64,000 nt of DNA from Plantactinospora endophytica (GTDB lineage: Bacteria > Actinomycetota > Actinomycetes > Mycobacteriales > Micromonosporaceae): contig NZ_BONW01000004.1 in NCBI RefSeq assembly GCF_016862915.1, positions 1 through 64,000 on the forward strand. Direction: 5' to 3'. The notes under the pieces were generated by a model. That model had not been told where the DNA came from, did not search any database, and was given only the letters and a program-made list of their open reading frames with translations. Positions 1 to 64,000 of the stretch are shown here, in pieces; the first letter of the stretch is position 1; every line of letters begins with the position of its first letter. Both the position numbers and the translations under genes were made by a program.

Positions 1-90
1 GGGTCATCCGCCGGCCGCCGCCACCGCTGCGGGTCATCCGCCGGCCGCCGCCACCGCTGCGGGTCATCCGCCGGCCGCCGCCACCGCTGC
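1..90. repeat. 30-bp perfect tandem repeat, three copies
   Basis: Bases 1-30, 31-60 and 61-90 are identical 30-base units that begin GGGTCATCCGCC. The third unit contains the stop codon and last codons (Ala/Gly-rich tail) of the minus-strand DsbA-like gene; the other two lie downstream of it. The array touches the window edge, so more copies may lie outside. Each unit carries a minus-strand TGA, so the extra copies are not translated as an extension of the gene. Confidence 0.95.
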
Positions 91-783
91 GGTGATCGCC
101 TCTGCGCTGGCCTGCACCTGCTTGCCGGCGACCAGCACCGTCGGCGTGCCGGTCACTCCGGCCCGGGCCGCCTCGTCGGTCACGTGCTCCGTCCACTTCT
201 CGAAGGTATTCTTCCGGACGCAGTTGCGGAAACTGTCCCCGGCCAGCCCGATGCTGGTGGCGACCTCGACGAGCTGATCGTCACTCAGTCCGGCGCTGCC
301 CTCCGGCGGCTGCCGGTCGAACAGCGCCTTCGCGTAGTCCCGGAACTTGCCGCTCTGCGCGGCACAGCCGGACGCGGCGGACGACCTGGTCGAGTACTCG
401 GTGCTGGAGAAGCGGTTGAGGAACGCCACCGGGTGGTACGTGACACGTACCTTGTTCTGGGCGACGAGTTGGTCGAGGGTGCCGCCGGCCTGCTGCTCGA
501 AGGTGCGGCAGATCGGGCAGATGAAGTCCTCGTAGACGTCGACGTTGACCGGCCCGGAGCCGAGCACGATGCCGGTACCCTCCGGGTTGGCCCCGCCCGG
601 CGGGGTGAAGTCGCCGGAGTCCTGGCTGGCCGAGACGCCCCAGCCGATCAGCCCGGCGATGATCAGCACGATGACCGCGCCCACCGAGGTCCACAGCGTG
701 CGCTTGCGGCGCCGCTCCCGGGCCATCTCTTCGCGTACGACCCGGGCGGGCCGGCGTTGACCCTTGCGGTTCCGGTCAGTCAT
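64..783 (-). CDS. Membrane-anchored DsbA-like thiol-disulfide oxidoreductase
   Basis: The 239-residue product has a basic N-terminal tail, one membrane segment at about residues 32-52 and an extracytoplasmic thioredoxin-fold domain with a CPIC active site (Cys89, Cys92; context EDFICPICRTF). The late GTPTVLVAGK stretch is the expected cis-Pro loop of the DsbA/Thioredoxin_4 family. I chose the ATG at 783 because it overlaps the end of the MauE-like gene by 8 bases, although the frame stays open to 834. The role is inferred as disulfide exchange on secreted proteins, using electrons handled with the neighbouring MauE-like membrane protein. The C-terminus lies inside a 30-bp repeat unit. Confidence 0.85.
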   Translation of the reverse strand: MTDRNRKGQRRPARVVREEMARERRRKRTLWTSVGAVIVLIIAGLIGWGVSASQDSGDFTPPGGANPEGTGIVLGSGPVNVDVYEDFICPICRTFEQQAGGTLDQLVAQNKVRVTYHPVAFLNRFSSTEYSTRSSAASGCAAQSGKFRDYAKALFDRQPPEGSAGLSDDQLVEVATSIGLAGDSFRNCVRKNTFEKWTEHVTDEAARAGVTGTPTVLVAGKQVQASAEAITAAVAAAGG

Positions 784-1330
784 CGCTCTCTTCCTCCTCC
801 TCCGGCGCCTCCGGTGGCCGACCGAGCGCCGCATCCACCGAGAGCGGGGTACGCGGCCAGCGCAGCAGGAAGCCGGCGAGCACCAGGAACCCCAGGTCGC
901 GGAGGACCTCCGTGCCGTACGTCGGGTCCTGTCCGGCGGCGAGGTCCCCGCCGCTGCCGAAGCAGCCGCAGTCGATGGCGAGCCCGCGCGCCCAGGCCGA
1001 GGCGATCCCCGCGATGAAGATCACAAGAAGTCCCGCCGAGATCCCGGCGGCCAGCCTGGTGGCGAGGCCGACCAGCAGGATCAGCCCGAGGGCGAGTTCC
1101 ACGAACGGCAGCGCCGCGCCGATCACCACCGCCAGGTCGTACGGGAAGATCTTGTACGCGTTGACGGCCCGGCCGGAGGCGGCGAGGTCACCGACCTTGG
1201 ATCCGCCGGCGGTCAGCCACACGGCGGCGAGGCCCAGCCGGGCCGCCGTACCGAGCCACGGTCGGACGGCCGGCCAGCGGCTGCCGCCCGGCGCCGGGGT
1301 GCTTGCTGTGGTCCGCTCAGTCACAGTCAT
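776..1330 (-). CDS. MauE/DoxX-like integral membrane protein
   Basis: This 184-residue protein has four hydrophobic segments (about residues 26-42, 64-90, 96-114 and 145-158) and matches the MauE/DoxX pattern. A short motif, DCGCFGSGG with Cys121 and Cys123, sits on a loop between the third and fourth segments, as in MauE proteins that partner thioredoxin-like proteins. It is upstream of, and overlaps, the DsbA-like gene, so the pair forms an operon. MauE is known from methylamine dehydrogenase maturation, but this subfamily is usually linked to a thioredoxin-fold partner. Its substrate here is unknown. The C-terminus is acidic (a run of Glu, then SDD). Confidence 0.8.
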   Translation of the reverse strand: MTVTERTTASTPAPGGSRWPAVRPWLGTAARLGLAAVWLTAGGSKVGDLAASGRAVNAYKIFPYDLAVVIGAALPFVELALGLILLVGLATRLAAGISAGLLVIFIAGIASAWARGLAIDCGCFGSGGDLAAGQDPTYGTEVLRDLGFLVLAGFLLRWPRTPLSVDAALGRPPEAPEEEEESDD

Positions 1331-1574
1331 TAGTCGTCGTGCTCGGTGGCAGGGTTTCCGGTGCTGGTGTGGCGTCGGTCATCCGGGACGCCGTCACGCT
1401 GGGATCGCGCTCACCTACGGTACGTGGGCATTACGCTGATAGGTGGGCGATCCTGGGCATAACTCCTCGATCGCCAGCTCCTCCGGCCACGGGATGGCCG
1501 GGCCGATCGGACGCGGGTCCGTGTCACTCGGATGTGCCGGGAACTTTTTCGGCCCCGGCGCCGACTACTCGTCC

Positions 1575-1748
1575 ATGGCGATCGACGGGACCAGGCTCGC
1601 GCCGCGAGCCGACGACGACCTCCGTGCCACCCGGCCGGGCGGCCGGCGTGCGGTGGCCGGCCGCAGCCCGCGCCACTCCACGCCCTTTGCCGCTCTGCCG
1701 GCCGTGGATCTGCTGGCCGCCGCTGTGACCGAGGCGGACCAGGCGTGA
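1575..1748 (+). CDS. Possible small ORF in the divergent intergenic region
   Basis: Bases 1331-1792 separate the minus-strand MauE-like gene from the plus-strand copper gene. The only coding candidate I see is a 57-residue frame from ATG 1575 (start MAIDGTRLAPRADDD) with strong G/C in third positions. It has no recognisable domain and no clear ribosome-binding site. A longer version could begin at GTG 1443. It may equally be leader DNA of the copper operon. The rest of the gap should contain the promoters of both divergent transcripts. Confidence 0.2.
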   Translation: MAIDGTRLAPRADDDLRATRPGGRRAVAGRSPRHSTPFAALPAVDLLAAAVTEADQA

Positions 1749-1792
1749 CCCGAGGTCGCGCTTGGCCGGGGTGGTCGGCCACGATATCGGGC

Positions 1793-3715
1793 ATGATTGC
1801 TGCGAATCGTCGTTGGTTGGCCCGCGCCGGTGCCAGTCTCGGCCTGCTGCTGGCCGCCCTCGCCCTGCTGCTCGGCCCGGCCGCCCCGGCCAGCGCGCAC
1901 GCCGTACTGGTGAGCAGCAGCCCGGCCGCCGAGGTGGTGCTGCCCAACTCGCCCGCCGAGGTGGTGCTCACCTTCAGCGAGGCCGTCCGTGAGGTACCGG
2001 ACAAGATCCGGGTACTCGGACCGGACGGTGCCCGGGTGGACCGGGGCGAACCGACCTTCAACGGTGCGGTGATCACCATCCCGGTCGACCCGGCCGGAGC
2101 ACGCGGCAGCTATCTGGTCAGCTATCGGGTGATCTCGGCCGACAACCACCCGGTGGCCGGCGCGTACACCTACTCCGTCGGTGCCCCGTCGACGCCGCCG
2201 TCCGCCGCCGGCGGCGACGAGATCCATCCGGTGGTCGGCGCGGCGGTACGCGTCTTCAAGGGCATCGGGTACGCCGGCCTGCTGCTGCTGATCGGCCCGG
2301 TGATGGTACTCAGCCTGCTCTGGCCCCGGCGGCTCGACCGGCGAGGCCCGGCCCGGCTGATCTGGACCGGCATGGGGCTGATCGCGCTCGCCACGCTCGC
2401 CGGGATCTGGCTCCAGGTGCCGTACACCACCGGAGGTGGCCCGTTCGCGGTCAGCGGCAGCGCGCTGACCGACGTACTCGGCAGCACCTTCGGCGCCGCC
2501 CACCTGGTCCGGCTCGGCATCCTGGCCGCAGCGGCGATCCTGCTCCGCCCGTTGATCGAAGGCCGGGCCGGTCGTGGCGACCAGATCCTGCTCACCGTGC
2601 TCGGCGTGGCCGGCCTGGGTACCTGGCCGATCGCGGGGCACGCGGCGGCCTCGCCGGTACCGGCCGTCTCCGTCGTGGTCGACAGCGTGCACCTGGCCGG
2701 GATGGCGGTGTGGCTCGGTGGACTGGTCATGCTGGGCGGGTTCCTGCTCCGCCGGGCCAACGACCGGGAACTCGACGCGATCCTGCCGGTCTGGTCCCGC
2801 TGGGCGACGGTGGCCGTCTCCGCACTGCTGCTGGCCGGCGTCGTCCAGGCCCTGATCGAGGTGGCCACGCCGTCGGCGCTGGTGTCCACCACCTACGGCC
2901 GGCTGATCATCGCGAAGGTGGTGCTCTTCGCGGCGGTGATCGCGGTGGCCGCGTACTCCCGGCAACTGGTCCGGCGCCGGCTCCTCGCCGACGACCCGGC
3001 CGAGCCCGACGACGGCGACGGGTACCAGCCCGACGCCGACGGTTACCCGTCGGACGACGACGGTTATCCGCCGGCCGACGACGCGCACGGGCCGGGGGAC
3101 GGGTCAGAGCGGGCGGGGACAGGCGACGGTGACGGCGTCGAGCCGGGTGGCGTGGTCGAACGGAACGGTCGGGACGTAATTGCGATGCCGGGGCCGGCCC
3201 GCGTCGCCGCCTCGGCCACCGCCACCGCCGTACTCGTCGACGACGCTCCCCGGCCGGCCGGATCGGCTCGGCGGATCCGGCGGGCGGTCTGGGTGGAACT
3301 CGCCATCACCGCGGTCGTGCTGGCCCTCTCCGCCGTACTGGTGCAGACGCCGCCGGCCCGCACCGCAGGCGAGTACGCCGATGCCGGCGGGCCGGGCTAC
3401 TACACCACCACGCTGACCAGCTCGCTCTACTCGTTGCAGGTCGAGGTGGATCCGGCCGGCACCGGCAGCAACTCGGTCCACCTGTACGCCTACACCCCGG
3501 ACAACAAGCCGCTGCCGGTGGTCGAGTGGCGGGCCACGGCGGCGTTGCCGGACCAGGGTGTCGAGCCGATCGAGGTTCCGCTGCTGCCGCTCACCGACAA
3601 CCACGCCACCGGCGAGATCAGCCTGCCGAGGGCGGGCAACTGGCAGCTCAGTTTCACCGTCCGGATCTCGGACATCGACCAGGCAACGGTGAGCAGCACC
3701 GTGCCTATCAACTAG
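1793..3715 (+). CDS. CopC-CopD fusion copper transport protein
   Basis: The 640-residue product starts with a signal peptide ending ASA, so the mature protein begins HAVLVSSSPA, the N-terminal His typical of CopC. A CopC domain (about residues 35-130, with the SADNHPVAGAY motif) is followed by a CopD membrane domain with about eight helices. A long cytoplasmic Asp/Gly/Tyr-rich loop (about residues 400-490) precedes the last helix. The C-terminal extracellular domain (about 525-640) looks like a FixH/YtkA-type beta-sandwich. This order matches YcnJ-family proteins that bind and move copper. The ATG at 1793 was chosen because the signal peptide starts there; the frame extends uselessly to 1532. 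The YcnI gene follows 11 bases downstream. Confidence 0.9.
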   Translation: MIAANRRWLARAGASLGLLLAALALLLGPAAPASAHAVLVSSSPAAEVVLPNSPAEVVLTFSEAVREVPDKIRVLGPDGARVDRGEPTFNGAVITIPVDPAGARGSYLVSYRVISADNHPVAGAYTYSVGAPSTPPSAAGGDEIHPVVGAAVRVFKGIGYAGLLLLIGPVMVLSLLWPRRLDRRGPARLIWTGMGLIALATLAGIWLQVPYTTGGGPFAVSGSALTDVLGSTFGAAHLVRLGILAAAAILLRPLIEGRAGRGDQILLTVLGVAGLGTWPIAGHAAASPVPAVSVVVDSVHLAGMAVWLGGLVMLGGFLLRRANDRELDAILPVWSRWATVAVSALLLAGVVQALIEVATPSALVSTTYGRLIIAKVVLFAAVIAVAAYSRQLVRRRLLADDPAEPDDGDGYQPDADGYPSDDDGYPPADDAHGPGDGSERAGTGDGDGVEPGGVVERNGRDVIAMPGPARVAASATATAVLVDDAPRPAGSARRIRRAVWVELAITAVVLALSAVLVQTPPARTAGEYADAGGPGYYTTTLTSSLYSLQVEVDPAGTGSNSVHLYAYTPDNKPLPVVEWRATAALPDQGVEPIEVPLLPLTDNHATGEISLPRAGNWQLSFTVRISDIDQATVSSTVPIN

Positions 3716-3726
3716 AGAGGTACATC

Positions 3727-4476
3727 ATGATCCGTCACCGTCGGGCCGCGCGCGCCGCGGCTCTCGTCCTCGGAGCCGCCGTGGTCGGCGTGTTCGGGCT
3801 GGCCTCGGCGGCCTCCGCGCACGTCACGGTGAACCCGAGGGAGGCGACCCAGGGCGGTTACGGTCGCGTGGCCTTCCGGGTACCGAACGAGAGCGACACC
3901 GCGTCGACCATCAAGCTGGAGGTGGCGTTCCCCGAGGACGCCCCGCTCGCGTCGGTCTCCACCATGCCGGTGCCCGGTTGGACGGTGGCGATCGAGAAGC
4001 GCAAGGTGAACCCGCCGGTGGAGGTGCACGGCAGCCAGGTCGGCGAGGTGGTGTCCAAGATCACCTGGACGGCGCCCGCGAACGCCGGGGTCAAGCCGGG
4101 AGAGTTCCAGGAGTTCCCGGTCTCGATGGGACCGCTGCCGGAGGTCAAGCAGATCGTGTTCCGGGTCCTCCAGCACTACTCGGACGGCGAGACGTCGCGC
4201 TGGATCGAGCCGCCGGCCGCCGACGGTACCGAGCCGGAGAACGATCCCGCTCCGGTGCTGAAGCTGCTGCCGGCCGCCGATGGTGGCGACGCGCCGTCGA
4301 CCGCCGGGCCGGCCGTGGTCCAGCAGCCCGCCGCGTCGGCGAGCGAGGAGGACGAGGGGAATTCGGCCGCGCTGGGCGTGGCGATCGCCGGCCTGGTCGC
4401 GGGCCTCGCCGGGCTGGCGCTGGGCGGGCTGGCCTTCGCCCGTACCCGCCGGGAGACCGCGCCGCCCGCCGCCTGA
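3727..4476 (+). CDS. ycnI: YcnI-like copper-binding protein (DUF1775)
   Basis: The 249-residue protein has a signal peptide cleaved before AHVTVNP, which leaves the N-terminal copper-binding His of the YcnI family. The DUF1775 domain covers about residues 32-170 and has the conserved W and FRV segments. A low-complexity Ala/Pro/Glu linker leads to a C-terminal membrane helix (about 217-238) and an RTRR stop-transfer tail. It lies 11 bases after the CopC-CopD gene with an AGAGAGG Shine-Dalgarno, and a strong terminator follows. The operon probably handles extracytoplasmic copper delivery or uptake. No copper-sensing repressor gene is visible nearby. Confidence 0.9.
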   Translation: MIRHRRAARAAALVLGAAVVGVFGLASAASAHVTVNPREATQGGYGRVAFRVPNESDTASTIKLEVAFPEDAPLASVSTMPVPGWTVAIEKRKVNPPVEVHGSQVGEVVSKITWTAPANAGVKPGEFQEFPVSMGPLPEVKQIVFRVLQHYSDGETSRWIEPPAADGTEPENDPAPVLKLLPAADGGDAPSTAGPAVVQQPAASASEEDEGNSAALGVAIAGLVAGLAGLALGGLAFARTRRETAPPAA

Positions 4477-4560
4477 TCCGACGGCGCCCCGCGCGCTCTC
4501 CTCTCCGACGTTCCCGGTGTCCGGCACTTCCAGTGCTCCGGTGCGCTGTTCGATCTGTTG

Positions 4561-4606
4561 GCCGCTGGCCCGTTGGCAATACTGCCGACGGGCCAGCGGC
4601 GTTTTC
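4561..4606 (+). terminator. Rho-independent terminator after ycnI
   Basis: A perfect 13-bp stem (GCCGCTGGCCCGT, 4561-4573, with its complement at 4588-4600) contains an inner GGCA/TGCC pair closing a four-base ATAC loop, and GTTTTC follows. It ends the copC-copD/ycnI operon. Confidence 0.9.
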
Positions 4607-4723
4607 GGCCGATAATCCGTGTTGAAGCGATTTCGCTCGGTATGGTCGTCGGGTACTGCGACCCCACCGCCGGACCTGCGACGTCGTCGGCGAGTACCGC
4701 GACCGGAGAGAATAGGGACACCC

Positions 4724-6676
4724 ATGCGCTTCGTGCGGCTGATCGCCGGGATACTCCTGCTCACGATCGGGCTGCCGATGCTCCTCGTCGGCGGTGCGCT
4801 GTGGACGGTGTCCGAGCGGCGGGGCGCCGACGGTGCCTTCGCCGGCACACTCGACCGGGTCGAGACCGCCGGGCACGCCGTCGTCGTACCCGACCTGGCC
4901 GCGATGCTGGACCGGGAGGCGCCGCTCCTGCCGGCCGGTCGTACCGGGCTGCGGATCGTCGCACGTACCGGGGCGGAACCGGCGTTCGTCGGCCTCGCAC
5001 CCGCCGCCGAGGTCTCGACCTACCTCGCCAACTCGCCGTACGCCCGGATCGACCGGGTCAGCGTGACCCGTGGAACCCTGCCGGTACGGGTCACCCCGGC
5101 CGACGAGCCCGGCACACCGGCCCTGCCCGGGCTGCCCGGGGCACAGGACCTGTGGATCCGGGGCGGCCTGGGGACGTTGGACCTGACCGCCGACGAGCTA
5201 CGCGCACCCCGGCTCAGCCTGGTCGTCATGCGCCCGGACGCGGCGGCCGGTGTCGCCGCCGAGCTGCGTGCCGAGGTACGCCCCGGCTGGCTCGACCCGT
5301 TCACCTGGACTGCGCTGACCGCCGGCGGCCTGCTCGTGCTGCTCGGTATCGCGCTGCTGGCCCGACCGGTGCGCCCCCGCGAGGTGGTCTTCGTCGTCGA
5401 GCCCAGCCAGGTGCCGGAACTTGCCGCGCGGCTCGGCGTCCCCGCGCTGGACGAGGTCGGACGCAGCGTCCCCGCACTGAACGAGGTCGGACGCAGCGTC
5501 CCCGCGCTAGACGAGGTCGGACGCAGCGCCCCCGCACTGAACGAGGTCGGACCTACCCCGGACCGGGCCGACCTGACCCCCGACCGGCAGCCCGGCGAGC
5601 CGCTGGACCGCCCCGGCGAGCGGTTGGACCGCCCTGGTGAGCGGCTCGACCGTCCCGGGGAGCGGTCGAACCGGCCGGCGACGCTCGCGGACGTACTGAC
5701 GCCGACCGGCGGCACCACGGCGCGGGAATCCGCCACCGAACCGGCTGTACGCCTGGTGTGGCCGCCGATGAATCCGGCGGCCGATCCCGTGCTCCGACCC
5801 GCGACGCCGCCCCGTCCCGTGCCGGTGCCCGATGTTCCGACCGGTGCCACGGAGGTGGCGCCTGTCGCCGGAATGGTGGCCGAGTCTTCCGGGACGGCAG
5901 TGGGGTCCGCGACGGCGGTCAGCTTCGGTACGGCGGCGGGGTCTGCGACGGCAGTTGGCTCCGGGACGGCAGTCGGGTCCAGGGCGGCGGTTAACTCCGG
6001 GGCGGCGGTTGGCGTTTCGGACGGTGCTGCCGGATCGCTCGGCTGCACCGTCGCGGCGCGATCTGCTCGTGCCCCGGCCCCGGCCCCGGCCCCGGCTCCC
6101 GCGCCGGTGCCCGCTCCGCCGCCCGCACCGGTACCGGCGCCCTCGCCGACGCCGCCGTTGCCGGTGCCAGCACCACCGATGCCGGCACCGCCCAGGCCGG
6201 CACCCGTCCCAGCCGCCGGCACCGCACCGCGGGCGGTGCGAGGTTCCGTGGTACCGGCGCGACGACCGACAGCGCACCCGGGACACGTGCCCGGGTCGGT
6301 GGCCCCGTTCGGGCCCGGTCCGGCTGCCGCAGCCGCGTCCCCACCTGACCCGGCTGCTGTGCCCGCGTTCGGCCCTGCTCCGGCTGCTGTACCCGGAGCG
6401 GCGGCGATCGGGGACGGCCGGGTGCCGGGGGTCGCGTTGCGTCCGGCCACCCCGGGTACGGCGGGCTACGACGCCGGGCAGGTGCGTACGACGCGTACCG
6501 CCCTGAACCGGCCGAAGGGCTACGAGCCGGCGACCCGGTCGGCCGCGATGGACGGTACGCCGGGACGGCACAACGCCAGTGTGACGGCGGGTGAAGCGGC
6601 GGTGGCCCCGGAGGACGAGCCGGCCCGGCGAGGTGTCGACATCAGGCGGCCCAGTCCGACCACGACGTCCCGCTGA
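4724..6676 (+). CDS. Membrane protein with repeat-rich Pro/Ala cytoplasmic tail
   Basis: I do not recognise the family of this 650-residue protein. The ATG at 4724 gives a clean N-terminal membrane helix (about residues 5-27). An extracytoplasmic domain of about 170 residues ends in a second helix (about 197-215), so the long remaining tail should be cytoplasmic. That tail starts with four 10-residue repeats (VPALDEVGRS type, about 236-275), then four 7-residue repeats (GERLDRP type, about 291-318). It continues with Gly/Thr/Ala-Val repeats and a long Pro-Ala segment (about 445-520), and ends without a domain I can name. It stands alone between two terminators. The tandem repeats suggest length variation between strains. 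Confidence 0.7.
   Translation: MRFVRLIAGILLLTIGLPMLLVGGALWTVSERRGADGAFAGTLDRVETAGHAVVVPDLAAMLDREAPLLPAGRTGLRIVARTGAEPAFVGLAPAAEVSTYLANSPYARIDRVSVTRGTLPVRVTPADEPGTPALPGLPGAQDLWIRGGLGTLDLTADELRAPRLSLVVMRPDAAAGVAAELRAEVRPGWLDPFTWTALTAGGLLVLLGIALLARPVRPREVVFVVEPSQVPELAARLGVPALDEVGRSVPALNEVGRSVPALDEVGRSAPALNEVGPTPDRADLTPDRQPGEPLDRPGERLDRPGERLDRPGERSNRPATLADVLTPTGGTTARESATEPAVRLVWPPMNPAADPVLRPATPPRPVPVPDVPTGATEVAPVAGMVAESSGTAVGSATAVSFGTAAGSATAVGSGTAVGSRAAVNSGAAVGVSDGAAGSLGCTVAARSARAPAPAPAPAPAPVPAPPPAPVPAPSPTPPLPVPAPPMPAPPRPAPVPAAGTAPRAVRGSVVPARRPTAHPGHVPGSVAPFGPGPAAAAASPPDPAAVPAFGPAPAAVPGAAAIGDGRVPGVALRPATPGTAGYDAGQVRTTRTALNRPKGYEPATRSAAMDGTPGRHNASVTAGEAAVAPEDEPARRGVDIRRPSPTTTSR
5431..5550 (+). repeat. 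Four 30-bp tandem repeats within the membrane protein gene
   Basis: Units at 5431-5460, 5461-5490, 5491-5520 and 5521-5550 are near-identical and in frame, encoding ten residues each. Alternate units encode ALDEVG and ALNEVG. Confidence 0.95.
5594..5677 (+). repeat. Four 21-bp tandem repeats within the same gene
   Basis: Four in-frame 21-base units encode GEPLDRP, GERLDRP, GERLDRP and GERSNRP, starting 44 bases after the 30-bp array. Confidence 0.9.
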
Positions 6677-6817
6677 CCGACCGCCCCGGTGTGGATCACC
6701 GGGCAGCAGTTCCCGAGGCGGTCGATCGCGGACTGAGGTCGACTGCGGAGGTGGCGGTGAAACCCCTGTCGGGTGGGCCGGCGCTGGGGCGTCGGCGGCG
6801 TGCTGAAGGTGGACGGC

Positions 6818-6854
6818 AGGTGGCCCCCCGCGCTGCCGACACGGGGGGCCACCT
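6818..6854. terminator. Bidirectional hairpin between convergent genes
   Basis: A perfect 12-bp stem (AGGTGGCCCCCC at 6818-6829, complement at 6843-6854) encloses a 13-base loop in the 280-base gap between two genes that converge. It likely ends both transcripts. There is only a short TTC tail on the plus strand. Confidence 0.8.
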
Positions 6855-6956
6855 TCACCGGGGGATCGGTGTACCGAAGGGACGTTTCAGGTGTTGTCCC
6901 TAGATTAACCGCATCGAGACGTACTAGATAGATCTGTCCATTTGGTGCAAGTTCTG

Positions 6957-8252
6957 CTACTGCCGGATACTTGGTTCGTGTTTCGGGACCTCGACAGCGG
7001 TACCCGGGTCCGGCGACTTGCTCCGGATCGGCAGTACGAACAGCAGCAGCAGCGCGAAGAGCACGTAGAGATTCCGCAGCAGGAACTCGCCGGGCGCGTT
7101 CGTACGGTCGAAGGCACGTCCCCAGTCGTAGTAGGAGACCACTCCGTACACGATCACTGCGGTGACCAGCGCGGCGAGCGACAGCAGCGCGATCCTGCGG
7201 CGCCGCGCGCCCGCTCCGGCGGCCGGACCGGTGGGCCGTAGTGCGGCGTCGACCAGCACCACCACGGCGGGGATGAACCAGTACGCGTGGTGGGTCCAGG
7301 TGATCGGGCTCACCAGTACGGCGACCAGGCCGGTCAGGGTGAGCCCGGCGACCTCGTCCCCGGCCCGCGCGGCCCGGGCCGCCCGCCACAGCCCGTACGC
7401 CGCGATGGCGACCGCGAGCACCAACCAGAGCACCTGGTTCGGCTTCTCGGGAGTGGTGAACCGGCTGAGCAGCCCGAACAGCGACTGGTTGCCGGTGTAG
7501 TCGGGCCGGCCGACCCGGTCGGTCAGCCAGAGTTCGTGGGTCCAGAACCGCCAGGAGTCACTCGGCGCGATCGCCGCCGCCAGCAGCGTCGCGCCGGCAG
7601 CGGTCGCGCTGGAGACCAGCGCCGCCCGCCACCGCCGGGTGGCGAGCAGGTAGACGATGAAGATCCCCGGATAGAGCTTGAGCGCCGTCGCCAGCCCGAT
7701 GCCGACGCCGGCCCAGCGCGAGTTCCGGGGTACGGCAAAGAGCAGGTCGGCCAGGACCAGCACCACGAGCAGCATGTTGATCTGCCCGAAGACGATGGTC
7801 TCCCGGGTGCTCTCCACGGCGAAGACGAGCGGTACGGCCAGCCCGGCCGCGAACCACCGGGAGACCCCGTACCGGTCGGCGACCGAGGAGACGAGCCACC
7901 AGGTGGTCACCAGCAGCGCGAGTACGGTCAGCGCGGTGAAGAGGACGACGGTGACCCCGATGCGCAGCCCGGCGAAGGGGCGCAGCAGCAGAGCGGTGAA
8001 GGGCGGATAGGTGAAGAACAGCTCCTGCTGCACCGGGTCGGGCTGGGCGTAGTCGTACAGCGGGTTGCCGTCCGCCCACCAGCGCATCGCGCTCATGTAG
8101 ATCTTGAGGTCGAAGAAGTCGTGCGGGGTACTGGCCAGATAGAGCAGCGGCACCGCCGCGGCGACCAGCACGACGACGATGATCTGGCGTGCGGTGCGGC
8201 CGCCGGGATCGTCCTCGTCGGTGGCGGGTGGCGCGGGGGCATCGGCTGGCAC
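6957..8252 (-). CDS. GT87-family polyprenol-phosphate-mannose-type glycosyltransferase
   Basis: The 431-residue integral membrane protein has about ten helices. Its DLKIYMSAMRWWADG motif after the first helix and a YPPF motif are typical of GT87 (DUF2029, alpha-mannosyltransferase) GT-C enzymes. These transfer mannose or a related sugar from polyprenyl-phosphate donors to lipomannan-like glycolipids on the outer face of the membrane. Start codon is GTG at 8252. It is transcribed away from the oligoribonuclease gene, with 74 bases between the two starts. The acceptor cannot be read from the sequence. Confidence 0.85.
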   Translation of the reverse strand: MPADAPAPPATDEDDPGGRTARQIIVVVLVAAAVPLLYLASTPHDFFDLKIYMSAMRWWADGNPLYDYAQPDPVQQELFFTYPPFTALLLRPFAGLRIGVTVVLFTALTVLALLVTTWWLVSSVADRYGVSRWFAAGLAVPLVFAVESTRETIVFGQINMLLVVLVLADLLFAVPRNSRWAGVGIGLATALKLYPGIFIVYLLATRRWRAALVSSATAAGATLLAAAIAPSDSWRFWTHELWLTDRVGRPDYTGNQSLFGLLSRFTTPEKPNQVLWLVLAVAIAAYGLWRAARAARAGDEVAGLTLTGLVAVLVSPITWTHHAYWFIPAVVVLVDAALRPTGPAAGAGARRRRIALLSLAALVTAVIVYGVVSYYDWGRAFDRTNAPGEFLLRNLYVLFALLLLFVLPIRSKSPDPGTAVEVPKHEPSIRQ

Positions 8253-8313
8253 GGGAAAACCCTAGCGGGCCGTTCTGTCCACAGCGTTGAGGCGCGGGTC
8301 GCAGGGCTACGCG

Positions 8314-8319
8314 TAGTCT
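8314..8319 (+). promoter_or_regulatory. Candidate -10 element of a leaderless promoter for orn
   Basis: TAGTCT fits the actinobacterial TANNNT -10 consensus and ends seven bases before the GTG start of oligoribonuclease, the spacing expected for a leaderless mRNA. TTGAGG at 8287 could be the -35 box but is spaced 21 bases away. No Shine-Dalgarno is present. Confidence 0.4.
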
Positions 8320-8326
8320 GATCGTC

Positions 8327-8917
8327 GTGGCTGATCTTCTCGTCTGGGTCGACTGTGAGATGACCGGGCTCGACCTTGGCAAGGATGCCTTGATCGAGGT
8401 CGCCGCGCTCGTCACCGACCGTGACCTCAACGTGCTCGGCGAGGGTGTCGACGTGGTGATCCACGCCGACGAGCAGGCGTTGGCGGGGATGCCGGAAATT
8501 GTCCGCGCGATGCACGAACGGTCGGGTCTGACCGAGGAGGCACGTCGGTCGACGGTGAGCCTGCGCGAGGCCGAGGACCTGGTCCTCGAGTACGTCACAT
8601 CGTTCGTCAAGGATCCGCGTACCGCGCCGCTGTGTGGCAACTCCATCGCCACCGACCGTGGCTTCCTGGTCCGTGACATGCCACGACTCGACGCCCACCT
8701 GCACTACCGCATGATCGACGTCTCGTCGATCAAGGAGCTGTGCCGCCGCTGGTACCCCCGGGTCTACTTCGGCCAGCCCGCGAAGGGGCTGGCTCACCGG
8801 GCCCTGGCCGACGTCCGGGAGAGCATCCGGGAACTGGAGTACTACCGGCGGACGGTCTTCGTACCGCTGCCCGGGCCGGACGTCGACACCGCCAAGGCCA
8901 TCGCCGCCGAGCTCTGA
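8327..8917 (+). CDS. orn: Oligoribonuclease
   Basis: The 196-residue protein is a DEDDh 3'-5' exoribonuclease that degrades dinucleotides, including pGpG from c-di-GMP turnover. Motif I is [10 protein letters not shown] near the N-terminus. [13 protein letters not shown] gives the second catalytic Asp region, and [11 protein letters not shown] carries the final catalytic His and Asp. Length and motifs match Orn throughout. The start is GTG at 8327. It is monocistronic, with tRNA-His downstream. Confidence 0.97.
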
Positions 8918-9093
8918 CCGCCTCCTGGTCGGACTGTCCGGGCATTCCGCCCCATCGTCGTCGTCCCGGGTCGTGCGCGACCCGAGGGCGCAACCCGGTC
9001 GACGGCCGGGGGAGGGGTGTGGCTATCATTGGTCGTCGCCCCGCCGGGTCTGGTGATCCGGATGTGGCAGATGTTCCAGCTCAAACTGAACAT

Positions 9094-9167
9094 GGTGGCT
9101 GTAGCTCAGTTGGCAGAGCACCGGGTTGTGGTCCCGGGTGTCGTGGGTTCAAATCCCATCAGTCACC
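9094..9167 (+). tRNA. tRNA-His (GTG anticodon)
   Basis: A complete cloverleaf is visible. The 7-bp acceptor stem has one G-U pair, the D arm reads AGCTCAGTTGGCAGAGC, the anticodon stem is CCGGG/CCCGG with loop TTGTGGT, and the T arm is GTGGG TTCAAAT CCCAT. The extra G at 9094 opposite C73 at 9167 is the G-1 typical of tRNA-His. CCA is not encoded. Confidence 0.96.
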
Positions 9168-9196
9168 CTCGTATTGGATCTTCAGATCCGCAGGTC

Positions 9197-9228
9197 AGGC
9201 TCCCTCGGTCGAGGGAGCCTTGATCGTT
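9197..9228 (+). terminator. Terminator after tRNA-His
   Basis: A perfect 10-bp stem (AGGCTCCCTC, 9197-9206, with GAGGGAGCCT, 9211-9220) and a GGTC loop are followed by TGATCGTTTT. Confidence 0.9.
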
Positions 9229-9231
9229 TTA

Positions 9232-9260
9232 GGGGCCATCTGGGGGCATTTCGGGGGCAG
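9232..9260 (+). repeat. Short direct repeats beside tRNA-His
   Basis: Three spaced near-copies of GGGGGCAT (GGGGCCAT at 9232, GGGGGCAT at 9242, GGGGGCAG at 9253) lie just after the tRNA terminator. Such clusters resemble arm-type binding sites of tyrosine integrases next to tRNA attachment sites. No integrase gene is present, so this is at most a scar. Confidence 0.35.
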
Positions 9261-9270
9261 CATACGGAAC

Positions 9271-9312
9271 GCCCCCGCCCTCCCCTCAGGTATCCGAGGA
9301 GGGGGCGGGGGC
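9271..9312 (-). terminator. GC-rich hairpin after the first L,D-transpeptidase gene
   Basis: GCCCCCGCCC at 9271-9280 pairs with GGGCGGGGGC at 9303-9312, and TCC/GGA extends the stem across a two-base bulge. It lies 44 bases downstream of the minus-strand transpeptidase stop and probably ends that transcript. Confidence 0.7.
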
Positions 9313-9355
9313 TATGCCGTGGCGGATGTCCGGCCGTGGCGGATGCCTGGCTGGC

Positions 9356-10666
9356 TCAGCCCGTGGTGGTGGCTTCGGTGGTCGGCTCGGTGCTCGGGGT
9401 GGCCGCCGTCTCGCCGGCCGGGATCGCGCTGCCCTTGACGTACTGGTCCCAGCTCATGTTCCAGTCGGTCCAGCCGTTGCCGTTCTCCAGCTTGCGTTCG
9501 GTGCCCTTGACCTGGATCGGGTCGCCGACCCGGGTCTGGTTGAACAGCCAGTTCGCGTTGGCGGTCGACATGTTCACGCAGCCGTGCGACACGTTCGTAC
9601 GCCCCTGCGAGGCGACGGACCACGGCGCGGCGTGGATGAACTCGCCACCCCAGGTGAGCCGCTGGGCGTACTCGATGTCGGTGATGTAGCGGTTCGCCGG
9701 GTTCGGGTCGTCCATCGTGTTGAAGACGGTCTTCTTCAGCTTCTCGATGACCACCATCGTGCCGCTGGAGGACGGCGTGCTCTTCTTGCCGAGGCTGATC
9801 GGGATCGTCTTGATGACCTTGCCGTCCCGCTTGACCGTCATCTTCTTGGTCTTGTTGTCGACGGTCATCACCACCGCCGGTCCGGTCTTGATGTCGACGG
9901 TCAGGTCGGAGCGGCCGTACCAGCCGCCGCCCATCGGCAGCCCGCCGGCCTGGATCTTGTAGAAAATCTTGGTGTTGGCCTTCCAGTACGTCTTCGGGCG
10001 GTAGCGCACCTCGGTCGGGCTGACCCAGTGCCAGATCCCCTCCTGGGCCGGGGTGGCCCGGACGGTCATCCGGCGCTGCACGTCGTCCCGGTAGTCCTCC
10101 GGTACGGCTCGGCTGAACTTGACGATCAACGGCATGCCGACGCCGACCGTCTGGCCGTCGCCGAGGAAGCTGGTCACCCGGATCTGCTTGCCGGGCTTGG
10201 CCATCGTGGTGAAGGTGCTGGTGGTCGTCGCCGGCTTACCGTCGTCGCCGGTCGCGGTCACGGTCGCGGTGTACGTCGTACCGTATTCCAGCGCCTTTTC
10301 CGGCAACCAGGTCCCGGCGCCGGTGACCGCGCCCTTGACAGCCTCACCGGCCGCGTTCTTGACCTCGACGGCCGTCTCGACGGCATCCTTGCTGTTGAAG
10401 GCGATCTCCGCGGAGGCCGGTACGTCCTTGGCGTCGGCGGCCGGCGCAGTGATCGCGGCCGAGGCCTTCGGCTTCTCCTCGGCCTCGCTGCCGCCCTGGA
10501 AGGACGGCCCGCCGCCCTGCTCGCCGGCCTTCGTGCAGGCGGTCGCGGTGAACGCCAGGGCGCCGGCGAGCACGACTGCGGCCAGAGCCCGGAACGGCGC
10601 GGGTCGGCGTGTCGCCGAACCCGGGTCGGAGGTACGACGGGTCACCTGATCTCGGCCTGCTCGCAT
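9356..10666 (-). CDS. L,D-transpeptidase lipoprotein (YkuD), first of a tandem pair
   Basis: The 436-residue protein has a Tat/Sec-like signal peptide ending in a lipobox (TATAC), so it should be anchored outside the membrane. Two immunoglobulin-like domains follow, then a YkuD domain whose active-site motif is SHGCVNMS (Cys nucleophile). This is the layout of mycobacterial LdtMt2-type enzymes that make 3-3 cross-links in peptidoglycan and replace penicillin-binding proteins under beta-lactam stress. It shares its architecture with the next gene upstream (10869-12113); the two are separate transcripts or loosely coupled, with a 202-base gap. The tail after the YkuD domain is Ala/Thr/Glu-rich. 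Confidence 0.93.
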   Translation of the reverse strand: MRAGRDQVTRRTSDPGSATRRPAPFRALAAVVLAGALAFTATACTKAGEQGGGPSFQGGSEAEEKPKASAAITAPAADAKDVPASAEIAFNSKDAVETAVEVKNAAGEAVKGAVTGAGTWLPEKALEYGTTYTATVTATGDDGKPATTTSTFTTMAKPGKQIRVTSFLGDGQTVGVGMPLIVKFSRAVPEDYRDDVQRRMTVRATPAQEGIWHWVSPTEVRYRPKTYWKANTKIFYKIQAGGLPMGGGWYGRSDLTVDIKTGPAVVMTVDNKTKKMTVKRDGKVIKTIPISLGKKSTPSSSGTMVVIEKLKKTVFNTMDDPNPANRYITDIEYAQRLTWGGEFIHAAPWSVASQGRTNVSHGCVNMSTANANWLFNQTRVGDPIQVKGTERKLENGNGWTDWNMSWDQYVKGSAIPAGETAATPSTEPTTEATTTG

Positions 10667-10868
10667 GATCCCCTCACAAGGCTGGTTTCCACAGCGGTAC
10701 CCACTCGGTCCCCACGGTCATCCTCTCCCAATGACGCTCGTGAGCAAGTTTTCGTTTGCTGCCGTGCCGTAGAACACCATCGGACAGGGTCGATTTAGCC
10801 GCTTAGTGCCGCAAATGTCGACGGGAGGCGTCGGTGGATGTCCCGGGGACGTTCCCTCGGTCCGGCGG

Positions 10869-12113
10869 TCAGGCGCCGAGGTCGGCCGGGACCGGCAGCG
10901 CGCTGCCCTTGACGTACTCCTTCCAGGGCAGGTTCCAGGCGGTCCAGCCGTTGCCGGAGACCAGTTTCCGTTCGGTGCCGCTGATGGTCACCGGGTCGCC
11001 GGTCTTGGTCTTCTCGAAGAGCCAGCGGGCGTTCGCGGTGGACATGTTGACGCAGCCGTGCGACACGTTCCGCCGCCCCTGGTCGCCCACGGACCACGGC
11101 GCGGCGTGGATGTACTCCCCGCCCCAGGTGAGGCGCTGGGCGAAGTCGATATCGGTTACGTAACGGTTCGCCGGGTCCGGGTCGTCGCGGGTGTCGAAGA
11201 CGGTGGACTCCTTCTTCTCCATCACCACCATGGTGCCGCTCGATGACGGAGTGCTCTTCTTGCCGAGGCTCACCGGGATGGTCCGGATCGCCTTGCCGTC
11301 CTCGAGGACGGTCATCTTCTTGGTCTTGTTGTCGACCTTCATCTCGAACCGGTTGCCGATCTTGGCAGTCGCCTTGCGGTCGACGTTGCCGTACCGCCCG
11401 TTGCTCAGCGGGATGCCCTCCAGCCCGATCCGTACGTCGAGCGTCGTCCCCGGCTGCCAGTACTCCGGGGCCCGGTAGTAGGCCTGCGTACCGTTGGACA
11501 CCCAGTGCCAGGCGCCGGGCTGCGGCGGGTTGGACTCGACGAACATCCGCTGCTGCACCTTGGCCCGGTCCTTCTTGGCGATCCCCGGCGAGAACTCCAC
11601 CACCACCGGCATGGCCACGCCGTAGGTCTTGTCGTCGAAGAGGTAGAGGCCGGAACCGATCACCGACTTCGGCTTGGCCATGGTGGTGAACGAGATGCTC
11701 GTGGTCTCGGTCTGCCCCGCCGAGGAGGTCGCGGTGACCTGGGCGTTGTACGTCTTGGCATACTTCAACGGCGCCGCCGGTACCCAGGACGAACCGTCCG
11801 GCCGCATCGCGCCCTTGACCGCGCCGCCTCCGGCGAGGGTCAGGCTGACGTTGCTGACCTTGCCGCCCTTGACGCTGGTGCCGATCTCGACACTCACCGG
11901 TTGCTTCTTGGCACCGTTGGCCGGAGTGACCGCGAGGTCGAGCGGCTCGGCTGGCGGTGTCGGGGTCGTACTCGCGCCCGCCGCCGCCCCGTCACCGCTC
12001 ACGAACTGCGGCTTCTCGTCCCCGTCGCCACCGCAGGCCGCTGTTCCCAGCGGCGCGGCGAGCGCCAGAACGATGATCATCGCCCAGTTGCGCGTGCTCC
12101 TGCCCATCCCCAC
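10869..12113 (-). CDS. L,D-transpeptidase lipoprotein (YkuD), second of a tandem pair
   Basis: The 414-residue protein has a lipobox signal peptide (LGTAAC), two Ig-like domains and a C-terminal YkuD domain with SHGCVNMS. The catalytic half is closely similar to the neighbouring transpeptidase (shared YVTDIDFAQRLTWGGEYIHA-type segment), while the N-terminal domains differ more, so the pair is an old duplication. A second ATG two codons in (12107) is also possible. Function is inferred as 3-3 cross-linking of peptidoglycan at the cell surface. Confidence 0.93.
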   Translation of the reverse strand: MGMGRSTRNWAMIIVLALAAPLGTAACGGDGDEKPQFVSGDGAAAGASTTPTPPAEPLDLAVTPANGAKKQPVSVEIGTSVKGGKVSNVSLTLAGGGAVKGAMRPDGSSWVPAAPLKYAKTYNAQVTATSSAGQTETTSISFTTMAKPKSVIGSGLYLFDDKTYGVAMPVVVEFSPGIAKKDRAKVQQRMFVESNPPQPGAWHWVSNGTQAYYRAPEYWQPGTTLDVRIGLEGIPLSNGRYGNVDRKATAKIGNRFEMKVDNKTKKMTVLEDGKAIRTIPVSLGKKSTPSSSGTMVVMEKKESTVFDTRDDPDPANRYVTDIDFAQRLTWGGEYIHAAPWSVGDQGRRNVSHGCVNMSTANARWLFEKTKTGDPVTISGTERKLVSGNGWTAWNLPWKEYVKGSALPVPADLGA

Positions 12114-12299
12114 CTCGGTCCACTCGAATCCCGGGAGACATCGTGCACTATCGGGGCCACAGTTTTGACCCCGGAGGCTGAAACCCTATGCGTCGATTGT
12201 CTTGTTTTGACCGACTCGGCCGAACGGCGGTGGCCGGTGGGGGGAACTGGTTGGAAGCCCCTCGCGCGACCGTGTTAGGGTTTCTCCCGTTGTCAGCGA

Positions 12300-12372
12300 G
12301 CGCCGCTAGCTCAACTGGCAGAGCAGCGGACTCTTAATCCGCGGGTTCGGGGTTCGAGTCCCTGGCGGCGCA
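12300..12372 (+). tRNA. tRNA-Lys (CTT anticodon)
   Basis: A complete 73-base cloverleaf is present: acceptor GCGCCGC/GCGGCGC, D arm with AACTGGCAGAGC, anticodon stem GCGGA/TCCGC with loop CTCTTAA, and T loop TTCGAGT. CCA is not encoded. A terminator-like hairpin follows. Confidence 0.97.
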
Positions 12373-12381
12373 CAATTGATC

Positions 12382-12422
12382 AGGGCCCTGACTTGGGATT
12401 CTTCCTGGGTCCGGGCCTTTTT
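12382..12422 (+). terminator. Terminator after tRNA-Lys
   Basis: AGGGCCC at 12382-12388 pairs with GGGCCTT at 12413-12419 (one G-U) around an imperfect inner stem, and the right arm runs into TTTTTC. It lies 10 bases after the tRNA. Confidence 0.65.
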
Positions 12423-12443
12423 CATGTTTCGTGCCGTGGCCGA

Positions 12444-12462
12444 GTGCTCGACGGGTGCTCGA
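12444..12462 (+). repeat. Direct repeat beside tRNA-Lys, in a gene-free stretch
   Basis: GTGCTCGA occurs at 12444 and 12455 with an 11-base period, about 70 bases after the tRNA. Like the repeat beside tRNA-His, it resembles integrase arm sites. I see no gene in 12373-12692. Confidence 0.35.
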
Positions 12463-12692
12463 AAGCCGTCGGACGGACACTGCGGGTGCCGGATTCCCTG
12501 TCGCTGGCGCGGACAAGATCGGCAGGTGGCGTTGGTGACCGGGCGGCGCCTCCGGCTGTCAGCCCTGATTGGTCCACGGCCGAGACGGGACTTTGTGGAC
12601 GAGCCGAGCCTGCATCGGAGTGAGCCGGGGACGGCCGCCGGATGCGGCCGTCCCCGAGGGGTACTGCGGAGCCCGAGCGATTGCCCCGTGGT

Positions 12693-13937
12693 TCAGCGGT
12701 TCGCCGTCCCGCCGCCAGAGGCTGGTGGGACCCGCTCGAACCGTACTCGGCTCAGCCATCCCGGGAGGTCACTGAGCACGTACAGCTCGCCGTGCACGTC
12801 GGCGTCGATCGCGGTCGGCTGGATGGGGAAGTTGCCGATCGTGGCGGTCTCGTAGCCGCCCGTGGGCTTGGGGCGTACGGCGAACGCGAGGGTCGAGCAG
12901 TAGTCACTCGCGATGTAGGTGCCCCACGCCTCGGGGGTGGCGGACCCTCGGTACACCACGCCGCCGGTCACGGAGCAGCTCTCCGTCATGAAATGTGGGT
13001 ACTCGAAGACCGGGTCGGTGTACCGCACGCCCGGCCGGCATTGCTCCTGGTCGAAGACCGGGGTGCCCTCCCGGCAGGACCAGCCGAGGTTCGCCCCACG
13101 CTGCGACGGGCGGATGTGGTTGATCTCCTCGATCAGGCCCTGGCCGACGTCACCGATCCACAGCGAGCCGTCGACCCGGTCGACGGAGAACCGCCACGGG
13201 TTGCGCAGCCCGTAGACCCAGATCTCCGGCCGAGCGCCGCGGGTGCGGACGAACGGGTTGTCGGAGGGTACGCAGTAGGGCTTTGCCCCGCAGGTGCGGT
13301 TGACGTCGATCCGTACGATCTTGCCGAGCAGGGTGCCGAGATCCTGACCGGACTTGAACGGGTCGTTCGCGTGGCCGCCGTCGCCGAGGGACCAGTAGAG
13401 GTAGCCGTCGCGGCCGAACGCCACCTGTCCGCCGTTGTGGTTGCCGTACTCGGCGTGCGGCTGGGTCAGCAGCACCTGCAGCCGTGCGGGAGCGCCGAGG
13501 GGCACTCGCGCCAGGGTCAGCTCGCCGGCCGGCAGGCTCGTGTAGGCCACGTAGAGGATCCCGGTCCGCGCGAAGTTCGGCGCGGGCGTGATGCCGAGGA
13601 GGCCACGCTCGTTGTCCGACGTGTCGATCCGGGCGGTCAGGTCGAGCACCGGCTCGGCCGCCAGGCCGGTGTCGGGGTGGTAGGCGCGGACGGTGCCGTT
13701 CTTCTCCGCGATCAGCATCCGGCCGTCGGGCAGCCCGGTGATCGCGATCGGACGTTGTAGACCGAAAGCCACCTGTTCGGAGACCACGGTCAGTTCGGCG
13801 AGTGGCACCGCTCTGGTGTGGGATGTGCCGGCCGTGGCAGTGTCGGCCACCGACGCCGGTGGCAACAGGAACGCGGACAGGACCAGAACGAGCAGCCCGG
13901 CCAGCATGGTGGCCGGGCGACAACGCCGTCGCGACAT
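12693..13937 (-). CDS. Secreted PQQ-type glucose/sorbosone dehydrogenase
   Basis: The 414-residue product has an N-terminal signal peptide (about residues 1-32, ending PPASVADT) and one beta-propeller domain of the GSDH/YliI soluble aldose dehydrogenase family. Recognisable stretches are RPIAITGLPDGRMLIAEKNG, NERGLLGI, WSLGDGGHANDPF and YGLRNPWRFSVD. These enzymes oxidise sugars or sugar-like compounds outside the cell, usually with PQQ. I chose the ATG at 13937, which starts the signal peptide; the frame runs open to 14453 but that part overlaps another gene. A LacI-type operator lies 40 bases upstream, implying sugar-dependent induction. Confidence 0.88.
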   Translation of the reverse strand: MSRRRCRPATMLAGLLVLVLSAFLLPPASVADTATAGTSHTRAVPLAELTVVSEQVAFGLQRPIAITGLPDGRMLIAEKNGTVRAYHPDTGLAAEPVLDLTARIDTSDNERGLLGITPAPNFARTGILYVAYTSLPAGELTLARVPLGAPARLQVLLTQPHAEYGNHNGGQVAFGRDGYLYWSLGDGGHANDPFKSGQDLGTLLGKIVRIDVNRTCGAKPYCVPSDNPFVRTRGARPEIWVYGLRNPWRFSVDRVDGSLWIGDVGQGLIEEINHIRPSQRGANLGWSCREGTPVFDQEQCRPGVRYTDPVFEYPHFMTESCSVTGGVVYRGSATPEAWGTYIASDYCSTLAFAVRPKPTGGYETATIGNFPIQPTAIDADVHGELYVLSDLPGWLSRVRFERVPPASGGGTANR

Positions 13938-13976
13938 GTTTCGGCTCCTCGAGCAGGTGGTGTGGAGGACGCGATC

Positions 13977-13990
13977 TGGGAGCGTTCCCA
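13977..13990. promoter_or_regulatory. LacI-family (CebR-like) operator
   Basis: TGGGAGCGTTCCCA is a near-perfect palindrome matching the TGGGAGCGCTCCCA operator known for actinobacterial LacI-family sugar repressors such as CebR. It sits 40 bases before the start of the dehydrogenase gene. No LacI-type repressor gene is in the window, so control would be in trans. Confidence 0.65.
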
Positions 13991-14146
13991 CACTACATCG
14001 AGCCCTGCCAATATCCAACCCGCGTGTTGCCGCCCTGGGAGCGCAGCACGTCGGGCCCGTGGTGAGCCGCGATCGTGACGGCGAGCATGTGCTGGGGCGG
14101 CGTGCACTGGGGCATGAGGGTGCGTCTCTCGGCCGACGTCCGGGCG

Positions 14147-14500
14147 TCAGTGGCACACGACCGCCACGTTGAGGAACAGGCAGCAGGAGGTCGAGATGGA
14201 CAAGGCAACGGCAGACGCCGCGCGAACCGCGATGTCGGGGCCGCCGCGATGACGCCAGGTCACGGGCAACATCTGCTCCAGGACGACGAGTACCAGCCAG
14301 CCGAGCAGTACGAGCGGGAACCAGAGATCCCAGGCAGCATTGTCGAACGCGCTCGCGTTTCCGTTTCCGCCGTAGTTGGGGCAATCCTGGTAGCGGGTGA
14401 CCGGGTCGAGGACCGTCAGCAGCAACGCGATGACCGCGCCGCCGACGAGGCAAACCCAGAAGCCGCTGAGCCGTGACGGGCGCCCACGACCGTTGATCAT
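14147..14500 (-). CDS. Small three-helix membrane protein of unknown function
   Basis: The 117-residue protein has three hydrophobic segments (about residues 12-31, 56-77 and 91-115). A short loop after the first holds DCPNYGGNGN. The C-terminal helix contains a Cys pair (STSCCLFLN) and the chain ends VVCH. I do not recognise the family. It lies upstream of the sugar dehydrogenase on the same strand, but the LacI operator and a 209-base gap separate them. A fixed ATG at 14500 is the only reasonable start. Confidence 0.7.
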   Translation of the reverse strand: MINGRGRPSRLSGFWVCLVGGAVIALLLTVLDPVTRYQDCPNYGGNGNASAFDNAAWDLWFPLVLLGWLVLVVLEQMLPVTWRHRGGPDIAVRAASAVALSISTSCCLFLNVAVVCH

Positions 14501-14757
14501 CAGCTCAGCCTAGGAACACCACCGGTAGCAGTCGCCAGGACCTCTCCCGCCACCCGTGAAGGTCCTGCTCTTGTGCTGGGCGTGAGCAAAACGTTTGGCG
14601 GATCACGGCGGACGCTGCTAGTTTTCCTGAGGCCGTGCGAGAGACCGAGGAGGTGGTACCCGTGAACGTTTCGACATGGGTGCTCCCCTCCGGGGTCACG
14701 GTCGGGCGGTAGGTCGTCCGGGAGCGCCGTTCAAGGGCATTCCCGAAAGGTACGACC

Positions 14758-15483
14758 ATGCAATTCACTTCTGAACAACGCTTCGACGACGGCGTCCTCG
14801 AACGCGAATTCACCCTCGGCGGGATCCCCGGCATCGTGTGGACGCCCGGATCGGCGCCGGCACCGCTGATCCTGCTCGGCCACCCCGGCGGACTGCCCAA
14901 GATGTACCCCCGACTGGTGGCCCGGGCCCGGCACTGCGCGGCGGAGGGCTTCGCCGCGGCCACCATCGAGCTGCCCGGGGGTGGTGCCAGACCCCGTTCC
15001 GCCGCTGCCGAGGAGGCCCGCGCCGACCTGCGCCGGGCGCTGGCGGCCGGCGAGCCGGTCGACGACGAGATCGTCGAGCGGCTCGTCCTCCCGCTGGTCG
15101 AGCAGGCTGTTCCGGAATGGCGGACGGCGCTGGACGCCCTCCTGTCGCTGCCCGAGATCGGCGGCCCGGTCGGGTACGCGGGAGGGGTGATCGCCATCGG
15201 CACCCGGCTGGCGGTGGTCGAGCCGCGCATCTCGGCCGCCCTGCTGTTCGCCGGGAGTTTCGTGCCCCGCAGCATGTTCGAGGAGGCCCGGCAGGTCACC
15301 ATTCCGCTTCTGGTCCTGCTGCAATGGGACGACGAGGGAAACGACCGGCAGTTGGCCCTGGACCTGTTCGACGCCTTCGGCTCCGAGGAGAAGACGCTGC
15401 ACGCCAACATGGGCGGGCACACCGGCATCCCGCAGTTCGAGGGAGACGACGGAAACCGCTTCTTCGCCCGGCACCTGAAGTGA
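14758..15483 (+). CDS. Alpha/beta-hydrolase fold protein with an apparently lost nucleophile
   Basis: The 241-residue protein matches a group of actinobacterial alpha/beta hydrolases. It has LILLGHPGG at the oxyanion strand, the late acidic segment LLQWDDEGN and a final HTGIP histidine. Where the family has a nucleophile elbow of the type GYWGLSMGT, this protein reads GYAGGVIAIGT, so the serine is absent and two residues are inserted. It may be inactive or use another residue. The ATG at 14758 has a GAAAGG Shine-Dalgarno. It converges on the FAD oxidoreductase gene, with a hairpin between them. Confidence 0.8.
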   Translation: MQFTSEQRFDDGVLEREFTLGGIPGIVWTPGSAPAPLILLGHPGGLPKMYPRLVARARHCAAEGFAAATIELPGGGARPRSAAAEEARADLRRALAAGEPVDDEIVERLVLPLVEQAVPEWRTALDALLSLPEIGGPVGYAGGVIAIGTRLAVVEPRISAALLFAGSFVPRSMFEEARQVTIPLLVLLQWDDEGNDRQLALDLFDAFGSEEKTLHANMGGHTGIPQFEGDDGNRFFARHLK

Positions 15484-15515
15484 GGCCGGACCAGCTCTTG
15501 ACCCAGTTGGCGCGG

Positions 15516-15540
15516 GGCTCGGCGTCGTCATCGCCGAGCC
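15516..15540. terminator. Bidirectional hairpin between convergent genes
   Basis: GGCTCGGCG (15516-15524) and CGCCGAGCC (15532-15540) form a perfect 9-bp stem with a 7-base loop in the 84-base gap between the hydrolase and oxidoreductase genes. There is no T tract. Confidence 0.65.
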
Positions 15541-15567
15541 GGACGGGTACACCCCGGTCAGCCCTGC

Positions 15568-16617
15568 TCAGAAGCGGTCGAGACGGCAGCCTGCCAGCAT
15601 CGGCTCGACGGCACCGTCGACCAGTTCCCGCGCGACCAAACGCCCCACGGCTGCGGCGAGCGTGACCGCGGAGTGCAGCACCGCCACGTAGAGGCCGGGC
15701 ACCTCGGCGACAGGGCCGACGATCGGCTCGCCGTCGACCGGCATGGGGCGTACGCCGATCCGGGTGCTGAGCAGTTCGATGTTCGCGGCGCCACGGAAGG
15801 TGGACCGGACGGCTGCGAGAGTCCGTTCGGGCGAGTCCGCGGCGGCGAGTAGCCGGTCCGCGCCGACCTGCCGGAGGTCGAAGTCCGGGGTGTTGACCAC
15901 GGTGCGGACCAGGCCTGCCGGTGCGCGGAACCGGAAGAGCGTCGCCGGCGACGGGTGGACCGGAATGCGTACGCCGAGCGGCACGCCCAGCTCGGCCGTG
16001 GCCACCCCTGCCGCGAGCACCACGGTCGTACCGGAGAGGGGTCCGGCGGCCGTCTCGACCCCGACAACCCGACCCGCAGCATCCCGGCGGACCGCGGTGA
16101 CCGGCGTGTCCGGCTGGACCCGGGCGCCGTGGGCGCGAGCGCCCGTGACCAGCCGCTCGGTCACGCCCACCGGGTCGACGGAGCCGTCACCGGGCGCCCA
16201 GACGGCCCACTCCGGGGGCTGCCGCACGCTGGGCTCCAGTGTCGCCACGGTGGCCGCGTCCACGATCTCCTGCCCGGGCCCGGCCTCCGGCGCGTCGTCC
16301 GTCGTGCCCCAGGACAGCGAGCCGGACCAGCTCACCGGAAGCCCTGGGAGTTCGGCCTCGATCCGGCGGTACTCCTGCGTCGCGGTCGCCCGCAGCGCGG
16401 CTGCTGGACCGGTGCGTACGCCGGATGCTCCGATCCAGGCGAACGAGCCTGCCGTCACACCGGCGCCCGGGCGCCCGGCGTCGACGAGGGTCACGACGGC
16501 ACCGGCCCGGGCGGCGTGATAGGCCACCGAGGCGCCGACGATGCCTGCGCCCACCACGATGATGGTCTGGTCCGAAGTGGCGCCACCGTCGGACTGCGCG
16601 GACTGGAAGTGAGACAT
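15568..16617 (-). CDS. FAD-dependent amino-acid oxidase-type oxidoreductase (DAO family)
   Basis: The 349-residue protein opens with a Rossmann FAD motif (VVGAGIVGASVAYHAARAG) and ends with the second FAD contact region (GVRPMPVDGEPIVGP...AVLHSAVTLAA) of the DAO/glycine oxidase family. The middle carries the expected substrate domain. These enzymes oxidise secondary or D-amino acids and release H2O2. The ATG at 16617 is preferred; the open frame to 16836 has no domain content. The gene is alone and is divergent from the GNAT gene across a 266-base spacer, which should hold both promoters. The substrate is unknown. Confidence 0.88.
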   Translation of the reverse strand: MSHFQSAQSDGGATSDQTIIVVGAGIVGASVAYHAARAGAVVTLVDAGRPGAGVTAGSFAWIGASGVRTGPAAALRATATQEYRRIEAELPGLPVSWSGSLSWGTTDDAPEAGPGQEIVDAATVATLEPSVRQPPEWAVWAPGDGSVDPVGVTERLVTGARAHGARVQPDTPVTAVRRDAAGRVVGVETAAGPLSGTTVVLAAGVATAELGVPLGVRIPVHPSPATLFRFRAPAGLVRTVVNTPDFDLRQVGADRLLAAADSPERTLAAVRSTFRGAANIELLSTRIGVRPMPVDGEPIVGPVAEVPGLYVAVLHSAVTLAAAVGRLVARELVDGAVEPMLAGCRLDRF

Positions 16618-16883
16618 GGCGTGATCCGTTCCTGAACAGCAGCAATCGACTCGATCTGAGGAGGCAGGCCAATACTGCCGTGCTGAGCTCGGCCGTCGTC
16701 GGGCAGCCACGGTTGACCGAGCCCGGTCCGCTCGTCGGCTGAGTCGGCTCACCGGGCCGAGGCCGATCGCCACCCAGGTGTGTCGGTCGGCCGCGCGTTG
16801 CGCCCGCCGGGGACACGGCTCCGGTCGCCGAAACAAACGCCAAGCCTCGCTGTTTCAGCATCCGGTGGGGGCGCAGGGACTGA

Positions 16884-17462
16884 GTGTGCCGGGTGGCTGG
16901 TTACGGTGTCGAGGTGAGCCAGCGGACTGATGGAGGCGTACCTGTCAACTTGGCCCCGGTGGTGATCGGGCCTGCCACCGAGGATGACCTGCCTGGGATC
17001 GTGGAGATCCTCAACTACACGGTGGCGAACTCACACGCTACGTTCGCTACTCGGCCGACTGACGTGGAGGAACGGCGTGGGTGGTTTGAGCAGTTCTCCT
17101 CGACCGGGCCGTATCGGCTGGTCGTTGCGCGACGCGGCAGCCTCGTGCTGGGCTACGCCTGTAGCCAGCGCTACCGAGACCACGAAGCCTTCCGGGAGAC
17201 GGTCGAGGTGAGCGTCGCGCTGGACGTCAGTTGCCGGGGCCAGGGTGTGGGCTCCTTGCTGTATCGGACGCTGTTCGAGTACTTGGCCGACGAGCCCGTT
17301 CATGTCGTCCTGGCGGGCATTGCCATGCCCAACGATGCGTCGGTGGCGCTGCATCGAAAGTTCGGCTTTACCGAGGTTGGCATGTTCCGCGAGTACGCGG
17401 TCAAGAACAGTCAGTACATCAGCTCGTTGTGGATGCAGCGTCTTTCACCAACTGCTGATTGA
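16884..17462 (+). CDS. GNAT N-acetyltransferase, phosphinothricin-acetyltransferase type
   Basis: The product is up to 192 residues. The GNAT domain starts at VVIGPATEDDLPGIVEI. It contains the EVSVALDVSCRGQGVGSLLY acetyl-CoA loop (Q/RxxGxG/A), and a late NDASVALHRKFGFTEVG segment is typical of the Pat/MddA group that acetylates phosphinothricin or methionine sulfone-like amines. The start is uncertain: GTG 16884 gives the longest form and GTG 16914 is an alternative, since about 25 residues precede the domain. Base composition is a little less GC-rich than in neighbouring genes. Confidence 0.88.
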   Translation: MCRVAGYGVEVSQRTDGGVPVNLAPVVIGPATEDDLPGIVEILNYTVANSHATFATRPTDVEERRGWFEQFSSTGPYRLVVARRGSLVLGYACSQRYRDHEAFRETVEVSVALDVSCRGQGVGSLLYRTLFEYLADEPVHVVLAGIAMPNDASVALHRKFGFTEVGMFREYAVKNSQYISSLWMQRLSPTAD

Positions 17463-17496
17463 GCCGGCCGAGCTGGTTGATCATCTTCTTCGGTCT

Positions 17497-18699
17497 CTAG
17501 TCCTGCCAGTAGAACAGCAGGGTGTCGACGGTGAGCGGATTTCGGTCGCCGAAGTAGTAGACGCACAGGTCGGTGACCCGGATCGCGGCGGTGGCCTCGT
17601 CGATCCAGCGTAGGCCGGCCGCGTCGAGAGCCGCCGGCACGGCGGGCGCGGCATCGTACGCGGTGGCGAACCGCCCGAGGGTGCTGATGAACACCTCGAC
17701 CTCGCCACACTTGACCACGTGGTAGGTGCCGTCGCCCTGCTGGTGGGCGTCGCCGCAGTAGACCGGGGACTGTGGGGCGAAGCCCGCGGCGCCGAGCGCG
17801 GCCATTGCCCGGTCGAGTTGCTTCTGTTGGTCGGGGCGGGCGGGTGGCTCGGTGCAGAGGGCCTCGATCCGCCATCGCGGATCGCTGTGCCGTTCGCAGC
17901 CAGGCGCGTACTCGTGCACGATCGCCGCGCGGAGTTCGTCGTCCAGACCTGGAACGTCGACCCGGGGGCGGCCGAGTCTGTCGTAGATCGCCCGGGTTTC
18001 GGTGACGTCCTCGGTGAGGTTGTACAGCGCGTACGCGGCCCACAGTTTCGCCTCGGTCGTGGGTGCCCTGTCGAGGTGGTCGCGCAGCCGGTTCGGGTCG
18101 GTCAGCAGCGACTGGGCGAGGTACGCCACGGATCGGTCGGGATCCGCGAGCGCGTCCGTCCCGTCCTCGCCGAGGCGGTGTCGCATGCGGACGCGGAAGG
18201 CACGGTCCTCGGGGCGCCGGTCGCCGACGTCGCCGAGGACCTCCGCCACTCCGTGCCGGGCGACCAGCCCGTCCAACCCGGCCTCACCGAGCGCCTGCCA
18301 ACGCGACCACGGACTCGCCGCGAGGGTTACCAGTTCGGCCGTTGCCGTCCGGTCGCCGAGCATGCCGCGCGCCTTGAGGAACGCCGCAGGCATGCCGTAC
18401 TGCTCGTGCTGCCGGTCCTCGTGTCGTAGCCAGGGGAGGAGTTCCGTCCGGTCCGGGAAGAGGTCCAGGAGCGCTGCGCGTACCTCGGCGGTGTCGTCGG
18501 GATCGCGTACCCGGGCCAGCAGTTCGGCGACCCACCGTTGCGGCACCCGACCGGCCAGCGCGACGGCGCAGGCCCGGCGGCGCCACCACGGGTTGCCGGG
18601 ATCGGCGGCGTACCGGGCGAGTTCGTCCGCGTCGTACCGGCTCAGGCCGGCGGTGTCGACTCCGCTGATCCCGGGCACCAGAGCCTCGATGTTCCCCAT
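17497..18699 (-). CDS. Hypothetical alpha-helical repeat (HEAT-like) protein
   Basis: The 400-residue soluble protein has helical, Ala/Arg/Asp-rich sequence in its first 200 residues with HEAT-like spacing (WWRRRACAVALAGRVPQRWV, then further helix pairs). Its C-terminal part contains DAHQQGDGTYHVVKCGEVEV and YYFGDRNPLTVDTLLFYWQD. I do not recognise a family or catalytic motif. It may be a conserved actinobacterial protein of unknown function. The ATG at 18699 was chosen over the longer frame to 18753. It converges on the GNAT gene with a 34-base gap. Confidence 0.7.
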   Translation of the reverse strand: MGNIEALVPGISGVDTAGLSRYDADELARYAADPGNPWWRRRACAVALAGRVPQRWVAELLARVRDPDDTAEVRAALLDLFPDRTELLPWLRHEDRQHEQYGMPAAFLKARGMLGDRTATAELVTLAASPWSRWQALGEAGLDGLVARHGVAEVLGDVGDRRPEDRAFRVRMRHRLGEDGTDALADPDRSVAYLAQSLLTDPNRLRDHLDRAPTTEAKLWAAYALYNLTEDVTETRAIYDRLGRPRVDVPGLDDELRAAIVHEYAPGCERHSDPRWRIEALCTEPPARPDQQKQLDRAMAALGAAGFAPQSPVYCGDAHQQGDGTYHVVKCGEVEVFISTLGRFATAYDAAPAVPAALDAAGLRWIDEATAAIRVTDLCVYYFGDRNPLTVDTLLFYWQD

Positions 18700-18709
18700 C
18701 GCGGAAACG

Positions 18710-18853
18710 CTACAACGCCGAGGTCGGGCGCGCGTAGACCCAGGCACGCACACCCGTGCCGAGGAAGACGAGGGTGCGGTGGTAGTCGTCGACCTCGTAC
18801 CGGTCGGCGGCGGCGAGTTCGTCGTCGGTCACCTCGTGCCGGGTGCCGGCGCG
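18710..18853 (-). pseudogene. C-terminal remnant of a gamma-glutamylcyclotransferase-like gene
   Basis: Read on the minus strand, this stretch encodes about 47 residues ending in a stop at 18710. They include HEVTDDELAAADRYEVDDY, then RTLVFLGTGVRAWVYA. This is the characteristic C-terminal segment of the AIG2/gamma-glutamylcyclotransferase-like family. In frame, a TGA at 18893-18895 cuts off the upstream part, and I see no N-terminal domain (the usual FxYGTL motif) in 18854-19108. It is a decayed fragment. The remaining 250 bases before the YbaB-like gene hold no recognisable gene. Confidence 0.65.
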
Positions 18854-19108
18854 AACGGTGCGAGTGGCGCGTCGCTTCCGGATTCGGTGGCGTCACGGTC
18901 GCGGCGATCGCCGGCCCGAGCCGGGCACAACGCCGCACGGGTCTTCCCTGCGGGGCCGGAAGCGGGGATCCTGCGAGGAGGGCAGATCGAACCTCGGGCT
19001 GGAGGGCCACTCGCACCGGCGGTTGCGGCCGGGGCGGGCGGCGGAGCCGGATGATCAACTATGTCTGTCGTTGTTAGACTTCGGTAGGTCGTCGAGTGCT
19101 GAGCGGGG

Positions 19109-19561
19109 GTGGCGGCCGTGGCGGGGATCCCGGGTGGCGAGGCGTTTCTGGATCCGGACAGCGCGCGCGACTATCTGCGGTCGTGGCAGCAGCGCGTCGA
19201 GGTGATGGCGGCGAAGACGCAGGCCATGAGTGACCAGATCGGACAGTTGCGGGCCACCGCGAAGGACGGCAACGGGCTGGCCGAGGTGACGGTCGACTCC
19301 ACGGGCGTGCTGGTCGATCTGAAGCTCACGGACCGTATCCACCGGTTCGACCCGGAGACGGTGGCGCGGGCGGTGATGTCGGCACTGCGTGAGGCGCGGG
19401 TGACGGCGGCCGACAGGTCGCGGCAGATCGCGATCGAGACGATGGGGCCCGACTCGGTGTCGGCGCGCACGATCGGTGATCGGATGCAGCAGCTCCTCGA
19501 CGGGCCGGACTCGACCGACGGCCCGTCTGGGCCTCCTGCTCCGAGGCTGGGACGGGGGTAG
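19109..19561 (+). CDS. YbaB/EbfC-like protein of a type VII effector locus
   Basis: The 150-residue protein has an N-terminal helix with WQQRVEVMAAKTQAMSDQI. The strand/turn GLAEVTVDSTGVLVDLKLTDR then matches the YbaB/EbfC DNA-binding fold. In actinomycetes such proteins often open loci for WXG100-type secreted effectors, where they may regulate or help folding. Start is GTG 19109 (GTG 19118 is also possible). The next gene begins 3 bases after its stop. The C-terminal 20 residues are Pro/Gly/Ser-rich and disordered. Confidence 0.82.
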   Translation: MAAVAGIPGGEAFLDPDSARDYLRSWQQRVEVMAAKTQAMSDQIGQLRATAKDGNGLAEVTVDSTGVLVDLKLTDRIHRFDPETVARAVMSALREARVTAADRSRQIAIETMGPDSVSARTIGDRMQQLLDGPDSTDGPSGPPAPRLGRG

Positions 19562-19564
19562 GCG

Positions 19565-19879
19565 ATGGCTGACGCGTTCAATGTCGACCCGGCGCAGTTG
19601 CACCGGCATGCGGCGCGGGTGCTGGCGGTGCGGGACCAGTTGGGGGCGATCAAGGGCGCCAGCCGTGCGATCAGCCAGAACGACGAGGCCTACGGGTTGT
19701 TGTGCGGGTGGATCGCCGGGATTCTCGAAGCCCGGCACCAGCGGCAGGACGCGCTGTACGCGTACGTGGAGGAGAACCTGTCGCTGGCGTCGGAGGCGTT
19801 GACCACCGCTGCCCGGGCGTACGAGTCCGCTGACAGTTCGTCGTCGAACCGGGTCCGCCGGTCCGGCGGGGTGGGGTGA
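19565..19879 (+). CDS. EspC/DUF2580-type VII secretion-associated protein
   Basis: The 104-residue all-helical protein contains FNVDPAQLHRHAARV near the start and a second helix ending EENLSLASEALTTAARAYE. Its C-terminal YESAD followed by Ser resembles the YxxxD/E secretion signal of ESX substrates. This fits the DUF2580 (EspC-like) family. It lies between the YbaB-like gene and the WXG100-like gene, with 3- and 10-base gaps, so all three are likely co-expressed. It is probably a secretion partner of the WXG100-like protein. Confidence 0.8.
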   Translation: MADAFNVDPAQLHRHAARVLAVRDQLGAIKGASRAISQNDEAYGLLCGWIAGILEARHQRQDALYAYVEENLSLASEALTTAARAYESADSSSSNRVRRSGGVG

Positions 19880-19889
19880 GGTCGCCACC

Positions 19890-20591
19890 ATGGTTGCCGA
19901 CAATTCGCTGGTCGCCGCGCCGACGTCGACGCGTACGGCGTGGACGGGGTCGTCGCTGGCCGAGGGGTTCCAGGGCCTGCACCAGTCGGTGAACAGCGGC
20001 TCCTGGGTCGACGGGCTGCTGGCCGGCGGGGCGTTCGCGATGGAGGCTGCGGCTACGGTGCTGGACCCGTTCAGTGCGTTGCTGGCCAACGGGCTCGGCT
20101 GGGCGATGGAGCACTTCGAGCCGTTGCGCGAGGTGCTGGACAAGCTGGCCGGGATTCCGGACATGGTCACCGCGCACGCCGAGACGTGGCAGAACATGGC
20201 CGGCGCGTTGCAGACGATGGCCGACGACCTGTACTCCAGCCTCGCCTCCGACCTGCCGGACTGGGGTGGCAGCGCGGCCGAGGCGTACCAGAACAAGATG
20301 GCCAACAACGTCGACGGGCTCGGCGGCCTGTCGGTGCTGGCGGCGACCATGGCCTCGGCGACCCAGGCGGCGGGGAACCTGGTGCAGTTCACCCGGGACA
20401 TCGTCCGGGACCTGATCTGCGACCTGGTCGCCCGGGTGATCGTCTGGGCGGCGGAGGCGTTGCTTGTCGTCACGATCCCGCTGGTCGCGGCGCAGATCGT
20501 GTCGGCGGTGCTGAAGTGGGCCGGCCGGATCGCGAGCTACACCAGCGCGCTGATCACCAGCCTCACCAACCTGAAGACGCTGATGGGGTAG
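19890..20591 (+). CDS. WXG100-like effector N-terminal module
   Basis: The 233-residue protein has a helical N-terminal half with LPDWGGSAAEAYQNKM, the WxG turn of WXG100/PPE-like proteins, between long helices. It ends in a hydrophobic region (about residues 170-215) that may insert in membranes. It stops at TAG 20589. The toxin gene that follows begins 127 bases later in the same frame, so the two could once have been one chain. I infer that it guides the nuclease toxin through a type VII secretion system; the secretion ATPase genes are not in this window. Confidence 0.78.
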   Translation: MVADNSLVAAPTSTRTAWTGSSLAEGFQGLHQSVNSGSWVDGLLAGGAFAMEAAATVLDPFSALLANGLGWAMEHFEPLREVLDKLAGIPDMVTAHAETWQNMAGALQTMADDLYSSLASDLPDWGGSAAEAYQNKMANNVDGLGGLSVLAATMASATQAAGNLVQFTRDIVRDLICDLVARVIVWAAEALLVVTIPLVAAQIVSAVLKWAGRIASYTSALITSLTNLKTLMG

Positions 20592-20717
20592 CTGATCATG
20601 AGCTTGAGGTCGCGTAGTCGATCGCGGTGTGCAGACAGCGGACCTTCCGCACGACCGGTGGGGGCACGATGACCGAGCCGGCCGCCCGCCGCGCCGCGCA
20701 GGGTTGGTAGGGCGCCG

Positions 20718-21437
20718 ATGGCCAGAGGCAGCGGGGGATCCCACACCGGCAGCACCGACACCGTGCCGACCACCCGCACCGGAAGCGACGGCGACGCCGC
20801 ACCGTCGGGGCGGAGAACCTCCGGCGGGAACGCCGGGAGTGTGGACGGCGGCCACACCCAGGTACAGGCGGCGTTCGACGCCGGTCGGGTAGGTAACGCC
20901 AGCGCGGCCAGCTCCACCACCCAGTCGCCGGTGCACAGCACGATCACCGGCGAGGAGCTGCCGGAGGGCTACAAGTACGACGCCAACGGCCGGCTGCACG
21001 GGCCGGACGGCGGATACGCCAAGGATCCGACCGCCCCACCCGGCGCGCACAACCGGGACAGCGAGTATCCCGGCGGGTACCGCGAGTCGACGCACGACGA
21101 GATGGCCCGTCGGTACACGGTGGAGGGTGCCGCCGCGGGGGAGTGGCCGCGCTCGCCCACCGGTGAGCGGATACCCAGGGACCAATTGACCTGGCTGGAC
21201 GACAACGGTGAGGTTATCGACGTCCCGGATGGCGACGAGATCACCTACGAGCACAACAAGCCGGTCGTCCAGGACTGGAACGACAATGGCCGGTTCAATA
21301 CCAGGCAGTATCGAAATGACTGGTACAACAATGTCGACAACCTGCAACCCATGCTGCGGTCGGAGAATTCCCGGGGTGGCGCGACATTGGGGTTGAGATA
21401 CGAACAGGAAACGGGCGGGGGGTATACTGCCTCCTGA
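20718..21437 (+). CDS. HNH/EndoVII GH-E-type nuclease toxin
   Basis: The 239-residue protein has a disordered, Gly/Ser/Thr-rich N-terminal half. Its C-terminal nuclease domain (about residues 150-235) has the spacing of the GH-E HNH/EndoVII toxin family. The motifs seen are RIPRDQLTWLDDNGEV, then ITYEHNKPVVQDWNDNGRFN (catalytic His region), RNDWYNNVDNLQPM and RSENSRGGATL. Such toxins cut nucleic acid in competitor cells. Base composition falls toward the end, as is common in swapped toxin cassettes. It lacks its own secretion domain and depends on the upstream WXG100-like module, or it is a displaced cassette. Immunity genes follow. Confidence 0.75.
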   Translation: MARGSGGSHTGSTDTVPTTRTGSDGDAAPSGRRTSGGNAGSVDGGHTQVQAAFDAGRVGNASAASSTTQSPVHSTITGEELPEGYKYDANGRLHGPDGGYAKDPTAPPGAHNRDSEYPGGYRESTHDEMARRYTVEGAAAGEWPRSPTGERIPRDQLTWLDDNGEVIDVPDGDEITYEHNKPVVQDWNDNGRFNTRQYRNDWYNNVDNLQPMLRSENSRGGATLGLRYEQETGGGYTAS

Positions 21438-21486
21438 TGTCCGACCGTCGAGGACGCGTAGCTGCCGGTAACCGAACTGGAGTATC

Positions 21487-22245
21487 GTGACCGATATCGC
21501 CAATATCGTCCAGGGCTTCGCCGGCGTCCGGCCCCTGCCGGGGATCCAGGACGCGTGGACCTGGTCGCTGGGCACCATGTTCAGCTACGGCCTGGCCATC
21601 ACCCCCGACGGCGGGCACGCGGTGCAGATGAACATGCGCGGTGAAGGCGACGAGGAACTTCTGACCAGCGTCCTGTCCTTCGCCCGGGAACGCAGCACCG
21701 AAGTGCTCGCCGCCGTACCGTTCGCGGTCCTCGAAGGCTACACGCCACCAGGGAACTCCAATTACGAGTTCGACACGGTCGGCGCCGTGATTCCCACCGT
21801 CTACCGGCTCCACAAGAAAATCCCCGAACTCTCCGATGTCACCTATCAGGTGTTCCCGGCGTGGCGCTGCGAGTTCTCCGGCCGGGAATCGCAGATCGAG
21901 GCGGCGGACCGGTTCGGCAAGTTCCTGGAATCCGCCGACATCCACCGCATCCCGAGGCCGTTTCTCAAGATGCGCTTCGACAATCCGAAAACCGGCGGCG
22001 GCAGCATCGGTGACGAACTCGGCCTCGCCCGGACCGACCTGCTGTACAGCGAGCTACGCAAGCTCGACCGGGCCGACGGTGCGTGGATCGACTTCCAGAA
22101 CTTCCAGAACAAACTCCGCCGGGCGTACTGGGAGGACGGCCTACGACTGGCCACCGAAGGCGGGCAGGGCCGCGAGATCGAGCTGAACGACCTGCTGCTG
22201 TACGCCCACACCTTCCTCACCGAGGGCGTCGACGATGAATCTTGA
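21487..22245 (+). CDS. Probable immunity or partner protein of the nuclease toxin
   Basis: I do not recognise this 252-residue soluble protein. It starts at GTG 21487, 49 bases after the toxin stop, the position of an immunity gene. It is rich in Trp, Phe and acidic residues (AWTWSLGTMFSYGLAITPDG; VFPAWRCEFSGRESQIEAAD). There is no signal peptide or membrane helix, which fits a cytoplasmic inhibitor. It overlaps the next gene by 11 bases. The immunity role rests on position alone. Confidence 0.6.
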   Translation: MTDIANIVQGFAGVRPLPGIQDAWTWSLGTMFSYGLAITPDGGHAVQMNMRGEGDEELLTSVLSFARERSTEVLAAVPFAVLEGYTPPGNSNYEFDTVGAVIPTVYRLHKKIPELSDVTYQVFPAWRCEFSGRESQIEAADRFGKFLESADIHRIPRPFLKMRFDNPKTGGGSIGDELGLARTDLLYSELRKLDRADGAWIDFQNFQNKLRRAYWEDGLRLATEGGQGREIELNDLLLYAHTFLTEGVDDES

Positions 22246-22555
22246 CATCGAGGACCAGGACGAGATCCACGACGCCACCGAGGCAGACATCCGCGCCGGG
22301 CTCGCCCGGCTGAACAGCCGAGGCCCCAGGTTCGCCGTCCTCCGGATCCGCCCGCACTACTACATCCAGACCTACGCCGTCGACGACGGCCGCCTCGACG
22401 TGGACTACCGCGAAGGCGGCCCCGACCGCGCCTACGCATCGCCGTTCCCCCAGTCCAAGGACGCGGTCACCGACGCGTTCCTCAGCTACCTCTACGACGA
22501 CAACCGCTGGCGCACCGCCTTCGAATGGAAGCGCCAACCGGAAGAGGACCAATGA
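22235..22555 (+). CDS. Small acidic protein, possible second immunity factor
   Basis: The 106-residue soluble protein has a compact alpha/beta pattern (RFAVLRIRPHYYIQTYAVDDG, then a C-terminal helix AVTDAFLSYLYDDNRWRTAF), similar in size and style to small Imm proteins. No family can be assigned with confidence. It overlaps the genes on both sides (11 bases upstream, 4 bases ATGA downstream), so it is part of the same transcript as the toxin locus. Confidence 0.6.
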   Translation: MNLDIEDQDEIHDATEADIRAGLARLNSRGPRFAVLRIRPHYYIQTYAVDDGRLDVDYREGGPDRAYASPFPQSKDAVTDAFLSYLYDDNRWRTAFEWKRQPEEDQ

Positions 22556-22896
22556 GCTACGTCGTCCCGGTCACCGACGCGACCTACCACGCCCGGGTCG
22601 CCAACAGCCCGACGCCGGTCCTGCTCGTGTTCCTACCCGCCAGCGGCGACGTCCGGCGCGCGTTCTCCCCCGTACTCGCCGAGGTGGCCCAGCGACTCGG
22701 CGACAGCCTGACGATCGCCACGGTCGACGTGACCACCAACCCGGTCACCACCCGGGGATGGGGCGTGACCCAGACCCCGACCTCGGTGCTGCTCGACCAG
22801 GGCGTCATGCAACGTGTGCTACTCGGAGTACGCCCCGCCGACCGGCTCGTCGAGGAGATCGAGCAGGCCGTCGGGCCGAACATCGCGACGCACTGA
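22552..22896 (+). CDS. Thioredoxin-fold protein lacking the CxxC
   Basis: The 114-residue protein has the order of a thioredoxin: PVLLVFLPASGDVRRAFSPV at the active-site position, LTIATVDVTTNPVTTRGWGV, then QTPTSVLLDQG at the cis-Pro strand. The CxxC pair is missing; the chain reads PASGDV where WCGPC is expected, and there is no cysteine at all. It overlaps the previous stop (ATGA). It may act as a binding or chaperone module for the toxin locus rather than as a redox enzyme. The ATG at 22552 is preferred to an upstream in-frame ATG. Confidence 0.7.
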   Translation: MSYVVPVTDATYHARVANSPTPVLLVFLPASGDVRRAFSPVLAEVAQRLGDSLTIATVDVTTNPVTTRGWGVTQTPTSVLLDQGVMQRVLLGVRPADRLVEEIEQAVGPNIATH

Positions 22897-23140
22897 CACA
22901 CCAGCCACACCATCCGTCGGCGGTGGAAATGACGACCGTCGCGGCGACAGGGTCGGGTGGAGCACGTCGAACTCTGGCGACACGCCCGGCCGGTAAGCAG
23001 GATCAGCGGGTCAGCAGGATCGGCCGGCTCGGCATCGGCCCGGATCGTCCCGGTGAGACGCCGTCGGTGTCGTGGATGTTCCGAGGAGTCCGCCGCAGAG
23101 CGGACTTCCGCGTACGCCCGGGTTTTGGAATGTTTGTGGT

Positions 23141-24328
23141 GTGTTGGCGGTCGACGGGCGACAACAGGCCGAGCGCGTGCTGGTCCGGGTGTTCGGGGCG
23201 GTCCGCCTCGCGCAGTACGCTGCGGCCGGGGTGGCCGCCGTCTCCACCGACCGGTCGGCGTACCCGCGACCGGGTGTCGTGTTCGGCCTCTACGCCGTCG
23301 CTGCCGCCTGGTCGGTCGTGCTCTACGGGGGCGCGCTGCGGGGGCGGCGCATCACCTGGCTCGCCGTCGCCGCCGACGTCCTGCTGATCGGGGTCGCGCT
23401 GGTCGTCGTCGGCCGGTTGACCGCGCCCGGCCAGGCGATCGGGTGGGCGAACTGGACCGTCGCGCCGGCGAACGCGGCCGGCGTACTCGTCGTCGTGTTC
23501 GGCCCGCGCTGGCTGGCCGTACCGTCGATCCTGTTGCTGTCCGGCTGTTACCTCGCCGGCGTGTGGCGGGATCTCGCCGCCGACTCCTCGCTCCTCGCGT
23601 CCGTGACCGGCAACATCGGCTCGCTGGTCATGTTCACCGTCGCCGCCGGACTCGCCGCGGCCTGGGTACGCGCGTCGGCCCGCGCCGCGGACGAGGCCCA
23701 CGCCGCCGCGCTGGCGGCCCAGCGCCAGGCGGCTGACGCGGCGGCCCGGATGGCGTCGGTCGAGGCCCGGGACTGGGAGCGGCGGCGGCAGTACCGGAAC
23801 CTGCACGACACGGTGTTGTCCACGCTGACCGTGGGCGCGATGGGGCAGATCGACCTCAACACCGAGCAGTTCCGCAGCCAGTGCGAGCGCGACGCGCGGT
23901 ACCTGCGTTCCCTGATCACCGGGTCGGACGACGCGGTGCCGACGGACCTCGGCAGCGGGCTCGGCCGCGTCGTGCGCGACCTGGCGGCGCTCGGGCTGCG
24001 GATCGACCACAACTCGGCGGAACTGCCGGCGGGCGTGCCCGGCCACGTCACCGAGGCGCTGTTGGGCGCGACCCGGGAGGCGCTCAACAACGCCCGCAAG
24101 CACGCCGGCACCGGGCAGGCGTGGCTGACGACCCGGGGCGACGGCGCCGGCGGGGTGCGCGTCACGGTCGTCGACCGGGGCGCCGGGTTCGTGCCCACGG
24201 CGGCGCGCAGCGGGTACGGCCTGTTGGGCTCGATCCGGCACCGCGTCGTCGAGGCCGGCGGCCAGTGCGACATCACCAGTACCCCCGGCGAGGGGACCAC
24301 CGTGGAGATCACATGGAAACCGTTATAA
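23141..24328 (+). CDS. Sensor histidine kinase of the NarL/LuxR-type class
   Basis: The product has about 395 residues with an N-terminal membrane domain of five to six helices and no large extracellular domain. A linker coiled coil is rich in Ala/Arg. The HisKA_3 region has RNLHDTVLSTLT with the phospho-accepting His, and the HATPase has EALNNARKHAG (N box), VDRGAGF and GYGLLGS (G boxes). It probably senses a membrane signal and phosphorylates the response regulator whose start it overlaps by 16 bases. The start is uncertain; GTG 23141 or TTG 23144 are the most plausible. The last sense codon is a TTA, a rare leucine codon that could place it under bldA control. Confidence 0.85.
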   Translation: MLAVDGRQQAERVLVRVFGAVRLAQYAAAGVAAVSTDRSAYPRPGVVFGLYAVAAAWSVVLYGGALRGRRITWLAVAADVLLIGVALVVVGRLTAPGQAIGWANWTVAPANAAGVLVVVFGPRWLAVPSILLLSGCYLAGVWRDLAADSSLLASVTGNIGSLVMFTVAAGLAAAWVRASARAADEAHAAALAAQRQAADAAARMASVEARDWERRRQYRNLHDTVLSTLTVGAMGQIDLNTEQFRSQCERDARYLRSLITGSDDAVPTDLGSGLGRVVRDLAALGLRIDHNSAELPAGVPGHVTEALLGATREALNNARKHAGTGQAWLTTRGDGAGGVRVTVVDRGAGFVPTAARSGYGLLGSIRHRVVEAGGQCDITSTPGEGTTVEITWKPL

Positions 24329-24954
24329 CGATCGGCGCGATCGACGACGAGAAGATGCTGCTCCAGTCGTTCGCGAACTGGTTCGGCAGCACGCCCGACA
24401 TCCGGCTGACGGCGACGGCCGCGTCGGTGGACGAGTACCTTGCCGCCGGGCCCGACGCGCCGGCGATCGTGCTGCTGGATCTCGACCTGGGCAACTTCAC
24501 CGACCCGGCGCACAACGTCGCGCAACTGACCGCCACCGGCCGTCAGGTGATCGTCATCTCGGTGGTGAAGGACCGCCGCTGGGTGGTCTCGGCGACCGAG
24601 GCCGGCGCGGTGGCCTACGTTCCCAAGGAACGCGACCTCAACGATCTGGCGGGCGCGATCCGGGCCGTGCACCGGGGTGAGACCCCGACGTCGCCGGAGC
24701 ACGCGTTCCTGCTGAGCGACGACGACCGGCGTGGTCCGGCGCTGACGCCCCGGGAGCGGCAGATCCTGCTGGGGGTGGCGGAGGGCATGACGCACACGGC
24801 GATCGCGCGGCGGCTCGGCATCGAGAAGAGCACGGTGAAGACCCACCTGGAACGGGTTCGGCAGAAGTACCGGGACCACGGGCGGCCGATCACCAGTCCG
24901 GGTGACTACCTGAAGCGTGTCGGGGAGGACCCCATCCGTGGCGGTCTGTCCTAG
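24313..24954 (+). CDS. LuxR-family response regulator
   Basis: The 213-residue protein has a receiver domain with acidic pair IDDE, phosphorylation Asp in VLLDLDLGN and the late Lys in YVPKERDLN. A LuxR-type helix-turn-helix follows (LTPRERQILLGVAEGM through KSTVKTHLERVRQKY). It overlaps the kinase gene and forms a two-component system with it. The chaperone-kinase operon begins 110 bases downstream on the same strand and is the obvious candidate target, though no binding site can be proven here. Confidence 0.9.
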   Translation: METVITIGAIDDEKMLLQSFANWFGSTPDIRLTATAASVDEYLAAGPDAPAIVLLDLDLGNFTDPAHNVAQLTATGRQVIVISVVKDRRWVVSATEAGAVAYVPKERDLNDLAGAIRAVHRGETPTSPEHAFLLSDDDRRGPALTPRERQILLGVAEGMTHTAIARRLGIEKSTVKTHLERVRQKYRDHGRPITSPGDYLKRVGEDPIRGGLS

Positions 24955-25063
24955 GCCGTACATCTAGTTTCCAACTGTCTGCTGTGGTGTCCGGTGTCCG
25001 GCCCCACGATCCTGAGAACCGAGCCGGTCCGAGTCCGGAGTCACGTCGTCCTGGGGAGCCCGA

Positions 25064-27208
25064 GTGAGTGAGGTGGCGGTCGCCAGCCTGCGGGAGCTGG
25101 CCGGGCCGGACCTGTACCGGCGCAACGTCTTCCGGATCACCGGCCTGCCGGTGGAGGTGGACCGGCGGACCGCGCGAGCGAGGCAGCAGCAGTTGACGGC
25201 GGCGCTGCGGGTCGGTGCCGACGTGGACTGGCAGGGTTCCTCGGCGACCACCGAGGAGGTGCGCGCCGCCTTCGACGGGGTGTTGGGCGATCCGCGCCGT
25301 CGCCTGGTGCACGAGGTGTTCGCCGTGTGGGGCCCGCCGGGCGGCTGCGAATGTCCGGCGGGGGTGCACTACGACCACGACGCGGCGGTGCGCGCCCACG
25401 CTGCGGCGCTCGACATCGCGCCGGACGACCTGCTGGCCGCGACCATCTCCGGCGCACTGCCGGGCCAGTGGACGGCGGCGGCGACGGCCTGGACGAAGAC
25501 GCTGCGGTCGGCGTCGTTCTGGCGGCACCTGCACCACCGGGTGCAGCGGCTCGACGACAGGCAGCTCGACGCGTCCGCAGTGGACGCGCTGCGGGCGGAA
25601 CTGCCGGTGGCACTGGTACGCCCACTGTTGCGGCTGGCGGCGTCCGCGGCCTATCCGGCGCCGATGCGGAAGAACCTGGGCGAGTGGCCGTTGCCGGCCC
25701 GCGAGCGCGACCGGCTGGTCGAGGAGGCCGCCGAGCCGCTGTACACGGAGCTGGAGTCCACCGTGCGTGACCTGCACACCCGGTTGGACTCCGGCGACGC
25801 CGACGAGATCGTGACCGAGATGCGGGCGCGGGTGAAGCCGCTGCTGGCCCGGCTGGAAGGGTTGGCGCCGCGCGACCAGCACCGCCGTACCGACGCCGCC
25901 CGCGACAGGATCGCGGTGCTGCTCAACAACTGCGCACTGGCCCGGAGCCGGGCCACCGGGGAGGCCAAGGGCCGGGTCAGGAGCTGGCTGACGGAGGCGG
26001 AGAAGCTCGCCTCCGATCCCGAGACCCGGCGTCGGGTCCGGGAGAACCTGCAAGGCTTCGACGAGGCGGACGAGGCGCTCAACCAGCTCCGGTTCACGGT
26101 CGACGAACTGCGGCGCACCCGAGGCCGGTACGAGGCGGCGGCGTTTCTGCGCGGCATCCTCGGCCGGGCCACCGACGAAGCGCTCGCGGCGGCCATCCGG
26201 GAGATGCTCGCCGACCTGGAGGCCGGTGGGCCGATCTCCTACCGCACACCCCAACGGCCGGTCGGGTACCGCGCCGCGATCAACCTGTCTGCCTGGGAGG
26301 ACCAGATCGAGCGTCGGCGCCGCCGTGTGATCGCGGCCGTCGTCGCCTGCGCGGTCCTGGTCGTGGCGCTCGTGCTGATCTTCAACGCTACGACCGGCTC
26401 GGACGAGGGCCTGGTCGACATCCACCCGGCCGACCACGGCGACGTCTCGCAGGAGATCGTCTGTGTCCGCGACGCCGACGACCTGGACGACGGCGACACG
26501 GCGGTGGTGAAGGTGGCCTGCGGGCAGCGGCACGCCGCCGAGGTGATCGCCTTCCTGGGGTTGCAGAGCTCGGTTCACTCCTGGTCCGGCGCGGACTACG
26601 ACTATCTGGCCGGGCTCGCCCGGTTCAGTTGCGGCGAGCAGGCCATCCACTTCGGACTGTCGTCGGAGCTGTACGCGACCGAGGTGATCCTGCCCGCTCC
26701 GGAGGTGATCACCCGGTCGGAGTCGTCCGCCAACTACGCGACCTGCCTGGTCCGGCGGGTCGACGGCGGGCGGTGGTCGTTCCTGGCGGCCTCCCGGCAG
26801 ACCGGCGCCCAGCTCGCCGTGCAGCGGCCGGTGACCTCCCGGAAGGGCCGGGACCACAACGCGCCGAGCGGCTACTGCGTGGAACTTCGGCAGCAGCCCG
26901 ACGGTGCGGACAACCTGTGGCCGATCGTGCGCTGTAGCGGCGCCCACTGGGCCGAAGTCCTCGGCTACCGGGACCTGGCCTGGCCGCCGCCCGGGACACA
27001 GCCGTACGGCGAAGCGGCCCGGACGCGGCTCACGGAGGAGGCCGGCCGCGCCTGCCGGCAACTGGCGACCGAGCTGGGAGTGTCCGACAGGTTCTCGGTC
27101 TCGCCGATCCTGCCCGAATGGTGGACCGAGCAGAGTCAGCAGCGGATGTACGCGGCCTGCGTGGCGCATCGCACGGACCACCAGCCGTTCGACGGGCGAG
27201 CCCGGTAG
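25064..27208 (+). CDS. Large single-pass membrane protein with J-like N-terminus and septum-formation-like exterior
   Basis: The 714-residue protein starts at GTG 25064 after GGGGAG. Residues 15-110 (YRRNVFRITGLPVEVDRRT, then DPRRRLVHEVFAVW) resemble compact J-domain-like modules found in Hsp70-linked proteins, but no HPD motif is visible. A long helical middle region follows, then one membrane helix (about 423-443). The exterior part has four to six cysteines in a pattern (VCVRD, ACGQRHAAEV, FSCGEQ, TCLVRR, CSGAHWAEV, ACRQLA, AACVAH) that recalls septum-formation (DUF4190-linked) domains. It leads the Hsp70 operon. The function is inferred to be recruiting the chaperone machinery to the membrane. 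Confidence 0.65.
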   Translation: MSEVAVASLRELAGPDLYRRNVFRITGLPVEVDRRTARARQQQLTAALRVGADVDWQGSSATTEEVRAAFDGVLGDPRRRLVHEVFAVWGPPGGCECPAGVHYDHDAAVRAHAAALDIAPDDLLAATISGALPGQWTAAATAWTKTLRSASFWRHLHHRVQRLDDRQLDASAVDALRAELPVALVRPLLRLAASAAYPAPMRKNLGEWPLPARERDRLVEEAAEPLYTELESTVRDLHTRLDSGDADEIVTEMRARVKPLLARLEGLAPRDQHRRTDAARDRIAVLLNNCALARSRATGEAKGRVRSWLTEAEKLASDPETRRRVRENLQGFDEADEALNQLRFTVDELRRTRGRYEAAAFLRGILGRATDEALAAAIREMLADLEAGGPISYRTPQRPVGYRAAINLSAWEDQIERRRRRVIAAVVACAVLVVALVLIFNATTGSDEGLVDIHPADHGDVSQEIVCVRDADDLDDGDTAVVKVACGQRHAAEVIAFLGLQSSVHSWSGADYDYLAGLARFSCGEQAIHFGLSSELYATEVILPAPEVITRSESSANYATCLVRRVDGGRWSFLAASRQTGAQLAVQRPVTSRKGRDHNAPSGYCVELRQQPDGADNLWPIVRCSGAHWAEVLGYRDLAWPPPGTQPYGEAARTRLTEEAGRACRQLATELGVSDRFSVSPILPEWWTEQSQQRMYAACVAHRTDHQPFDGRAR

Positions 27209-27240
27209 CCCGGCAGATGGTGCCAGCCAAGGAGTTGACG

Positions 27241-28023
27241 GTGGGCGAGCAGACGCGGACAGGTGGGAGCGTGACGTTGCGGATCACCTCGCCCGAGGGA
27301 AGGGTCCGGGGCGTCGAGCTGACCGACGGGCCGGTCACGGTCGGGCGTACCGCGCCGGACCACGCGCCGCACGTGGCGCTGGAGCCGGACCCGCAGCGCT
27401 GGATCGGTCGGCTGCACTGCACACTGGACCTGCGCGACGGCGGCTGGACGGTCACCGACAACGCGAGCGTCAACGGCACGCTGCTGCGCTGCCTGGACGG
27501 GCGCACCGAACGCCTGGTGGGCAGCCGCCGCCTGCGGCACGGCGACGCACTGCTGGTCCTCGGCGACATGTCCCCGGACGGCGAGCCGCTGTACTGGGAA
27601 CTGACGCTGCTCGACCCGCACACCACCCAGGCCGCGCCGTTCGAGCCGCCGCCGACGGTACCGGCGCGCGGGCCCTACCTGCGGTACGACTGGGTGGCCG
27701 CGCGGGCGTACCGGAGCGACGAGAACGGTGAGACCCCGGTCGGCGGGCTGCGGCCACAGGGCCACCAGTTGTTGCGGTACATGGTGGGCCGGAGCAGCGC
27801 CGGAGCCGCCGTCGCGTGCGATCACGAGGAACTCGTCGCCGCGCTCTGGGGTCCGCACGAGGAGTGGCCGCCCGGCCGCGCCTACACCCGGGCCGACCTG
27901 GCCGGCGTCGTACGCGCGGTGCGTCGCGCCATCGAGGTGGATCCGTCCGCGCCGCGCATCCTGGAGACCATCACCGGCATCGGGTACCGGCTCAACGTCG
28001 CGGATCCCGGGGAAGCGCCGTGA
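27241..28023 (+). CDS. FHA domain fused to a winged-helix DNA-binding domain
   Basis: The 260-residue protein has an N-terminal FHA domain (about residues 10-115). Features include the VTVGR strand, IGRLHCTLDLRDGGWTVTD, the NASVNGTLL pThr-binding loop and a late DALLVLGD. After a Pro-rich linker a winged helix follows (about 165-255), ending ILETITGIGYRLNV as in OmpR-type output domains. FHA domains bind phosphothreonine, so the protein could convert a signal from the kinase encoded next to it directly into promoter binding. The GTG at 27241 has AAGGAG eight bases upstream; ATG 27217 is possible. Its end overlaps the kinase start. Confidence 0.85.
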   Translation: MGEQTRTGGSVTLRITSPEGRVRGVELTDGPVTVGRTAPDHAPHVALEPDPQRWIGRLHCTLDLRDGGWTVTDNASVNGTLLRCLDGRTERLVGSRRLRHGDALLVLGDMSPDGEPLYWELTLLDPHTTQAAPFEPPPTVPARGPYLRYDWVAARAYRSDENGETPVGGLRPQGHQLLRYMVGRSSAGAAVACDHEELVAALWGPHEEWPPGRAYTRADLAGVVRAVRRAIEVDPSAPRILETITGIGYRLNVADPGEAP

Positions 28024-29066
28024 GCATGTTGGAGAGCGGTGACCGCATCACCGAGACGCTGGTGGTGGACCGGTTGCTCGGCGAGGGCGCGTTCGCCGAG
28101 GTGCACCGGGTCCGCCACGAGTACCTCGGCTGGCAGGCCATGAAGGTCTTCAAGCGGGTGGCCTCCCTCGACGAGACGCGGACCCTGCTGGAGGAGGCCC
28201 GACTCCTCTCCACGTTGGGCCACCCGAACATCGTGCGCCTCTTCGACGCCGGCACGGTCCGTACGTCGCAGGGCGTCCGTGGCTTCTTCACCATGGAGTA
28301 CGTGGCCGGCGGCAGCCTCGAACGGCTGATCCGCGCCCACGCACCCACCATGCCGGTGGGGTTGGCGGTCGAGGCGGCCGAACAGATCGCCGCCGGGCTG
28401 ACCGCCGCCCACGAGCAGGACCCGCCGATCCTGCACCGCGACCTGACCCTGGCGAACATCCTCGTCGGGTACGACGGCAGCGCCCTGCGGGTCCGGGTCA
28501 GCGACTTCGGGCTCGCCAAGCGCGCCGACCCGTTCACGATGCTGGCCAGCGCCCAGGGCACGTTCGCCTTCATGGCACCGGAGGTGCTGCGCCGCGAGGG
28601 GTACTCGCGGGCCAGCGACGTGTGGTCGGTGGGCACGATCGTGTACCTGCTGCTGACCGGCCGCCTGCCCTACGACGACGGTGCACCGCTGTCGTCGTAC
28701 TCGCCGGGCCGGTTCGCGCGGGCACCGCTGCCACCGAGCCGGTACCACCCGGAGGTGGACCCGGAGCTGGACCGGATCGTGCTGTCCACCCTGGAGGTCG
28801 ACCCGGCGGGCCGGCCTGCCTCCGCCGGTGTGCTGGCCGCCGAACTGCGCGGCCGGCGGCTCGGCGGCGGTTCCGCCCGCGACCAGGGCGGGCCGCCGCA
28901 CGCCCGGGCTCTCCGGCTCGTCTCGGAGTCGCTGGCGCTGGCCCGGCACGCCGGCCAACTCGACCGCGCGGCGAAGCTGCTGGCGGAGGCGATCGAGCTG
29001 GCACCGGAGCTGCGCGCCCGCTACCAGCCCAAGTTGGCCCTGTGGCGACGAGGAGTGACGATGTGA
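28020..29066 (+). CDS. Ser/Thr protein kinase (Hanks type), soluble
   Basis: The 348-residue kinase has the Gly-loop LLGEGAFAEVHRV, catalytic Lys in WQAMKVFKR, the catalytic loop HRDLTLANIL, DFGLAK and the APE motif MAPEV. The catalytic loop has LTLAN where most family members have LKPxN. A C-terminal TPR-like helix pair (about 290-340: LRLVSESLALARHAGQLDRA) replaces the usual membrane helix and sensor domain, so it is cytoplasmic. Start GTG 28020 overlaps the FHA gene stop by 4 bases (GTGA); ATG 28026 is also possible. It likely phosphorylates the FHA-winged-helix protein or chaperone components. Confidence 0.93.
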   Translation: MSMLESGDRITETLVVDRLLGEGAFAEVHRVRHEYLGWQAMKVFKRVASLDETRTLLEEARLLSTLGHPNIVRLFDAGTVRTSQGVRGFFTMEYVAGGSLERLIRAHAPTMPVGLAVEAAEQIAAGLTAAHEQDPPILHRDLTLANILVGYDGSALRVRVSDFGLAKRADPFTMLASAQGTFAFMAPEVLRREGYSRASDVWSVGTIVYLLLTGRLPYDDGAPLSSYSPGRFARAPLPPSRYHPEVDPELDRIVLSTLEVDPAGRPASAGVLAAELRGRRLGGGSARDQGGPPHARALRLVSESLALARHAGQLDRAAKLLAEAIELAPELRARYQPKLALWRRGVTM

Positions 29067-29587
29067 GAGGGATGGAACGGTTGCGCGAGGAGCTTCGTCA
29101 GCGCCGACACCATCGGGAGTTCCGGATCGCGCCACCGATCTGGACGGACGCGCAGCGGGCTCACCTGGCGGAGCTGCTGGCTGCGGTCCGGGACGCGAAG
29201 CCGGTCGAGCAGCAGCCGCCGCCCGAGGCGCCGGACGAGGCGGCACTCGCGACGGCCGCCACGAACCTGTGGCGGGCCCAACGGAAGCTCGGTTCGGCGG
29301 GCGGACAACCCTCGCCCCGCGACCGCCAGGCCAGCAGATATCTGCGTACGTGCAGCGAGGCGCTGGCCGGCGCCGGCCTGGTGGTGCAGGAACACGACGG
29401 CGACGTCTTCGACTCGGGACGTGAACTCGAAGTCCTGGTGTACCAGGAGAACCCCGCCCTGACCGCCGAGGTCGTCATCGAGACCGTACGCCCGTCGGTC
29501 TACCTGCACGGCCGCCTCGTCCAGATGGGACAGGTCATCGTCGGCACCCCGGCTCAGCCCGTTGACGGAAGGAACGAGCATGCGTGA
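29063..29587 (+). CDS. GrpE-like nucleotide exchange factor candidate
   Basis: The 174-residue protein starts at GTG 29063, overlapping the kinase stop by 4 bases. It is helical at its N-terminus. The C-terminal stretch (AEVVIETVRPSVYLHGRLVQ, then GQVIVGTPA) fits the GrpE beta-domain pattern VVEVLxxGYxLxxRVLRxAxVxV, although the tyrosine position and the Arg-Pro pair have diverged. The middle includes a conserved-looking SRYLRTCSEALAGAGLVVQEHDG segment. Placed directly before an Hsp70 gene, it may be the nucleotide exchange partner. The assignment is inference from weak similarity and position. Confidence 0.6.
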   Translation: MRGMERLREELRQRRHHREFRIAPPIWTDAQRAHLAELLAAVRDAKPVEQQPPPEAPDEAALATAATNLWRAQRKLGSAGGQPSPRDRQASRYLRTCSEALAGAGLVVQEHDGDVFDSGRELEVLVYQENPALTAEVVIETVRPSVYLHGRLVQMGQVIVGTPAQPVDGRNEHA

Positions 29588-32066
29588 CACCATCGACTTC
29601 GGCATCGACCTGGGCACCACCAACAGCGCGATCGCGGTGGTGGAGGAGGACGGCGGCGCCACCGTCATCAAGAACAACGACGGCTGGGACATCACGCCCT
29701 CGGCGGTGTGGATCCCGAAGCCCGGCGTGGTGCACGTCGGACGGCGGGCGCGCGAGCGGGTGCAGATCGACCCGGACAACGCGGTCGCCGAGTTCAAGCT
29801 GGAGATGGGACTCGCGGACGTCAGCAAGCGGTTCGTCAAGGCGGGTACGACGCTGACGCCGCCGCAGCTCTCCGCCGAGGTGCTCAGGTCGCTGCGGGCG
29901 GACGCCGCGCACCACAGCGGCAGCCCACCGGCGGCGGCGGTCATCACCGTACCGGCCGCCTTCTCGCTCAACCAGAACAAGGCCACCCTGGAGGCCGCCG
30001 TCCAGGCCGGGCTCAGCGCCGCCTGCCCGCTCGTCCAGGAACCCACCGCAGCGGCTTTCGCGTACGGCTTCCACGACGCGGACGACCGGGCGTACTGGAT
30101 GGTGTTCGACTTCGGCGGCGGCACGTTCGACGCGGCGGTGGTGAGCAAGCGGGACGGCGACCTGCGGGTGCTGAACCACGCCGGCGACCCGTACCTGGGC
30201 GGCAAGCTCATCGACTGGGCGGTCGTGGAGCGGATCCTGGCCCCCGCCGCCGCAGCCGAGTTCGGCCTCGCCGACTTCCGCCGCGACAACCCGGCCTGGC
30301 GGGTGAACTTCGCCAAGCTGAAGTGGCTCGCCGAGGAGGGCAAGATGCAGCTCTCCCGCCGGGACGCGATCGAGCTGACGACGGAGTTGACGGTCAGCGG
30401 CGGTGACACCGAGACGTTCGAGTACACGCTCCGGCGGGACGAACTCGACCGGGTCGCCGAGCCGTTCTACGCACGGGCGATGAACCTGTGCCGCACCGCC
30501 CTCGCCGAGGGCGGGCTGAACGCGGGCGACATCGACCGGCTGCTGCTGGTCGGCGGCACCACTCTCGCGCCCGGTCTGCGGGAGCGTCTTGCCGACAGCC
30601 GCGACGGCCTCGGCATCGCGCTCGACACCAGCCTTGACCCGACGACCGTGGTCGCCCGTGGTGCCGCCATCTTCGCCAGTACCGTCCGGCGCCCGGATCC
30701 GCCGTCGTTCCAACCGGCCGTCGGCGAGTTCGCACTGCAACTCGCGTACGAGCCGAGTGTCACGACCACCACGCCGGTGGTCGCGGGCAAACTCCACGCC
30801 GCCGCACCGGTGGACTGGACCGGGTACGCCGTGACGCTCGGCAACCCGGACGGACAGCCGCCGTTCCGCACCGGCCGGGTCGCGCTGAACGCCGAGGGCG
30901 CCTTCCTGACCGAGGTCGCCGTCGATCCGCACCGGACGTCGCGGTTCACGGTGGAACTCACCGACGCGTCCGGTGCGCCGCAGAAGGTGTCGCCCGACTC
31001 GCTGTCGATCACGCACCGGGAGGTCGAGTTCGGTGGTGCCCGGCTGACCCACTCGCTCGGCATCCAGCTCGCCGACCGCGCGTTCGCGCCGCTGCTCCGC
31101 AAGGGCGCGACCCTGCCGACCCGGGCGCGCGAGGTGTTCCGTACCGCCGCCGCGCTGCGCCGCTCGGACGCCGAGGCCGTGGTCCGTATCCCGGTGGTGC
31201 AGGGGGAGCGGGACCGCGCCGACCGCAACCGGCTGGTCGGCACGCTGGAGATCCGCCCGCTCGACGTGCGGATCGACCTGCCCGCCGGTACCGAGGTCGA
31301 GGTGACGTTCGAGGTGGACGCCTCCAACCTGGTCACCGTGGTCGCCGACGTGCCGCTGATCCAGGCCCAGTTCGAGGCGGAGATCAACCTCGACGACGTC
31401 CGCACGCCGCAGGCGGACGAACTGGCGACCGCGCTCGCCGAGGCCGAGCAGCGGATGGCCGCGCTGCACGAGTCGCGTGCGTCGGACGTACCGCAGGTGC
31501 GTGAGCGGCTGCAGCGGCTCGACGACGAAGGCACTCTGACCACCGCGCGGGAGCAGGTCCGGGCCGCCGCCGTGGACGCGGGCGCGGCGGCCACCGCCGA
31601 GGACCGGCTGCGCGAGGTGCAGGCGCAGCTCGACGACATCGAGGAGGCGGCCGACCAACCGGCACTGGTACGGGAGCTGCGCGACCTGCTCGCCGAGGCC
31701 GGTCGTCTGGTGTCCGAGGCGGGTCACCCCGCCGACCGGACGACGCTCGCCGATCTCGGGCAGCGTGCCGACGAGGCGATCGGAAGCGGCAGCTCGGCGC
31801 GGATCAGGGCGGAGACCGAACGGGTCACCGAGTTCCTGATCGAGCTCGAACGGCGACAGCCCGGCTGGTCGGTACGCCTGTTCTATGCGCTCTGCGAGCA
31901 GCAGGGCCGGATGCAGCCGTCCGGGGAGGCCCGGACGCTCGTCCGGAACGGCAAGGAGGCCCTGGCGGCCGGCGACGAACGCGCGCTCGACGCGGTCAAC
32001 GCCCGGCTCGTCCGGCTGCTGCCGCGCGAGGAGCAGCCGAAGATCATCGGGCTGGTCGGCCGGTGA
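29580..32066 (+). CDS. Divergent Hsp70 (DnaK-like) chaperone with long coiled-coil tail
   Basis: The 828-residue protein has a complete Hsp70 ATPase domain (about residues 1-365): FGIDLGTTNSAIAVVE (phosphate 1), FDFGGGTFDAAVV (phosphate 2) and LLLVGGTTLAPGL (adenosine). The substrate-binding part (about 380-600) diverges from DnaK; a second beta region and an extended helical C-terminus (about 600-828, with VRERLQRLDDEG and EDRLREVQAQLDDIEEAAD) make it 200 residues longer than housekeeping DnaK. It has no EEVD-like tail. The ATG 29580 overlaps the GrpE-like gene by 8 bases. This is a specialised Hsp70, probably serving the membrane or signalling partners of its operon. Confidence 0.92.
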   Translation: MRDTIDFGIDLGTTNSAIAVVEEDGGATVIKNNDGWDITPSAVWIPKPGVVHVGRRARERVQIDPDNAVAEFKLEMGLADVSKRFVKAGTTLTPPQLSAEVLRSLRADAAHHSGSPPAAAVITVPAAFSLNQNKATLEAAVQAGLSAACPLVQEPTAAAFAYGFHDADDRAYWMVFDFGGGTFDAAVVSKRDGDLRVLNHAGDPYLGGKLIDWAVVERILAPAAAAEFGLADFRRDNPAWRVNFAKLKWLAEEGKMQLSRRDAIELTTELTVSGGDTETFEYTLRRDELDRVAEPFYARAMNLCRTALAEGGLNAGDIDRLLLVGGTTLAPGLRERLADSRDGLGIALDTSLDPTTVVARGAAIFASTVRRPDPPSFQPAVGEFALQLAYEPSVTTTTPVVAGKLHAAAPVDWTGYAVTLGNPDGQPPFRTGRVALNAEGAFLTEVAVDPHRTSRFTVELTDASGAPQKVSPDSLSITHREVEFGGARLTHSLGIQLADRAFAPLLRKGATLPTRAREVFRTAAALRRSDAEAVVRIPVVQGERDRADRNRLVGTLEIRPLDVRIDLPAGTEVEVTFEVDASNLVTVVADVPLIQAQFEAEINLDDVRTPQADELATALAEAEQRMAALHESRASDVPQVRERLQRLDDEGTLTTAREQVRAAAVDAGAAATAEDRLREVQAQLDDIEEAADQPALVRELRDLLAEAGRLVSEAGHPADRTTLADLGQRADEAIGSGSSARIRAETERVTEFLIELERRQPGWSVRLFYALCEQQGRMQPSGEARTLVRNGKEALAAGDERALDAVNARLVRLLPREEQPKIIGLVGR

Positions 32067-32983
32067 CCGCGCCGGCCCTGGGTACCGACCTGGCGGTGAG
32101 CCGGGCGACGGCCGCCGCCCGCCGAGGCGACCTGGACGGCGCCGCCCGGACCCTCGACGCGGTGGACAGCGCGGAGCCGGCCACGCTCGACCTGCTCGCC
32201 CGGATCCGTGCCCAACAGGGACGCTGGCGGGAAGCGGACGAGTGCTGGGCGGCGGTCCAGGCAATCGACCCGGGCCACGAGGGCGCCGCCGCCGGCCGCC
32301 GGGCGGTCGCCGCCATCCTCGCCGGTGAACGGCGCCCGCGCCCGGTCCCGCCGCCGGTGCGCCTCGCAGCGGCCGGAGCGGCGGTGGCGATCGCGGTCGC
32401 CGCCGGTACCGTGATCGTGCTCCCGTCGTTGTCGGCCTCGCCGCCCGCGAAGCCCGCCGCCTCCGTGGCCACCGAGGCACCGGACAGCGCGGCCCTGGCC
32501 GCGGAGCGGCGCCGCGCAGCGGAGCTGGCGGGCCGGCTCGCGCAGATGGAGGCGGACCGCACGCTAGCCGCCCAGGCGTTGGCCGCCCGGCTCGACGCCA
32601 TCGCCCGCGCCGTCACGCTGCCCGGTGTCGTGGTGAAGCGCCGGCCGGACACGGTGCAGGTCTTCTTCCGGAAGGGCCTGTTCAGCCGCGACGCCCGGCT
32701 GACCGGGAACGGCGCCCAGGTGCTCGCCGCCGTCGGCCGCCGCCTGCCCGCTCTCGACGTGACCGTCACCGTGGTCGGGCACAGCGTGCCGGTGCCGGGC
32801 GGGCTGACCAGCGGCGGCTCGGGTACGGCGCTGACCCGGGCCCGGGTCACGGCGCGGGAGCTGGCCGAGGCGGGCGACCTGCCGCTGACCGCGTTCACCC
32901 TGCGCTCCGCCGACCAGTCCCAGGGCCCGTTCCGCGAACCGGCCCGCAACCGCACCGCGAGCCTCGTCCTCACGCCCGCGTGA
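32063..32983 (+). CDS. TPR-like/TM/OmpA-like envelope protein
   Basis: The 306-residue protein begins at GTG 32063, overlapping the Hsp70 stop by 4 bases. Residues 10-85 form TPR-like helix pairs (RRGDLDGAARTLDAVD, QQGRWREADECWAAV). A membrane helix lies at about 100-122, followed by an Ala-rich coiled coil and a C-terminal domain (about 190-306) with the OmpA-like pattern GLFSRDARLTGNGAQVLAAV, VVGHSVP and a late NRTASLVL. The OmpA-like domain would bind peptidoglycan outside, and the TPR part would face the cytoplasmic Hsp70. It is the last gene of the operon; weak hairpins follow. Confidence 0.82.
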   Translation: MTAPALGTDLAVSRATAAARRGDLDGAARTLDAVDSAEPATLDLLARIRAQQGRWREADECWAAVQAIDPGHEGAAAGRRAVAAILAGERRPRPVPPPVRLAAAGAAVAIAVAAGTVIVLPSLSASPPAKPAASVATEAPDSAALAAERRRAAELAGRLAQMEADRTLAAQALAARLDAIARAVTLPGVVVKRRPDTVQVFFRKGLFSRDARLTGNGAQVLAAVGRRLPALDVTVTVVGHSVPVPGGLTSGGSGTALTRARVTARELAEAGDLPLTAFTLRSADQSQGPFREPARNRTASLVLTPA

Positions 32984-33605
32984 TCAGGGACATCCTTCGA
33001 GTGTCGCAGTGGGCGGGCGTCTCGCCCGTCCGCTGTTGACGCTCCCTTGAGGAGGGTGAAGGCGACCCTCCCTGGTACGGAAATTCGACGATCTTGCCAG
33101 TGGGTATCGGCGGCCCCGGGAGCCGGGCATTGGAGTACCGCGAACCGCTCCGTCGCATGACTCGGGACGGGTGGATTTCGCCGCCGTACGCATCTCGATG
33201 ATCTTCAGGATCGGCCACGTCCATCCCCGCTACCACCAGCGAAGGCGTACCCACATCGGCCTTCTCGAACCCGCAACACAGCGCGATCGCGTCGCAGCGA
33301 TGCGTACGAATCACTTGAGGAACAATGGCCGCATCGGTTAACATCACTGTAGCAAGCGCTTCCCCCTAGTGCGCTTGAGCCTGATGTGCCATCGATGCGC
33401 GTCACGGGGGTTTGCGATGGTTAATCTGGTTGTCATGGGCTGTGCTGTGACGCGGAGTGACTACGGGCACATACCGTCATCAAGCCTTCGAGTAGCAGCC
33501 CGAACGGACGAGGTCAAGTATTGACTGGAGAATTGCTTTGGAGTGACCTGGCAGGGCTTTCGGCAATCTCACAGCGAGCGTCCATCGCACCAGGGAGACG
33601 GGGGA
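32984..33605. other. Gene-poor boundary region before the biosynthetic cluster
   Basis: This 620-base stretch is less GC-rich than its surroundings. Two hairpins without T tracts lie near the end of the Hsp70 operon (stem CGGGCG/CGCCCG at 33014-33028 and GGAGGGT/ACCCTCC at 33051-33071) and may end transcription. A minus-strand frame at 32970-33347 has no recognisable motif and overlaps the envelope gene, so I do not call it. The only plus-strand candidate is the small ORF at 33417. The promoter of the biosynthetic cluster should lie in 33360-33600. Confidence 0.6.
33417..33524 (+). CDS. Candidate 35-residue peptide upstream of the biosynthetic cluster
   Basis: An ATG at 33417 with a GGGGG motif six bases upstream opens a 35-codon frame (MVNLVVMGCAVTRSDYGHIP at the start, TDEVKY at the end) that stops 82 bases before the first biosynthetic gene. 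Codon third positions are not strongly G/C-biased, which argues against coding. If real it could be a leader peptide or a scaffold for the LanB/PEARL-like enzyme encoded downstream. No similarity is recognised. Confidence 0.2.
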   Translation: MVNLVVMGCAVTRSDYGHIPSSSLRVAARTDEVKY

Positions 33606-34799
33606 ATGAGCGAGCTACTGCTGTTCGTCGGTGTCGTCGAAAACCGGGAGTTTGCCATTCGCAGCGCCCTTGAGGGTGGCTTTCGCCTGGCCATCATCGA
33701 TTTCGCCACCGCGCCCATGCTTCAGTTGGCCCATGTCCAGTTGCCGGTCGACGATCTCTTCGATCCGGGTGAGTTGCAGAGCGCCTTCGACCGCCTGCCG
33801 GAACGTCCGGACGGCGTACTCACCTTCTACGACGAACTCATGGAACCGACCGCCGTCTTCGCCGAGAAGATCGGCTGCCCGTTCATGTCCCCGAACGCCG
33901 CCCACCTGGCGCTCAACAAGGTGGCGCAGCGGGACGCGTTGTCCCGGGCCGGCCTGCCCTGTCCGCGCTGGCGGACGTGCGACTCGCTCGACGAGACGCT
34001 GGCCGCGGCCGCGGAGATCGGTTATCCGGTGATCCTGAAGACGGCGGACCAGGCGGGCGCCATCGGCAAGGAGCTGGTCGCGCACGAGGGCGAGATGGCC
34101 GCCGTGTACGAGTCCGTGCACGCCACGCGCCTGGACCTCACGGTGCCGCTCCTGGTGGAGGAGCAGCTCAGCGGCCCCGAGTACAGCATCGAGGGGTTCG
34201 TCCACGAGGGCCGCGCCACGGCGATCTGCGTCACGGAGAAGACCACGCTGCCCGGTCGGATCCCCATCGTGATCGGCCACGCGCTGCCGTACCGGGGGCC
34301 GGACGAGGAGCAGATCACGGCCACCGCGATCGACGCCGCACTGGCCCTGGGTATCGACGGGACGATCATCCACGTCGAGGTCTTCATGACCGCGCGCGGC
34401 CCGATGATCGTGGAGGTCAACGCCCGTACCGCCGGGGACCGTCTGATGGACATGATCTACCGCCGGAGCGGCGGCAATCCGTACCATGTGGCCTTTGCCC
34501 TGGCGCTCGGTCGTTCTCCCGAATGGCGTCCCCGGTGGCAGGGCGCCGAGGCGATGTTGTGGACGGTGCCCCCGCGCGGCGGGGTGCTCGCGGGATACGA
34601 CGGAATTCCCGACGTGCTGAGCGAACCGTCACTCATGGGCATGGCATTCGCCGCGAACCCCGGAATGACTCTTCCGCCGAAGCCCGAACACGTGGGCCAC
34701 CGGTTGTGCTGGGTGATATGCGCCGGCTCCGACTGGCGGGAAGCCTCCGAGCGGGCCCGCACCACGCTCACCCGATTGGAGCCCCGTTTCGCCTCCTGA
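33606..34799 (+). CDS. ATP-grasp carboxylate-amine ligase
   Basis: The 397-residue protein has the ATP-grasp layout. An N-terminal Rossmann-like domain is followed by the NKVAQRDALSRAGLPCPRW hinge. GYPVILKTADQAGAIGKELV gives the nucleotide Lys, LLVEEQLSGPEYSIEGFV the metal-binding strand, and IHVEVFMTARGPMIVEVNAR the Glu/Asn metal ligands. It resembles BacD/DdaF-type ligases that join amino acids into dipeptides with ATP. ATG 33606 follows GGGGGA. It is the first strong gene of the biosynthetic cluster, followed by a 55-base gap. A role in building a peptide or amide bond in the product is inferred. Confidence 0.88.
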   Translation: MSELLLFVGVVENREFAIRSALEGGFRLAIIDFATAPMLQLAHVQLPVDDLFDPGELQSAFDRLPERPDGVLTFYDELMEPTAVFAEKIGCPFMSPNAAHLALNKVAQRDALSRAGLPCPRWRTCDSLDETLAAAAEIGYPVILKTADQAGAIGKELVAHEGEMAAVYESVHATRLDLTVPLLVEEQLSGPEYSIEGFVHEGRATAICVTEKTTLPGRIPIVIGHALPYRGPDEEQITATAIDAALALGIDGTIIHVEVFMTARGPMIVEVNARTAGDRLMDMIYRRSGGNPYHVAFALALGRSPEWRPRWQGAEAMLWTVPPRGGVLAGYDGIPDVLSEPSLMGMAFAANPGMTLPPKPEHVGHRLCWVICAGSDWREASERARTTLTRLEPRFAS

Positions 34800-34854
34800 C
34801 CCATTCGATGACCTCGCTCGATGACCGACCACCGGCATAAGAGGAGCAGCGTTG

Positions 34855-35616
34855 ATGGAGGGTTACACGTCGGCGACCTATGGGGACGGGATCGCCGATA
34901 TCTACGACGAGCCGGGCCAGTGCCCGCCCGACGCCGAATACGCCGCATCATTTCTCGACGAGCTGGGACGCGGCCGGCCCGAGGGGCGACCGCGCATCCT
35001 GGAGTTCGGAATCGGTACGGGACGTATCGCACTGCCACTCGCGGATCGCGGCTGTGACGTCACCGGTGTGGACAGTTCTGCCGCGATGCTGGAGAAATGC
35101 CGGGTGGCCGACGACCAGGGGCGGTTACGGCTCGTCCACGACACCATGGAAACCGTCGACGCGGGCCATTCGTCTTTCGACATCGTGTTCGCCGCCTACA
35201 ACACCCTGTTCCTCGCCCTGAGCCAGGAGGAACAGATCGAGGTCTTCGCCAACGCCCGCCGGCATCTCGTACCCGGAGGAAGGTTCGTCGTCCAGGCCCT
35301 GGTGCCCGACCCGGCCTCCTTCACCGGCAACCAGCGGATCCGGGTCTACGACCTCGACAAGGACCTGGTCGATCTCGACGTGACCCTGCACGACCCCGTC
35401 CGGCAGACCCTGGTCAACCAGTACCTGATCCTGCGGCCGGCGTGCACCGAGTTCCGTCCGTCGAAGCTGCGCTACGCGTGGCCCAGCGAACTCGACCTGA
35501 TGGCCCGGCTGGCCGGGCTGCGGCTGGAACAGCGGTACGGCACCTGGCAGCGGAGCCCCTTCACGGCCGACAGCACCGACCATGTCTCCGTCTACCGGAT
35601 TCCGGCGGGTGACTGA
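34855..35616 (+). CDS. SAM-dependent class I methyltransferase
   Basis: The 253-residue protein has ILEFGIGTGRIALPLADRG (motif I), VDSSAAMLEKC (acidic residue of motif II) and the FDIVFAAYNTLF segment, typical of small-molecule class I methyltransferases. The ATG at 34855 has GAGGAG nine bases upstream; the TTG just before it is unlikely. It lies between the ATP-grasp and aminotransferase genes and overlaps or abuts the latter. It probably methylates an N, O or C position of the cluster product; which one cannot be told. Confidence 0.9.
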   Translation: MEGYTSATYGDGIADIYDEPGQCPPDAEYAASFLDELGRGRPEGRPRILEFGIGTGRIALPLADRGCDVTGVDSSAAMLEKCRVADDQGRLRLVHDTMETVDAGHSSFDIVFAAYNTLFLALSQEEQIEVFANARRHLVPGGRFVVQALVPDPASFTGNQRIRVYDLDKDLVDLDVTLHDPVRQTLVNQYLILRPACTEFRPSKLRYAWPSELDLMARLAGLRLEQRYGTWQRSPFTADSTDHVSVYRIPAGD

Positions 35617-35617
35617 G

Positions 35618-37033
35618 GTGGGCACTTCTGTCCCTTTCGCACCCTGGAACTTCATGCTCGACGTGGACGGGGTCAACTATTCCCTGTCGGAACAGGCGGC
35701 TTTCGCCCGAAACCACACCGGCACCGAGATCGTCAACCTGTCGTCGGGCATCAACGCCCTCAGGCCCCCGCCCGTACTCGTGGACACCGTCGCCGACTGC
35801 GCCCGCGACCCGCTGTTCTGGCACGACTACGACGGTCCGGAGGGCCACATGGTGGCACGTGCCGCCATCGCGGCGTACGAGACGGTACGCGCTCCGGGCG
35901 GCGTGCTCGTCGACCCCACCCAGGTCATCGTGACCGGCGGCGCGAGCGCGGCACTCGTGCTCGCCGCCCGTGGTCTGCACCAGCTCGGCCTCCGCAGGTC
36001 CGACCGCCCCACCGCACTGCTGCCGGTACCCACGTTCCCGCTCGCCGGTGCCGCCCTCGCCGATGCTGGCTTCGCCGTCGAGGAGGCGGCGTCCGGCACG
36101 CCGGGACGCTGGCTGCCGACGGTGACCGAACTGACCGGAGCCGCCACCGCCGAGACGACCGTGGTGTACGTCAACACGTTCAACAACCCCACCGGCGAGT
36201 GCTACACCGAGTCGGAACTCCGCTCCCTCGTCCGCTGGGCGCGTGACCGGGGTGCGTACCTCCTGCACGACACGGTCTCGTCCGACGTCTCGGCCACCGG
36301 CGACCTGCCGTGCCTGCCCGCCATCGCCGCCCAGGAGGACCACCTCGCCGGGCTGGTCACGGTCAGCAGCCTCTCCAAGGCCCGGGCCGTACCGGGCTTC
36401 CGGATCGGGTGGCTCATCGCCGACGCCACCCTCGTCGAGGAACTGGCGCGGCTCAACGAACTCGCCGCCCCGTCGTCGCCGGGGATCGCCGCCCCCGCCC
36501 TCCTGCTCGACCGGATGATCATGCTCGCGGTCGAGGCGGCCGAGGGGCGATGCCCGGCCGATGCCGCACAGCGGGGTAACGACCTGCTGGTCGCCGCACT
36601 GGCCGGGTACCCGCAGGTGACTCCGGGACTCGACGAGGTCACCGCCGCCGTGTCGACGGCGCTGACCGACGAGGGCACCGTCGAACAGCTCCGGACCTGG
36701 CGCACCGAGCTGCGCGGCACGCTCGCCCGCAACATCGGCCTGCTTTGCACCGAGGCGGGCGACCTGGTGGTTGACGTCCCCGCCTGGCGGGGCGACTTCA
36801 ACACCTTCGTCAGCATCCCGGCCCTCGCCGGGCAGGGCTACCTCGACATCTGCCACCGCCTCTTCCGGGAGTACGGGTTGCAGACCCTTCCGGCGCCCGT
36901 GTTCGGCAAGGACGAACGCTGGTGGACCCGCCGGGGGTCGTACTGGACCCGGCTGTCGTTCGCCGTGCCGACGTCCCGGTGGGCGGCCGGCCTGGAACGG
37001 CTCCGGTACGCGGTGAAGGAGCTGAGCCGGTGA
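35618..37033 (+). CDS. PLP-dependent class I/II aminotransferase
   Basis: The product has about 471 residues and a fold-type I layout. It shows DYDGPEGHMVARAAIAAYE near the substrate pocket, VTGGASAALVLAARGL, YVNTFNNPTGECY (NPTG loop), LLHDTVSSD and the PLP lysine in VSSLSKARAVPGFRIGWLI. A final FNTFVSIPALA precedes the C-terminal Arg region. Such enzymes act as aminotransferases or as PLP oxidases/cyclases (for example in capreomycidine formation). The start is uncertain: GTG 35618 has GGCGGG eight bases upstream, while GTG 35609 and ATG 35582 are in frame. Its stop overlaps the next gene by 4 bases. Confidence 0.87.
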   Translation: MGTSVPFAPWNFMLDVDGVNYSLSEQAAFARNHTGTEIVNLSSGINALRPPPVLVDTVADCARDPLFWHDYDGPEGHMVARAAIAAYETVRAPGGVLVDPTQVIVTGGASAALVLAARGLHQLGLRRSDRPTALLPVPTFPLAGAALADAGFAVEEAASGTPGRWLPTVTELTGAATAETTVVYVNTFNNPTGECYTESELRSLVRWARDRGAYLLHDTVSSDVSATGDLPCLPAIAAQEDHLAGLVTVSSLSKARAVPGFRIGWLIADATLVEELARLNELAAPSSPGIAAPALLLDRMIMLAVEAAEGRCPADAAQRGNDLLVAALAGYPQVTPGLDEVTAAVSTALTDEGTVEQLRTWRTELRGTLARNIGLLCTEAGDLVVDVPAWRGDFNTFVSIPALAGQGYLDICHRLFREYGLQTLPAPVFGKDERWWTRRGSYWTRLSFAVPTSRWAAGLERLRYAVKELSR

Positions 37034-39459
37034 CGGACGACACCGCGTACCCGGCCGACTGGACGGTCTTCGAGGTGGGTCTGCTCCGCTCGGCCGGACT
37101 GCCGTCCCAGTGGCTGACCCGCCTCGCCTCCCCCCGGCTGGCCGAGGCCGACGCCGCACTGACCGCTGCCCACGCGGAGCTGGTCACCACCCGGCGCCGG
37201 GCCGTGGCCGAACTGCGCGCGGCACGTACGGCGCAGCCGCCTCCGCCGTCAACCGCCGTCAGGGCCACCAACCGGGCCCTGGACCGCAGCCTCGTGCTGC
37301 CCGACACCGCCGACGACATCCTCGGCCGCCCGGTTCGGGAAAGCTGGAACAGCACGGTCGCCCGGCACGACGAACTGGCGTCGGAGTTCGAGACGACATG
37401 GCGTACGGCGCTGGCGGAGGAGCACGCGGAGCTGGTCCGTCGGGTGACCGACGAGGCGTTCGCCGAGGCCGTCCTGATGAACAGCCGAGGCGCCCACGAC
37501 GCGCTGGTACGGGAGGCCGAGGCCGGCTCCCTGCGCTTCGCCAACCAACGGGTGGCCTACCGGTACCTGCAACGGTTCTGCGGCAAGGCCGAGAGCGCCG
37601 GGCACGCGGGTCCGGTCAACCTCATCCACCTGGGAGGAGAGCCGTCGGGGGTACCGCCGGTTCGCGGCGACGGGCAGGTACTGACCCACGACGACCCGCT
37701 GCTCGGCCGGATCCGCTACACCAGCCTCGGTGACGGCAGAGCGGCCAGCCGGCGTACCTTCCTGAGCTACTGGGCGGCCCAGGCCATGGTCGACGTACTC
37801 GTCGCGGACGCCGGTGGCGCCGCGCTGCTGCGCCCCTGCCGGCTGATCGGGGCCGGGCCGCCGGCCGGACACTCCCTCACGGAACCGGAGGCCGCCCTGT
37901 TGGCGGTCGCGGACGGGTCCCGTTCCCTCGCCGACATCGCCGCCCGCATCGGGAGCGGGACGGCGGAGACGACGGCGCTGGCCGCCGGACTCGCCGACCG
38001 GGGGCTGCTCGCCCTGGACCGCGCCCTGCCCGGCTACGTCGGCGACCCGGCCGCCGAGGCCGCCGCCGTCGCGCTGGCGGCGGGCACCGAGCGGGCCGGA
38101 CTGGTACTCGCCGTACTGGAGACCGCCGAGCGGTTCGCGGGGCGGCCGTACCACCGGCGACCCAAGGCGCTCGACGGACTGGCGGCGGACTTCGTCGCCT
38201 GCACGGGTCGGCCCGCCTGGCGGGGACAGGGCGGCTTCTACACCGACCGGTTCGTCGTCTCGGAGGAGGCGTTCGGCAACATCGAAGGTGCCACCGTGCC
38301 CGCCGACGGGATGCGCGCACTGGCGCAACGGCTCGGCACGGTGCTGGACCTGCTGGCCTCGCTGGCCGTCGACCAGCGGCTGTCCGGGCAGCGCCGGATC
38401 AGGGAACTGCTCCGGCGTACCGGCGCGGAGACGCTGCCCGCCGTCGACGTACGCCGGCTGGCGCTGCCGCCCAGCGCGGCGCAACGGATGCCCGACGGGT
38501 TCACCCGGCTGCTGCCCGCCGCACCGCCGTACGTGGAGCTGACCCGGGCCGACCTGGCCGACGCCGGCCTGCTGCGCGCGGACCTGGCCGCCTGGCCGCT
38601 GTTCGGCGCCGCCGATCTGATGCTGATGGGGCAGCCGTCGGCGGCGGCCGGACCGGGCCTGGTCGTGCTCAGCGAACTGCACCACATCTGGCCGCCGCTC
38701 GGCCAGCCGTGGCGGGCCCTCTTCTCCGACGAGGCGTGGCGGCTGGACCGCCTCCAGGCATCCCTGGAACCCGTGCTCGCGCCGGCCAGGCCGCTGATCC
38801 AGCAGATCCGGCGCTACCAGAAGGGCACGGACTCGTCGCCCCTGGACCATCACCTGCTCTGCCTGGAGCGGCTGGAGCAGGGCCCGGGGGCGGGTCCCGT
38901 GCCGGTGGACGGGCTGGTGGTCCGGGAGTGGGAGAACGGCTTCCTCGGGCTGCACAGCCCGGACCGGGGCGAGGACTACTGGCTGTTCCCCGACTACGAC
39001 GACAACGACGTCGATGCCGGCGGGCTGGCCCACTGCGCGCTGCCCGCGCTGGAACTGCCCCGGGTGTGCCTGGGTGAGCACACCCCGAGGATCGTGGTGG
39101 ACGGGGTGGTGCTGCAACGGCGCCGCTGGGATCCGCCGCTCGGGTCCGTACCGGTGCTGCCGGGCAGGCGGGCCGTCGGCGCTCACTGGCGTCGGGTGCA
39201 GCACTGGCGGCAGCGGCTCGGGATGCCGCGCCAGGTCTTCTTCCTGACCGACACCGAGCCGAAACCGATGTGGCTGGACTTCGAGTCCGCGCTCTCCGTC
39301 GCCAATCTCTCGCACGCCCTGAGCAGGGCGCGCACCGTCACCTTCACCGAGATGCTGCCCCCGGCCGAGGAACTGTGGCTCCGGGTGCCGGACGGGACGC
39401 TGGTCTCCGAGATCCGAACCCTGGTGCTGCGGGGCGCGAGTGGGAGGAGTCCCGGATGA
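37030..39459 (+). CDS. LanB/PEARL-like protein (lantibiotic dehydratase N-domain family)
   Basis: The 809-residue protein starts at GTG 37030 (4-base overlap). It matches the large N-terminal domain of lantibiotic dehydratases and peptide aminoacyl-tRNA ligases: VFEVGLLRSAGLPSQWL near the start, LRFANQRVAYRYLQRFCGKAES for the YxxRYxxKNE region, and later LSELHHIWPP and YDDNDVDAGG. The usual FFGP following the KNES-like motif reads HAGP, so it is divergent. No C-terminal elimination domain, LanC or lantibiotic precursor is nearby. This favours a tRNA-dependent amide-forming role over dehydration, but that is inference. An internal stretch (about 280-350) has a winged-helix-like pattern. Confidence 0.72.
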   Translation: MTDDTAYPADWTVFEVGLLRSAGLPSQWLTRLASPRLAEADAALTAAHAELVTTRRRAVAELRAARTAQPPPPSTAVRATNRALDRSLVLPDTADDILGRPVRESWNSTVARHDELASEFETTWRTALAEEHAELVRRVTDEAFAEAVLMNSRGAHDALVREAEAGSLRFANQRVAYRYLQRFCGKAESAGHAGPVNLIHLGGEPSGVPPVRGDGQVLTHDDPLLGRIRYTSLGDGRAASRRTFLSYWAAQAMVDVLVADAGGAALLRPCRLIGAGPPAGHSLTEPEAALLAVADGSRSLADIAARIGSGTAETTALAAGLADRGLLALDRALPGYVGDPAAEAAAVALAAGTERAGLVLAVLETAERFAGRPYHRRPKALDGLAADFVACTGRPAWRGQGGFYTDRFVVSEEAFGNIEGATVPADGMRALAQRLGTVLDLLASLAVDQRLSGQRRIRELLRRTGAETLPAVDVRRLALPPSAAQRMPDGFTRLLPAAPPYVELTRADLADAGLLRADLAAWPLFGAADLMLMGQPSAAAGPGLVVLSELHHIWPPLGQPWRALFSDEAWRLDRLQASLEPVLAPARPLIQQIRRYQKGTDSSPLDHHLLCLERLEQGPGAGPVPVDGLVVREWENGFLGLHSPDRGEDYWLFPDYDDNDVDAGGLAHCALPALELPRVCLGEHTPRIVVDGVVLQRRRWDPPLGSVPVLPGRRAVGAHWRRVQHWRQRLGMPRQVFFLTDTEPKPMWLDFESALSVANLSHALSRARTVTFTEMLPPAEELWLRVPDGTLVSEIRTLVLRGASGRSPG

Positions 39460-40844
39460 AGCTCCTGGCGAAGCTCAACGGCGTACTGCGCGGCGACGAG
39501 GGCGTCGCGGTGACGGCACTTGCCGACCTGCAACGGGAACTGCGGGCGGTGGCGGCCATGCAGCCCCGGCCGGACGACTGGATTCCGCTGGCGACCGTAC
39601 CCGTGCTGCTCGACCACGCCGACGCCGAAACGCTCGGCGAGGCGGCCCGGATGCTGACCACGGCGGTACGCGACGATCCGGCCGTCGCCCTGTACGGCGA
39701 TCTCGACACGGCCATGCGGGAACTGCGTACGCCCGCCGCGCTGTGGCCGTTCATCCGGGCCGAGATCCCGTACGAGGTGGTGGTGACCCGCTCCGACTTC
39801 CTGCTCGGTCCGGGCGGCTGGCAGGCGAACGAGATCAACGTCTGCGCCGGGCTGGGCGGTCTCCGGGTGGACGACTACGACGCCTGCGTGTACCGGCAAC
39901 CGTTGCTGCGGAACTTCCTGGCCGCGCACGGCTACCAGGCCCGTAGCCCGATGGACGCGTTGGCCCGGGCGGTGCACCGCAGGTGCGAGAAGTTGGGCGG
40001 CGGCAGCGGTCGGCCGTTGCTCGCGGTGGTCGACTGGGAGGGCTTCGACGTCTCCTACCGTCAGGACCACCTGGGCATAGCGGAGTTGTACGCGGCCCGT
40101 GGCTTCGAGACGGTCGTCTGTCATCACCGGGAACTGCGCTACCAGCACGGGCGGCTGTGGGTGCACGGCCGGCCCGTGGACGTGGTGCACCGCGAGTTCC
40201 TGCTGGAGGACATGCCGCAGGACCCCGACTCGGCGCTGCCGGTGCTGGCCGCCGCCGTCGAGGGCGCGATCGTGCTGGCGACCGGTTTCCGGGCCGAGTG
40301 GCAGGGGCAGAAGATCGGCTTCGGTCTGTTGCACCAGGCCGCCGGGCGCGGACTGCTGCCGCCCGACACCGTCGAGTTCGTACGCCGTCGGATCCCGCCG
40401 ACCTGGCTGCTCACGCCCGAACTGCTCGCCGAGCCGGACTCCCCACTGCCCGCGCGTACGGACCTGGTGCTGAAGCCGTCGATCGGCAGCATGAGCCAGG
40501 GGGTACGGCTGGGCGCGGACATGGGCGACGACGAGTTCCGGACGGTGCTGGGCGAGGCTGCCGCGAACGTGGACGACCCGCACGTACTGCAACGGCTGAT
40601 ACCTCCGGTGACCGTACCCTTCCCCCACCTCAACGACGCCCGGGACACACTGTCCTTTCCGGACTCCCAGCTCAGCATCGGCTGGTTCGTGGTGGACGAC
40701 GAACCGGCCGGCGCCTGGTCCAAGGTCTGCCCGCGCTCGTTCCCCACGGTCATCAACTACTGGAACGAGGGTCAGTTCGGCAGCGTCTGGCATCCGGTCG
40801 TACCGGCCGGACCGCCCGAGGCGGACGGAGGAACGCGGTGGTAG
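39456..40844 (+). CDS. ATP-grasp-like ligase of uncertain substrate
   Basis: The 462-residue protein starts at ATG 39456, overlapping the previous stop (ATGA). It has PYEVVVTRSDFLLGPGGWQANEIN-type sequence in the first third, LLAVVDWEGFDVSYRQ in the middle, and LVLKPSIGSMSQGVRLG then VLQRLIPPVTVPFPHL, which look like the ATP-grasp nucleotide-binding and metal strands. Overall it resembles glutathionylspermidine-synthase-like or circularly arranged ATP-grasp proteins. It probably makes a second amide bond in the product. I am sure of the fold class only. Confidence 0.65.
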   Translation: MKLLAKLNGVLRGDEGVAVTALADLQRELRAVAAMQPRPDDWIPLATVPVLLDHADAETLGEAARMLTTAVRDDPAVALYGDLDTAMRELRTPAALWPFIRAEIPYEVVVTRSDFLLGPGGWQANEINVCAGLGGLRVDDYDACVYRQPLLRNFLAAHGYQARSPMDALARAVHRRCEKLGGGSGRPLLAVVDWEGFDVSYRQDHLGIAELYAARGFETVVCHHRELRYQHGRLWVHGRPVDVVHREFLLEDMPQDPDSALPVLAAAVEGAIVLATGFRAEWQGQKIGFGLLHQAAGRGLLPPDTVEFVRRRIPPTWLLTPELLAEPDSPLPARTDLVLKPSIGSMSQGVRLGADMGDDEFRTVLGEAAANVDDPHVLQRLIPPVTVPFPHLNDARDTLSFPDSQLSIGWFVVDDEPAGAWSKVCPRSFPTVINYWNEGQFGSVWHPVVPAGPPEADGGTRW

Positions 40845-42070
40845 TGGTCACCGCCCCGGAGAAGCGGTTGGGGGCTCCGTTCTGGCGGTTCTGGACCTCG
40901 GCGGCCGCCGCCAACGTCGCCGACGGGGTCCGGGCCGCCGCGCTGCCCCTGATCGCCGCCTCGGTCTCCGACAACGCCTTCGGGGTGGCCCTGATCGCCG
41001 CCTGCCAGCAGGGTGCCTGGCTGGTCTTCGGACTCGGCGCCGGGGTGGTCGCCGACCGGTACCCACCCGCCCGGGTGGTCGCGGCGGCGGACGTACTCCG
41101 GGTGGTGATGCTCGCCGCTGTGCTGACGGCGCTGTTCCTGGACACGGTGACGATCCCGCTGCTGGCCGGGGCGGCGTTCGTGATCGGGGTCGCGGAGACG
41201 TTCCGGGACACGGCCGCGCACAGCCTCGTACCGCGCCTGGTCGACCAGACGCAACTGGAGCGCGCGAACGGGCGACTGGTCGGCGCCGAGATCGTCGGCA
41301 ACGAGTTCCTCGGCCCGCTGCTCGGCGCGCTGCTGTTCGCCGTGGCCGTCACCCTGCCGGTGGCCCTGGACGCCACGGCGCTGCTCGTCGCCGTCGTCCT
41401 CATCCTGACCCTGCGCCGGGCCGCACCCGCGATCGCCACCGTCGACCCGGCCGGAAGTCGGCCACCCCTGCTGGTCGACCTCGGGCGGGGAGCGCGCTGG
41501 CTGCTGAGCAACCCCCGGCTGGCGGCGGTGACCTGCTCGGGCGCGGCGGTCTGCTTCGCCGACTCCGCGTGGTGGTCGGTGTTGGTGGTCTACAGCAACG
41601 ACGTCCTCGGGCTGCCCGAGGCCGGCTTCGGACTGCTGCTCACCGCCGGGGCGGTCGGCGGCACGGTGGGCGCCCTCGGCGCCGAACGGCTCGCAGGCCG
41701 GCTCACCCCGCACGTCGTACTCGCCGCCGCCGCCCTGCTGTGCGGGCTGCCCGCCGTCGCCATCGCGCTCGGCGGCAGCCTCCCGGTGACGGCGGTGATG
41801 CTCGCGGTCAGCAGCGGTGGCTTCGCGGTCTGGAGCGTGGTGGCGCTCTCCACCCGCCAGCGGGAGGCCCCGCCCGAGATCCTGGGCCGGGTCACCGGCA
41901 CGCACCGCCTCGTGCTGTTCGGCAGCGGCATGGTCGGCGCGCTGGTCGGCGGCGTGCTCGCCGACTCGGTGGCCATCACCGCCCCGTTCTACCTGGCCGG
42001 TGCCCTGGCGACCGTCGCCGCAGCGGGACTGCTGGTGGTCGCCCGTACGGAGCGGAGGGGACAGGCGTGA
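40838..42070 (+). CDS. MFS transporter, probable product exporter
   Basis: The 410-residue protein has twelve predicted helices. The typical MFS loop is GAGVVADRYPPARVVAAADV, and a second-half loop carries the related GAERLAGRLTPHVV. It belongs to the enterobactin-exporter-like/MFS_3 group. GTG 40838 has GGAGGA five bases upstream; GTG 40844 also fits. It overlaps the ATP-grasp gene by 7 bases and the next gene by 4. It most likely exports the finished compound and may provide self-resistance. Confidence 0.9.
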   Translation: MVVVTAPEKRLGAPFWRFWTSAAAANVADGVRAAALPLIAASVSDNAFGVALIAACQQGAWLVFGLGAGVVADRYPPARVVAAADVLRVVMLAAVLTALFLDTVTIPLLAGAAFVIGVAETFRDTAAHSLVPRLVDQTQLERANGRLVGAEIVGNEFLGPLLGALLFAVAVTLPVALDATALLVAVVLILTLRRAAPAIATVDPAGSRPPLLVDLGRGARWLLSNPRLAAVTCSGAAVCFADSAWWSVLVVYSNDVLGLPEAGFGLLLTAGAVGGTVGALGAERLAGRLTPHVVLAAAALLCGLPAVAIALGGSLPVTAVMLAVSSGGFAVWSVVALSTRQREAPPEILGRVTGTHRLVLFGSGMVGALVGGVLADSVAITAPFYLAGALATVAAAGLLVVARTERRGQA

Positions 42071-44244
42071 TCGACAACCCGCCGGAGCCGCTGCGGCGCA
42101 TCCGCGCGCCCCACCTCGTGGCCGACCTGGTGCACTGGGCCCTCTCGGCCTGCTCGCTGGGCCCGGCGGTCCGGGTCGCGGTGTCCGACGTCGGCTACGA
42201 CGACTGCAACATCATGGTCGACACCGGAAGCGGCAGCTATGTCGTCAAGGTGTTCAACTCGACCCGGACCCCGGCCATGTGTGCCCGCTACGTCGAGGTG
42301 GTCCGGCGGGTGCTGGCCGCCGGGGTCGCCCATCCCCGGGTACGCCACGCGGGCGGCTCGCCGCTGCTGCACCACGTACCGTCCGGGAACCGCCTGATGG
42401 TGATGGACCGGGTGGACGGGGTCACCTTCCTGGAGATCGACGCCTATCCGGACGACACCGAGATCGAAACGATCGTCGGCCAGTTGCATTCCATCCACGC
42501 GCTGGACTTCTTCCCGGAGTACGTCCACGACTGGTGGGCGATTCCGCAGATCGGGATCCTCACGGCCGAGATCGCCCCGCTGCTGGAGGAGGAGGATCGG
42601 GCCTACGTCACGGCAGCCGCCCAGGTCTTCCGGGCGCTCCGGGTACACCGGCTGCCGCAGGCGTTCTCGCACGGCGACCTGACCAAGGCGAACGTGATGC
42701 GTACCCGCTCCGGCGGGCTCGCCGTGCTCGACCTCGCGGTCGCCAACCGGTACGCGCGAATCCACGACCTGTCCATGACCGCCGTCAACCTCATGCACAA
42801 CGACCCTCGCCCGCTTCCGGAGCGCGTCAACCTGTTGACCCGGCTCTACCAGCGGCACACCGCCCTCACCGCCGCCGAACTCGACGCCCTGCCCGGCTAC
42901 GTCTTCGCCGCCGCCGCCATGGAACTGCTCGGCGCCGAACGGGAATGGTCGCTCAAGGGCAACCGCAGCCACGAGACCCGGTACCTGCGCGACCTCGGCC
43001 GGGCGATGGTCCGCGCCGCCGCGCCCCGGATCCCGGACCGCCCACGACGGTCGGTCGCCGACCCACCACCAGTCACCGCACCGCGGCCGGCGGCGGCGCA
43101 ACGCCGCCCCGGCGCCCACGCACGTCCCGCCGTTTCCACGGGCCCACGGGACGAGGAAGAGAGGGGTTCCATGACCGCCGCTGTCTCTCCGGTCAATTCC
43201 TGGGACGAGTTCACCCCGCTTCAGGAGATCATCGTCGGGGACGCCACCCACTCCCGCGTCCCCCGGATGACCGATCCGTCAGCCTGGCTGGCCTGTTACC
43301 CCACCATGACCTCCGCCGAACTGAAGCGGATCGAGGCCGGGGAGTTCCCGAAGCAGGTGATCGAGGAGTCCAACGAGGACCTGGCCCAGTTGGCCGAAAC
43401 CCTGCACGGACTGGGCGTCACCACGCACCGTCCGCCGGCCGTGGACCACCGCCGGTCCTTCACCTCGCCGTACTGGGAGGCGGACGGGTACATCTCGTAC
43501 TGTCCCCGCGACATCACCCTCGTCGTGGGCTCCACCATCATCGAGGTGGCCAGCCCGATGCGGTCCCGCTACTTCGAGATCTTCAACCTCCGCCCGCTGT
43601 TCCAGCAGTACCTGCTGGCGGGCGCCTCGTGGATCGCCGCGCCCCGGCCACAACTGCGCGACGAACTGTACGAGTGGGACGAGGAGGGCCGGCCGCTGCT
43701 GGGCGAGGCCGAGCCCGTGTTCGACGCGGCGAACGTGCTCCGGGTCGGCCGGGACCTCTTCTACCAGGTGTCCCGCAGCGGCAACGAGATGGGTCTGCGC
43801 TGGCTCCGGTCCACGCTGCGGATGGTCGACCCCACGCTGCGGGTCCATCCGCTCCGGGACGTCTACGGGTACACCCACATCGACAGCACCATCGCCGTGC
43901 TGCGCCCGGGACTCGTCATGCTCAATCCGGCGCGGATCGCCGAGGACGAGGTGCCGGAGGCGTTCCGTGGCTGGGACGTGGTGTGGTGTCCCGAACCCAG
44001 CCCGACCAGCACCGCACTGCCGTACACCCTGAGCGAGCCCTGGATCTGCATGAACCTGCTGATGGTCAGCCCCGACCTGGCCATCGTCGACGGCGACCAG
44101 CCCGCCCTCGCCAAGGTCCTGGAGAGCAGGGGCATCTCCGTACTGCCGCACAAGCTGCGTCACCAGCGGGTCCTCGGCGGCGGCTTCCACTGCGTCACGC
44201 TCGACATCGCGCGTGACGGTGGCCGCGAAGACTACTTCGGGTAG
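42067..44244 (+). CDS. Fusion of an aminoglycoside-phosphotransferase-like kinase and an amidinotransferase
   Basis: One continuous frame of 725 residues starts at GTG 42067. Residues 1-325 form an APH/CHK-type kinase (YVVKVF Lys, then FSHGDLTKANVMRTRSGGLA with catalytic Asp/Asn and a VLDLAVAN metal site). A 45-residue Pro/Arg/Ala linker leads to a second domain (from about residue 369) of the glycine/inosamine amidinotransferase family: GYTHIDSTIAVLRPG (His/Asp) and the nucleophile Cys in LGGGFHCVTLD. This domain alone would be 357 residues, the normal size. An internal ATG at 43171 with GAGAGGGG upstream could also give the amidinotransferase separately. It should move the amidino group of arginine to an amine. 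Confidence 0.85.
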   Translation: MIDNPPEPLRRIRAPHLVADLVHWALSACSLGPAVRVAVSDVGYDDCNIMVDTGSGSYVVKVFNSTRTPAMCARYVEVVRRVLAAGVAHPRVRHAGGSPLLHHVPSGNRLMVMDRVDGVTFLEIDAYPDDTEIETIVGQLHSIHALDFFPEYVHDWWAIPQIGILTAEIAPLLEEEDRAYVTAAAQVFRALRVHRLPQAFSHGDLTKANVMRTRSGGLAVLDLAVANRYARIHDLSMTAVNLMHNDPRPLPERVNLLTRLYQRHTALTAAELDALPGYVFAAAAMELLGAEREWSLKGNRSHETRYLRDLGRAMVRAAAPRIPDRPRRSVADPPPVTAPRPAAAQRRPGAHARPAVSTGPRDEEERGSMTAAVSPVNSWDEFTPLQEIIVGDATHSRVPRMTDPSAWLACYPTMTSAELKRIEAGEFPKQVIEESNEDLAQLAETLHGLGVTTHRPPAVDHRRSFTSPYWEADGYISYCPRDITLVVGSTIIEVASPMRSRYFEIFNLRPLFQQYLLAGASWIAAPRPQLRDELYEWDEEGRPLLGEAEPVFDAANVLRVGRDLFYQVSRSGNEMGLRWLRSTLRMVDPTLRVHPLRDVYGYTHIDSTIAVLRPGLVMLNPARIAEDEVPEAFRGWDVVWCPEPSPTSTALPYTLSEPWICMNLLMVSPDLAIVDGDQPALAKVLESRGISVLPHKLRHQRVLGGGFHCVTLDIARDGGREDYFG

Positions 44245-44246
44245 CC

Positions 44247-44984
44247 ATGGTGGCCCGCCGGCGCACCGAGGGCCCGGCGCTGCCCGCCTCGCACACGGGG
44301 CGGGTGCCCGGTCCCGTCCGCGAACTCGTCGAACAGCAGTTGCGGTCCGTGGTGCTGAACAGTCCGTTCCCCTGCCTGGGCGCACGGTCGGCGTTCCAGA
44401 ACGACAGCTACCTGTTCAACCTGCTGCCCGACCTGGACGCCCCGGAGACACCCGGGTACGTCATCGAGGACCTGCGGTACTTCGCCCAGGTACGTCTCCG
44501 GATGGCGAACCTGTACACGTACGTCGTCAGTTTCCTGGAGCCCCGGGCGATCGGCGACGAGCCGGAGTGGGACCGTCGGCTGTGGTCCTTCCTGCAACGC
44601 CTGCACGACCTGGACGACGACCCCTGGGACGCGCGGTTCTCGACCGACCCACGGGACGCCGACTTCGCCCTGTCCCTGGCGGGACTCGGCCAACTGGTGG
44701 TCACCCTCTATCCGGGGGCACACCGCTACGCGCGCCGCTTCGCCTGGACCACGCTCGTTTTCAACCCACCGGAGCAGGACCGCGCCAACTTTCCTACCGA
44801 CGAGCAGTTCCTGGGTTTCCAGAACAGGATCAGGGAGCGTGACGCACGCCTCCAGGGTCAGGTGAACCAGTCCCTACCGACCACGCTGGACGACCCGCAG
44901 GCGCCGGGCTTCTCCGGCGCCCCCGTCGCCCCGGACTCCTGGCGCTGCCCGCTCCGCGTCCACCCGCCGAGAAAGGAGCCGTGA
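44247..44984 (+). CDS. YqcI/YcgG-family heme oxygenase-like (GntA-like) protein
   Basis: The 245-residue protein matches YqcI/YcgG proteins: SPFPCLGARSAFQNDSYLFN near residue 40, VIEDLRYFAQ, LWSFLQRLHDLDDDPWD, and a late SLAGLGQLVVTLYPGAHRYARR with FAWTTLVFNP. The characterised member GntA is a heme-dependent N-hydroxylase of a guanidine group in guanitoxin biosynthesis. Its place directly after the amidinotransferase supports N-oxidation of a guanidino substrate, but this is inference. ATG 44247 begins two bases after the previous stop. The family length (about 230-260) fits. Confidence 0.8.
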   Translation: MVARRRTEGPALPASHTGRVPGPVRELVEQQLRSVVLNSPFPCLGARSAFQNDSYLFNLLPDLDAPETPGYVIEDLRYFAQVRLRMANLYTYVVSFLEPRAIGDEPEWDRRLWSFLQRLHDLDDDPWDARFSTDPRDADFALSLAGLGQLVVTLYPGAHRYARRFAWTTLVFNPPEQDRANFPTDEQFLGFQNRIRERDARLQGQVNQSLPTTLDDPQAPGFSGAPVAPDSWRCPLRVHPPRKEP

Positions 44985-46057
44985 TGCCCGCGCAGCTCAC
45001 CGCCGAGCAGACGATCCGCCTCACCCCCGACGAGACGAAAGCGCTGTGGGAGGCGGCCACGGACCTCACCCGATCGGAGGACGTCGCGGCGCTCGACGCC
45101 GACGGGATCACCGAACTCGCCTGCGGCCTGACCGCCGCCGTACCGCCCCGACTGCTGCGCGCACTGCACCGGCACCGCAGTGGCGCCGGCCTGGACGCCC
45201 TGCTCGTGGCGGGTCTGCTGCCGGCCGACCAGGAGTGGGGTCCGACCCCGAGGGGTTCCGCCGAACCCCTCACCGGCCCGGCCCAGGCCGCCGCGTTGTG
45301 TCTGCTGAACGCCGCCCTCCAACTGGGGGAGCCGTTCACCTTCAGCACCTTCTACTCCGGGCGGCTGGTCCAGCACGTCGTCCCGGTGCCCACGATGGAG
45401 CACACCCAGACCAGCGAGAGCAGCAGCGGCATGCTCGACTGGCATGTCGAGGACGGCTTCAGCCCCGACCGGTGCGACCACTTCGCCCTGCTCTGCGTCC
45501 GCGGTGAGACCGCCGCGCACACCCGCTTCACCTCGGCCCGGGACCTCGAACTGCCCGACGAGGTACGCGAGGTGCTGCGCCGACCGACGTTCCTGATGGC
45601 GCCGGACACCGCGCACGAGATGAGTGACCGCCGTCCCGTCGCCACCGCCGTGTTGTGGGGACCGCCGGAGGCACCGGAGATCTGCTACGACGCCCACTAC
45701 CTGACCCCGGCCGAGCAGCAGGGCGGGCACGAGGCCGAGGCGCTGCGGCTGCTCGGCCGGGAACTGGACGTCAAACGGGTCGAACACGCCCTGGCACCGG
45801 GCGAGCTGCTACTGCTCGACAACCGGCGCACCGTACACGCCAGGACGCCGTTCAGTGCCCGGGGTGACGGGACCGACCGCTGGCTGCTCCGTACGATGAT
45901 CTGCTCCTCGTTGCCCCGCTTCCGCGACCACCGCACCCGGATCTGGTCGTCGCCGCACGGCGTCCCGGCGAGCAACGGTCGGTACGCCGCCTCCGGCGCG
46001 CCGGCCCGGGAGGCGTCGGCGCTGGAGGCGTCGACGCGCGAGGGCGGGACACGGTGA
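44984..46057 (+). CDS. 2-Oxoglutarate/Fe(II) oxygenase of the VioC/AsnO type
   Basis: The 357-residue protein belongs to the TauD/clavaminate synthase family: DWHVEDGF gives the HxE metal pair, LLLLDNRRTVHARTPF the distal metal His, and DRWLLRTMI the 2-oxoglutarate Arg. VioC, OrfP and AsnO in this group hydroxylate arginine, its cyclic derivatives or asparagine at C3. Together with the guanidine enzymes beside it, a beta-hydroxylated guanidino amino acid is a plausible product. ATG 44984 has AAGGAG seven bases upstream. Its stop overlaps the sbnA-like start by 4 bases. Confidence 0.88.
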   Translation: MPAQLTAEQTIRLTPDETKALWEAATDLTRSEDVAALDADGITELACGLTAAVPPRLLRALHRHRSGAGLDALLVAGLLPADQEWGPTPRGSAEPLTGPAQAAALCLLNAALQLGEPFTFSTFYSGRLVQHVVPVPTMEHTQTSESSSGMLDWHVEDGFSPDRCDHFALLCVRGETAAHTRFTSARDLELPDEVREVLRRPTFLMAPDTAHEMSDRRPVATAVLWGPPEAPEICYDAHYLTPAEQQGGHEAEALRLLGRELDVKRVEHALAPGELLLLDNRRTVHARTPFSARGDGTDRWLLRTMICSSLPRFRDHRTRIWSSPHGVPASNGRYAASGAPAREASALEASTREGGTR

Positions 46058-47112
46058 AGGGGCGAAATCCCTTCCCGGGTGCCCTCGCGGCCGAGCCGAC
46101 GATCGGCGGCACACCGGTCCGGCGGCTACGGGTTCCGGTCGGCGGGCGCAGCGTGCGACTCTGGCTCAAGCTGGAGGCCGAGAACCCGTTCGGCTCGATC
46201 AAGGCCCGGACCGCCGCCGCGCTGCTGGACGCCTTGGAGGCGACCGACGAACTGCGGCCCGGCAGGCGGGTGGTGGAGTCCACGTCGGGCAACCTCGGCG
46301 TGGCGCTGGCCGGGCTGTGCCGAGCCCGAGGCTACCCGTGCACGCTGGTCGTCGAGCCGAGCACGCCGAGGGCCGCCATCGACCGGATGGTCGACTACGG
46401 CGCCGAGGTGATCACGGCCGGCGAGATCCCGGGCGGTACGACCCTCGACGCGCGGCTGGCGGCGGTACGGGAGATCCTCGACCGGGACGACAACACGGTG
46501 TGGACCAACCAGTACGCGAGCCCGGCCAATCCCCGCGTGCACGAGGCGCACACCGCCGTCGAACTGGTCGAGGCCGCTCCCGACGGCGGGTACGACGCGG
46601 TCGCCGTGGCGGTGTCCACCGGTGGCACCCTGGCCGGGATCGCCACCCACCTCCGCCGCCACTCGCCGGCCACGAAGGTGATCGCGGTCGACGCCGTCGG
46701 CTCCGCCGCGATGGGCGGAACCCCCGGCGACCGCCCCTACAAATTGGCCGGTTTCGGCTCCGGACGGGTCTCCGACTTCGTCAGACGGCAGCACTGGGAC
46801 AGCATCGTCCGGCTCCGGGACGTCGACGCGGCCGCCGCCTGCACCCGCATCCGCTGGCGAACCGGGCTGTTCCTCGGCGGCAGCGGCGGAGCCGCCGTCC
46901 TCGCCGCCGTCGTACGGGCATCGCTCGACCCCGCGCTGCGGGAACTGGCCTGCGTCTGCCCGGACAGCGGCGACAAGTACCCCCGGCTCAACGAGGCCAT
47001 TCCGGCCGACCGGCGAACCGACCCGGCTCCCGGGTTCGAGCCGGCCACCGCCGACGACCCGGTCACGACCGCCCTCGACCTGCTCGACCACATCAGCGCC
47101 GAAGGAGAGTGA
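46054..47112 (+). CDS. sbnA: SbnA-type 2,3-diaminopropionate biosynthesis PLP enzyme
   Basis: The 352-residue fold-type II PLP enzyme is related to cysteine synthase. PLP Lys lies in NPFGSIKARTAAALL, the phosphate or substrate loop is ESTSGNLGVALA, VAVSTGGTLAGIATHL is the second PLP loop, and the late GLFLGGSGGAAVLA is family-typical. SbnA joins O-phosphoserine and glutamate to form N-(1-amino-1-carboxyl-2-ethyl)glutamate. With SbnB next to it, the pair makes L-2,3-diaminopropionate plus 2-oxoglutarate. Start GTG 46054 overlaps the oxygenase stop. The diaminopropionate may be an acceptor of the amidinotransferase. Confidence 0.9.
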   Translation: MKGRNPFPGALAAEPTIGGTPVRRLRVPVGGRSVRLWLKLEAENPFGSIKARTAAALLDALEATDELRPGRRVVESTSGNLGVALAGLCRARGYPCTLVVEPSTPRAAIDRMVDYGAEVITAGEIPGGTTLDARLAAVREILDRDDNTVWTNQYASPANPRVHEAHTAVELVEAAPDGGYDAVAVAVSTGGTLAGIATHLRRHSPATKVIAVDAVGSAAMGGTPGDRPYKLAGFGSGRVSDFVRRQHWDSIVRLRDVDAAAACTRIRWRTGLFLGGSGGAAVLAAVVRASLDPALRELACVCPDSGDKYPRLNEAIPADRRTDPAPGFEPATADDPVTTALDLLDHISAEGE

Positions 47113-47116
47113 GCCC

Positions 47117-48142
47117 GTGGCCGTACCCGTCCCCTCCTCGATCACCTACCTCGGCGGCGCCGACGTCGCGGAACTCTGCGCCGACCTGCCCGTCGTCGAC
47201 CTGGTGCGGGACACCCTGCTGGCCTTCGGGCGCAAGGACGCGGGCATCGCCCCCGAAACGGCCCTGCGTTGGACCACACCCACCGGAGCCTCCGCGCGAA
47301 GCCTCGTCCTGCCGGCGTGGGCCGGCGAGGCGTACGGCTGCAAGCTCATCAACGCCTCGCTCGGCAACCACCGGTACGGGCTGCCCCGCGCCGGGGGCCT
47401 GATCATCCTCGCCGACCCGGAGACCGCGTACCCGATCTGCATCATGGAGGGCGCCCGGATCAGCGCGCTGCGGACCGCCGGGGTGACGCTGGCGGCGGTA
47501 CGGGCCGTACGCCCGCTGGCGGACCTCACCTCGGTGGCGTTCCTCGGCTGCGGTCGCCAGGCCGGGGTGCACCAGGAGTTGCTCACCGCGCACTGCCCCG
47601 CGCTGGCGCGGATCACCCTGTTCGACCAGGACCGGTCACGGGCGGAGCAGACGGCCGCCGCCTGGACCGCCGCCCATCCGGAGGTCACGGTCACGGTGGC
47701 CCCGCAGGCCCGGGACGCCGTCGAACAGGCCCAGCTCACCATCGCGGTGACCACCACGACCGAGCCCTACGTCGAGCTGGACTGGCTCCCCGAGGGCGGT
47801 ACCTTCGTCAACGTCTCCCTGGACGACGCCGCCGAAAGCCTGCTCCTCGGCTGCGACCACCTCTTCGTCGACGACTGGCACCTCGTCGTCGACGACACCC
47901 ACCGCATGTTGGGCGTCCTGGCCCGGGCGGGCCGGGTCGGCGCGCCCGGCACCGCCGCCCCGGTGGGCGGCCGTGCCGTCGACGCCGAGCTTCCCAGCCT
48001 CGTCGCCGGCTGCTACGCCCGCCCGATCACCGCGTCCGAACGGGTGGTGGTCAACCCCTTCGGCATGGGTGTGCACGACATCGTCCTCGCCTCGGCGGTC
48101 TACGCGAAGGCGGCCGGCCGAGGGCTGGCCCTGCCGCGCTGA
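47117..48142 (+). CDS. sbnB: SbnB-type dehydrogenase (ornithine cyclodeaminase fold)
   Basis: The 341-residue protein belongs to the ornithine cyclodeaminase/mu-crystallin family. YGCKLINASLGNHRYGLPRAGG is near the substrate site, MEGARISALRTAGVTLAAVR follows, and VAFLGCGRQAGVHQELL is the NAD-binding loop. SbnB oxidatively cleaves the SbnA product to release L-2,3-diaminopropionate. Start GTG 47117 has GAAGGAG upstream, 4 bases after sbnA. The pair supplies a diamino acid precursor known from viomycin-type antibiotics and siderophores. A 125-base gap separates it from the next gene. Confidence 0.9.
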   Translation: MAVPVPSSITYLGGADVAELCADLPVVDLVRDTLLAFGRKDAGIAPETALRWTTPTGASARSLVLPAWAGEAYGCKLINASLGNHRYGLPRAGGLIILADPETAYPICIMEGARISALRTAGVTLAAVRAVRPLADLTSVAFLGCGRQAGVHQELLTAHCPALARITLFDQDRSRAEQTAAAWTAAHPEVTVTVAPQARDAVEQAQLTIAVTTTTEPYVELDWLPEGGTFVNVSLDDAAESLLLGCDHLFVDDWHLVVDDTHRMLGVLARAGRVGAPGTAAPVGGRAVDAELPSLVAGCYARPITASERVVVNPFGMGVHDIVLASAVYAKAAGRGLALPR

Positions 48143-48267
48143 GCCGGGGCCGTCGGCGGCGGCGACGGCGGCCCGTCGGACGGGCCGCCGGGACGACGCC
48201 CGTGCGGGCCAGGAGGAACTCTCCAGCCGGAACAGTCGGCCTGACCGCAGAAAGTGAGGCGACAACA

Positions 48268-49581
48268 ATGACCCGACAGTTGGACTTCTTCGCCGACGAA
48301 CTGAAGCGGCTCGGTGATCGCCGGCGATCCTTCCTGGAGATCGACCGGCGCGCCGGACAGTTTCCCAGCGCGACGAGCCGGCGAGGCGCCGGCGACGCGG
48401 ACCACGAGATCAGCGTCTGGTGCAGTAACGACTACCTCGGCATGGGACAGCATCCCGTCGTGCTGGAGGCCGTGAAGACGGCGGTCGACGCCGTCGGGGC
48501 GGGCTCCGGCGGCTCCCGCAACATCGGCGGGACGAGCCAGTTCCACGTCCTCCTCGAACAGGAACTCGCGGCGCTGCATCGCAAGGAGGCGGCGTTGCTG
48601 TTCGTCTCGGGCTACGCCGCCAACGACGGCGCGCTGACCGTGCTGACCGGTCGCATGCCCGGGACCCTCGTCTTCTCGGACGAACTCAACCACGCGTCGA
48701 TCATCGACGGGCTTCGACACGGCGGCGCCGAGAAGCGGATCTTCCGGCACAACGACACCGGGCACCTCGCCGAACTCCTCGCCGCCGCCCACCCGGACCG
48801 GCCCAAACTGATCGTCCTGGAGTCCGTCTACTCGATGTCCGGCGACGTGGCACCGCTCGCCGAGGTCTCCGAGCTGGCCGCGCGGTACCGCGCCGTCACC
48901 TTCCTCGACGAGGTGCACGCCGTCGGCCTGTACGGGCCGGAGGGCGCCGGCATCGCCGCCCGGGAGGGCCTCGCCGAGGACTTCACGATCGTGATGGGCA
49001 CCCTGGGGAAGGGGTTCGGTACGGCGGGCGGCTACATCGCCGGTCCCGCCGTACTCGTCGAGGCGGTCCGTGCCTTCTCCCGCCCGTTCATCTTCACCAC
49101 CTCGATGCCGCCCGCCACCGCCGCAGGCGCGCTCGCCGCCGTCCGACACCTGCGGTCCAGCGAGTACGAACGCACCCGGCTCCGGGAGAACACCCAACTC
49201 CTGCACCGGCTGTTGACCGAGCGCGGCATCCCGTTCCTGTCGGCACGCTCGCACATCGTCTCCGTACCGGTCGGCGACGACCTCCTCTGCCGGCGGGCGT
49301 CCGCCCTCCTGCTCCAGGGACACGGCATCTACGTGCAGGCGATCAACCTGCCCAGTGTGCGGCCCGGCGACGAACTGCTCCGCGTCGCCCCCTCGGCCAC
49401 CCACACCACCCACGACGTACGGACGTTCGCCGAGGCGCTCGACGATGTCTGGACGGAGTTGGGGATTCCCCGGTCCGGTTCATCCGCGACCACCGCCCGC
49501 GCCGAGGACGGCCCGACCGGCGGTGCCACCAGGAGCGGATACGGCACACCCCTGCCACTCAACGCGCACGCGGGAGGCTGA
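48268..49581 (+). CDS. 5-Aminolevulinate synthase-like alpha-oxoamine synthase
   Basis: The 437-residue enzyme has the alpha-oxoamine synthase pattern: VWCSNDYLGMGQHPVV, GSGGSRNIGGTSQFHVLLE, LVFSDELNHASIIDG, FLDEVHAVGLYG, and the PLP Lys in VMGTLGKGFGTAGGYI. This matches 5-aminolevulinate synthases used in secondary metabolism, which condense glycine and succinyl-CoA and often feed C5N (aminocyclopentenone) units. The usual partners, an acyl-CoA ligase and amide synthase for C5N, are absent from this window. The ATG at 48268 lies nine bases after a weak GTGAGG. A disordered 40-residue tail extends the usual C-terminus. Confidence 0.92.
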   Translation: MTRQLDFFADELKRLGDRRRSFLEIDRRAGQFPSATSRRGAGDADHEISVWCSNDYLGMGQHPVVLEAVKTAVDAVGAGSGGSRNIGGTSQFHVLLEQELAALHRKEAALLFVSGYAANDGALTVLTGRMPGTLVFSDELNHASIIDGLRHGGAEKRIFRHNDTGHLAELLAAAHPDRPKLIVLESVYSMSGDVAPLAEVSELAARYRAVTFLDEVHAVGLYGPEGAGIAAREGLAEDFTIVMGTLGKGFGTAGGYIAGPAVLVEAVRAFSRPFIFTTSMPPATAAGALAAVRHLRSSEYERTRLRENTQLLHRLLTERGIPFLSARSHIVSVPVGDDLLCRRASALLLQGHGIYVQAINLPSVRPGDELLRVAPSATHTTHDVRTFAEALDDVWTELGIPRSGSSATTARAEDGPTGGATRSGYGTPLPLNAHAGG

Positions 49582-49588
49582 CCACCAG

Positions 49589-50563
49589 ATGAGCACCCGA
49601 ATCCCCGTCTCCGCCGTCCTCGAACCGCACCAGGGCTGGGACTACGAACAGATCCTGTCCTTCGCCCAGGCCGCCGAGAAGGCCGGCTTCGACGGACTGT
49701 TCCTGGCCGACCACTACCTCGCCGAGGGAAACGTCCCCGGTGACCTCGGCCCGTCCGACGCCTGGCTGACCCTGGGCGCGCTCAGCCGGGAGACGTCCCG
49801 GCTGCGCCTCGGCACCATGATGAGTTCGGCCACCTTCCGGCTGCCCGGCCCGCTCGCGGTGTCGGTGGCCCAACTCGACCGGATGAGCGGGGGACGGATC
49901 GAGGTGGGTATCGGCGCGGGCTGGTACGCGGACGAACACCGCAGCCACGGGATCCCCTTCCCCTCGACCGCCGAGCGGTTCGAGCGGCTCGCCGAGCAGA
50001 TCGAGATCATGCGCCTGTTCTGGCGTACCCGCCCGGGGGAGCGCTTCTCGTACCAGGGGGTCCACTATCGCCTTGAGGACTGTCCGGCACTGCCCACGCC
50101 GGTGCAGCCGGGCGGTCCACCGGTGATCGTCGGCGGGCGGGGGCCACGCCGTACCCCGGCCGTCGCCGCGCGCCACGCGGACGAGTTCAACGTGCCGTTC
50201 GCCGGACACGAGCTGGTGACCGCCCAACTGCGCCGCGCCGACCGGGCGTGTACGTCCCTGGGCCGCGATCCGCGCGACCTGCGCAGGTCGACCCTGCTGA
50301 CCGTCTGCTGCGGTTCCACCGAGGCGGAGATGGAACACCGGGAGAGCGGCATGGCACCGTACGCGGGCGCGGGCCGGGGTGTGATCGCGCGCGGCTCACC
50401 GGCTTCCGTCCGCGCCCAACTCGATGCGTACGCCGATCTCGGGCTGCACCGGATCTACCTTCAGTTCCTCGACATCCAGGACACCGACCATCTGGATCTC
50501 GTCGGGTCGGAGGTCGTCGCGGCCATGCGCGCGACCGTCGACCGTCCGGCCCCGTCCACCTGA
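49589..50563 (+). CDS. LLM-class F420-dependent oxidoreductase
   Basis: The 324-residue luciferase-like TIM-barrel protein shows AAEKAGFDGLFLADHYLAEG, LGTMMSSATFRLPGPLA, MSGGRIEVGIGAGWYADEH and PPVIVGGRGPRRTPAVAARH, a pattern of F420-dependent members in actinomycetes. It would reduce or oxidise a C-C, C-N or C-O bond of the product. ATG 49589 follows GGGAGG by eight bases. It is the last plus-strand gene of the first cluster, 20 bases from the converging regulator gene. Confidence 0.88.
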   Translation: MSTRIPVSAVLEPHQGWDYEQILSFAQAAEKAGFDGLFLADHYLAEGNVPGDLGPSDAWLTLGALSRETSRLRLGTMMSSATFRLPGPLAVSVAQLDRMSGGRIEVGIGAGWYADEHRSHGIPFPSTAERFERLAEQIEIMRLFWRTRPGERFSYQGVHYRLEDCPALPTPVQPGGPPVIVGGRGPRRTPAVAARHADEFNVPFAGHELVTAQLRRADRACTSLGRDPRDLRRSTLLTVCCGSTEAEMEHRESGMAPYAGAGRGVIARGSPASVRAQLDAYADLGLHRIYLQFLDIQDTDHLDLVGSEVVAAMRATVDRPAPST

Positions 50564-50582
50564 CCGGTGCCGCCGCAGGTAC

Positions 50583-51518
50583 TCACCGCCCTCGGCGGAC
50601 GAGAGCCCGGCGGCTCGGCTCGGGTCGGGTGTGCGGCAGGTCGGGTACGGTGTTCGGCTGTGCGCCGACCACGTCGAGCAGCCTGAGTTTGTCGGCCGCC
50701 TCGGTGCCCGGGGCGGCGGTGTAGAGGACGACGTGCAGGTCGCTTCCTGGCGCGGTGAGCACGTCGCAGTCGAGCACGAGCGGTCCGACGTCCGGGTGGC
50801 GGACGGTCTTGGTGTTCATCACGTGGCTGCCCACCGCGCGCGACTCCCAGCACCGGGCGAACCGGGGGCTGAGGTGTCGCAGGTCGGCGACGAGCGAGCG
50901 CAGACCCGCGTCGGCGGGGTAGCGGACGGTAGCCGCTCTCAGGTCCGTGATCGCGGCCGTCTCGAACCGGGCCTGCTGTTCGGGGTCGTGCACCACCCGG
51001 GCCGGCGGTCCGGTGAAGTGCCGCCACAGGACGTTGCGCTCGCGCCCGGACAGGCCGGAGGGGTCGCCGAGCAGGGCGGCCGACAGTGCGTTCCAGGCGA
51101 TCAGCGTCCAAGCGGCGTCGTACACGTTGACCGGCGTGCCGGCCAGTTGGTCGAGCAGCCGCCGGACGGCGGGCGTGAGGTGTGCCGATACCCGGTCGGC
51201 CGAGGGTTCCGACTGGTTGGCCAGCAGGAACAGGTGCCGACGCTCCGCTTCCGCGAGCCTCAGCGCTCGCGCCAGCGCGGTGAGGACCTGCCCGGACGGG
51301 GACGTCGCACGCCCCTGCTCCAGGCGGATGACGTAGTCCACGGAGATTCCGGCGAGCAGAGCCAGCTCCTCGCGTCGCAGCCCGGTGGTCCGCCGGATGC
51401 GGCCGACGGGCAGTCCGACCGTGGCCGGATCGATCCGGCCACGCCAGTGGCGCAGGGCGGCGCCCAGTTCGTTGCCGCCCCGGGCCCGGCGGGTGTCCCC
51501 GATCCCGTTCTCGCTCAT
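50583..51518 (-). CDS. MmyB-type XRE transcriptional regulator
   Basis: The 311-residue protein has an N-terminal Cro/C1 helix-turn-helix (GLRREELALLAGISVDYVIR, LEQGRATSPS) and a C-terminal MmyB-like ligand-binding domain (YDAAWTLIAWNALSAALLGD; NTKTVRHPDVGPLVLDCDVL). Such regulators commonly sit divergent to a short-chain dehydrogenase that they repress, as here, and a palindrome lies in the shared promoter. The ATG at 51518 is preferred; GTG 51527 adds three residues. It is more likely to control the SDR gene than the cluster it borders. Confidence 0.9.
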   Translation of the reverse strand: MSENGIGDTRRARGGNELGAALRHWRGRIDPATVGLPVGRIRRTTGLRREELALLAGISVDYVIRLEQGRATSPSGQVLTALARALRLAEAERRHLFLLANQSEPSADRVSAHLTPAVRRLLDQLAGTPVNVYDAAWTLIAWNALSAALLGDPSGLSGRERNVLWRHFTGPPARVVHDPEQQARFETAAITDLRAATVRYPADAGLRSLVADLRHLSPRFARCWESRAVGSHVMNTKTVRHPDVGPLVLDCDVLTAPGSDLHVVLYTAAPGTEAADKLRLLDVVGAQPNTVPDLPHTRPEPSRRALVRRGR

Positions 51519-51561
51519 GGGGTCCACTATCCGTCCGGCGGCCCGCGAGCGCCCGCCGCTG

Positions 51562-51582
51562 CCTGGTACCGGCGGTACCAGG
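51562..51582. promoter_or_regulatory. Palindromic operator between the regulator and SDR genes
   Basis: A perfect inverted repeat, CCTGGTACC and GGTACCAGG separated by GGC, lies 44 bases from the regulator start and 50 bases from the SDR start. It is the likely binding site of the MmyB-type regulator and would control both genes. Confidence 0.75.
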
Positions 51583-51631
51583 AAGAAGGTTGCACTTCCT
51601 CGCCGTCCTCGGACGGGCGAGATTTCCGGGT

Positions 51632-52336
51632 ATGACGACGACGCTGATCACCGGAGCCAACCGGGGTCTCGGCCTGGAAACCGCCCGCCTGGTCGAGGTC
51701 GGGCACACCGTGTACCTCGGCGCCCGCGACGCCCGGCGCGGCGAGGAGGCCGCCGGGCGGGTCGGCGCCCACCCGCTGCTGATCGACGTCACCGGTGACG
51801 CGTCCGTGCAGGCGGCGGCGAAGCTGGTTCGTGACCAGGTCGGTCACCTCGACGTACTGGTCAACAACGCGGGGATCATCGGCCCCGTCCGGCCGGCCGG
51901 GCAGATCACCGCAGCCGACATGCTCACGGTGTACGACACCAACGTCTTCGGCGTCGTACGGGTGATGCATGCCTTTCTGCCGTTGCTCCAGGCGGGTCCG
52001 GCCCCCGTTGTCGTGAACGTCAGCAGTGGCTTGGGTTCGTTGGCCGTCACCGCCGACCCCGAGAGCCACGCGTCGGTCGTACCCGTCTGGGTGCCGGGGC
52101 TGGCCTACAACTCCGGCAAAGCCGCGCTGAACATGGTCACCGCGCAGTACGCCCGTGCGTACCCGGCAGTCAGGATCAACGCTGTCGATCCCGGTCACAC
52201 CGCTACCGACTTCAACGGCCACACCGGAGCCCAGAGCGTCGAGGAGGGCGCCGAGATCATCGTGCGGATGGCCGTACTCGGGCCGGACGGCCCGACCGGT
52301 GGCTTCTTCGCGGCCGGTGGCCCGGTGCCCTGGTGA
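51632..52336 (+). CDS. Short-chain dehydrogenase/reductase
   Basis: The 234-residue protein has the SDR signature: TLITGANRGLGLETARL (NADP-binding TGxxxGLG), LVNNAGIIG, and the catalytic Ser in VVNVSSGLGSL with YNSGKAALN (YxxxK). Length and layout match classical NAD(P)-dependent reductases of the type paired with MmyB regulators. The native substrate is unknown; these genes are often induced by reactive carbonyls. ATG 51632 is 9 bases after a weak GATTTCCGGG. It is not obviously part of either biosynthetic block. Confidence 0.9.
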   Translation: MTTTLITGANRGLGLETARLVEVGHTVYLGARDARRGEEAAGRVGAHPLLIDVTGDASVQAAAKLVRDQVGHLDVLVNNAGIIGPVRPAGQITAADMLTVYDTNVFGVVRVMHAFLPLLQAGPAPVVVNVSSGLGSLAVTADPESHASVVPVWVPGLAYNSGKAALNMVTAQYARAYPAVRINAVDPGHTATDFNGHTGAQSVEEGAEIIVRMAVLGPDGPTGGFFAAGGPVPW

Positions 52337-52425
52337 TGCGCAGCAGACGTCACGCTGCCGGGGCAACCCCCGGAGCCGGTATCCACCGAACGAACGTCCG
52401 GTCACGGCCAGGAGGAGAGACGAGT

Positions 52426-53022
52426 ATGAACGCCCCGCGCAGGGCCGAGGTTGTCCTGGACTTCGTATGTGTCCATTCCTACCGTGGATTCAGCAGATTC
52501 GTTCGAGCCGCTCGGGTCTATCGCGCCCAGGGCGGCGCGGTCGAGACCGTCTTCCTGCCGTTCCAGCTCCAACCCGACGCGTCTGCCGCCGGTGAGTCGC
52601 TGTTCGAGGTCTGGAAGCGGCAGCGTGGCGAGGACGTCGCGCGTGCCCTCCTGTCCGACGGGTCGTTCGGAATCGCCGACGGTCTCGAACTGAACTTCGA
52701 CCGGGCGGTGTTCGCCAACACGTTCGACGCGCACCGGATCCTTGCCCAGGCGTCCGCGCAGGGAAAGGGCGAGCAGATGGCCGAGCGGTTGTTCCGGGCC
52801 TACTTCACCGACGGGCGCAACCTCGCCGACCCCGACACACTCACCCGACTCGCTGCCGAGACGGGAGTGGTGACCCGCGAGACCGGCGCCGCCGAACTCC
52901 GGGCCGAACTCGACCGGGTACGGCAGCTCGGCGTCCAGCCGCCGAGTTTCCGCTTCGAGGGCGGACCGTTCCTGGAAGGTGAGCAGTCCGAGGAACTGTT
53001 CCACGCGACCCTCACGAGGTGA
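52426..53022 (+). CDS. DsbA/FrnE-family protein with altered active site
   Basis: The 198-residue protein follows the FrnE-like DsbA family throughout (VVLDFVCVHSYRGFSRF, LPFQLQPDA, NTFDAHRIL, LFRAYFTDGRNLADPDTL). The active site is CVHS where CPWC or CPxS is usual, so only one cysteine remains. It could act as a monothiol isomerase or glutathione-type enzyme, and family members occur in polyketide clusters. ATG 52426 has GGAGGAG 10 bases upstream. It may start the second biosynthetic block, but a 271-base gap follows. Confidence 0.8.
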   Translation: MNAPRRAEVVLDFVCVHSYRGFSRFVRAARVYRAQGGAVETVFLPFQLQPDASAAGESLFEVWKRQRGEDVARALLSDGSFGIADGLELNFDRAVFANTFDAHRILAQASAQGKGEQMAERLFRAYFTDGRNLADPDTLTRLAAETGVVTRETGAAELRAELDRVRQLGVQPPSFRFEGGPFLEGEQSEELFHATLTR

Positions 53023-53293
53023 CCGCCGAGCGGACCCACGAAACACCGACGCCTCCGCGCACAGCCCTCCGGCGCCAGGGCGCGATGATGCCTGCCCTGC
53101 ACGAGGCCGACCTGTTACCGTCGCTGCTGGACGAAACGCAGAACGCGCAGTCAAGCCGCCCGGCGTTGTCTCCGAAGCCTTCGGCATGTCGGAGCGGATC
53201 GCGGGCTCGGGTGTCACTGCCGGTTCTGCCTTTGGTCAGGCTGCACAGCTCGGGAATGCACCAGATCCGGTGGCGGTTCGTGGGGGTGTCGCG

Positions 53294-54874
53294 ATGCTTC
53301 GTGATCGGCCGGCTACCTGTGTGACCTGCCCACCCGAGCCCGTCGAACACCTCACCGCCGTCGTACGCCAGGCGCTGGACGAGCCGGACCTGACGATGGA
53401 CTTCTTCCACGCCGGAGGAAACTCGCTCGTCGCGCTGACGCTCGCGCGTACCGCACAACTGCACGGCTTTCGTCTCGGCATCCAGGCACTGCTCCGGGCG
53501 CCGTCGCTGCACCGTTTCGTCCGTGAGACGGCCACCACCGCACCGGCGGTCGTCCGGGCCGGAAGACCGTCCGGCCGGGCACCGCTGCTGCCGTTCCAGC
53601 GGTGGATGCTGAGGCTGGACCAGGAGGCCGCCGCGCGGTTGGCGGTGGTGAGCAGGTGGCGGACCAGCGACCCGGTCGACCCCCGGGACGTGGCCGAGGC
53701 GGTACGCGCGCTGCCGGCGTTGCACGACGCCCTGCGTACCCGCATCGTGCGGGCCGGCGACGGGACGGCCCACCAGGCGGAGACGGGGGAGCGGATGCTC
53801 GACGTCGACGTCGTGGCAGCCGACCGGCTCGGGCCGGCAACGGACGTGCCGGCACTGGCCGCCGCGTCGAGGCGCCGTCTCGACCCGTACGCGGGACCGA
53901 CGACGGTGGCGACCATGCTGGCGGATCCGGCGGGCGGGCACACCGAACTCGTCCTGGTCACCCAGCACGCCGTCAGCGACTTCGTCTCCCACGAGATACT
54001 GATGGCCGAGGTCGAGGCGATCCTCCGTGGCGACGACCCGTCGCGGATGGGTGACACGACCACCAGCCACCACTGGGCGACGCTGCTGGAGCGGTACCAG
54101 ACCTCCGGGGAGATCCTGGCCGAGCAGGAGTACTGGCGCGACGTCCTGCACCGGTCGTGGCGGGGACCGTACGCGCAGCACGCCGCCGTCGGCGAAGGTA
54201 CCGGCCGGCGGGCAACGGCCGAGTTCGACGCATCCGAGCGGGCGGCGGTCGGCGTACTGCGGCGGACCCTGGGGCTGACCCCGACGGAGCTGATGCTCAT
54301 GGCCGCCAGCCTGGTGCTCGGTGACGGCCGGCGGCACCTTCTGGTCGGGATGTCCACGCACGGCCGGTACCCGGCGTTCGACGGCGTCGAACTGCACAGC
54401 ACGGTCGGCTGGTTGAGCTCCAACGTGGCCGTCGCCGTGCCGCCGGTCGGTGCCGACCCGGTGTGGTGGCGGGACCGCCTCCGGGCAGAGTTGGCCGAGA
54501 TCCCGCACCACGGCATCGGCGTCTTCGGTGCGGAGTGGGTACGCCCGCCCGACGAACTCACCCGGCTGCTCGATTCGGTCACGCCGCTGGTCAGCCTCAA
54601 CGTGGTGCACGCCGCGCCCCGGCCGGACCGCCGGTGGCAGGTGAACCTGCGGACGGGTCAGGGGACGGTGGTCCGGCCACGGGGGCCCGCCGTGCGGCTC
54701 TCCGTGCTGACCGGCGACGGGTCGGCCGAGGACGTGCGGGTCAGCGTGGACTACAACGACGCGTACCTCGCCGCGGACGTGGCCACCGGCATCGTCGACC
54801 GGCTCGCCGCCGCGCCCGGCGAGCTTGCCGAGCGCTTCGGCCTCGATGCCGGTGAATCCGGCGTACCGGCATGA
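53294..54874 (+). CDS. Carrier protein-condensation-like didomain (NRPS-type)
   Basis: The 526-residue protein begins with a phosphopantetheine carrier domain (about residues 10-80) with attachment Ser in FFHAGGNSLVAL. A condensation-like domain follows (about 90-515) with core PFQRWMLRLDQE. The catalytic HHxxxDG motif is replaced by TQHAVSDF, so one His and the Gly are lost. It could be a docking, transfer or inactive condensation protein. ATG 53294 has GGGGGTG upstream; ATG 53186 would add 36 residues. Its stop overlaps the HAD gene by 4 bases. No adenylation domain is in the window. Confidence 0.82.
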   Translation: MLRDRPATCVTCPPEPVEHLTAVVRQALDEPDLTMDFFHAGGNSLVALTLARTAQLHGFRLGIQALLRAPSLHRFVRETATTAPAVVRAGRPSGRAPLLPFQRWMLRLDQEAAARLAVVSRWRTSDPVDPRDVAEAVRALPALHDALRTRIVRAGDGTAHQAETGERMLDVDVVAADRLGPATDVPALAAASRRRLDPYAGPTTVATMLADPAGGHTELVLVTQHAVSDFVSHEILMAEVEAILRGDDPSRMGDTTTSHHWATLLERYQTSGEILAEQEYWRDVLHRSWRGPYAQHAAVGEGTGRRATAEFDASERAAVGVLRRTLGLTPTELMLMAASLVLGDGRRHLLVGMSTHGRYPAFDGVELHSTVGWLSSNVAVAVPPVGADPVWWRDRLRAELAEIPHHGIGVFGAEWVRPPDELTRLLDSVTPLVSLNVVHAAPRPDRRWQVNLRTGQGTVVRPRGPAVRLSVLTGDGSAEDVRVSVDYNDAYLAADVATGIVDRLAAAPGELAERFGLDAGESGVPA

Positions 54875-55569
54875 GCGACGTCGGCCGGGTCCGGGCGATC
54901 CTCGTCGACGACCACAGGTGCCTGACGCACACCGGCCGAGGGCTGGCGTACCGGGTCGGCCGGTTCCTCGCCGACCGGGGCATCCCGGCCGATCCGGAGC
55001 TGCTGCCGCGCGAGCTGCACGCCGCCTGTGCGCGGCACATCGAGTTTCCGCTGGGCCGCATCGCGACCGCCGACGACGAGCGCGTCGCGTGGACGGCGAT
55101 GTGGACGGATTTCCTGGGCACGTTGGCGATTCCGTTCGACGACGCGCTGCTCGCGGAGATGCACCGGACGTGCCACTACCGGGCGGCGAAGCGCGGCTAT
55201 CCGGACGCGCTGCCGGCACTGGACGCGCTCCGGCCGCACTTCCGGCTCTGCCTGGCCACGAACGCACTGCCGATGGTCCGCGAGGCCCTGGACGGTTTGG
55301 GCCTGTGGCAAGCCTTCGACCACACGTTCGTGTCCGCGCTGATCGGCGCGGAGAAGCCGGACGAGCGGTTCTTCCGGGCCGCCCTGACCGAGCTGCGGCT
55401 CCCTCCGGAACACGTGCTGCTGGTGGACGACCTGCCGGAGAACGTCCAGGGCGCCCGGGACCTCGGCCTCCACGGGGTGCTCATCGACAGGTCGGCGTCC
55501 GCGAACGAGACGCCGCCCGGCGTCGTGCGGTCGCTCACCGACCTCGTCGACCTGCTGCGCCAGGCCTGA
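54871..55569 (+). CDS. HAD-superfamily hydrolase with unusual motif I
   Basis: The 232-residue protein follows the HAD layout: RLCLATNALP (motif II Ser/Thr position), GAEKPDERFF (Lys, motif III) and VLLVDDLPENVQGARDLG (motif IV acidic pair). Motif I reads ILVDDHRCLTHT, where the general acid Asp two residues after the nucleophile is replaced by His. Activity as a simple phosphatase is therefore uncertain. It starts at ATG 54871 overlapping the carrier-condensation gene and is the last plus-strand gene before a convergent operon. Confidence 0.8.
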   Translation: MSDVGRVRAILVDDHRCLTHTGRGLAYRVGRFLADRGIPADPELLPRELHAACARHIEFPLGRIATADDERVAWTAMWTDFLGTLAIPFDDALLAEMHRTCHYRAAKRGYPDALPALDALRPHFRLCLATNALPMVREALDGLGLWQAFDHTFVSALIGAEKPDERFFRAALTELRLPPEHVLLVDDLPENVQGARDLGLHGVLIDRSASANETPPGVVRSLTDLVDLLRQA

Positions 55570-55590
55570 CGCGACCCGGAACGCGGCTCT

Positions 55591-55710
55591 CGAACGTGGC
55601 GCGAGCCGGGACGCCAGTCGTCGAACGTGACGCGGGCCGGGGCGCGGTCGTCGAACGTGCTACGAGCCGGGGCGCGGTCGTCGGGCGTGACACGGCACGG
55701 GCCGCCGGCT
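55591..55710. repeat. 30-bp imperfect tandem repeats between convergent genes
   Basis: About four units with a 30-base period fill the gap between the HAD and methyltransferase stops. The best pair is 55621-55650 and 55651-55680 (TCGAACGTG at the start, GGGGCGCGGTCG at the end); units before and after are more diverged. No gene is encoded. Confidence 0.85.
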
Positions 55711-55711
55711 G

Positions 55712-56503
55712 TCAGGTTCGGCGCTCCAGGACCACCTGTACGACCCTGTCGTCCTCCGTCGGTGGCTTGGCCTCGTGGAACTCGGTGCACACCAGGCGGG
55801 TACCCAGACCGACCCGGTCGGCCATCCGGGTGATCTGGTCGACGGTGAAGAGCTGCCACTCGAACTCGTCGGTGTCGTCGTCGCCGTCGTAGGACAGACT
55901 CACCCGCAGCCGCGTCCCGTCGAGCACGCTGGCGGAGTGGACGATCCGACCGCCGCGTTCGGTCGTGCCGACCCCCTGGTGTCGGTGCCACCAGTCGGGG
56001 TTGTAGAGGTCGAGCACGACCCGGCCGGCCGGGGTGAGCTTGTCGGCTATGTCGGAGAGCAGCCGCGCGTTCTCGGCCGGCGACAAGAAGCCGAAGCTCT
56101 GCCAGAGGACGACGACCCCGTCGAAGACCCCTGGTACGGCGGCCAGGTCGCGGACGTCGTACCGGAGAAAGGTGGCCCGTTCGGCCCCGGACTCCAGGGC
56201 CCGCCGCCGCGCGTACCCGATCGCCTCTTCGTCGCGGTCGACGCCCACCGCCTGGTAGCCGAGACGGGCCAGCGGCACGACGTGCCGACCACGTCCGGAA
56301 CAGACGTCGAGAATGCGCCGGTACGGCGGATTGGGCAGCCACCGCACCAGGAAGTCGACCTCGTTCCCGGTGTACGGGTGGGTCGCCTCGAACACGTCGA
56401 ACCATCTGCGGGAGTAGTTGTTGGCCTCCACCGCGTCCCTCGGGTCGGCGACTGCGTCGGCACCCAACGTAACGCACGGCCGGCGACGCGGGCGACGCGT
56501 CAT
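55712..56503 (-). CDS. SAM-dependent methyltransferase
   Basis: The 263-residue class I methyltransferase has ILDVCSGRGRHVVPLARLG (motif I), VGVDRDEEAIGYA (motif II), FDGVVVLWQSFGFL (motif IV) and VVLDLYNPDWW. It starts at ATG 56503, overlapping the MFS stop by 4 bases (ATGA), and is last in the four-gene minus-strand operon. The neighbours, nucleoside hydrolase and deoxyribosyltransferase-like proteins, hint at a nucleoside-like substrate, but nothing in the sequence fixes it. Confidence 0.88.
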   Translation of the reverse strand: MTRRPRRRPCVTLGADAVADPRDAVEANNYSRRWFDVFEATHPYTGNEVDFLVRWLPNPPYRRILDVCSGRGRHVVPLARLGYQAVGVDRDEEAIGYARRRALESGAERATFLRYDVRDLAAVPGVFDGVVVLWQSFGFLSPAENARLLSDIADKLTPAGRVVLDLYNPDWWHRHQGVGTTERGGRIVHSASVLDGTRLRVSLSYDGDDDTDEFEWQLFTVDQITRMADRVGLGTRLVCTEFHEAKPPTEDDRVVQVVLERRT

Positions 56504-57870
56504 CGGGTCGAGGGTTCGCCGACCCCGCTGCGGTCCGCCGTGTCCTCCTCCGCCGTGTCGTCCTCCGCCGGCAGCACCGGCAACTCCCGCATCCGACGCA
56601 GTGGCGACAGCAGCACCGGTACGGCGGAGAAGCTGACCCCGACCGCGCTGACCAACAGTGCCGTCCGTGGCCCGAGCCACTGGCCGAGTACGCCGCCGAG
56701 CAGTGCACCGAACGGCATGGTGCCCCAGACGAGGAACCGCATGGTGGCGCTCATCCGACCCAGCAGGCGGTCCGGGGTGAGGCCCTGCCGGAAGGTCACC
56801 TGGGTGACGTTGTAGACGATCATGCTGGCGATGGCCAGTAGCTGACCGAGGGCGGCGATCCACACCGTCGGTCCGGGCCTGGTCAGCGGCACCAGCAGCG
56901 CGAAGAGGCCGACGAGGACCGGGGTGACCCACAGGGTCGGCCCCTGTCCGAGCCGGCCGACGATCCGGCGGTTGACGAACAGCCCGACGATCCCGCCGGC
57001 TCCGCCGACCATCATCACCACGCCGATGGCGCCCCCGCTCAGGTCGAGGCCGCGCGCCAGGAAGACCACGAACATCGCCAGGTATGCCGCCCAGAACAGG
57101 TTGAAGGTCCCCGAGCAGGCGGCGATCGGTCGCAGCAACCGGTGGCCGAGGACGAACCGCAGGCCCTCGCCGATCTCGTGTCGGAGCCGGGTGTCGCGGG
57201 CGCCGCGCCGGGCCGGCTCCCGGTCGCGGATCCGCCCGAGCACGAGTACCGACACGACCACCATGACCAGACTGCCGATCAGTGCACCGACCGCCGTCGC
57301 CGCCTGGACCAGTTGACCGGCGAGCCCGGGGCCGGCCACCTGGGCGACCGATCGGGCGCCCTCCAGCTTCGTGTTGCCTTCGAGGAGGTTGTCCCGGCCC
57401 ACGAGGTGCGGCAGATAGCTCTGGTACGCCACGTTGAAGAACAACCCGGTCACCCCGCGGAGCAGCGCCACGAGGTAGAGCTGCCAGATCGCCAGCGCGT
57501 CGGCCCACCAGGCGAGGGGGATCAACGCCACCACGGCGGCCTGGCCCAGGTTGCTCAGGATCATCACCCTCCGCCGGCTCGCCCGGTCGACCCAGGCGCC
57601 GGCCGGCAGACCGAGCACGAGCAGGGCGAGTTGCGCCGCCATCGACAGCAGCCCGACCTCCAGCTCGCTGGCCTGCAACATCAGCACGGCGACCAGCGGA
57701 ATCCCGAGCGTCGCCACCTGCCCGCCGGCGTGCGACGCGATCGAGGCCACGTACAGCGAACGGAAGTCGGCATCGGCCAGCAGGCCGAACCGTCGTCGGA
57801 ACGGCCCGGCCCGTGCGGGGACGACCGCTGGCGGGGGCCCGGGCGACCGGTCAGGCGGCGGCGAGGACAT
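56500..57870 (-). CDS. MFS transporter, second cluster
   Basis: The 456-residue protein has twelve predicted helices, the GAWVDRASRRRVMILSNLG loop after the second helix, and the MFS_3/enterobactin-exporter pattern (SLYVASIASHAGGQVATLGI; EGNTKLEGARSVAQVAGPGLA). It resembles, but is not a close copy of, the exporter at 40838. The ATG at 57870 was chosen over the longer frame; it overlaps the preceding gene by 20 bases. The last 35 residues are acidic. It probably exports the product of the second block or a nucleoside-like intermediate. Confidence 0.9.
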   Translation of the reverse strand: MSSPPPDRSPGPPPAVVPARAGPFRRRFGLLADADFRSLYVASIASHAGGQVATLGIPLVAVLMLQASELEVGLLSMAAQLALLVLGLPAGAWVDRASRRRVMILSNLGQAAVVALIPLAWWADALAIWQLYLVALLRGVTGLFFNVAYQSYLPHLVGRDNLLEGNTKLEGARSVAQVAGPGLAGQLVQAATAVGALIGSLVMVVVSVLVLGRIRDREPARRGARDTRLRHEIGEGLRFVLGHRLLRPIAACSGTFNLFWAAYLAMFVVFLARGLDLSGGAIGVVMMVGGAGGIVGLFVNRRIVGRLGQGPTLWVTPVLVGLFALLVPLTRPGPTVWIAALGQLLAIASMIVYNVTQVTFRQGLTPDRLLGRMSATMRFLVWGTMPFGALLGGVLGQWLGPRTALLVSAVGVSFSAVPVLLSPLRRMRELPVLPAEDDTAEEDTADRSGVGEPSTR

Positions 57871-58756
57871 CCGGTACCAGGACCTTCGCGCGTGCGACGA
57901 GCTCCTCGTGGCTGGAGAAGTAGGAGACGGCGGCGAGCCGGTTGAGCCGGAAGGCACCGAAGGTGGCGAGGCCGGTCAACGGGTCGCTGGCCCGGGCGAG
58001 TACCACCGTCTTGCGGGCTATCTCGGGTTGGGCGCAGATCATGCCCAGCTCCATCGCCGTGCCGAGCGCTCCGGATTCGAGGATGAGGACAATGACGTCC
58101 GCGTCGGTCATCAGGGACTGCGTACGGTGGTACACGTTGACGATGTGCCGGCGGTCCGCCTTGCAGGTCAGGGCGTACAGGCCCTCCCGCTCGAACGTGT
58201 CGCACAGCAGCAGCGTCGCCTCGATGGGCCGGAGTCGTTCACCCGCCCGGAGCCGTTCCATCGGGGTACCGAGACCCGCCCAGAGGGCCTCGATGTAGTG
58301 CGGCGGGTACGGGACGTAGGAGCCGAGCACCAGTACGGACGTCGTCCGGGCGGGCCGGTGGACGCGGATCGGCACGTCGATGTCGACCGGGCCGAGTCGG
58401 CAGAACGCCTCGACGTCGCGTGGCCGGCTCAACGACCGCTGGCGGGAACCGATGTCGACGCGTACGGCATCCCAGCCGGTGCCCGGGCAAGGGGGCGGGT
58501 CGGCGAGTCGGCTGCGCAGCAGTTCCGTCAGGAGCGTACGGCCGAACCGGTCGAGCAGGCTCAGCGCGATGCGTACGTCGTCGTCCTCGGACCGCAGCGT
58601 GTGCAGGCTCGCCTCGTATCCGAACAGGGGCCAGAGCGCGTCGTGCCGGCCGGCCGGGCGGTGCAGCACGTAGACCGGGGAGAACAGCGCGTGCAGGACG
58701 GAGTCCTTGAGCGCGTCCCCGAGGCGCGGTGGTGCTGGTTCGGACGTCGTGCTCAT
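57851..58756 (-). CDS. Possible nucleoside deoxyribosyltransferase-like protein
   Basis: The 301-residue soluble protein has a C-terminal Rossmann-like half: TSVLVLGSYVPYPP, then MTDADVIVLILESGALGTAM with a following Glu (ELGMICAQ), and KTVVLARASDPLTG. This acidic-rich pattern recalls nucleoside 2-deoxyribosyltransferase-like (or TIR-like) folds. Its start overlaps the nucleoside hydrolase stop (ATGA), supporting a nucleoside role. The N-terminal 120 residues are not recognised. An alternative is an unrelated NAD-consuming enzyme. Confidence 0.55.
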   Translation of the reverse strand: MSTTSEPAPPRLGDALKDSVLHALFSPVYVLHRPAGRHDALWPLFGYEASLHTLRSEDDDVRIALSLLDRFGRTLLTELLRSRLADPPPCPGTGWDAVRVDIGSRQRSLSRPRDVEAFCRLGPVDIDVPIRVHRPARTTSVLVLGSYVPYPPHYIEALWAGLGTPMERLRAGERLRPIEATLLLCDTFEREGLYALTCKADRRHIVNVYHRTQSLMTDADVIVLILESGALGTAMELGMICAQPEIARKTVVLARASDPLTGLATFGAFRLNRLAAVSYFSSHEELVARAKVLVPDVLAAA

Positions 58757-59685
58757 GGCAGCCGACGCACCCGCTCGACGAACCGCTCGACGAACCGGTC
58801 CCGGTCGACGTTCGCGCTGTACGCGACGTTCCGCTCCAGCGTGGTCACCCCCCACCGATCGACGACCGTACGCCCGAAGGTGAGCGCCGACCCGGTCTCC
58901 ACCGCGACGTTGCACTTCACCTTCTCCACCAGATCAGGCCAGAGCACCTCCGCGACCGCCACCGCGTCGTGCAGCGGCGTGCCCGGCCGGTTCGAGTAGT
59001 GGCTGTGCCGGGCCGCCACAGTGGCCAGGATGTCGGCGACGAACTCGCCGCACCGGCCGGCGGTACGCAGCGACTCGGCCTCGTCCGGCAGGATCTGGGC
59101 CCGGAAGGTCACGTCGAGCCCGGCCATCGTGATGTCCAGGCCGGAACCGAGGACGATCTTCGCCGCCTCGGGATCCGACCAGATGTTGAACTCGGCCGAC
59201 GGCGTGACGTTGCCCAACGTGGCCGAGCCGCCCATCAGGACGAGCCGATGCACCCGGTCGGCCAGTCGTGGGTGCATCCTCAGGAACAGCGCGATGTTCG
59301 TCAACGGGGCGGTGCAGACCACCGTCAGCCGGTCCCGGTGCTCGCGGACCGACCTGGCCAACAGCTCGACGGCGTGCGGTTCCACGGCACCGTGGCGCGG
59401 CTCGGGCAGTCCGAGGTCGGTGAGCATCCCCGCCGTGGCAAGCTCGCCGACCGGGACCGGGTCGCGCACGAGGGGACGCCCACATCCGGACGCCACCGGA
59501 ATGTCGGGCCTGCCGGCGAGTTCCACCACCTGGAGCGCGTGCCGGGTGGTGGCCTCGACCCCGGCGGTGCCGGCGACCGTCGATATGCCCGCAATTTCGA
59601 CTTCGGGGCTTGCTATCGCCAGCAACATGGCGAGTGCGTCGTCGTGCCCCGGGTCGCAGTCGAGAAAGACGGGCACACCAACCAT
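58753..59685 (-). CDS. Nucleoside hydrolase (IunH family)
   Basis: The 310-residue protein shows the family DxDxGxDD motif as FLDCDPGHDDALAML. VLMGGSATLGNVTPSAEFNI provides the Asn/Glu ribose contacts, and TPLHDAVAVAEVL supplies the final Ca-binding Asp. These enzymes hydrolyse the N-glycosidic bond of nucleosides to base plus ribose. As the first gene of the four-gene minus-strand operon inside a biosynthetic region, it may make or salvage a base or sugar for the product, or serve self-resistance. Confidence 0.93.
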   Translation of the reverse strand: MVGVPVFLDCDPGHDDALAMLLAIASPEVEIAGISTVAGTAGVEATTRHALQVVELAGRPDIPVASGCGRPLVRDPVPVGELATAGMLTDLGLPEPRHGAVEPHAVELLARSVREHRDRLTVVCTAPLTNIALFLRMHPRLADRVHRLVLMGGSATLGNVTPSAEFNIWSDPEAAKIVLGSGLDITMAGLDVTFRAQILPDEAESLRTAGRCGEFVADILATVAARHSHYSNRPGTPLHDAVAVAEVLWPDLVEKVKCNVAVETGSALTFGRTVVDRWGVTTLERNVAYSANVDRDRFVERFVERVRRLP

Positions 59686-60170
59686 CGAAAGCTCGTCCTC
59701 TCTCCGCCCTCGGAAGGGCCGGTGGCAGAGTCCTCAATGCTCGGACGTCCCCGATGTTCCGACACCGCAATGCCGATGCGGGCTCGTGCCGAGGAGGCCG
59801 AAGCCGGTCAATGCTACAAGACACCAGAAAAACCGAAGTACGTCAACGCCTGGTCGATCATGCCCGGAAGGTCCCGAGTAAGGACTTTGGACAGTCCCTT
59901 GTGAAGACGAAATCGATAGTATAAGAATCCCGGAAGGCTTCGGTCGTACCGATCGACATGCGGTTGTCGACGACCGCCGTCGAGGAAGGAGTGTGCGGAA
60001 AATGCACGTGATCCGCTCTTCGTAGACGTAATCCTCTACTCGGACATTCCCTCACATGCCGTTGTCAGGCCCGCCGTTCCGTCCGGGCCGGATCTCCGCG
60101 ACGGCGGCGAGGAACTCCGCGACGGCGGCGAGGAACACGGTCGAATTGTCGGCCGGCTGTCGACCGACCG
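59686..60170. other. Divergent promoter region of the second cluster
   Basis: This 485-base stretch separates the nucleoside hydrolase start (minus) from the carrier protein genes (plus). Bases 59800-60055 are clearly less GC-rich than the surrounding genes and should hold both promoters. A GGAAGGAG motif at 59983 is followed by the very short frame ATG 60002 (MHVIRSS), which could be a leader peptide. I see no convincing full gene here. Confidence 0.6.
60094..60135 (+). repeat. 21-bp perfect tandem duplication
   Basis: The unit beginning CTCCGCGACGGCGGCGAGGA occurs twice in a row (60094-60114 and 60115-60135), 36 bases before the small ORF at 60171. Confidence 0.9.
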
Positions 60171-60341
60171 GTGCCCGACTATCCGGCACCCGACGACACG
60201 TACGACCTGTACCGGGACCACCTGTACCTGGAAACCGACGACGGGAAGGCGCCCTTCTTCGTGGTGCACGAGACGACAGCGCGACCCTTCAGACACACCC
60301 TGCTCCGGTCCTGGCCGCTCGGCACCGACGGGAGGGCGTGA
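60171..60341 (+). CDS. Candidate 56-residue protein preceding the carrier protein
   Basis: In the third frame, GTG 60171 opens a 56-codon ORF with strongly G/C third positions and protein-like content. It reads VPDYPAPDDTYDLYRDHLYL, then ETDDGKAPFFVVHETTARPF, and ends LRSWPLGTDGRA. Its TGA (60339-60341) overlaps a GTG at 60338 in the carrier protein frame, a typical coupled junction. The frame stays open upstream without a usable start. It is not MbtH (no NxExQ or Trp pattern). It could be a small partner of the carrier or condensation proteins, or a scaffold peptide for the LanB/PEARL-like enzyme downstream. Function unknown. Confidence 0.5.
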   Translation: MPDYPAPDDTYDLYRDHLYLETDDGKAPFFVVHETTARPFRHTLLRSWPLGTDGRA

Positions 60342-60343
60342 CC

Positions 60344-60661
60344 GTGGATCGACCCGGGCCGGTGACCGGCGAGGATCTCGTGGCACTGGTGGTCAGTGCC
60401 TTCCGCACCCACCTGCCGGCGGAGGAGCCGGTGGACGCGGACACCGACTTCTTCGACGCGGGCGGCAACTCCGTCACCGCGGCGCGGGTCGTGGCCCGGC
60501 TCCGGCACGAACTGGACGTGCGGCTGTCGATCCGTGACATGTTCGGTAACCCGACCGCTCGCTCCCTGGCCGAGCGACTCGGCCGCCTCTCCGAGTCGGC
60601 CACACCCGATCCGGGCCGCCGGGCGCGGCGTCCGGCCGACGGCCGGAGCATCACACGTTGA
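60344..60661 (+). CDS. Free-standing carrier protein (PCP/ACP)
   Basis: The 105-residue protein is a phosphopantetheine carrier with attachment Ser in FFDAGGNSVTAARVV and helices matching NRPS peptidyl carriers (LSIRDMFGNPTARSLAERLG). The tail is Arg-rich and disordered. GTG 60344 has GGAGGG seven bases upstream; GTG 60338 is also possible and would overlap the small ORF stop. It overlaps the condensation gene by 4 bases (TTGA). It probably carries an aminoacyl group for the condensation or PEARL-like enzyme next to it. Confidence 0.92.
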   Translation: MDRPGPVTGEDLVALVVSAFRTHLPAEEPVDADTDFFDAGGNSVTAARVVARLRHELDVRLSIRDMFGNPTARSLAERLGRLSESATPDPGRRARRPADGRSITR

Positions 60662-61956
60662 CCGCCCGCAACAGTGCCGTACCCACCAGCCGCATCGGCG
60701 CCGCACGCTTCCCGACCACCGGGGCGCAGGCCGGGCTCTGGTTCGCCGCACAGCGGCTGGGCGACACCTCCGCGTACCACGTCGTCATCGCGTTCACGAT
60801 CGAGGGCGACGTGGACGGGACACGGTTGGCGGACGCCTGGCGCGGGCTCGTCGAGCGCACCGCGATCCTCGGCCTGCGGACCGCGCTCGACGACGACGGG
60901 CAGGTGGTGCAGTGGTTCGCCGGAGCGCCGGACACGGTGTCCTGGTTCGCCTCCCCGGTGTCGCCGCCGGACGGGCTGGACGTCGATCCCGCGTTCCTGC
61001 CGTACGTGCTGGCGCCGTTCGACCTCGACGGCGGCGAGTTGTGCCGGATCGTCGCCGCGCCGACCGCCGACGGGCGCACGGTCGCCGTACTGGTGCTCCA
61101 CCACCTGCTCGTCGACGGCACCAGCCAACCCGTGATCGCCGAGAGGTTCGCCCGTTGCCTGCTCGGTGAGCCGGTCGAGCCCGCCGGCCCGGAGCGGTAT
61201 CTCGAACTCGTCGAGCTGGTACGCCTGGCCGAGGTTGCCTGCCTGGCACGGGACCGGGAACGGTGGATCAGTCGGACCGTCGACCGGCTCGGCGCCGGGT
61301 GGTGCTGGCCGCCCACGGTCCCGGGCATCGCCGGGCACCTACGACACCGCCTGGACCGGACCGGCGTCGACCGGCTGCGGTCCGTCGCGGAGCGGGCCGG
61401 CGGAAGCCTCTTCCTCGGGCTCGTCGGGGCGGTACACCGGAGCCTGTCGGCACTCGGCTGGGACCGTACCGTCGTCAGCGTGGCGGCCTCGGCCCGGCCG
61501 CGTGGGGGTGGCCACGACCGCGTCGTCGGCGCCTTCGTCAACCAGGTACCGCTGGTGGCCGTCCACCGGCCGCACGACTCCCTGGCCGACCTGCTCGCCC
61601 GGGAGGTGCCCGGCTGGCGGACCGATCTGGCCGCGCGGGCACTGCCGCAGGCCGGAGTCGCCGACGACGCACGGCTCGCCCGGGTGGGCCCGAATCTCAA
61701 CCGGGTCATCGTCTCCGAGCGCCGGTCGGCCGGCCCGACGGCATACCGGTGGACCGGCTCCGGGGCGGTCCGCTCGGTGTCGGCGGAACTGTTCGTCCGT
61801 GGCTACGAACCGAAGGCCGACATCGGGGTGCGGTTCGTCCGGCACTCCGGCCACGTGGCGTACGACGTCGAGTGGTCCGCGCGGTTACCACCGGAGCTGG
61901 CGGAGCGGCTGCCCACGGTCCTCGCGGCGGCGTTGGCGGGCGGCGATGACCGCTAG
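60658..61956 (+). CDS. Free-standing condensation-domain protein
   Basis: The 432-residue protein is a single NRPS condensation domain: TTGAQAGLWFAAQRLGDTSA (C1), VLVLHHLLVDGTSQ with intact HHxxxDG (C3), VVGAFVNQVPLVAVH (C5) and a late RLPPELAERLP. It should form an amide or ester between a carrier-bound acyl group and an acceptor. The start is TTG 60658, overlapping the carrier stop by 4 bases. Its own stop overlaps the LanB-like start by 11 bases, so carrier, condensation and LanB-like proteins are translated together. Confidence 0.9.
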   Translation: MTARNSAVPTSRIGAARFPTTGAQAGLWFAAQRLGDTSAYHVVIAFTIEGDVDGTRLADAWRGLVERTAILGLRTALDDDGQVVQWFAGAPDTVSWFASPVSPPDGLDVDPAFLPYVLAPFDLDGGELCRIVAAPTADGRTVAVLVLHHLLVDGTSQPVIAERFARCLLGEPVEPAGPERYLELVELVRLAEVACLARDRERWISRTVDRLGAGWCWPPTVPGIAGHLRHRLDRTGVDRLRSVAERAGGSLFLGLVGAVHRSLSALGWDRTVVSVAASARPRGGGHDRVVGAFVNQVPLVAVHRPHDSLADLLAREVPGWRTDLAARALPQAGVADDARLARVGPNLNRVIVSERRSAGPTAYRWTGSGAVRSVSAELFVRGYEPKADIGVRFVRHSGHVAYDVEWSARLPPELAERLPTVLAAALAGGDDR

Positions 61957-64000
61957 CCCGGTGCCCAGGACGAACCTGGCGTCGAACGAACCGCACTGGA
62001 TCCCGCTGGGTACCGGCGGATGGCGCATGTGGCGGTTGGCCATGCTCCGCAGCGCCGGTTTCCCGGCGGATCTCGTCCCGCCCGGCGATCCGGCGCTGGT
62101 GGCCAATCTTCCCACCGACGGGTCCGGAGCGACCGACGGATCCGGAGCGACCGGCCGGTCCGGAGCGGTCGACGACGCCTTCCGGGCGGCGTACCGGGAC
62201 GCCTTCCGGCGGGCCGCCGCGCACCTCGCCGCGACCGCGCGGGATCCGCTGTTCCGGGAGGCCGTGGCGTGGCAGTCACCGCACCTGATCCCGCTGTGCC
62301 TGGACAAGGTGACCGCCGACGCCGAGTTCACCGGTGACACGCCACCGAGCAAGCCTCGCCAGCGGCTGCTCACCGTCGCGAGCTACGCGCAGCGGTACGC
62401 GCTGAAGAACGAGACCATCGGATTTTTCGGGCCGGTCGCGTGGGCACGGTTCGAGCCGGACGCGGCCCCGCTGACGGTGTACGGCGGTGAGCACCTGATC
62501 AGCCGTCGCACGGTCCACTTCGAGGTGTGGGCCGTCGACGCGTTGGCCCGACGCCTCTCCAGGGATCCGCTGGTGGTGCCGTGGCTGCGGCCGAGGCGCG
62601 CACCGCAGAACGTGTTCTGGCCGACCACCGCAACGGTGACCGACCCGCTGGGTCGTACCAACGCATTGTCGTCGGACGAGGCGCGGCTGCTGGCGCTCGC
62701 GTGCGGAACGAGGACGATCCGGGACATCGCGGCCGAGCTTGCCGCGACCGACGACCTGGCGGCGATCCGAGACAGCCCGGCAGAGCGCGGCGGCCCGGCA
62801 GACCGAGACGGCGCGGCAGGGCGCGGCTGCGGTACGGACCGGGACGACGCGGCAGGACGCTGCGGCGAGACGCGGCGGTCGGTGTCGGAGGTGCATCGGC
62901 TGCTGCTCGCCCTACAGGAGCGCGAACTGGTGCAGGTGGACCTGACCGTGGAGGTGTCCGCCTGGCCGGAGTCCTCGCTGCGCGAGGCGCTGGCCGCGAT
63001 CCCGGACCGGCGGGCCGGCGAGCACGCGCTGGCGCAGCTCGACGAACTGGAGCGGACCCGGGCGGCGGTGGCCAAGGCTGCCGGCGACCCGGACCGGTTG
63101 ATCGCGTCGTTGAGCGAACTCGACCGTACGTTCCGGCGGACGGCCGGGGCGGACACGGCCCGCCGGCCAGGCGAGATGTACGCCGGCCGCACCGTCGTCT
63201 ACGAGGACACGTCGCGCGACGTCGGGGCGGTCGTCGGCGCTGCGGTGACCGACGAACTCGCCCGACCGCTCGAACTCGTGCTCCAGAGCACGCGCTGGTT
63301 CGTCACCCAGGCGGCCGACCGGTACGCCGACCGGTTCCGCGAACTCTACGAGCGGATTCGCGCCCGGACGGGCCGGGAACGGGTACCGCTGGGCCGGCTG
63401 TACAGCGCCGCCGCGCCGGATCTCGCCTTCTCCTTCCACGGCCCACCGCCGATCCTGGTGCCGCTGGTCGAGGGAATGCAGCAGCGCTGGCAGGAGGTGC
63501 TGGCCGTGCCGGAGGGCGGCGGCGCGCACCACGTCGAGTCCCGGCGCATCCGTGCCGCCGTGGCGCGACAGTTTCCCGCCGAGCCTCCGCGTTGGTCGGC
63601 GGCGGCCCGGCAGTCACCCGACGTGATGATCGCCGCGAGCGATCCAGCGGCCGTGGCCCGTGGCGAGTACCAGTTGGTGCTCGGTGAGATCCACATCGCC
63701 ACGAACGGACTGCAGACCCGGCCGATGGTGCTGCACGCTCCGGACAGTGAGTGGCTGCTGGCTGCGGAGGCGACCGACCATCCGGGCCGGATCGTGGGTA
63801 CGCCGTCGAAGAGTTCTCCCGGTGTCAACTCCCGCACCAACCCGTCGGCGCTGCTGTCGCGTCGGTTCCGCTACTGGACGATGCATGCCGATCCGGCGGT
63901 GTTCGCGGACGAGGCGATTCCGGCAGCCGCGCTCCAGGTCGTACCCTCCGGCGACCGGCTGACCGTCGTGTCCGAACTCGACGGTCGGGAGTTCGACCTG
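61946..64000 (+). CDS. Second LanB/PEARL-like protein, cut by the window end
   Basis: From ATG 61946 the frame stays open for 685 codons to the last base, so the C-terminus is missing. It resembles the N-terminal domain of lantibiotic dehydratases and peptide aminoacyl-tRNA ligases: WRMWRLAMLRSAGFPADLV near the start, then VASYAQRYALKNETIGFFGP, which keeps the canonical KNExxxFFGP motif. VLGEIHIATNGLQ and LLSRRFRYWT occur later. A repetitive Asp/Gly/Arg stretch (about residues 275-310) looks inserted. It follows the carrier and condensation genes with an 11-base overlap. I infer aminoacyl-tRNA-dependent extension of a scaffold, perhaps the carrier or the 56-residue protein. Confidence 0.8.
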   Translation, partial: MTASPVPRTNLASNEPHWIPLGTGGWRMWRLAMLRSAGFPADLVPPGDPALVANLPTDGSGATDGSGATGRSGAVDDAFRAAYRDAFRRAAAHLAATARDPLFREAVAWQSPHLIPLCLDKVTADAEFTGDTPPSKPRQRLLTVASYAQRYALKNETIGFFGPVAWARFEPDAAPLTVYGGEHLISRRTVHFEVWAVDALARRLSRDPLVVPWLRPRRAPQNVFWPTTATVTDPLGRTNALSSDEARLLALACGTRTIRDIAAELAATDDLAAIRDSPAERGGPADRDGAAGRGCGTDRDDAAGRCGETRRSVSEVHRLLLALQERELVQVDLTVEVSAWPESSLREALAAIPDRRAGEHALAQLDELERTRAAVAKAAGDPDRLIASLSELDRTFRRTAGADTARRPGEMYAGRTVVYEDTSRDVGAVVGAAVTDELARPLELVLQSTRWFVTQAADRYADRFRELYERIRARTGRERVPLGRLYSAAAPDLAFSFHGPPPILVPLVEGMQQRWQEVLAVPEGGGAHHVESRRIRAAVARQFPAEPPRWSAAARQSPDVMIAASDPAAVARGEYQLVLGEIHIATNGLQTRPMVLHAPDSEWLLAAEATDHPGRIVGTPSKSSPGVNSRTNPSALLSRRFRYWTMHADPAVFADEAIPAAALQVVPSGDRLTVVSELDGREFDL

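Follow-up and report, generated by a model that had tools for sequence, protein, structure and literature searches.

The window analysed is a stretch of 64,000 nucleotides of a Plantactinospora endophytica contig, and its numbering is continued here past position 64000. Gene content and gene order, read directly from the contig, are as follows.

52979..54874, plus strand: carrier and C-like didomain (T-C protein) with TQHAVSDF; PF00550 (E 1e-4) and PF00668 (E 1e-16)
56500..57957, minus strand: MFS transporter, possible exporter, lying between two plus-strand gene groups; PF07690 (E 8e-29)
60171..60341, plus strand: 56-residue ORF with a GTG start, its stop overlapping the start of the PCP gene
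60338..60661, plus strand: free-standing PCP of 107 aa with DAGGNSVTAA and a GTG start; PF00550 (PP-binding, E 6.9e-16)
60658..61956, plus strand: free-standing C domain, P0006, with LHHLLVDG; PF00668 (Condensation, E 2.9e-24)
61946..64456, plus strand: PEARL-like protein P0005 of 836 aa with KNETIGFFGP and an ATG start; PF04738 (Lant_dehydr_N, E 2.8e-26)
64478-66142, plus strand, outside the window: free-standing adenylation (A) domain of 554 aa; TIGR01733 and AMP-binding matches
66136-67002, plus strand, outside the window: NcmC-like Cys hydrolase/cyclase of 288 aa with GYCAG; NcmC homology

The 56-residue ORF and the PCP, the PCP and the C domain, and the C domain and the PEARL-like gene overlap by 4, 4 and 11 nt, respectively, which bears out the serial overlap of four plus-strand frames described in the original prediction; its calls of a PCP, a C domain with HHxxxDG and a LanB-like protein with KNETIGFFGP were all supported by Pfam. 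The P0005 gene is cut by the window edge at 64000 and is complete at contig position 64456, and the A-domain gene starts 21 bases past its end on the same strand. The earlier statement that no A domain is present is thus true inside the window and fails just beyond it, the domain having seemed to be missing because the window edge falls before its gene. The A domain matched TIGR01733 with E 4e-90 and 302.5 bits, below the cut-off of 317.4, and AMP-binding with E 1.4e-62. The T-C protein, whose true start is probably later than 52979, possibly belongs to the same pathway; among the loci examined, which were chosen by their PEARLs, it came closest to an NRPS in an Asanoa PEARL locus (4e-23). The MFS transporter is a possible member of the cluster, solely by its position. 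The contig (C4) gave no ketosynthase match, the proteins scanned gave none to MbtH, and there was no tRNA gene in 30-64 kb and no Rfam family at gathering score in L009.

P0005 matched PF04738, the LanB glutamylation domain, with 92 bits against a cut-off of 28. The elimination domain PF14028, which the original prediction had considered for the cut-off C-terminus, was absent from full-length P0005, from P0002 and from the neighbouring proteins scanned, and no LanC of a canonical lanthipeptide set, considered there as well, was found among the proteins scanned. PF14028 also gave no match genome-wide, in a search without a positive control (no control genome gave a match), and none in 36 aligned relative rows, which were trimmed to the matched region and therefore have little power. 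The ATP- and tRNA-site residues R35, Y147, R150, D559, E581, H583, R712, E825 and R827 of P0005 correspond in the same order to R34, Y205, R208, D558, E575, H577, R715, E813 and R815 listed for the ATP-grasp-like and tRNA 3'-end sites of BhaBC (PMC11962472, PMC12945691), a match of motif and spacing in an alignment without any characterised PEARL. These residues are kept in 102 to 105 of the 105 aligned rows.

The P0005 profile matched TbtB 6ec7 (E 5e-14), and the model of residues 1-684 matched the folds of TbtB (E 9e-12), MibB, MadB, GodF and NisB; LanB enzymes accounted for all nine PDB matches with E 0.001 or lower. A fold match of this kind cannot separate a PEARL from a glutamylating LanB. 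It is barely credible that P0005 is the glutamylation half of a class I lantibiotic dehydratase in a lanthipeptide or thiopeptide pathway: the PF04738 match, the closest solved folds and the name lantibiotic dehydratase that databases give to such proteins agree with this, whereas the kept ATP-site residues argue against it, and the lanthipeptide reading was dropped because neither PF14028 nor LanC occurs in the proteins scanned. The identity put forward originally, a PEARL-like protein and not a dehydratase, is supported by the missing PF14028, the kept ATP/tRNA-site residues and the LanB-type fold, and P0005 probably takes amino acids from tRNA. In the chemistry described for PEARLs, ATP activates the acceptor carboxylate, which is then attacked by the amine of an aminoacyl-tRNA (PMC12945691). 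According to the available accounts, TglB, BhaBC and AmmB belong to the same enzyme family by motif, with conserved ATP/tRNA-site residues, and extend a ribosomal scaffold peptide (PMC11962472, PMC12945691); none was recognised here unless it is the 56-residue ORF.

The 56-residue ORF looks coding by codon use, its score of 0.58 per codon lying within the 5-95% range of in-frame control windows (0.31 to 0.79, n 242) and being reached by none of 484 out-of-frame windows. It had no Pfam or NCBIfam match. That this ORF is a ribosomal scaffold, which the PEARL would extend at its C-terminus before the product goes to the NRPS-like proteins, is quite improbable. The RRE fold binds leader peptides in RiPP enzymes, and a PqqD/RRE-like stretch is present in the PEARL family; the stretch is common to all of the aligned family and so does not single out this ORF. 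The coding-like codon use and a length near that of the TglA scaffold, described as having 50 residues (PMC9016710), favour a scaffold, while the ORF had no relative but itself in 250 genomes of the family at E 0.01 and none in the 79 named relative loci (E 1e-3, ORFs of 40 aa or more), and no peptidase was found among the neighbouring proteins scanned. The hand-over from a 56-residue peptide scaffold to the NRPS-like proteins found little positive support.

The 79 relative loci were obtained by an alignment-based scan of genome contigs with the PEARL family; an earlier scan of genome contigs with the single PEARL protein gave no match. A, C or carrier (T) domains lay nearby in 71 of the 79 loci (A 67, by a profile that may also catch acyl-CoA ligases, C 63 and T 68; 68 loci when C or T alone is counted), a tally that was made on mechanical ORFs and partly short contigs and stands without a background rate for random actinobacterial loci. 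The other eight are L099, L113, L126, L130, L138, L144, L157 and L158. This count and the pathway of SnaE (PMC11212132) show that the earlier statement that PEARLs do not travel with carriers was wrong. Yu and van der Donk (2024; PMC11212132) showed that an NRPS-PKS product receives Thr from SnaE, and they put the number of such clusters at about 2000.

The PCP-C-PEARL order recurs in one operon-like series, as here, on two short contigs of one Streptosporangiaceae MAG (L104 and L108). The order C-PEARL-A-PCP was found in one operon-like series in Streptomyces sp. NK08204 (L103), and a free A domain is present in the similar sets L103 and L156. The C domains of L103, L104 and L108 were 19-20% identical to P0006, to which the C domain of Kitasatospora L110 came nearest in the loci examined (31% identity), and in 250 genomes P0006 found only itself at E 1e-30 when the best seven candidates per genome were scored. 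Micromonospora orduensis (L100) and M. inaquosa (L102) share the PEARL, the free PCP, C, A and the NcmC-like enzyme, in the order PEARL-PCP-CA-NcmC-like (L102 domains by Pfam), and over the part of P0005 that lies in the window their PEARLs share 43% and 41% identity with it. They differ in that C and A are fused and that two further proteins lie upstream, a T-C-A-T NRPS and a large protein bearing a carrier; in L102 Pfam identifies this large protein as a KS-AT-KR-DH-T PKS. In the matching G172 locus the NcmC-like protein was 33% identical to the present one.

The NcmC-like protein is homologous to the NcmC Dieckmann cyclase (PDB 6e6t, E 2e-15) and keeps Cys87 (GYCAG) and Asp114 (FDP), so that the two have the Cys nucleophile motif and the Asp in common and differ in the position of His. 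A His at residue 241 (EEHD) is common to many, not all, of the NcmC-like relatives. The His position that we take to be catalytic in NcmC is without His here and is not conserved in the subfamily. With this His absent and the contig lacking a ketosynthase match, Dieckmann chemistry is doubtful. Among ten NcmC-like matches in 250 genomes a PEARL lay in the same 20-kb stretch for three (its own, G158 and G172) and not for seven, two of which (G007 and G182 contig C4) had a PEARL some 20 to 30 kb off; with seven of ten lacking one in that stretch, NcmC-like proteins have no fixed association with PEARLs. NcmC-like relatives adjoin PEARLs in L051, L053/L100, L102 and L106, and in 345 genomes of the class only the protein itself was found at E 1e-22. 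It is unlikely that the cluster is of a tetramate type, in which an acyl chain made elsewhere goes to the PCP, is decorated by the PEARL and undergoes Dieckmann ring closure on the NcmC-like enzyme. The NcmC homology and the M. inaquosa PKS preceding the PEARL, PCP, C-A and NcmC-like genes fit this, while the unconserved His and the contig without a ketosynthase match argue against it, though the substrate may be supplied from elsewhere in the genome.

According to the available description, the sna cluster (threopeptin, Stackebrandtia nassauensis) likewise encodes a LanB_N protein without an elimination domain together with NRPS parts, and like the present cluster has a separate release enzyme and no recognised precursor peptide. 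The sna NRPS is bimodular (A-T-Curea-A-T) and is accompanied by a PKS and an MbtH-like protein, whereas here the domains are separate proteins, EHHxxHDG is missing, neither a ketosynthase (contig) nor an MbtH-like protein (proteins scanned) was matched, and the release enzyme is NcmC-like. For SnaE, the characterised NRPS-associated PEARL, the free carboxylate is reported to come from a ureido-forming C domain, and EHHxxHDG is on current examples apparently sufficient and necessary for ureido formation (PMC11212132). The PEARL tree showed that P0005 grouped (support 97) with the PEARLs of L101, L175 and L111 on a long branch of uncertain placement; the NRPSs of these loci carry EHHxxHDG, in L101 and L175 as EHHLVHDG, the motif reported for the SnaA C domain (PMC11212132). 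In this tree, P0005 thus falls among PEARLs whose clusters carry EHHxxHDG, which likens it to SnaE by cluster context. This grouping would suit a threopeptin-type pathway, in which one C domain makes a ureido link of two amino acids and the PEARL, as SnaE, extends the carboxylate left by chain reversal. On the contrary, P0006 has LHHLLVDG and the T-C protein TQHAVSDF, and the signature was seen in 8 of the 79 relative loci (ORFs examined). Since EHHxxHDG is in neither C domain, a ureido pathway is kept merely as a rival and is decidedly unlikely, and the single shown carboxylate source for an NRPS PEARL is absent here.

The locus is more probably than not a small NRPS-type cluster of mostly translationally coupled separate proteins, among them an NRPS-associated PEARL similar in kind to SnaE, and the encoding of PCP, C, A and the release enzyme in one series with the PEARL supports its assignment to this kind. 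From these genes we infer the reactions, their order, the substrates and the product. The free A domain would activate an amino acid and load the free PCP, and the free C domain would couple the acyl group so loaded to an amine, which may be held by the carrier of the T-C protein (52979) or belong to a soluble amino acid; with a soluble amino acid as acceptor, the product would keep a free carboxylate. The PEARL would phosphorylate a free carboxylate with ATP, the amine of an aminoacyl-tRNA would attack and the tRNA would be hydrolysed off, so that the product would be lengthened by one residue without thioester chemistry; release or cyclisation of the carrier-bound part may fall to the NcmC-like Cys enzyme. 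The variant with a soluble acceptor is modelled on free-standing C domains that act with a free A domain and an ACP in fatty acid amide pathways, such as OaaA, OaaACP and OaaC, described with a small amine acceptor (PMC13142362). The system that serves as its model is a distant one: the two are alike in the gene set alone, free-standing A, carrier and C proteins, and differ in that the Oaa acyl donor is a fatty acid and that the available account mentions no PEARL.

Given the overlapping PCP, C and PEARL genes, the original prediction suggested, as one of two options, that the PEARL itself loads or extends a carrier with a tRNA-borne amino acid for want of an A domain. An A domain just past the window that clearly loads both carriers had been named there as contrary evidence, and the presence of the domain counts in part against the idea. 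The idea lost its place as first choice when the A domain turned up next in the series, and we regard it as highly improbable: the similar sets L103 and L156 also have a free A domain, and PEARL chemistry needs an acceptor carboxylate, while a carrier offers a thiol or thioester. Improbable too is that the PEARL acts on a partner-held substrate whose extended product is taken by the free C domain without ureido reversal. The substrate would then be the 56-residue protein, docked on the RRE-like fold of the PEARL, or an intermediate still bound to a carrier, and a tRNA-dependent ligase would pass its product directly into thioester chemistry.

The partnership of a tRNA ligase with an NRPS is already known and was shown in the related pathway of SnaE. 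Unusual here are the domains on separate proteins, the missing ureido signature, the contig without a ketosynthase and the NcmC-like release enzyme. The present cluster is a stripped-down form without the known chemical trigger, the ureido signature to which the free carboxylate for SnaE is tied, and because this signature was seen in so few of the relative loci the carboxylate source is a question for the others as well. With five separate proteins encoded in about 7 kb, the cluster is a convenient case for settling the carboxylate source by reconstitution, and the answer would help to predict the products of many NRPS clusters annotated with a 'lantibiotic dehydratase'.

The window forms the beginning of a 370-kb contig of the 9.68 Mb Plantactinospora endophytica genome. 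The four plus-strand frames that the original prediction had placed in an overlapping series were confirmed, and the series continues past the window edge (coordinates in the same numbering) with an adenylation (A) domain and an NcmC-like protein:

60171-60341, +, 56-aa ORF, no family match (Pfam, NCBIfam)
60338-60661, +, PCP, PF00550 (E 6.9e-16)
60658-61956, +, free C domain P0006, PF00668 (E 2.9e-24), motif LHHLLVDG
61946-64456, +, LanB-like protein P0005, PF04738 (E 2.8e-26), 836 aa, ending beyond the window edge
64478-66142, +, free-standing adenylation domain, TIGR01733 (E 4e-90), PF00501 (E 1.4e-62)
66136-67002, +, NcmC-like protein, 288 aa, overlapping the adenylation gene, NcmC 6e6t (E 2e-15)

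The adenylation domain starts 21 bases after the end of the P0005 gene; its TIGR01733 match (302.5 bits) is below the cut-off of 317.4, and the solved chains that it matches best are 8k4r, linear gramicidin synthetase and 6akd. The original prediction saw no A domain, which is correct inside the window but not on the contig; since the domain begins only past the edge, its absence was a window-edge effect. An A domain just beyond the window was among the findings said to speak against the original prediction, and the one at 64478-66142 does so in part. The codon use of the 56-aa ORF is coding-like (0.58 per codon, within the range of in-frame controls, with 0 of 484 out-of-frame windows scoring as high). 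Past 67 kb the genes appear unrelated, as judged from translations read by eye.

Judged by its sequence, P0005 is a PEARL. The full-length protein carries PF04738, the LanB glutamylation domain, and lacks PF14028, the LanB elimination domain; the same was observed in the 36 aligned family rows (36/36 and 0/36, respectively), whose trimming to the matched region limits the PF14028 test. The genome-wide search likewise found no PF14028, which alone proves little as no positive-control genome responded. Residues of the characterised PEARL BhaBC are described as binding ATP, the acceptor carboxylate and the tRNA 3' end (PMC11962472, PMC12945691), and their P0005 counterparts would be R35, Y147, R150, D559, E581, H583, R712, E825 and R827, a correspondence inferred by motif and spacing from an alignment that contained no characterised PEARL sequence. 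Each of the nine is kept in 102 to 105 of the 105 aligned rows, and all are also found in P0002, the second, highly diverged PEARL-like protein of the window (36922-39459), which has KAESAGHAGP where P0005 has KNETIGFFGP. Around P0002 are ATP-grasp ligase, TauD, PALP, ornithine-cyclodeaminase-like and, by eye, apparent amidinotransferase genes, resembling a diaminopropionate pathway.

The family profile finds the LanB glutamylation domain of TbtB (6ec7, E 5.3e-14) and weakly matches a PqqD-like RRE fold (E 0.0023). The RRE-like stretch of this NRPS-associated family spans profile positions 203-273 (P0005 residues about 225-330, estimated), although the cluster has no recognised leader peptide. 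The AlphaFold2 model of P0005 residues 1-684, the in-window part, was confident (pLDDT 85.3, pTM 0.85), and at E 0.001 or better it had nine matches in the PDB, all of them LanB enzymes (TbtB, MibB, MadB, GodF and NisB), headed by TbtB (E 9e-12, TM 0.53 by query length). Since PMC12945691 states that PEARL crystal structures had not been reported, the LanB fold match alone cannot tell PEARL from LanB.

The premise that PEARLs do not travel with carrier proteins is contradicted both by published work and by our survey. Using heterologous expression and gene inactivation, Yu and van der Donk showed that the PEARL-like SnaE of the threopeptin cluster extends an NRPS-PKS product by Thr; by their count, such genes occur in around two thousand NRPS/PKS clusters (PMC11212132). 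A match at E 1e-60 or better was found in 56 of 200 sampled family genomes, the window's own included. A 7-row alignment was used to scan contigs and 313 relatives were confirmed, the best 80 of which were kept as 79 loci; an A, C or carrier domain was near the PEARL in 71/79 (A 67, C 63, carrier 68) and in all but L099, L113, L126, L130, L138, L144, L157 and L158, tallies without a background rate that rest on mechanical ORFs, some short contigs and an A profile that may catch acyl-CoA ligases. Among the literature matches listed, with subscription journals mostly outside scope, no second study of NRPS-associated PEARLs was found beyond the 2023 preprint and the 2024 paper.

Further PEARL-like loci were observed. 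The window's own genome has LanB_N-type places beside PKS/NRPS genes (G000:C51:55530-57605) and, below the family cut-off, at G000:C28:243885-244109. Streptomyces plasmids carry the cassette PEARL - A - PLP enzyme - ACP - PEARL (L011 8728-16328, L015 8695-16256) with a LanM gene a few kb away, and L160 and L169-L172 likewise have two PEARLs together with A and carrier; another such plasmid (L014 11945-21626) combines a PEARL-like gene with methylaspartate mutase, ACP, an AMP-binding protein, ATP-grasp and a free C domain. Relatives outside Actinomycetota occur in Acidobacteriota, Chloroflexota and a cyanobacterium (L117, L119, L128, L151, L159 and others), mostly with NRPS-type domains nearby.

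The gene order of the series occurs elsewhere. Two contigs of one Streptosporangiaceae MAG (L104, L108) have PCP-C-PEARL, L109 has C-PEARL and Streptomyces sp. NK08204 (L103) has C-PEARL-A-PCP; in L114 a free C domain comes after the PEARL. Among the loci examined, the C domain closest to P0006 (31% identical) is that of Kitasatospora sp. MAP5-34 (L110), which also has a PCP and a PEARL; at E 1e-30, P0006 matched only the window's own genome among 250 family genomes. Micromonospora inaquosa (L102) has T-C-A-T, a KS-AT-KR-DH-T PKS, PEARL, free PCP, C-A and an NcmC-like gene (domains assigned by Pfam, PEARL and NcmC-like gene by phmmer). Judged by size and matches, the layout in M. orduensis (L100) is the same.

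The NcmC-like protein has no Pfam match; among solved structures it is most closely related to the Dieckmann cyclase NcmC, and it retains the Cys motif, as GYCAG (Cys87), and an Asp (Asp114). At the position that we take to be the catalytic His of NcmC, His is not conserved in the subfamily of this cluster, and an alternative His (241) is common to many members. No ketosynthase match was found on the contig. No fixed link joins NcmC-like proteins to PEARLs: 250 genomes gave 10 matches, of which three had a PEARL within the same 20-kb stretch and two further ones had it 20 to 30 kb off, and 3 of the 79 loci of best-matching PEARL relatives contained the gene. Literature joining 'lantibiotic dehydratase' and 'Dieckmann' yielded nothing related by title, subscription journals being mostly outside scope.

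According to the proposal in PMC11212132, the free carboxylate that SnaE extends is left by a ureido-forming C domain bearing EHHxxHDG. This signature occurs neither in the free C domain, which has LHHLLVDG, nor in the didomain protein at 52979-54874 (+), possibly of the same pathway, whose C-like domain has TQHAVSDF. Among the 79 loci it was found in eight (L101, L105, L111, L115, L116, L121, L174 and L175), and also in L085, where an NRPS with EHHFIHDG (12888-19901) has an open frame continuing into a PEARL domain, possibly a ureido NRPS-PEARL fusion. A quick tree built by maximum likelihood from 105 rows placed P0005 within a 31-row clade (SH-aLRT 100) taking in 7/9 rows labelled EHHxxHDG and 4/4 labelled NcmC-like; there it groups with L110, L111, L101 and L175 (97), on a long branch and with unsure placement.

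In the reported PEARL chemistry ATP activates the acceptor carboxylate, the aa-tRNA amine attacks and the tRNA is hydrolysed (PMC12945691); it makes no thioesters and needs a free carboxylate. The suggested tRNA loading of the carrier is therefore considered improbable: it would be unnecessary because the series contains an adenylation domain, and such chemistry yields no thioester. In a cluster that lacks a ureido C domain, a carboxylate would most simply come from a free amino acid as acceptor of the free C domain, on the pattern of fatty acid amide systems, whose A, ACP and C are separate (PMC13142362), or from hydrolysis by the NcmC-like enzyme. Since a free carboxylate is needed and the ureido C domain is absent, we favour a scheme, inferred in every reaction, in which the A domain would load the PCP, the C domain would make an amide with an acceptor that retains its carboxylate, the PEARL would append one tRNA-borne residue, and the NcmC-like enzyme would release or cyclise the product.

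The original observation was thus well-founded and its premise is superseded. The kind was already described in 2024; what is new here, compared with threopeptin and SnaE, are the separate proteins, the lack of the ureido signature and the NcmC-like release enzyme. The series poses a testable question, namely the source of the carboxylate used by such PEARLs.
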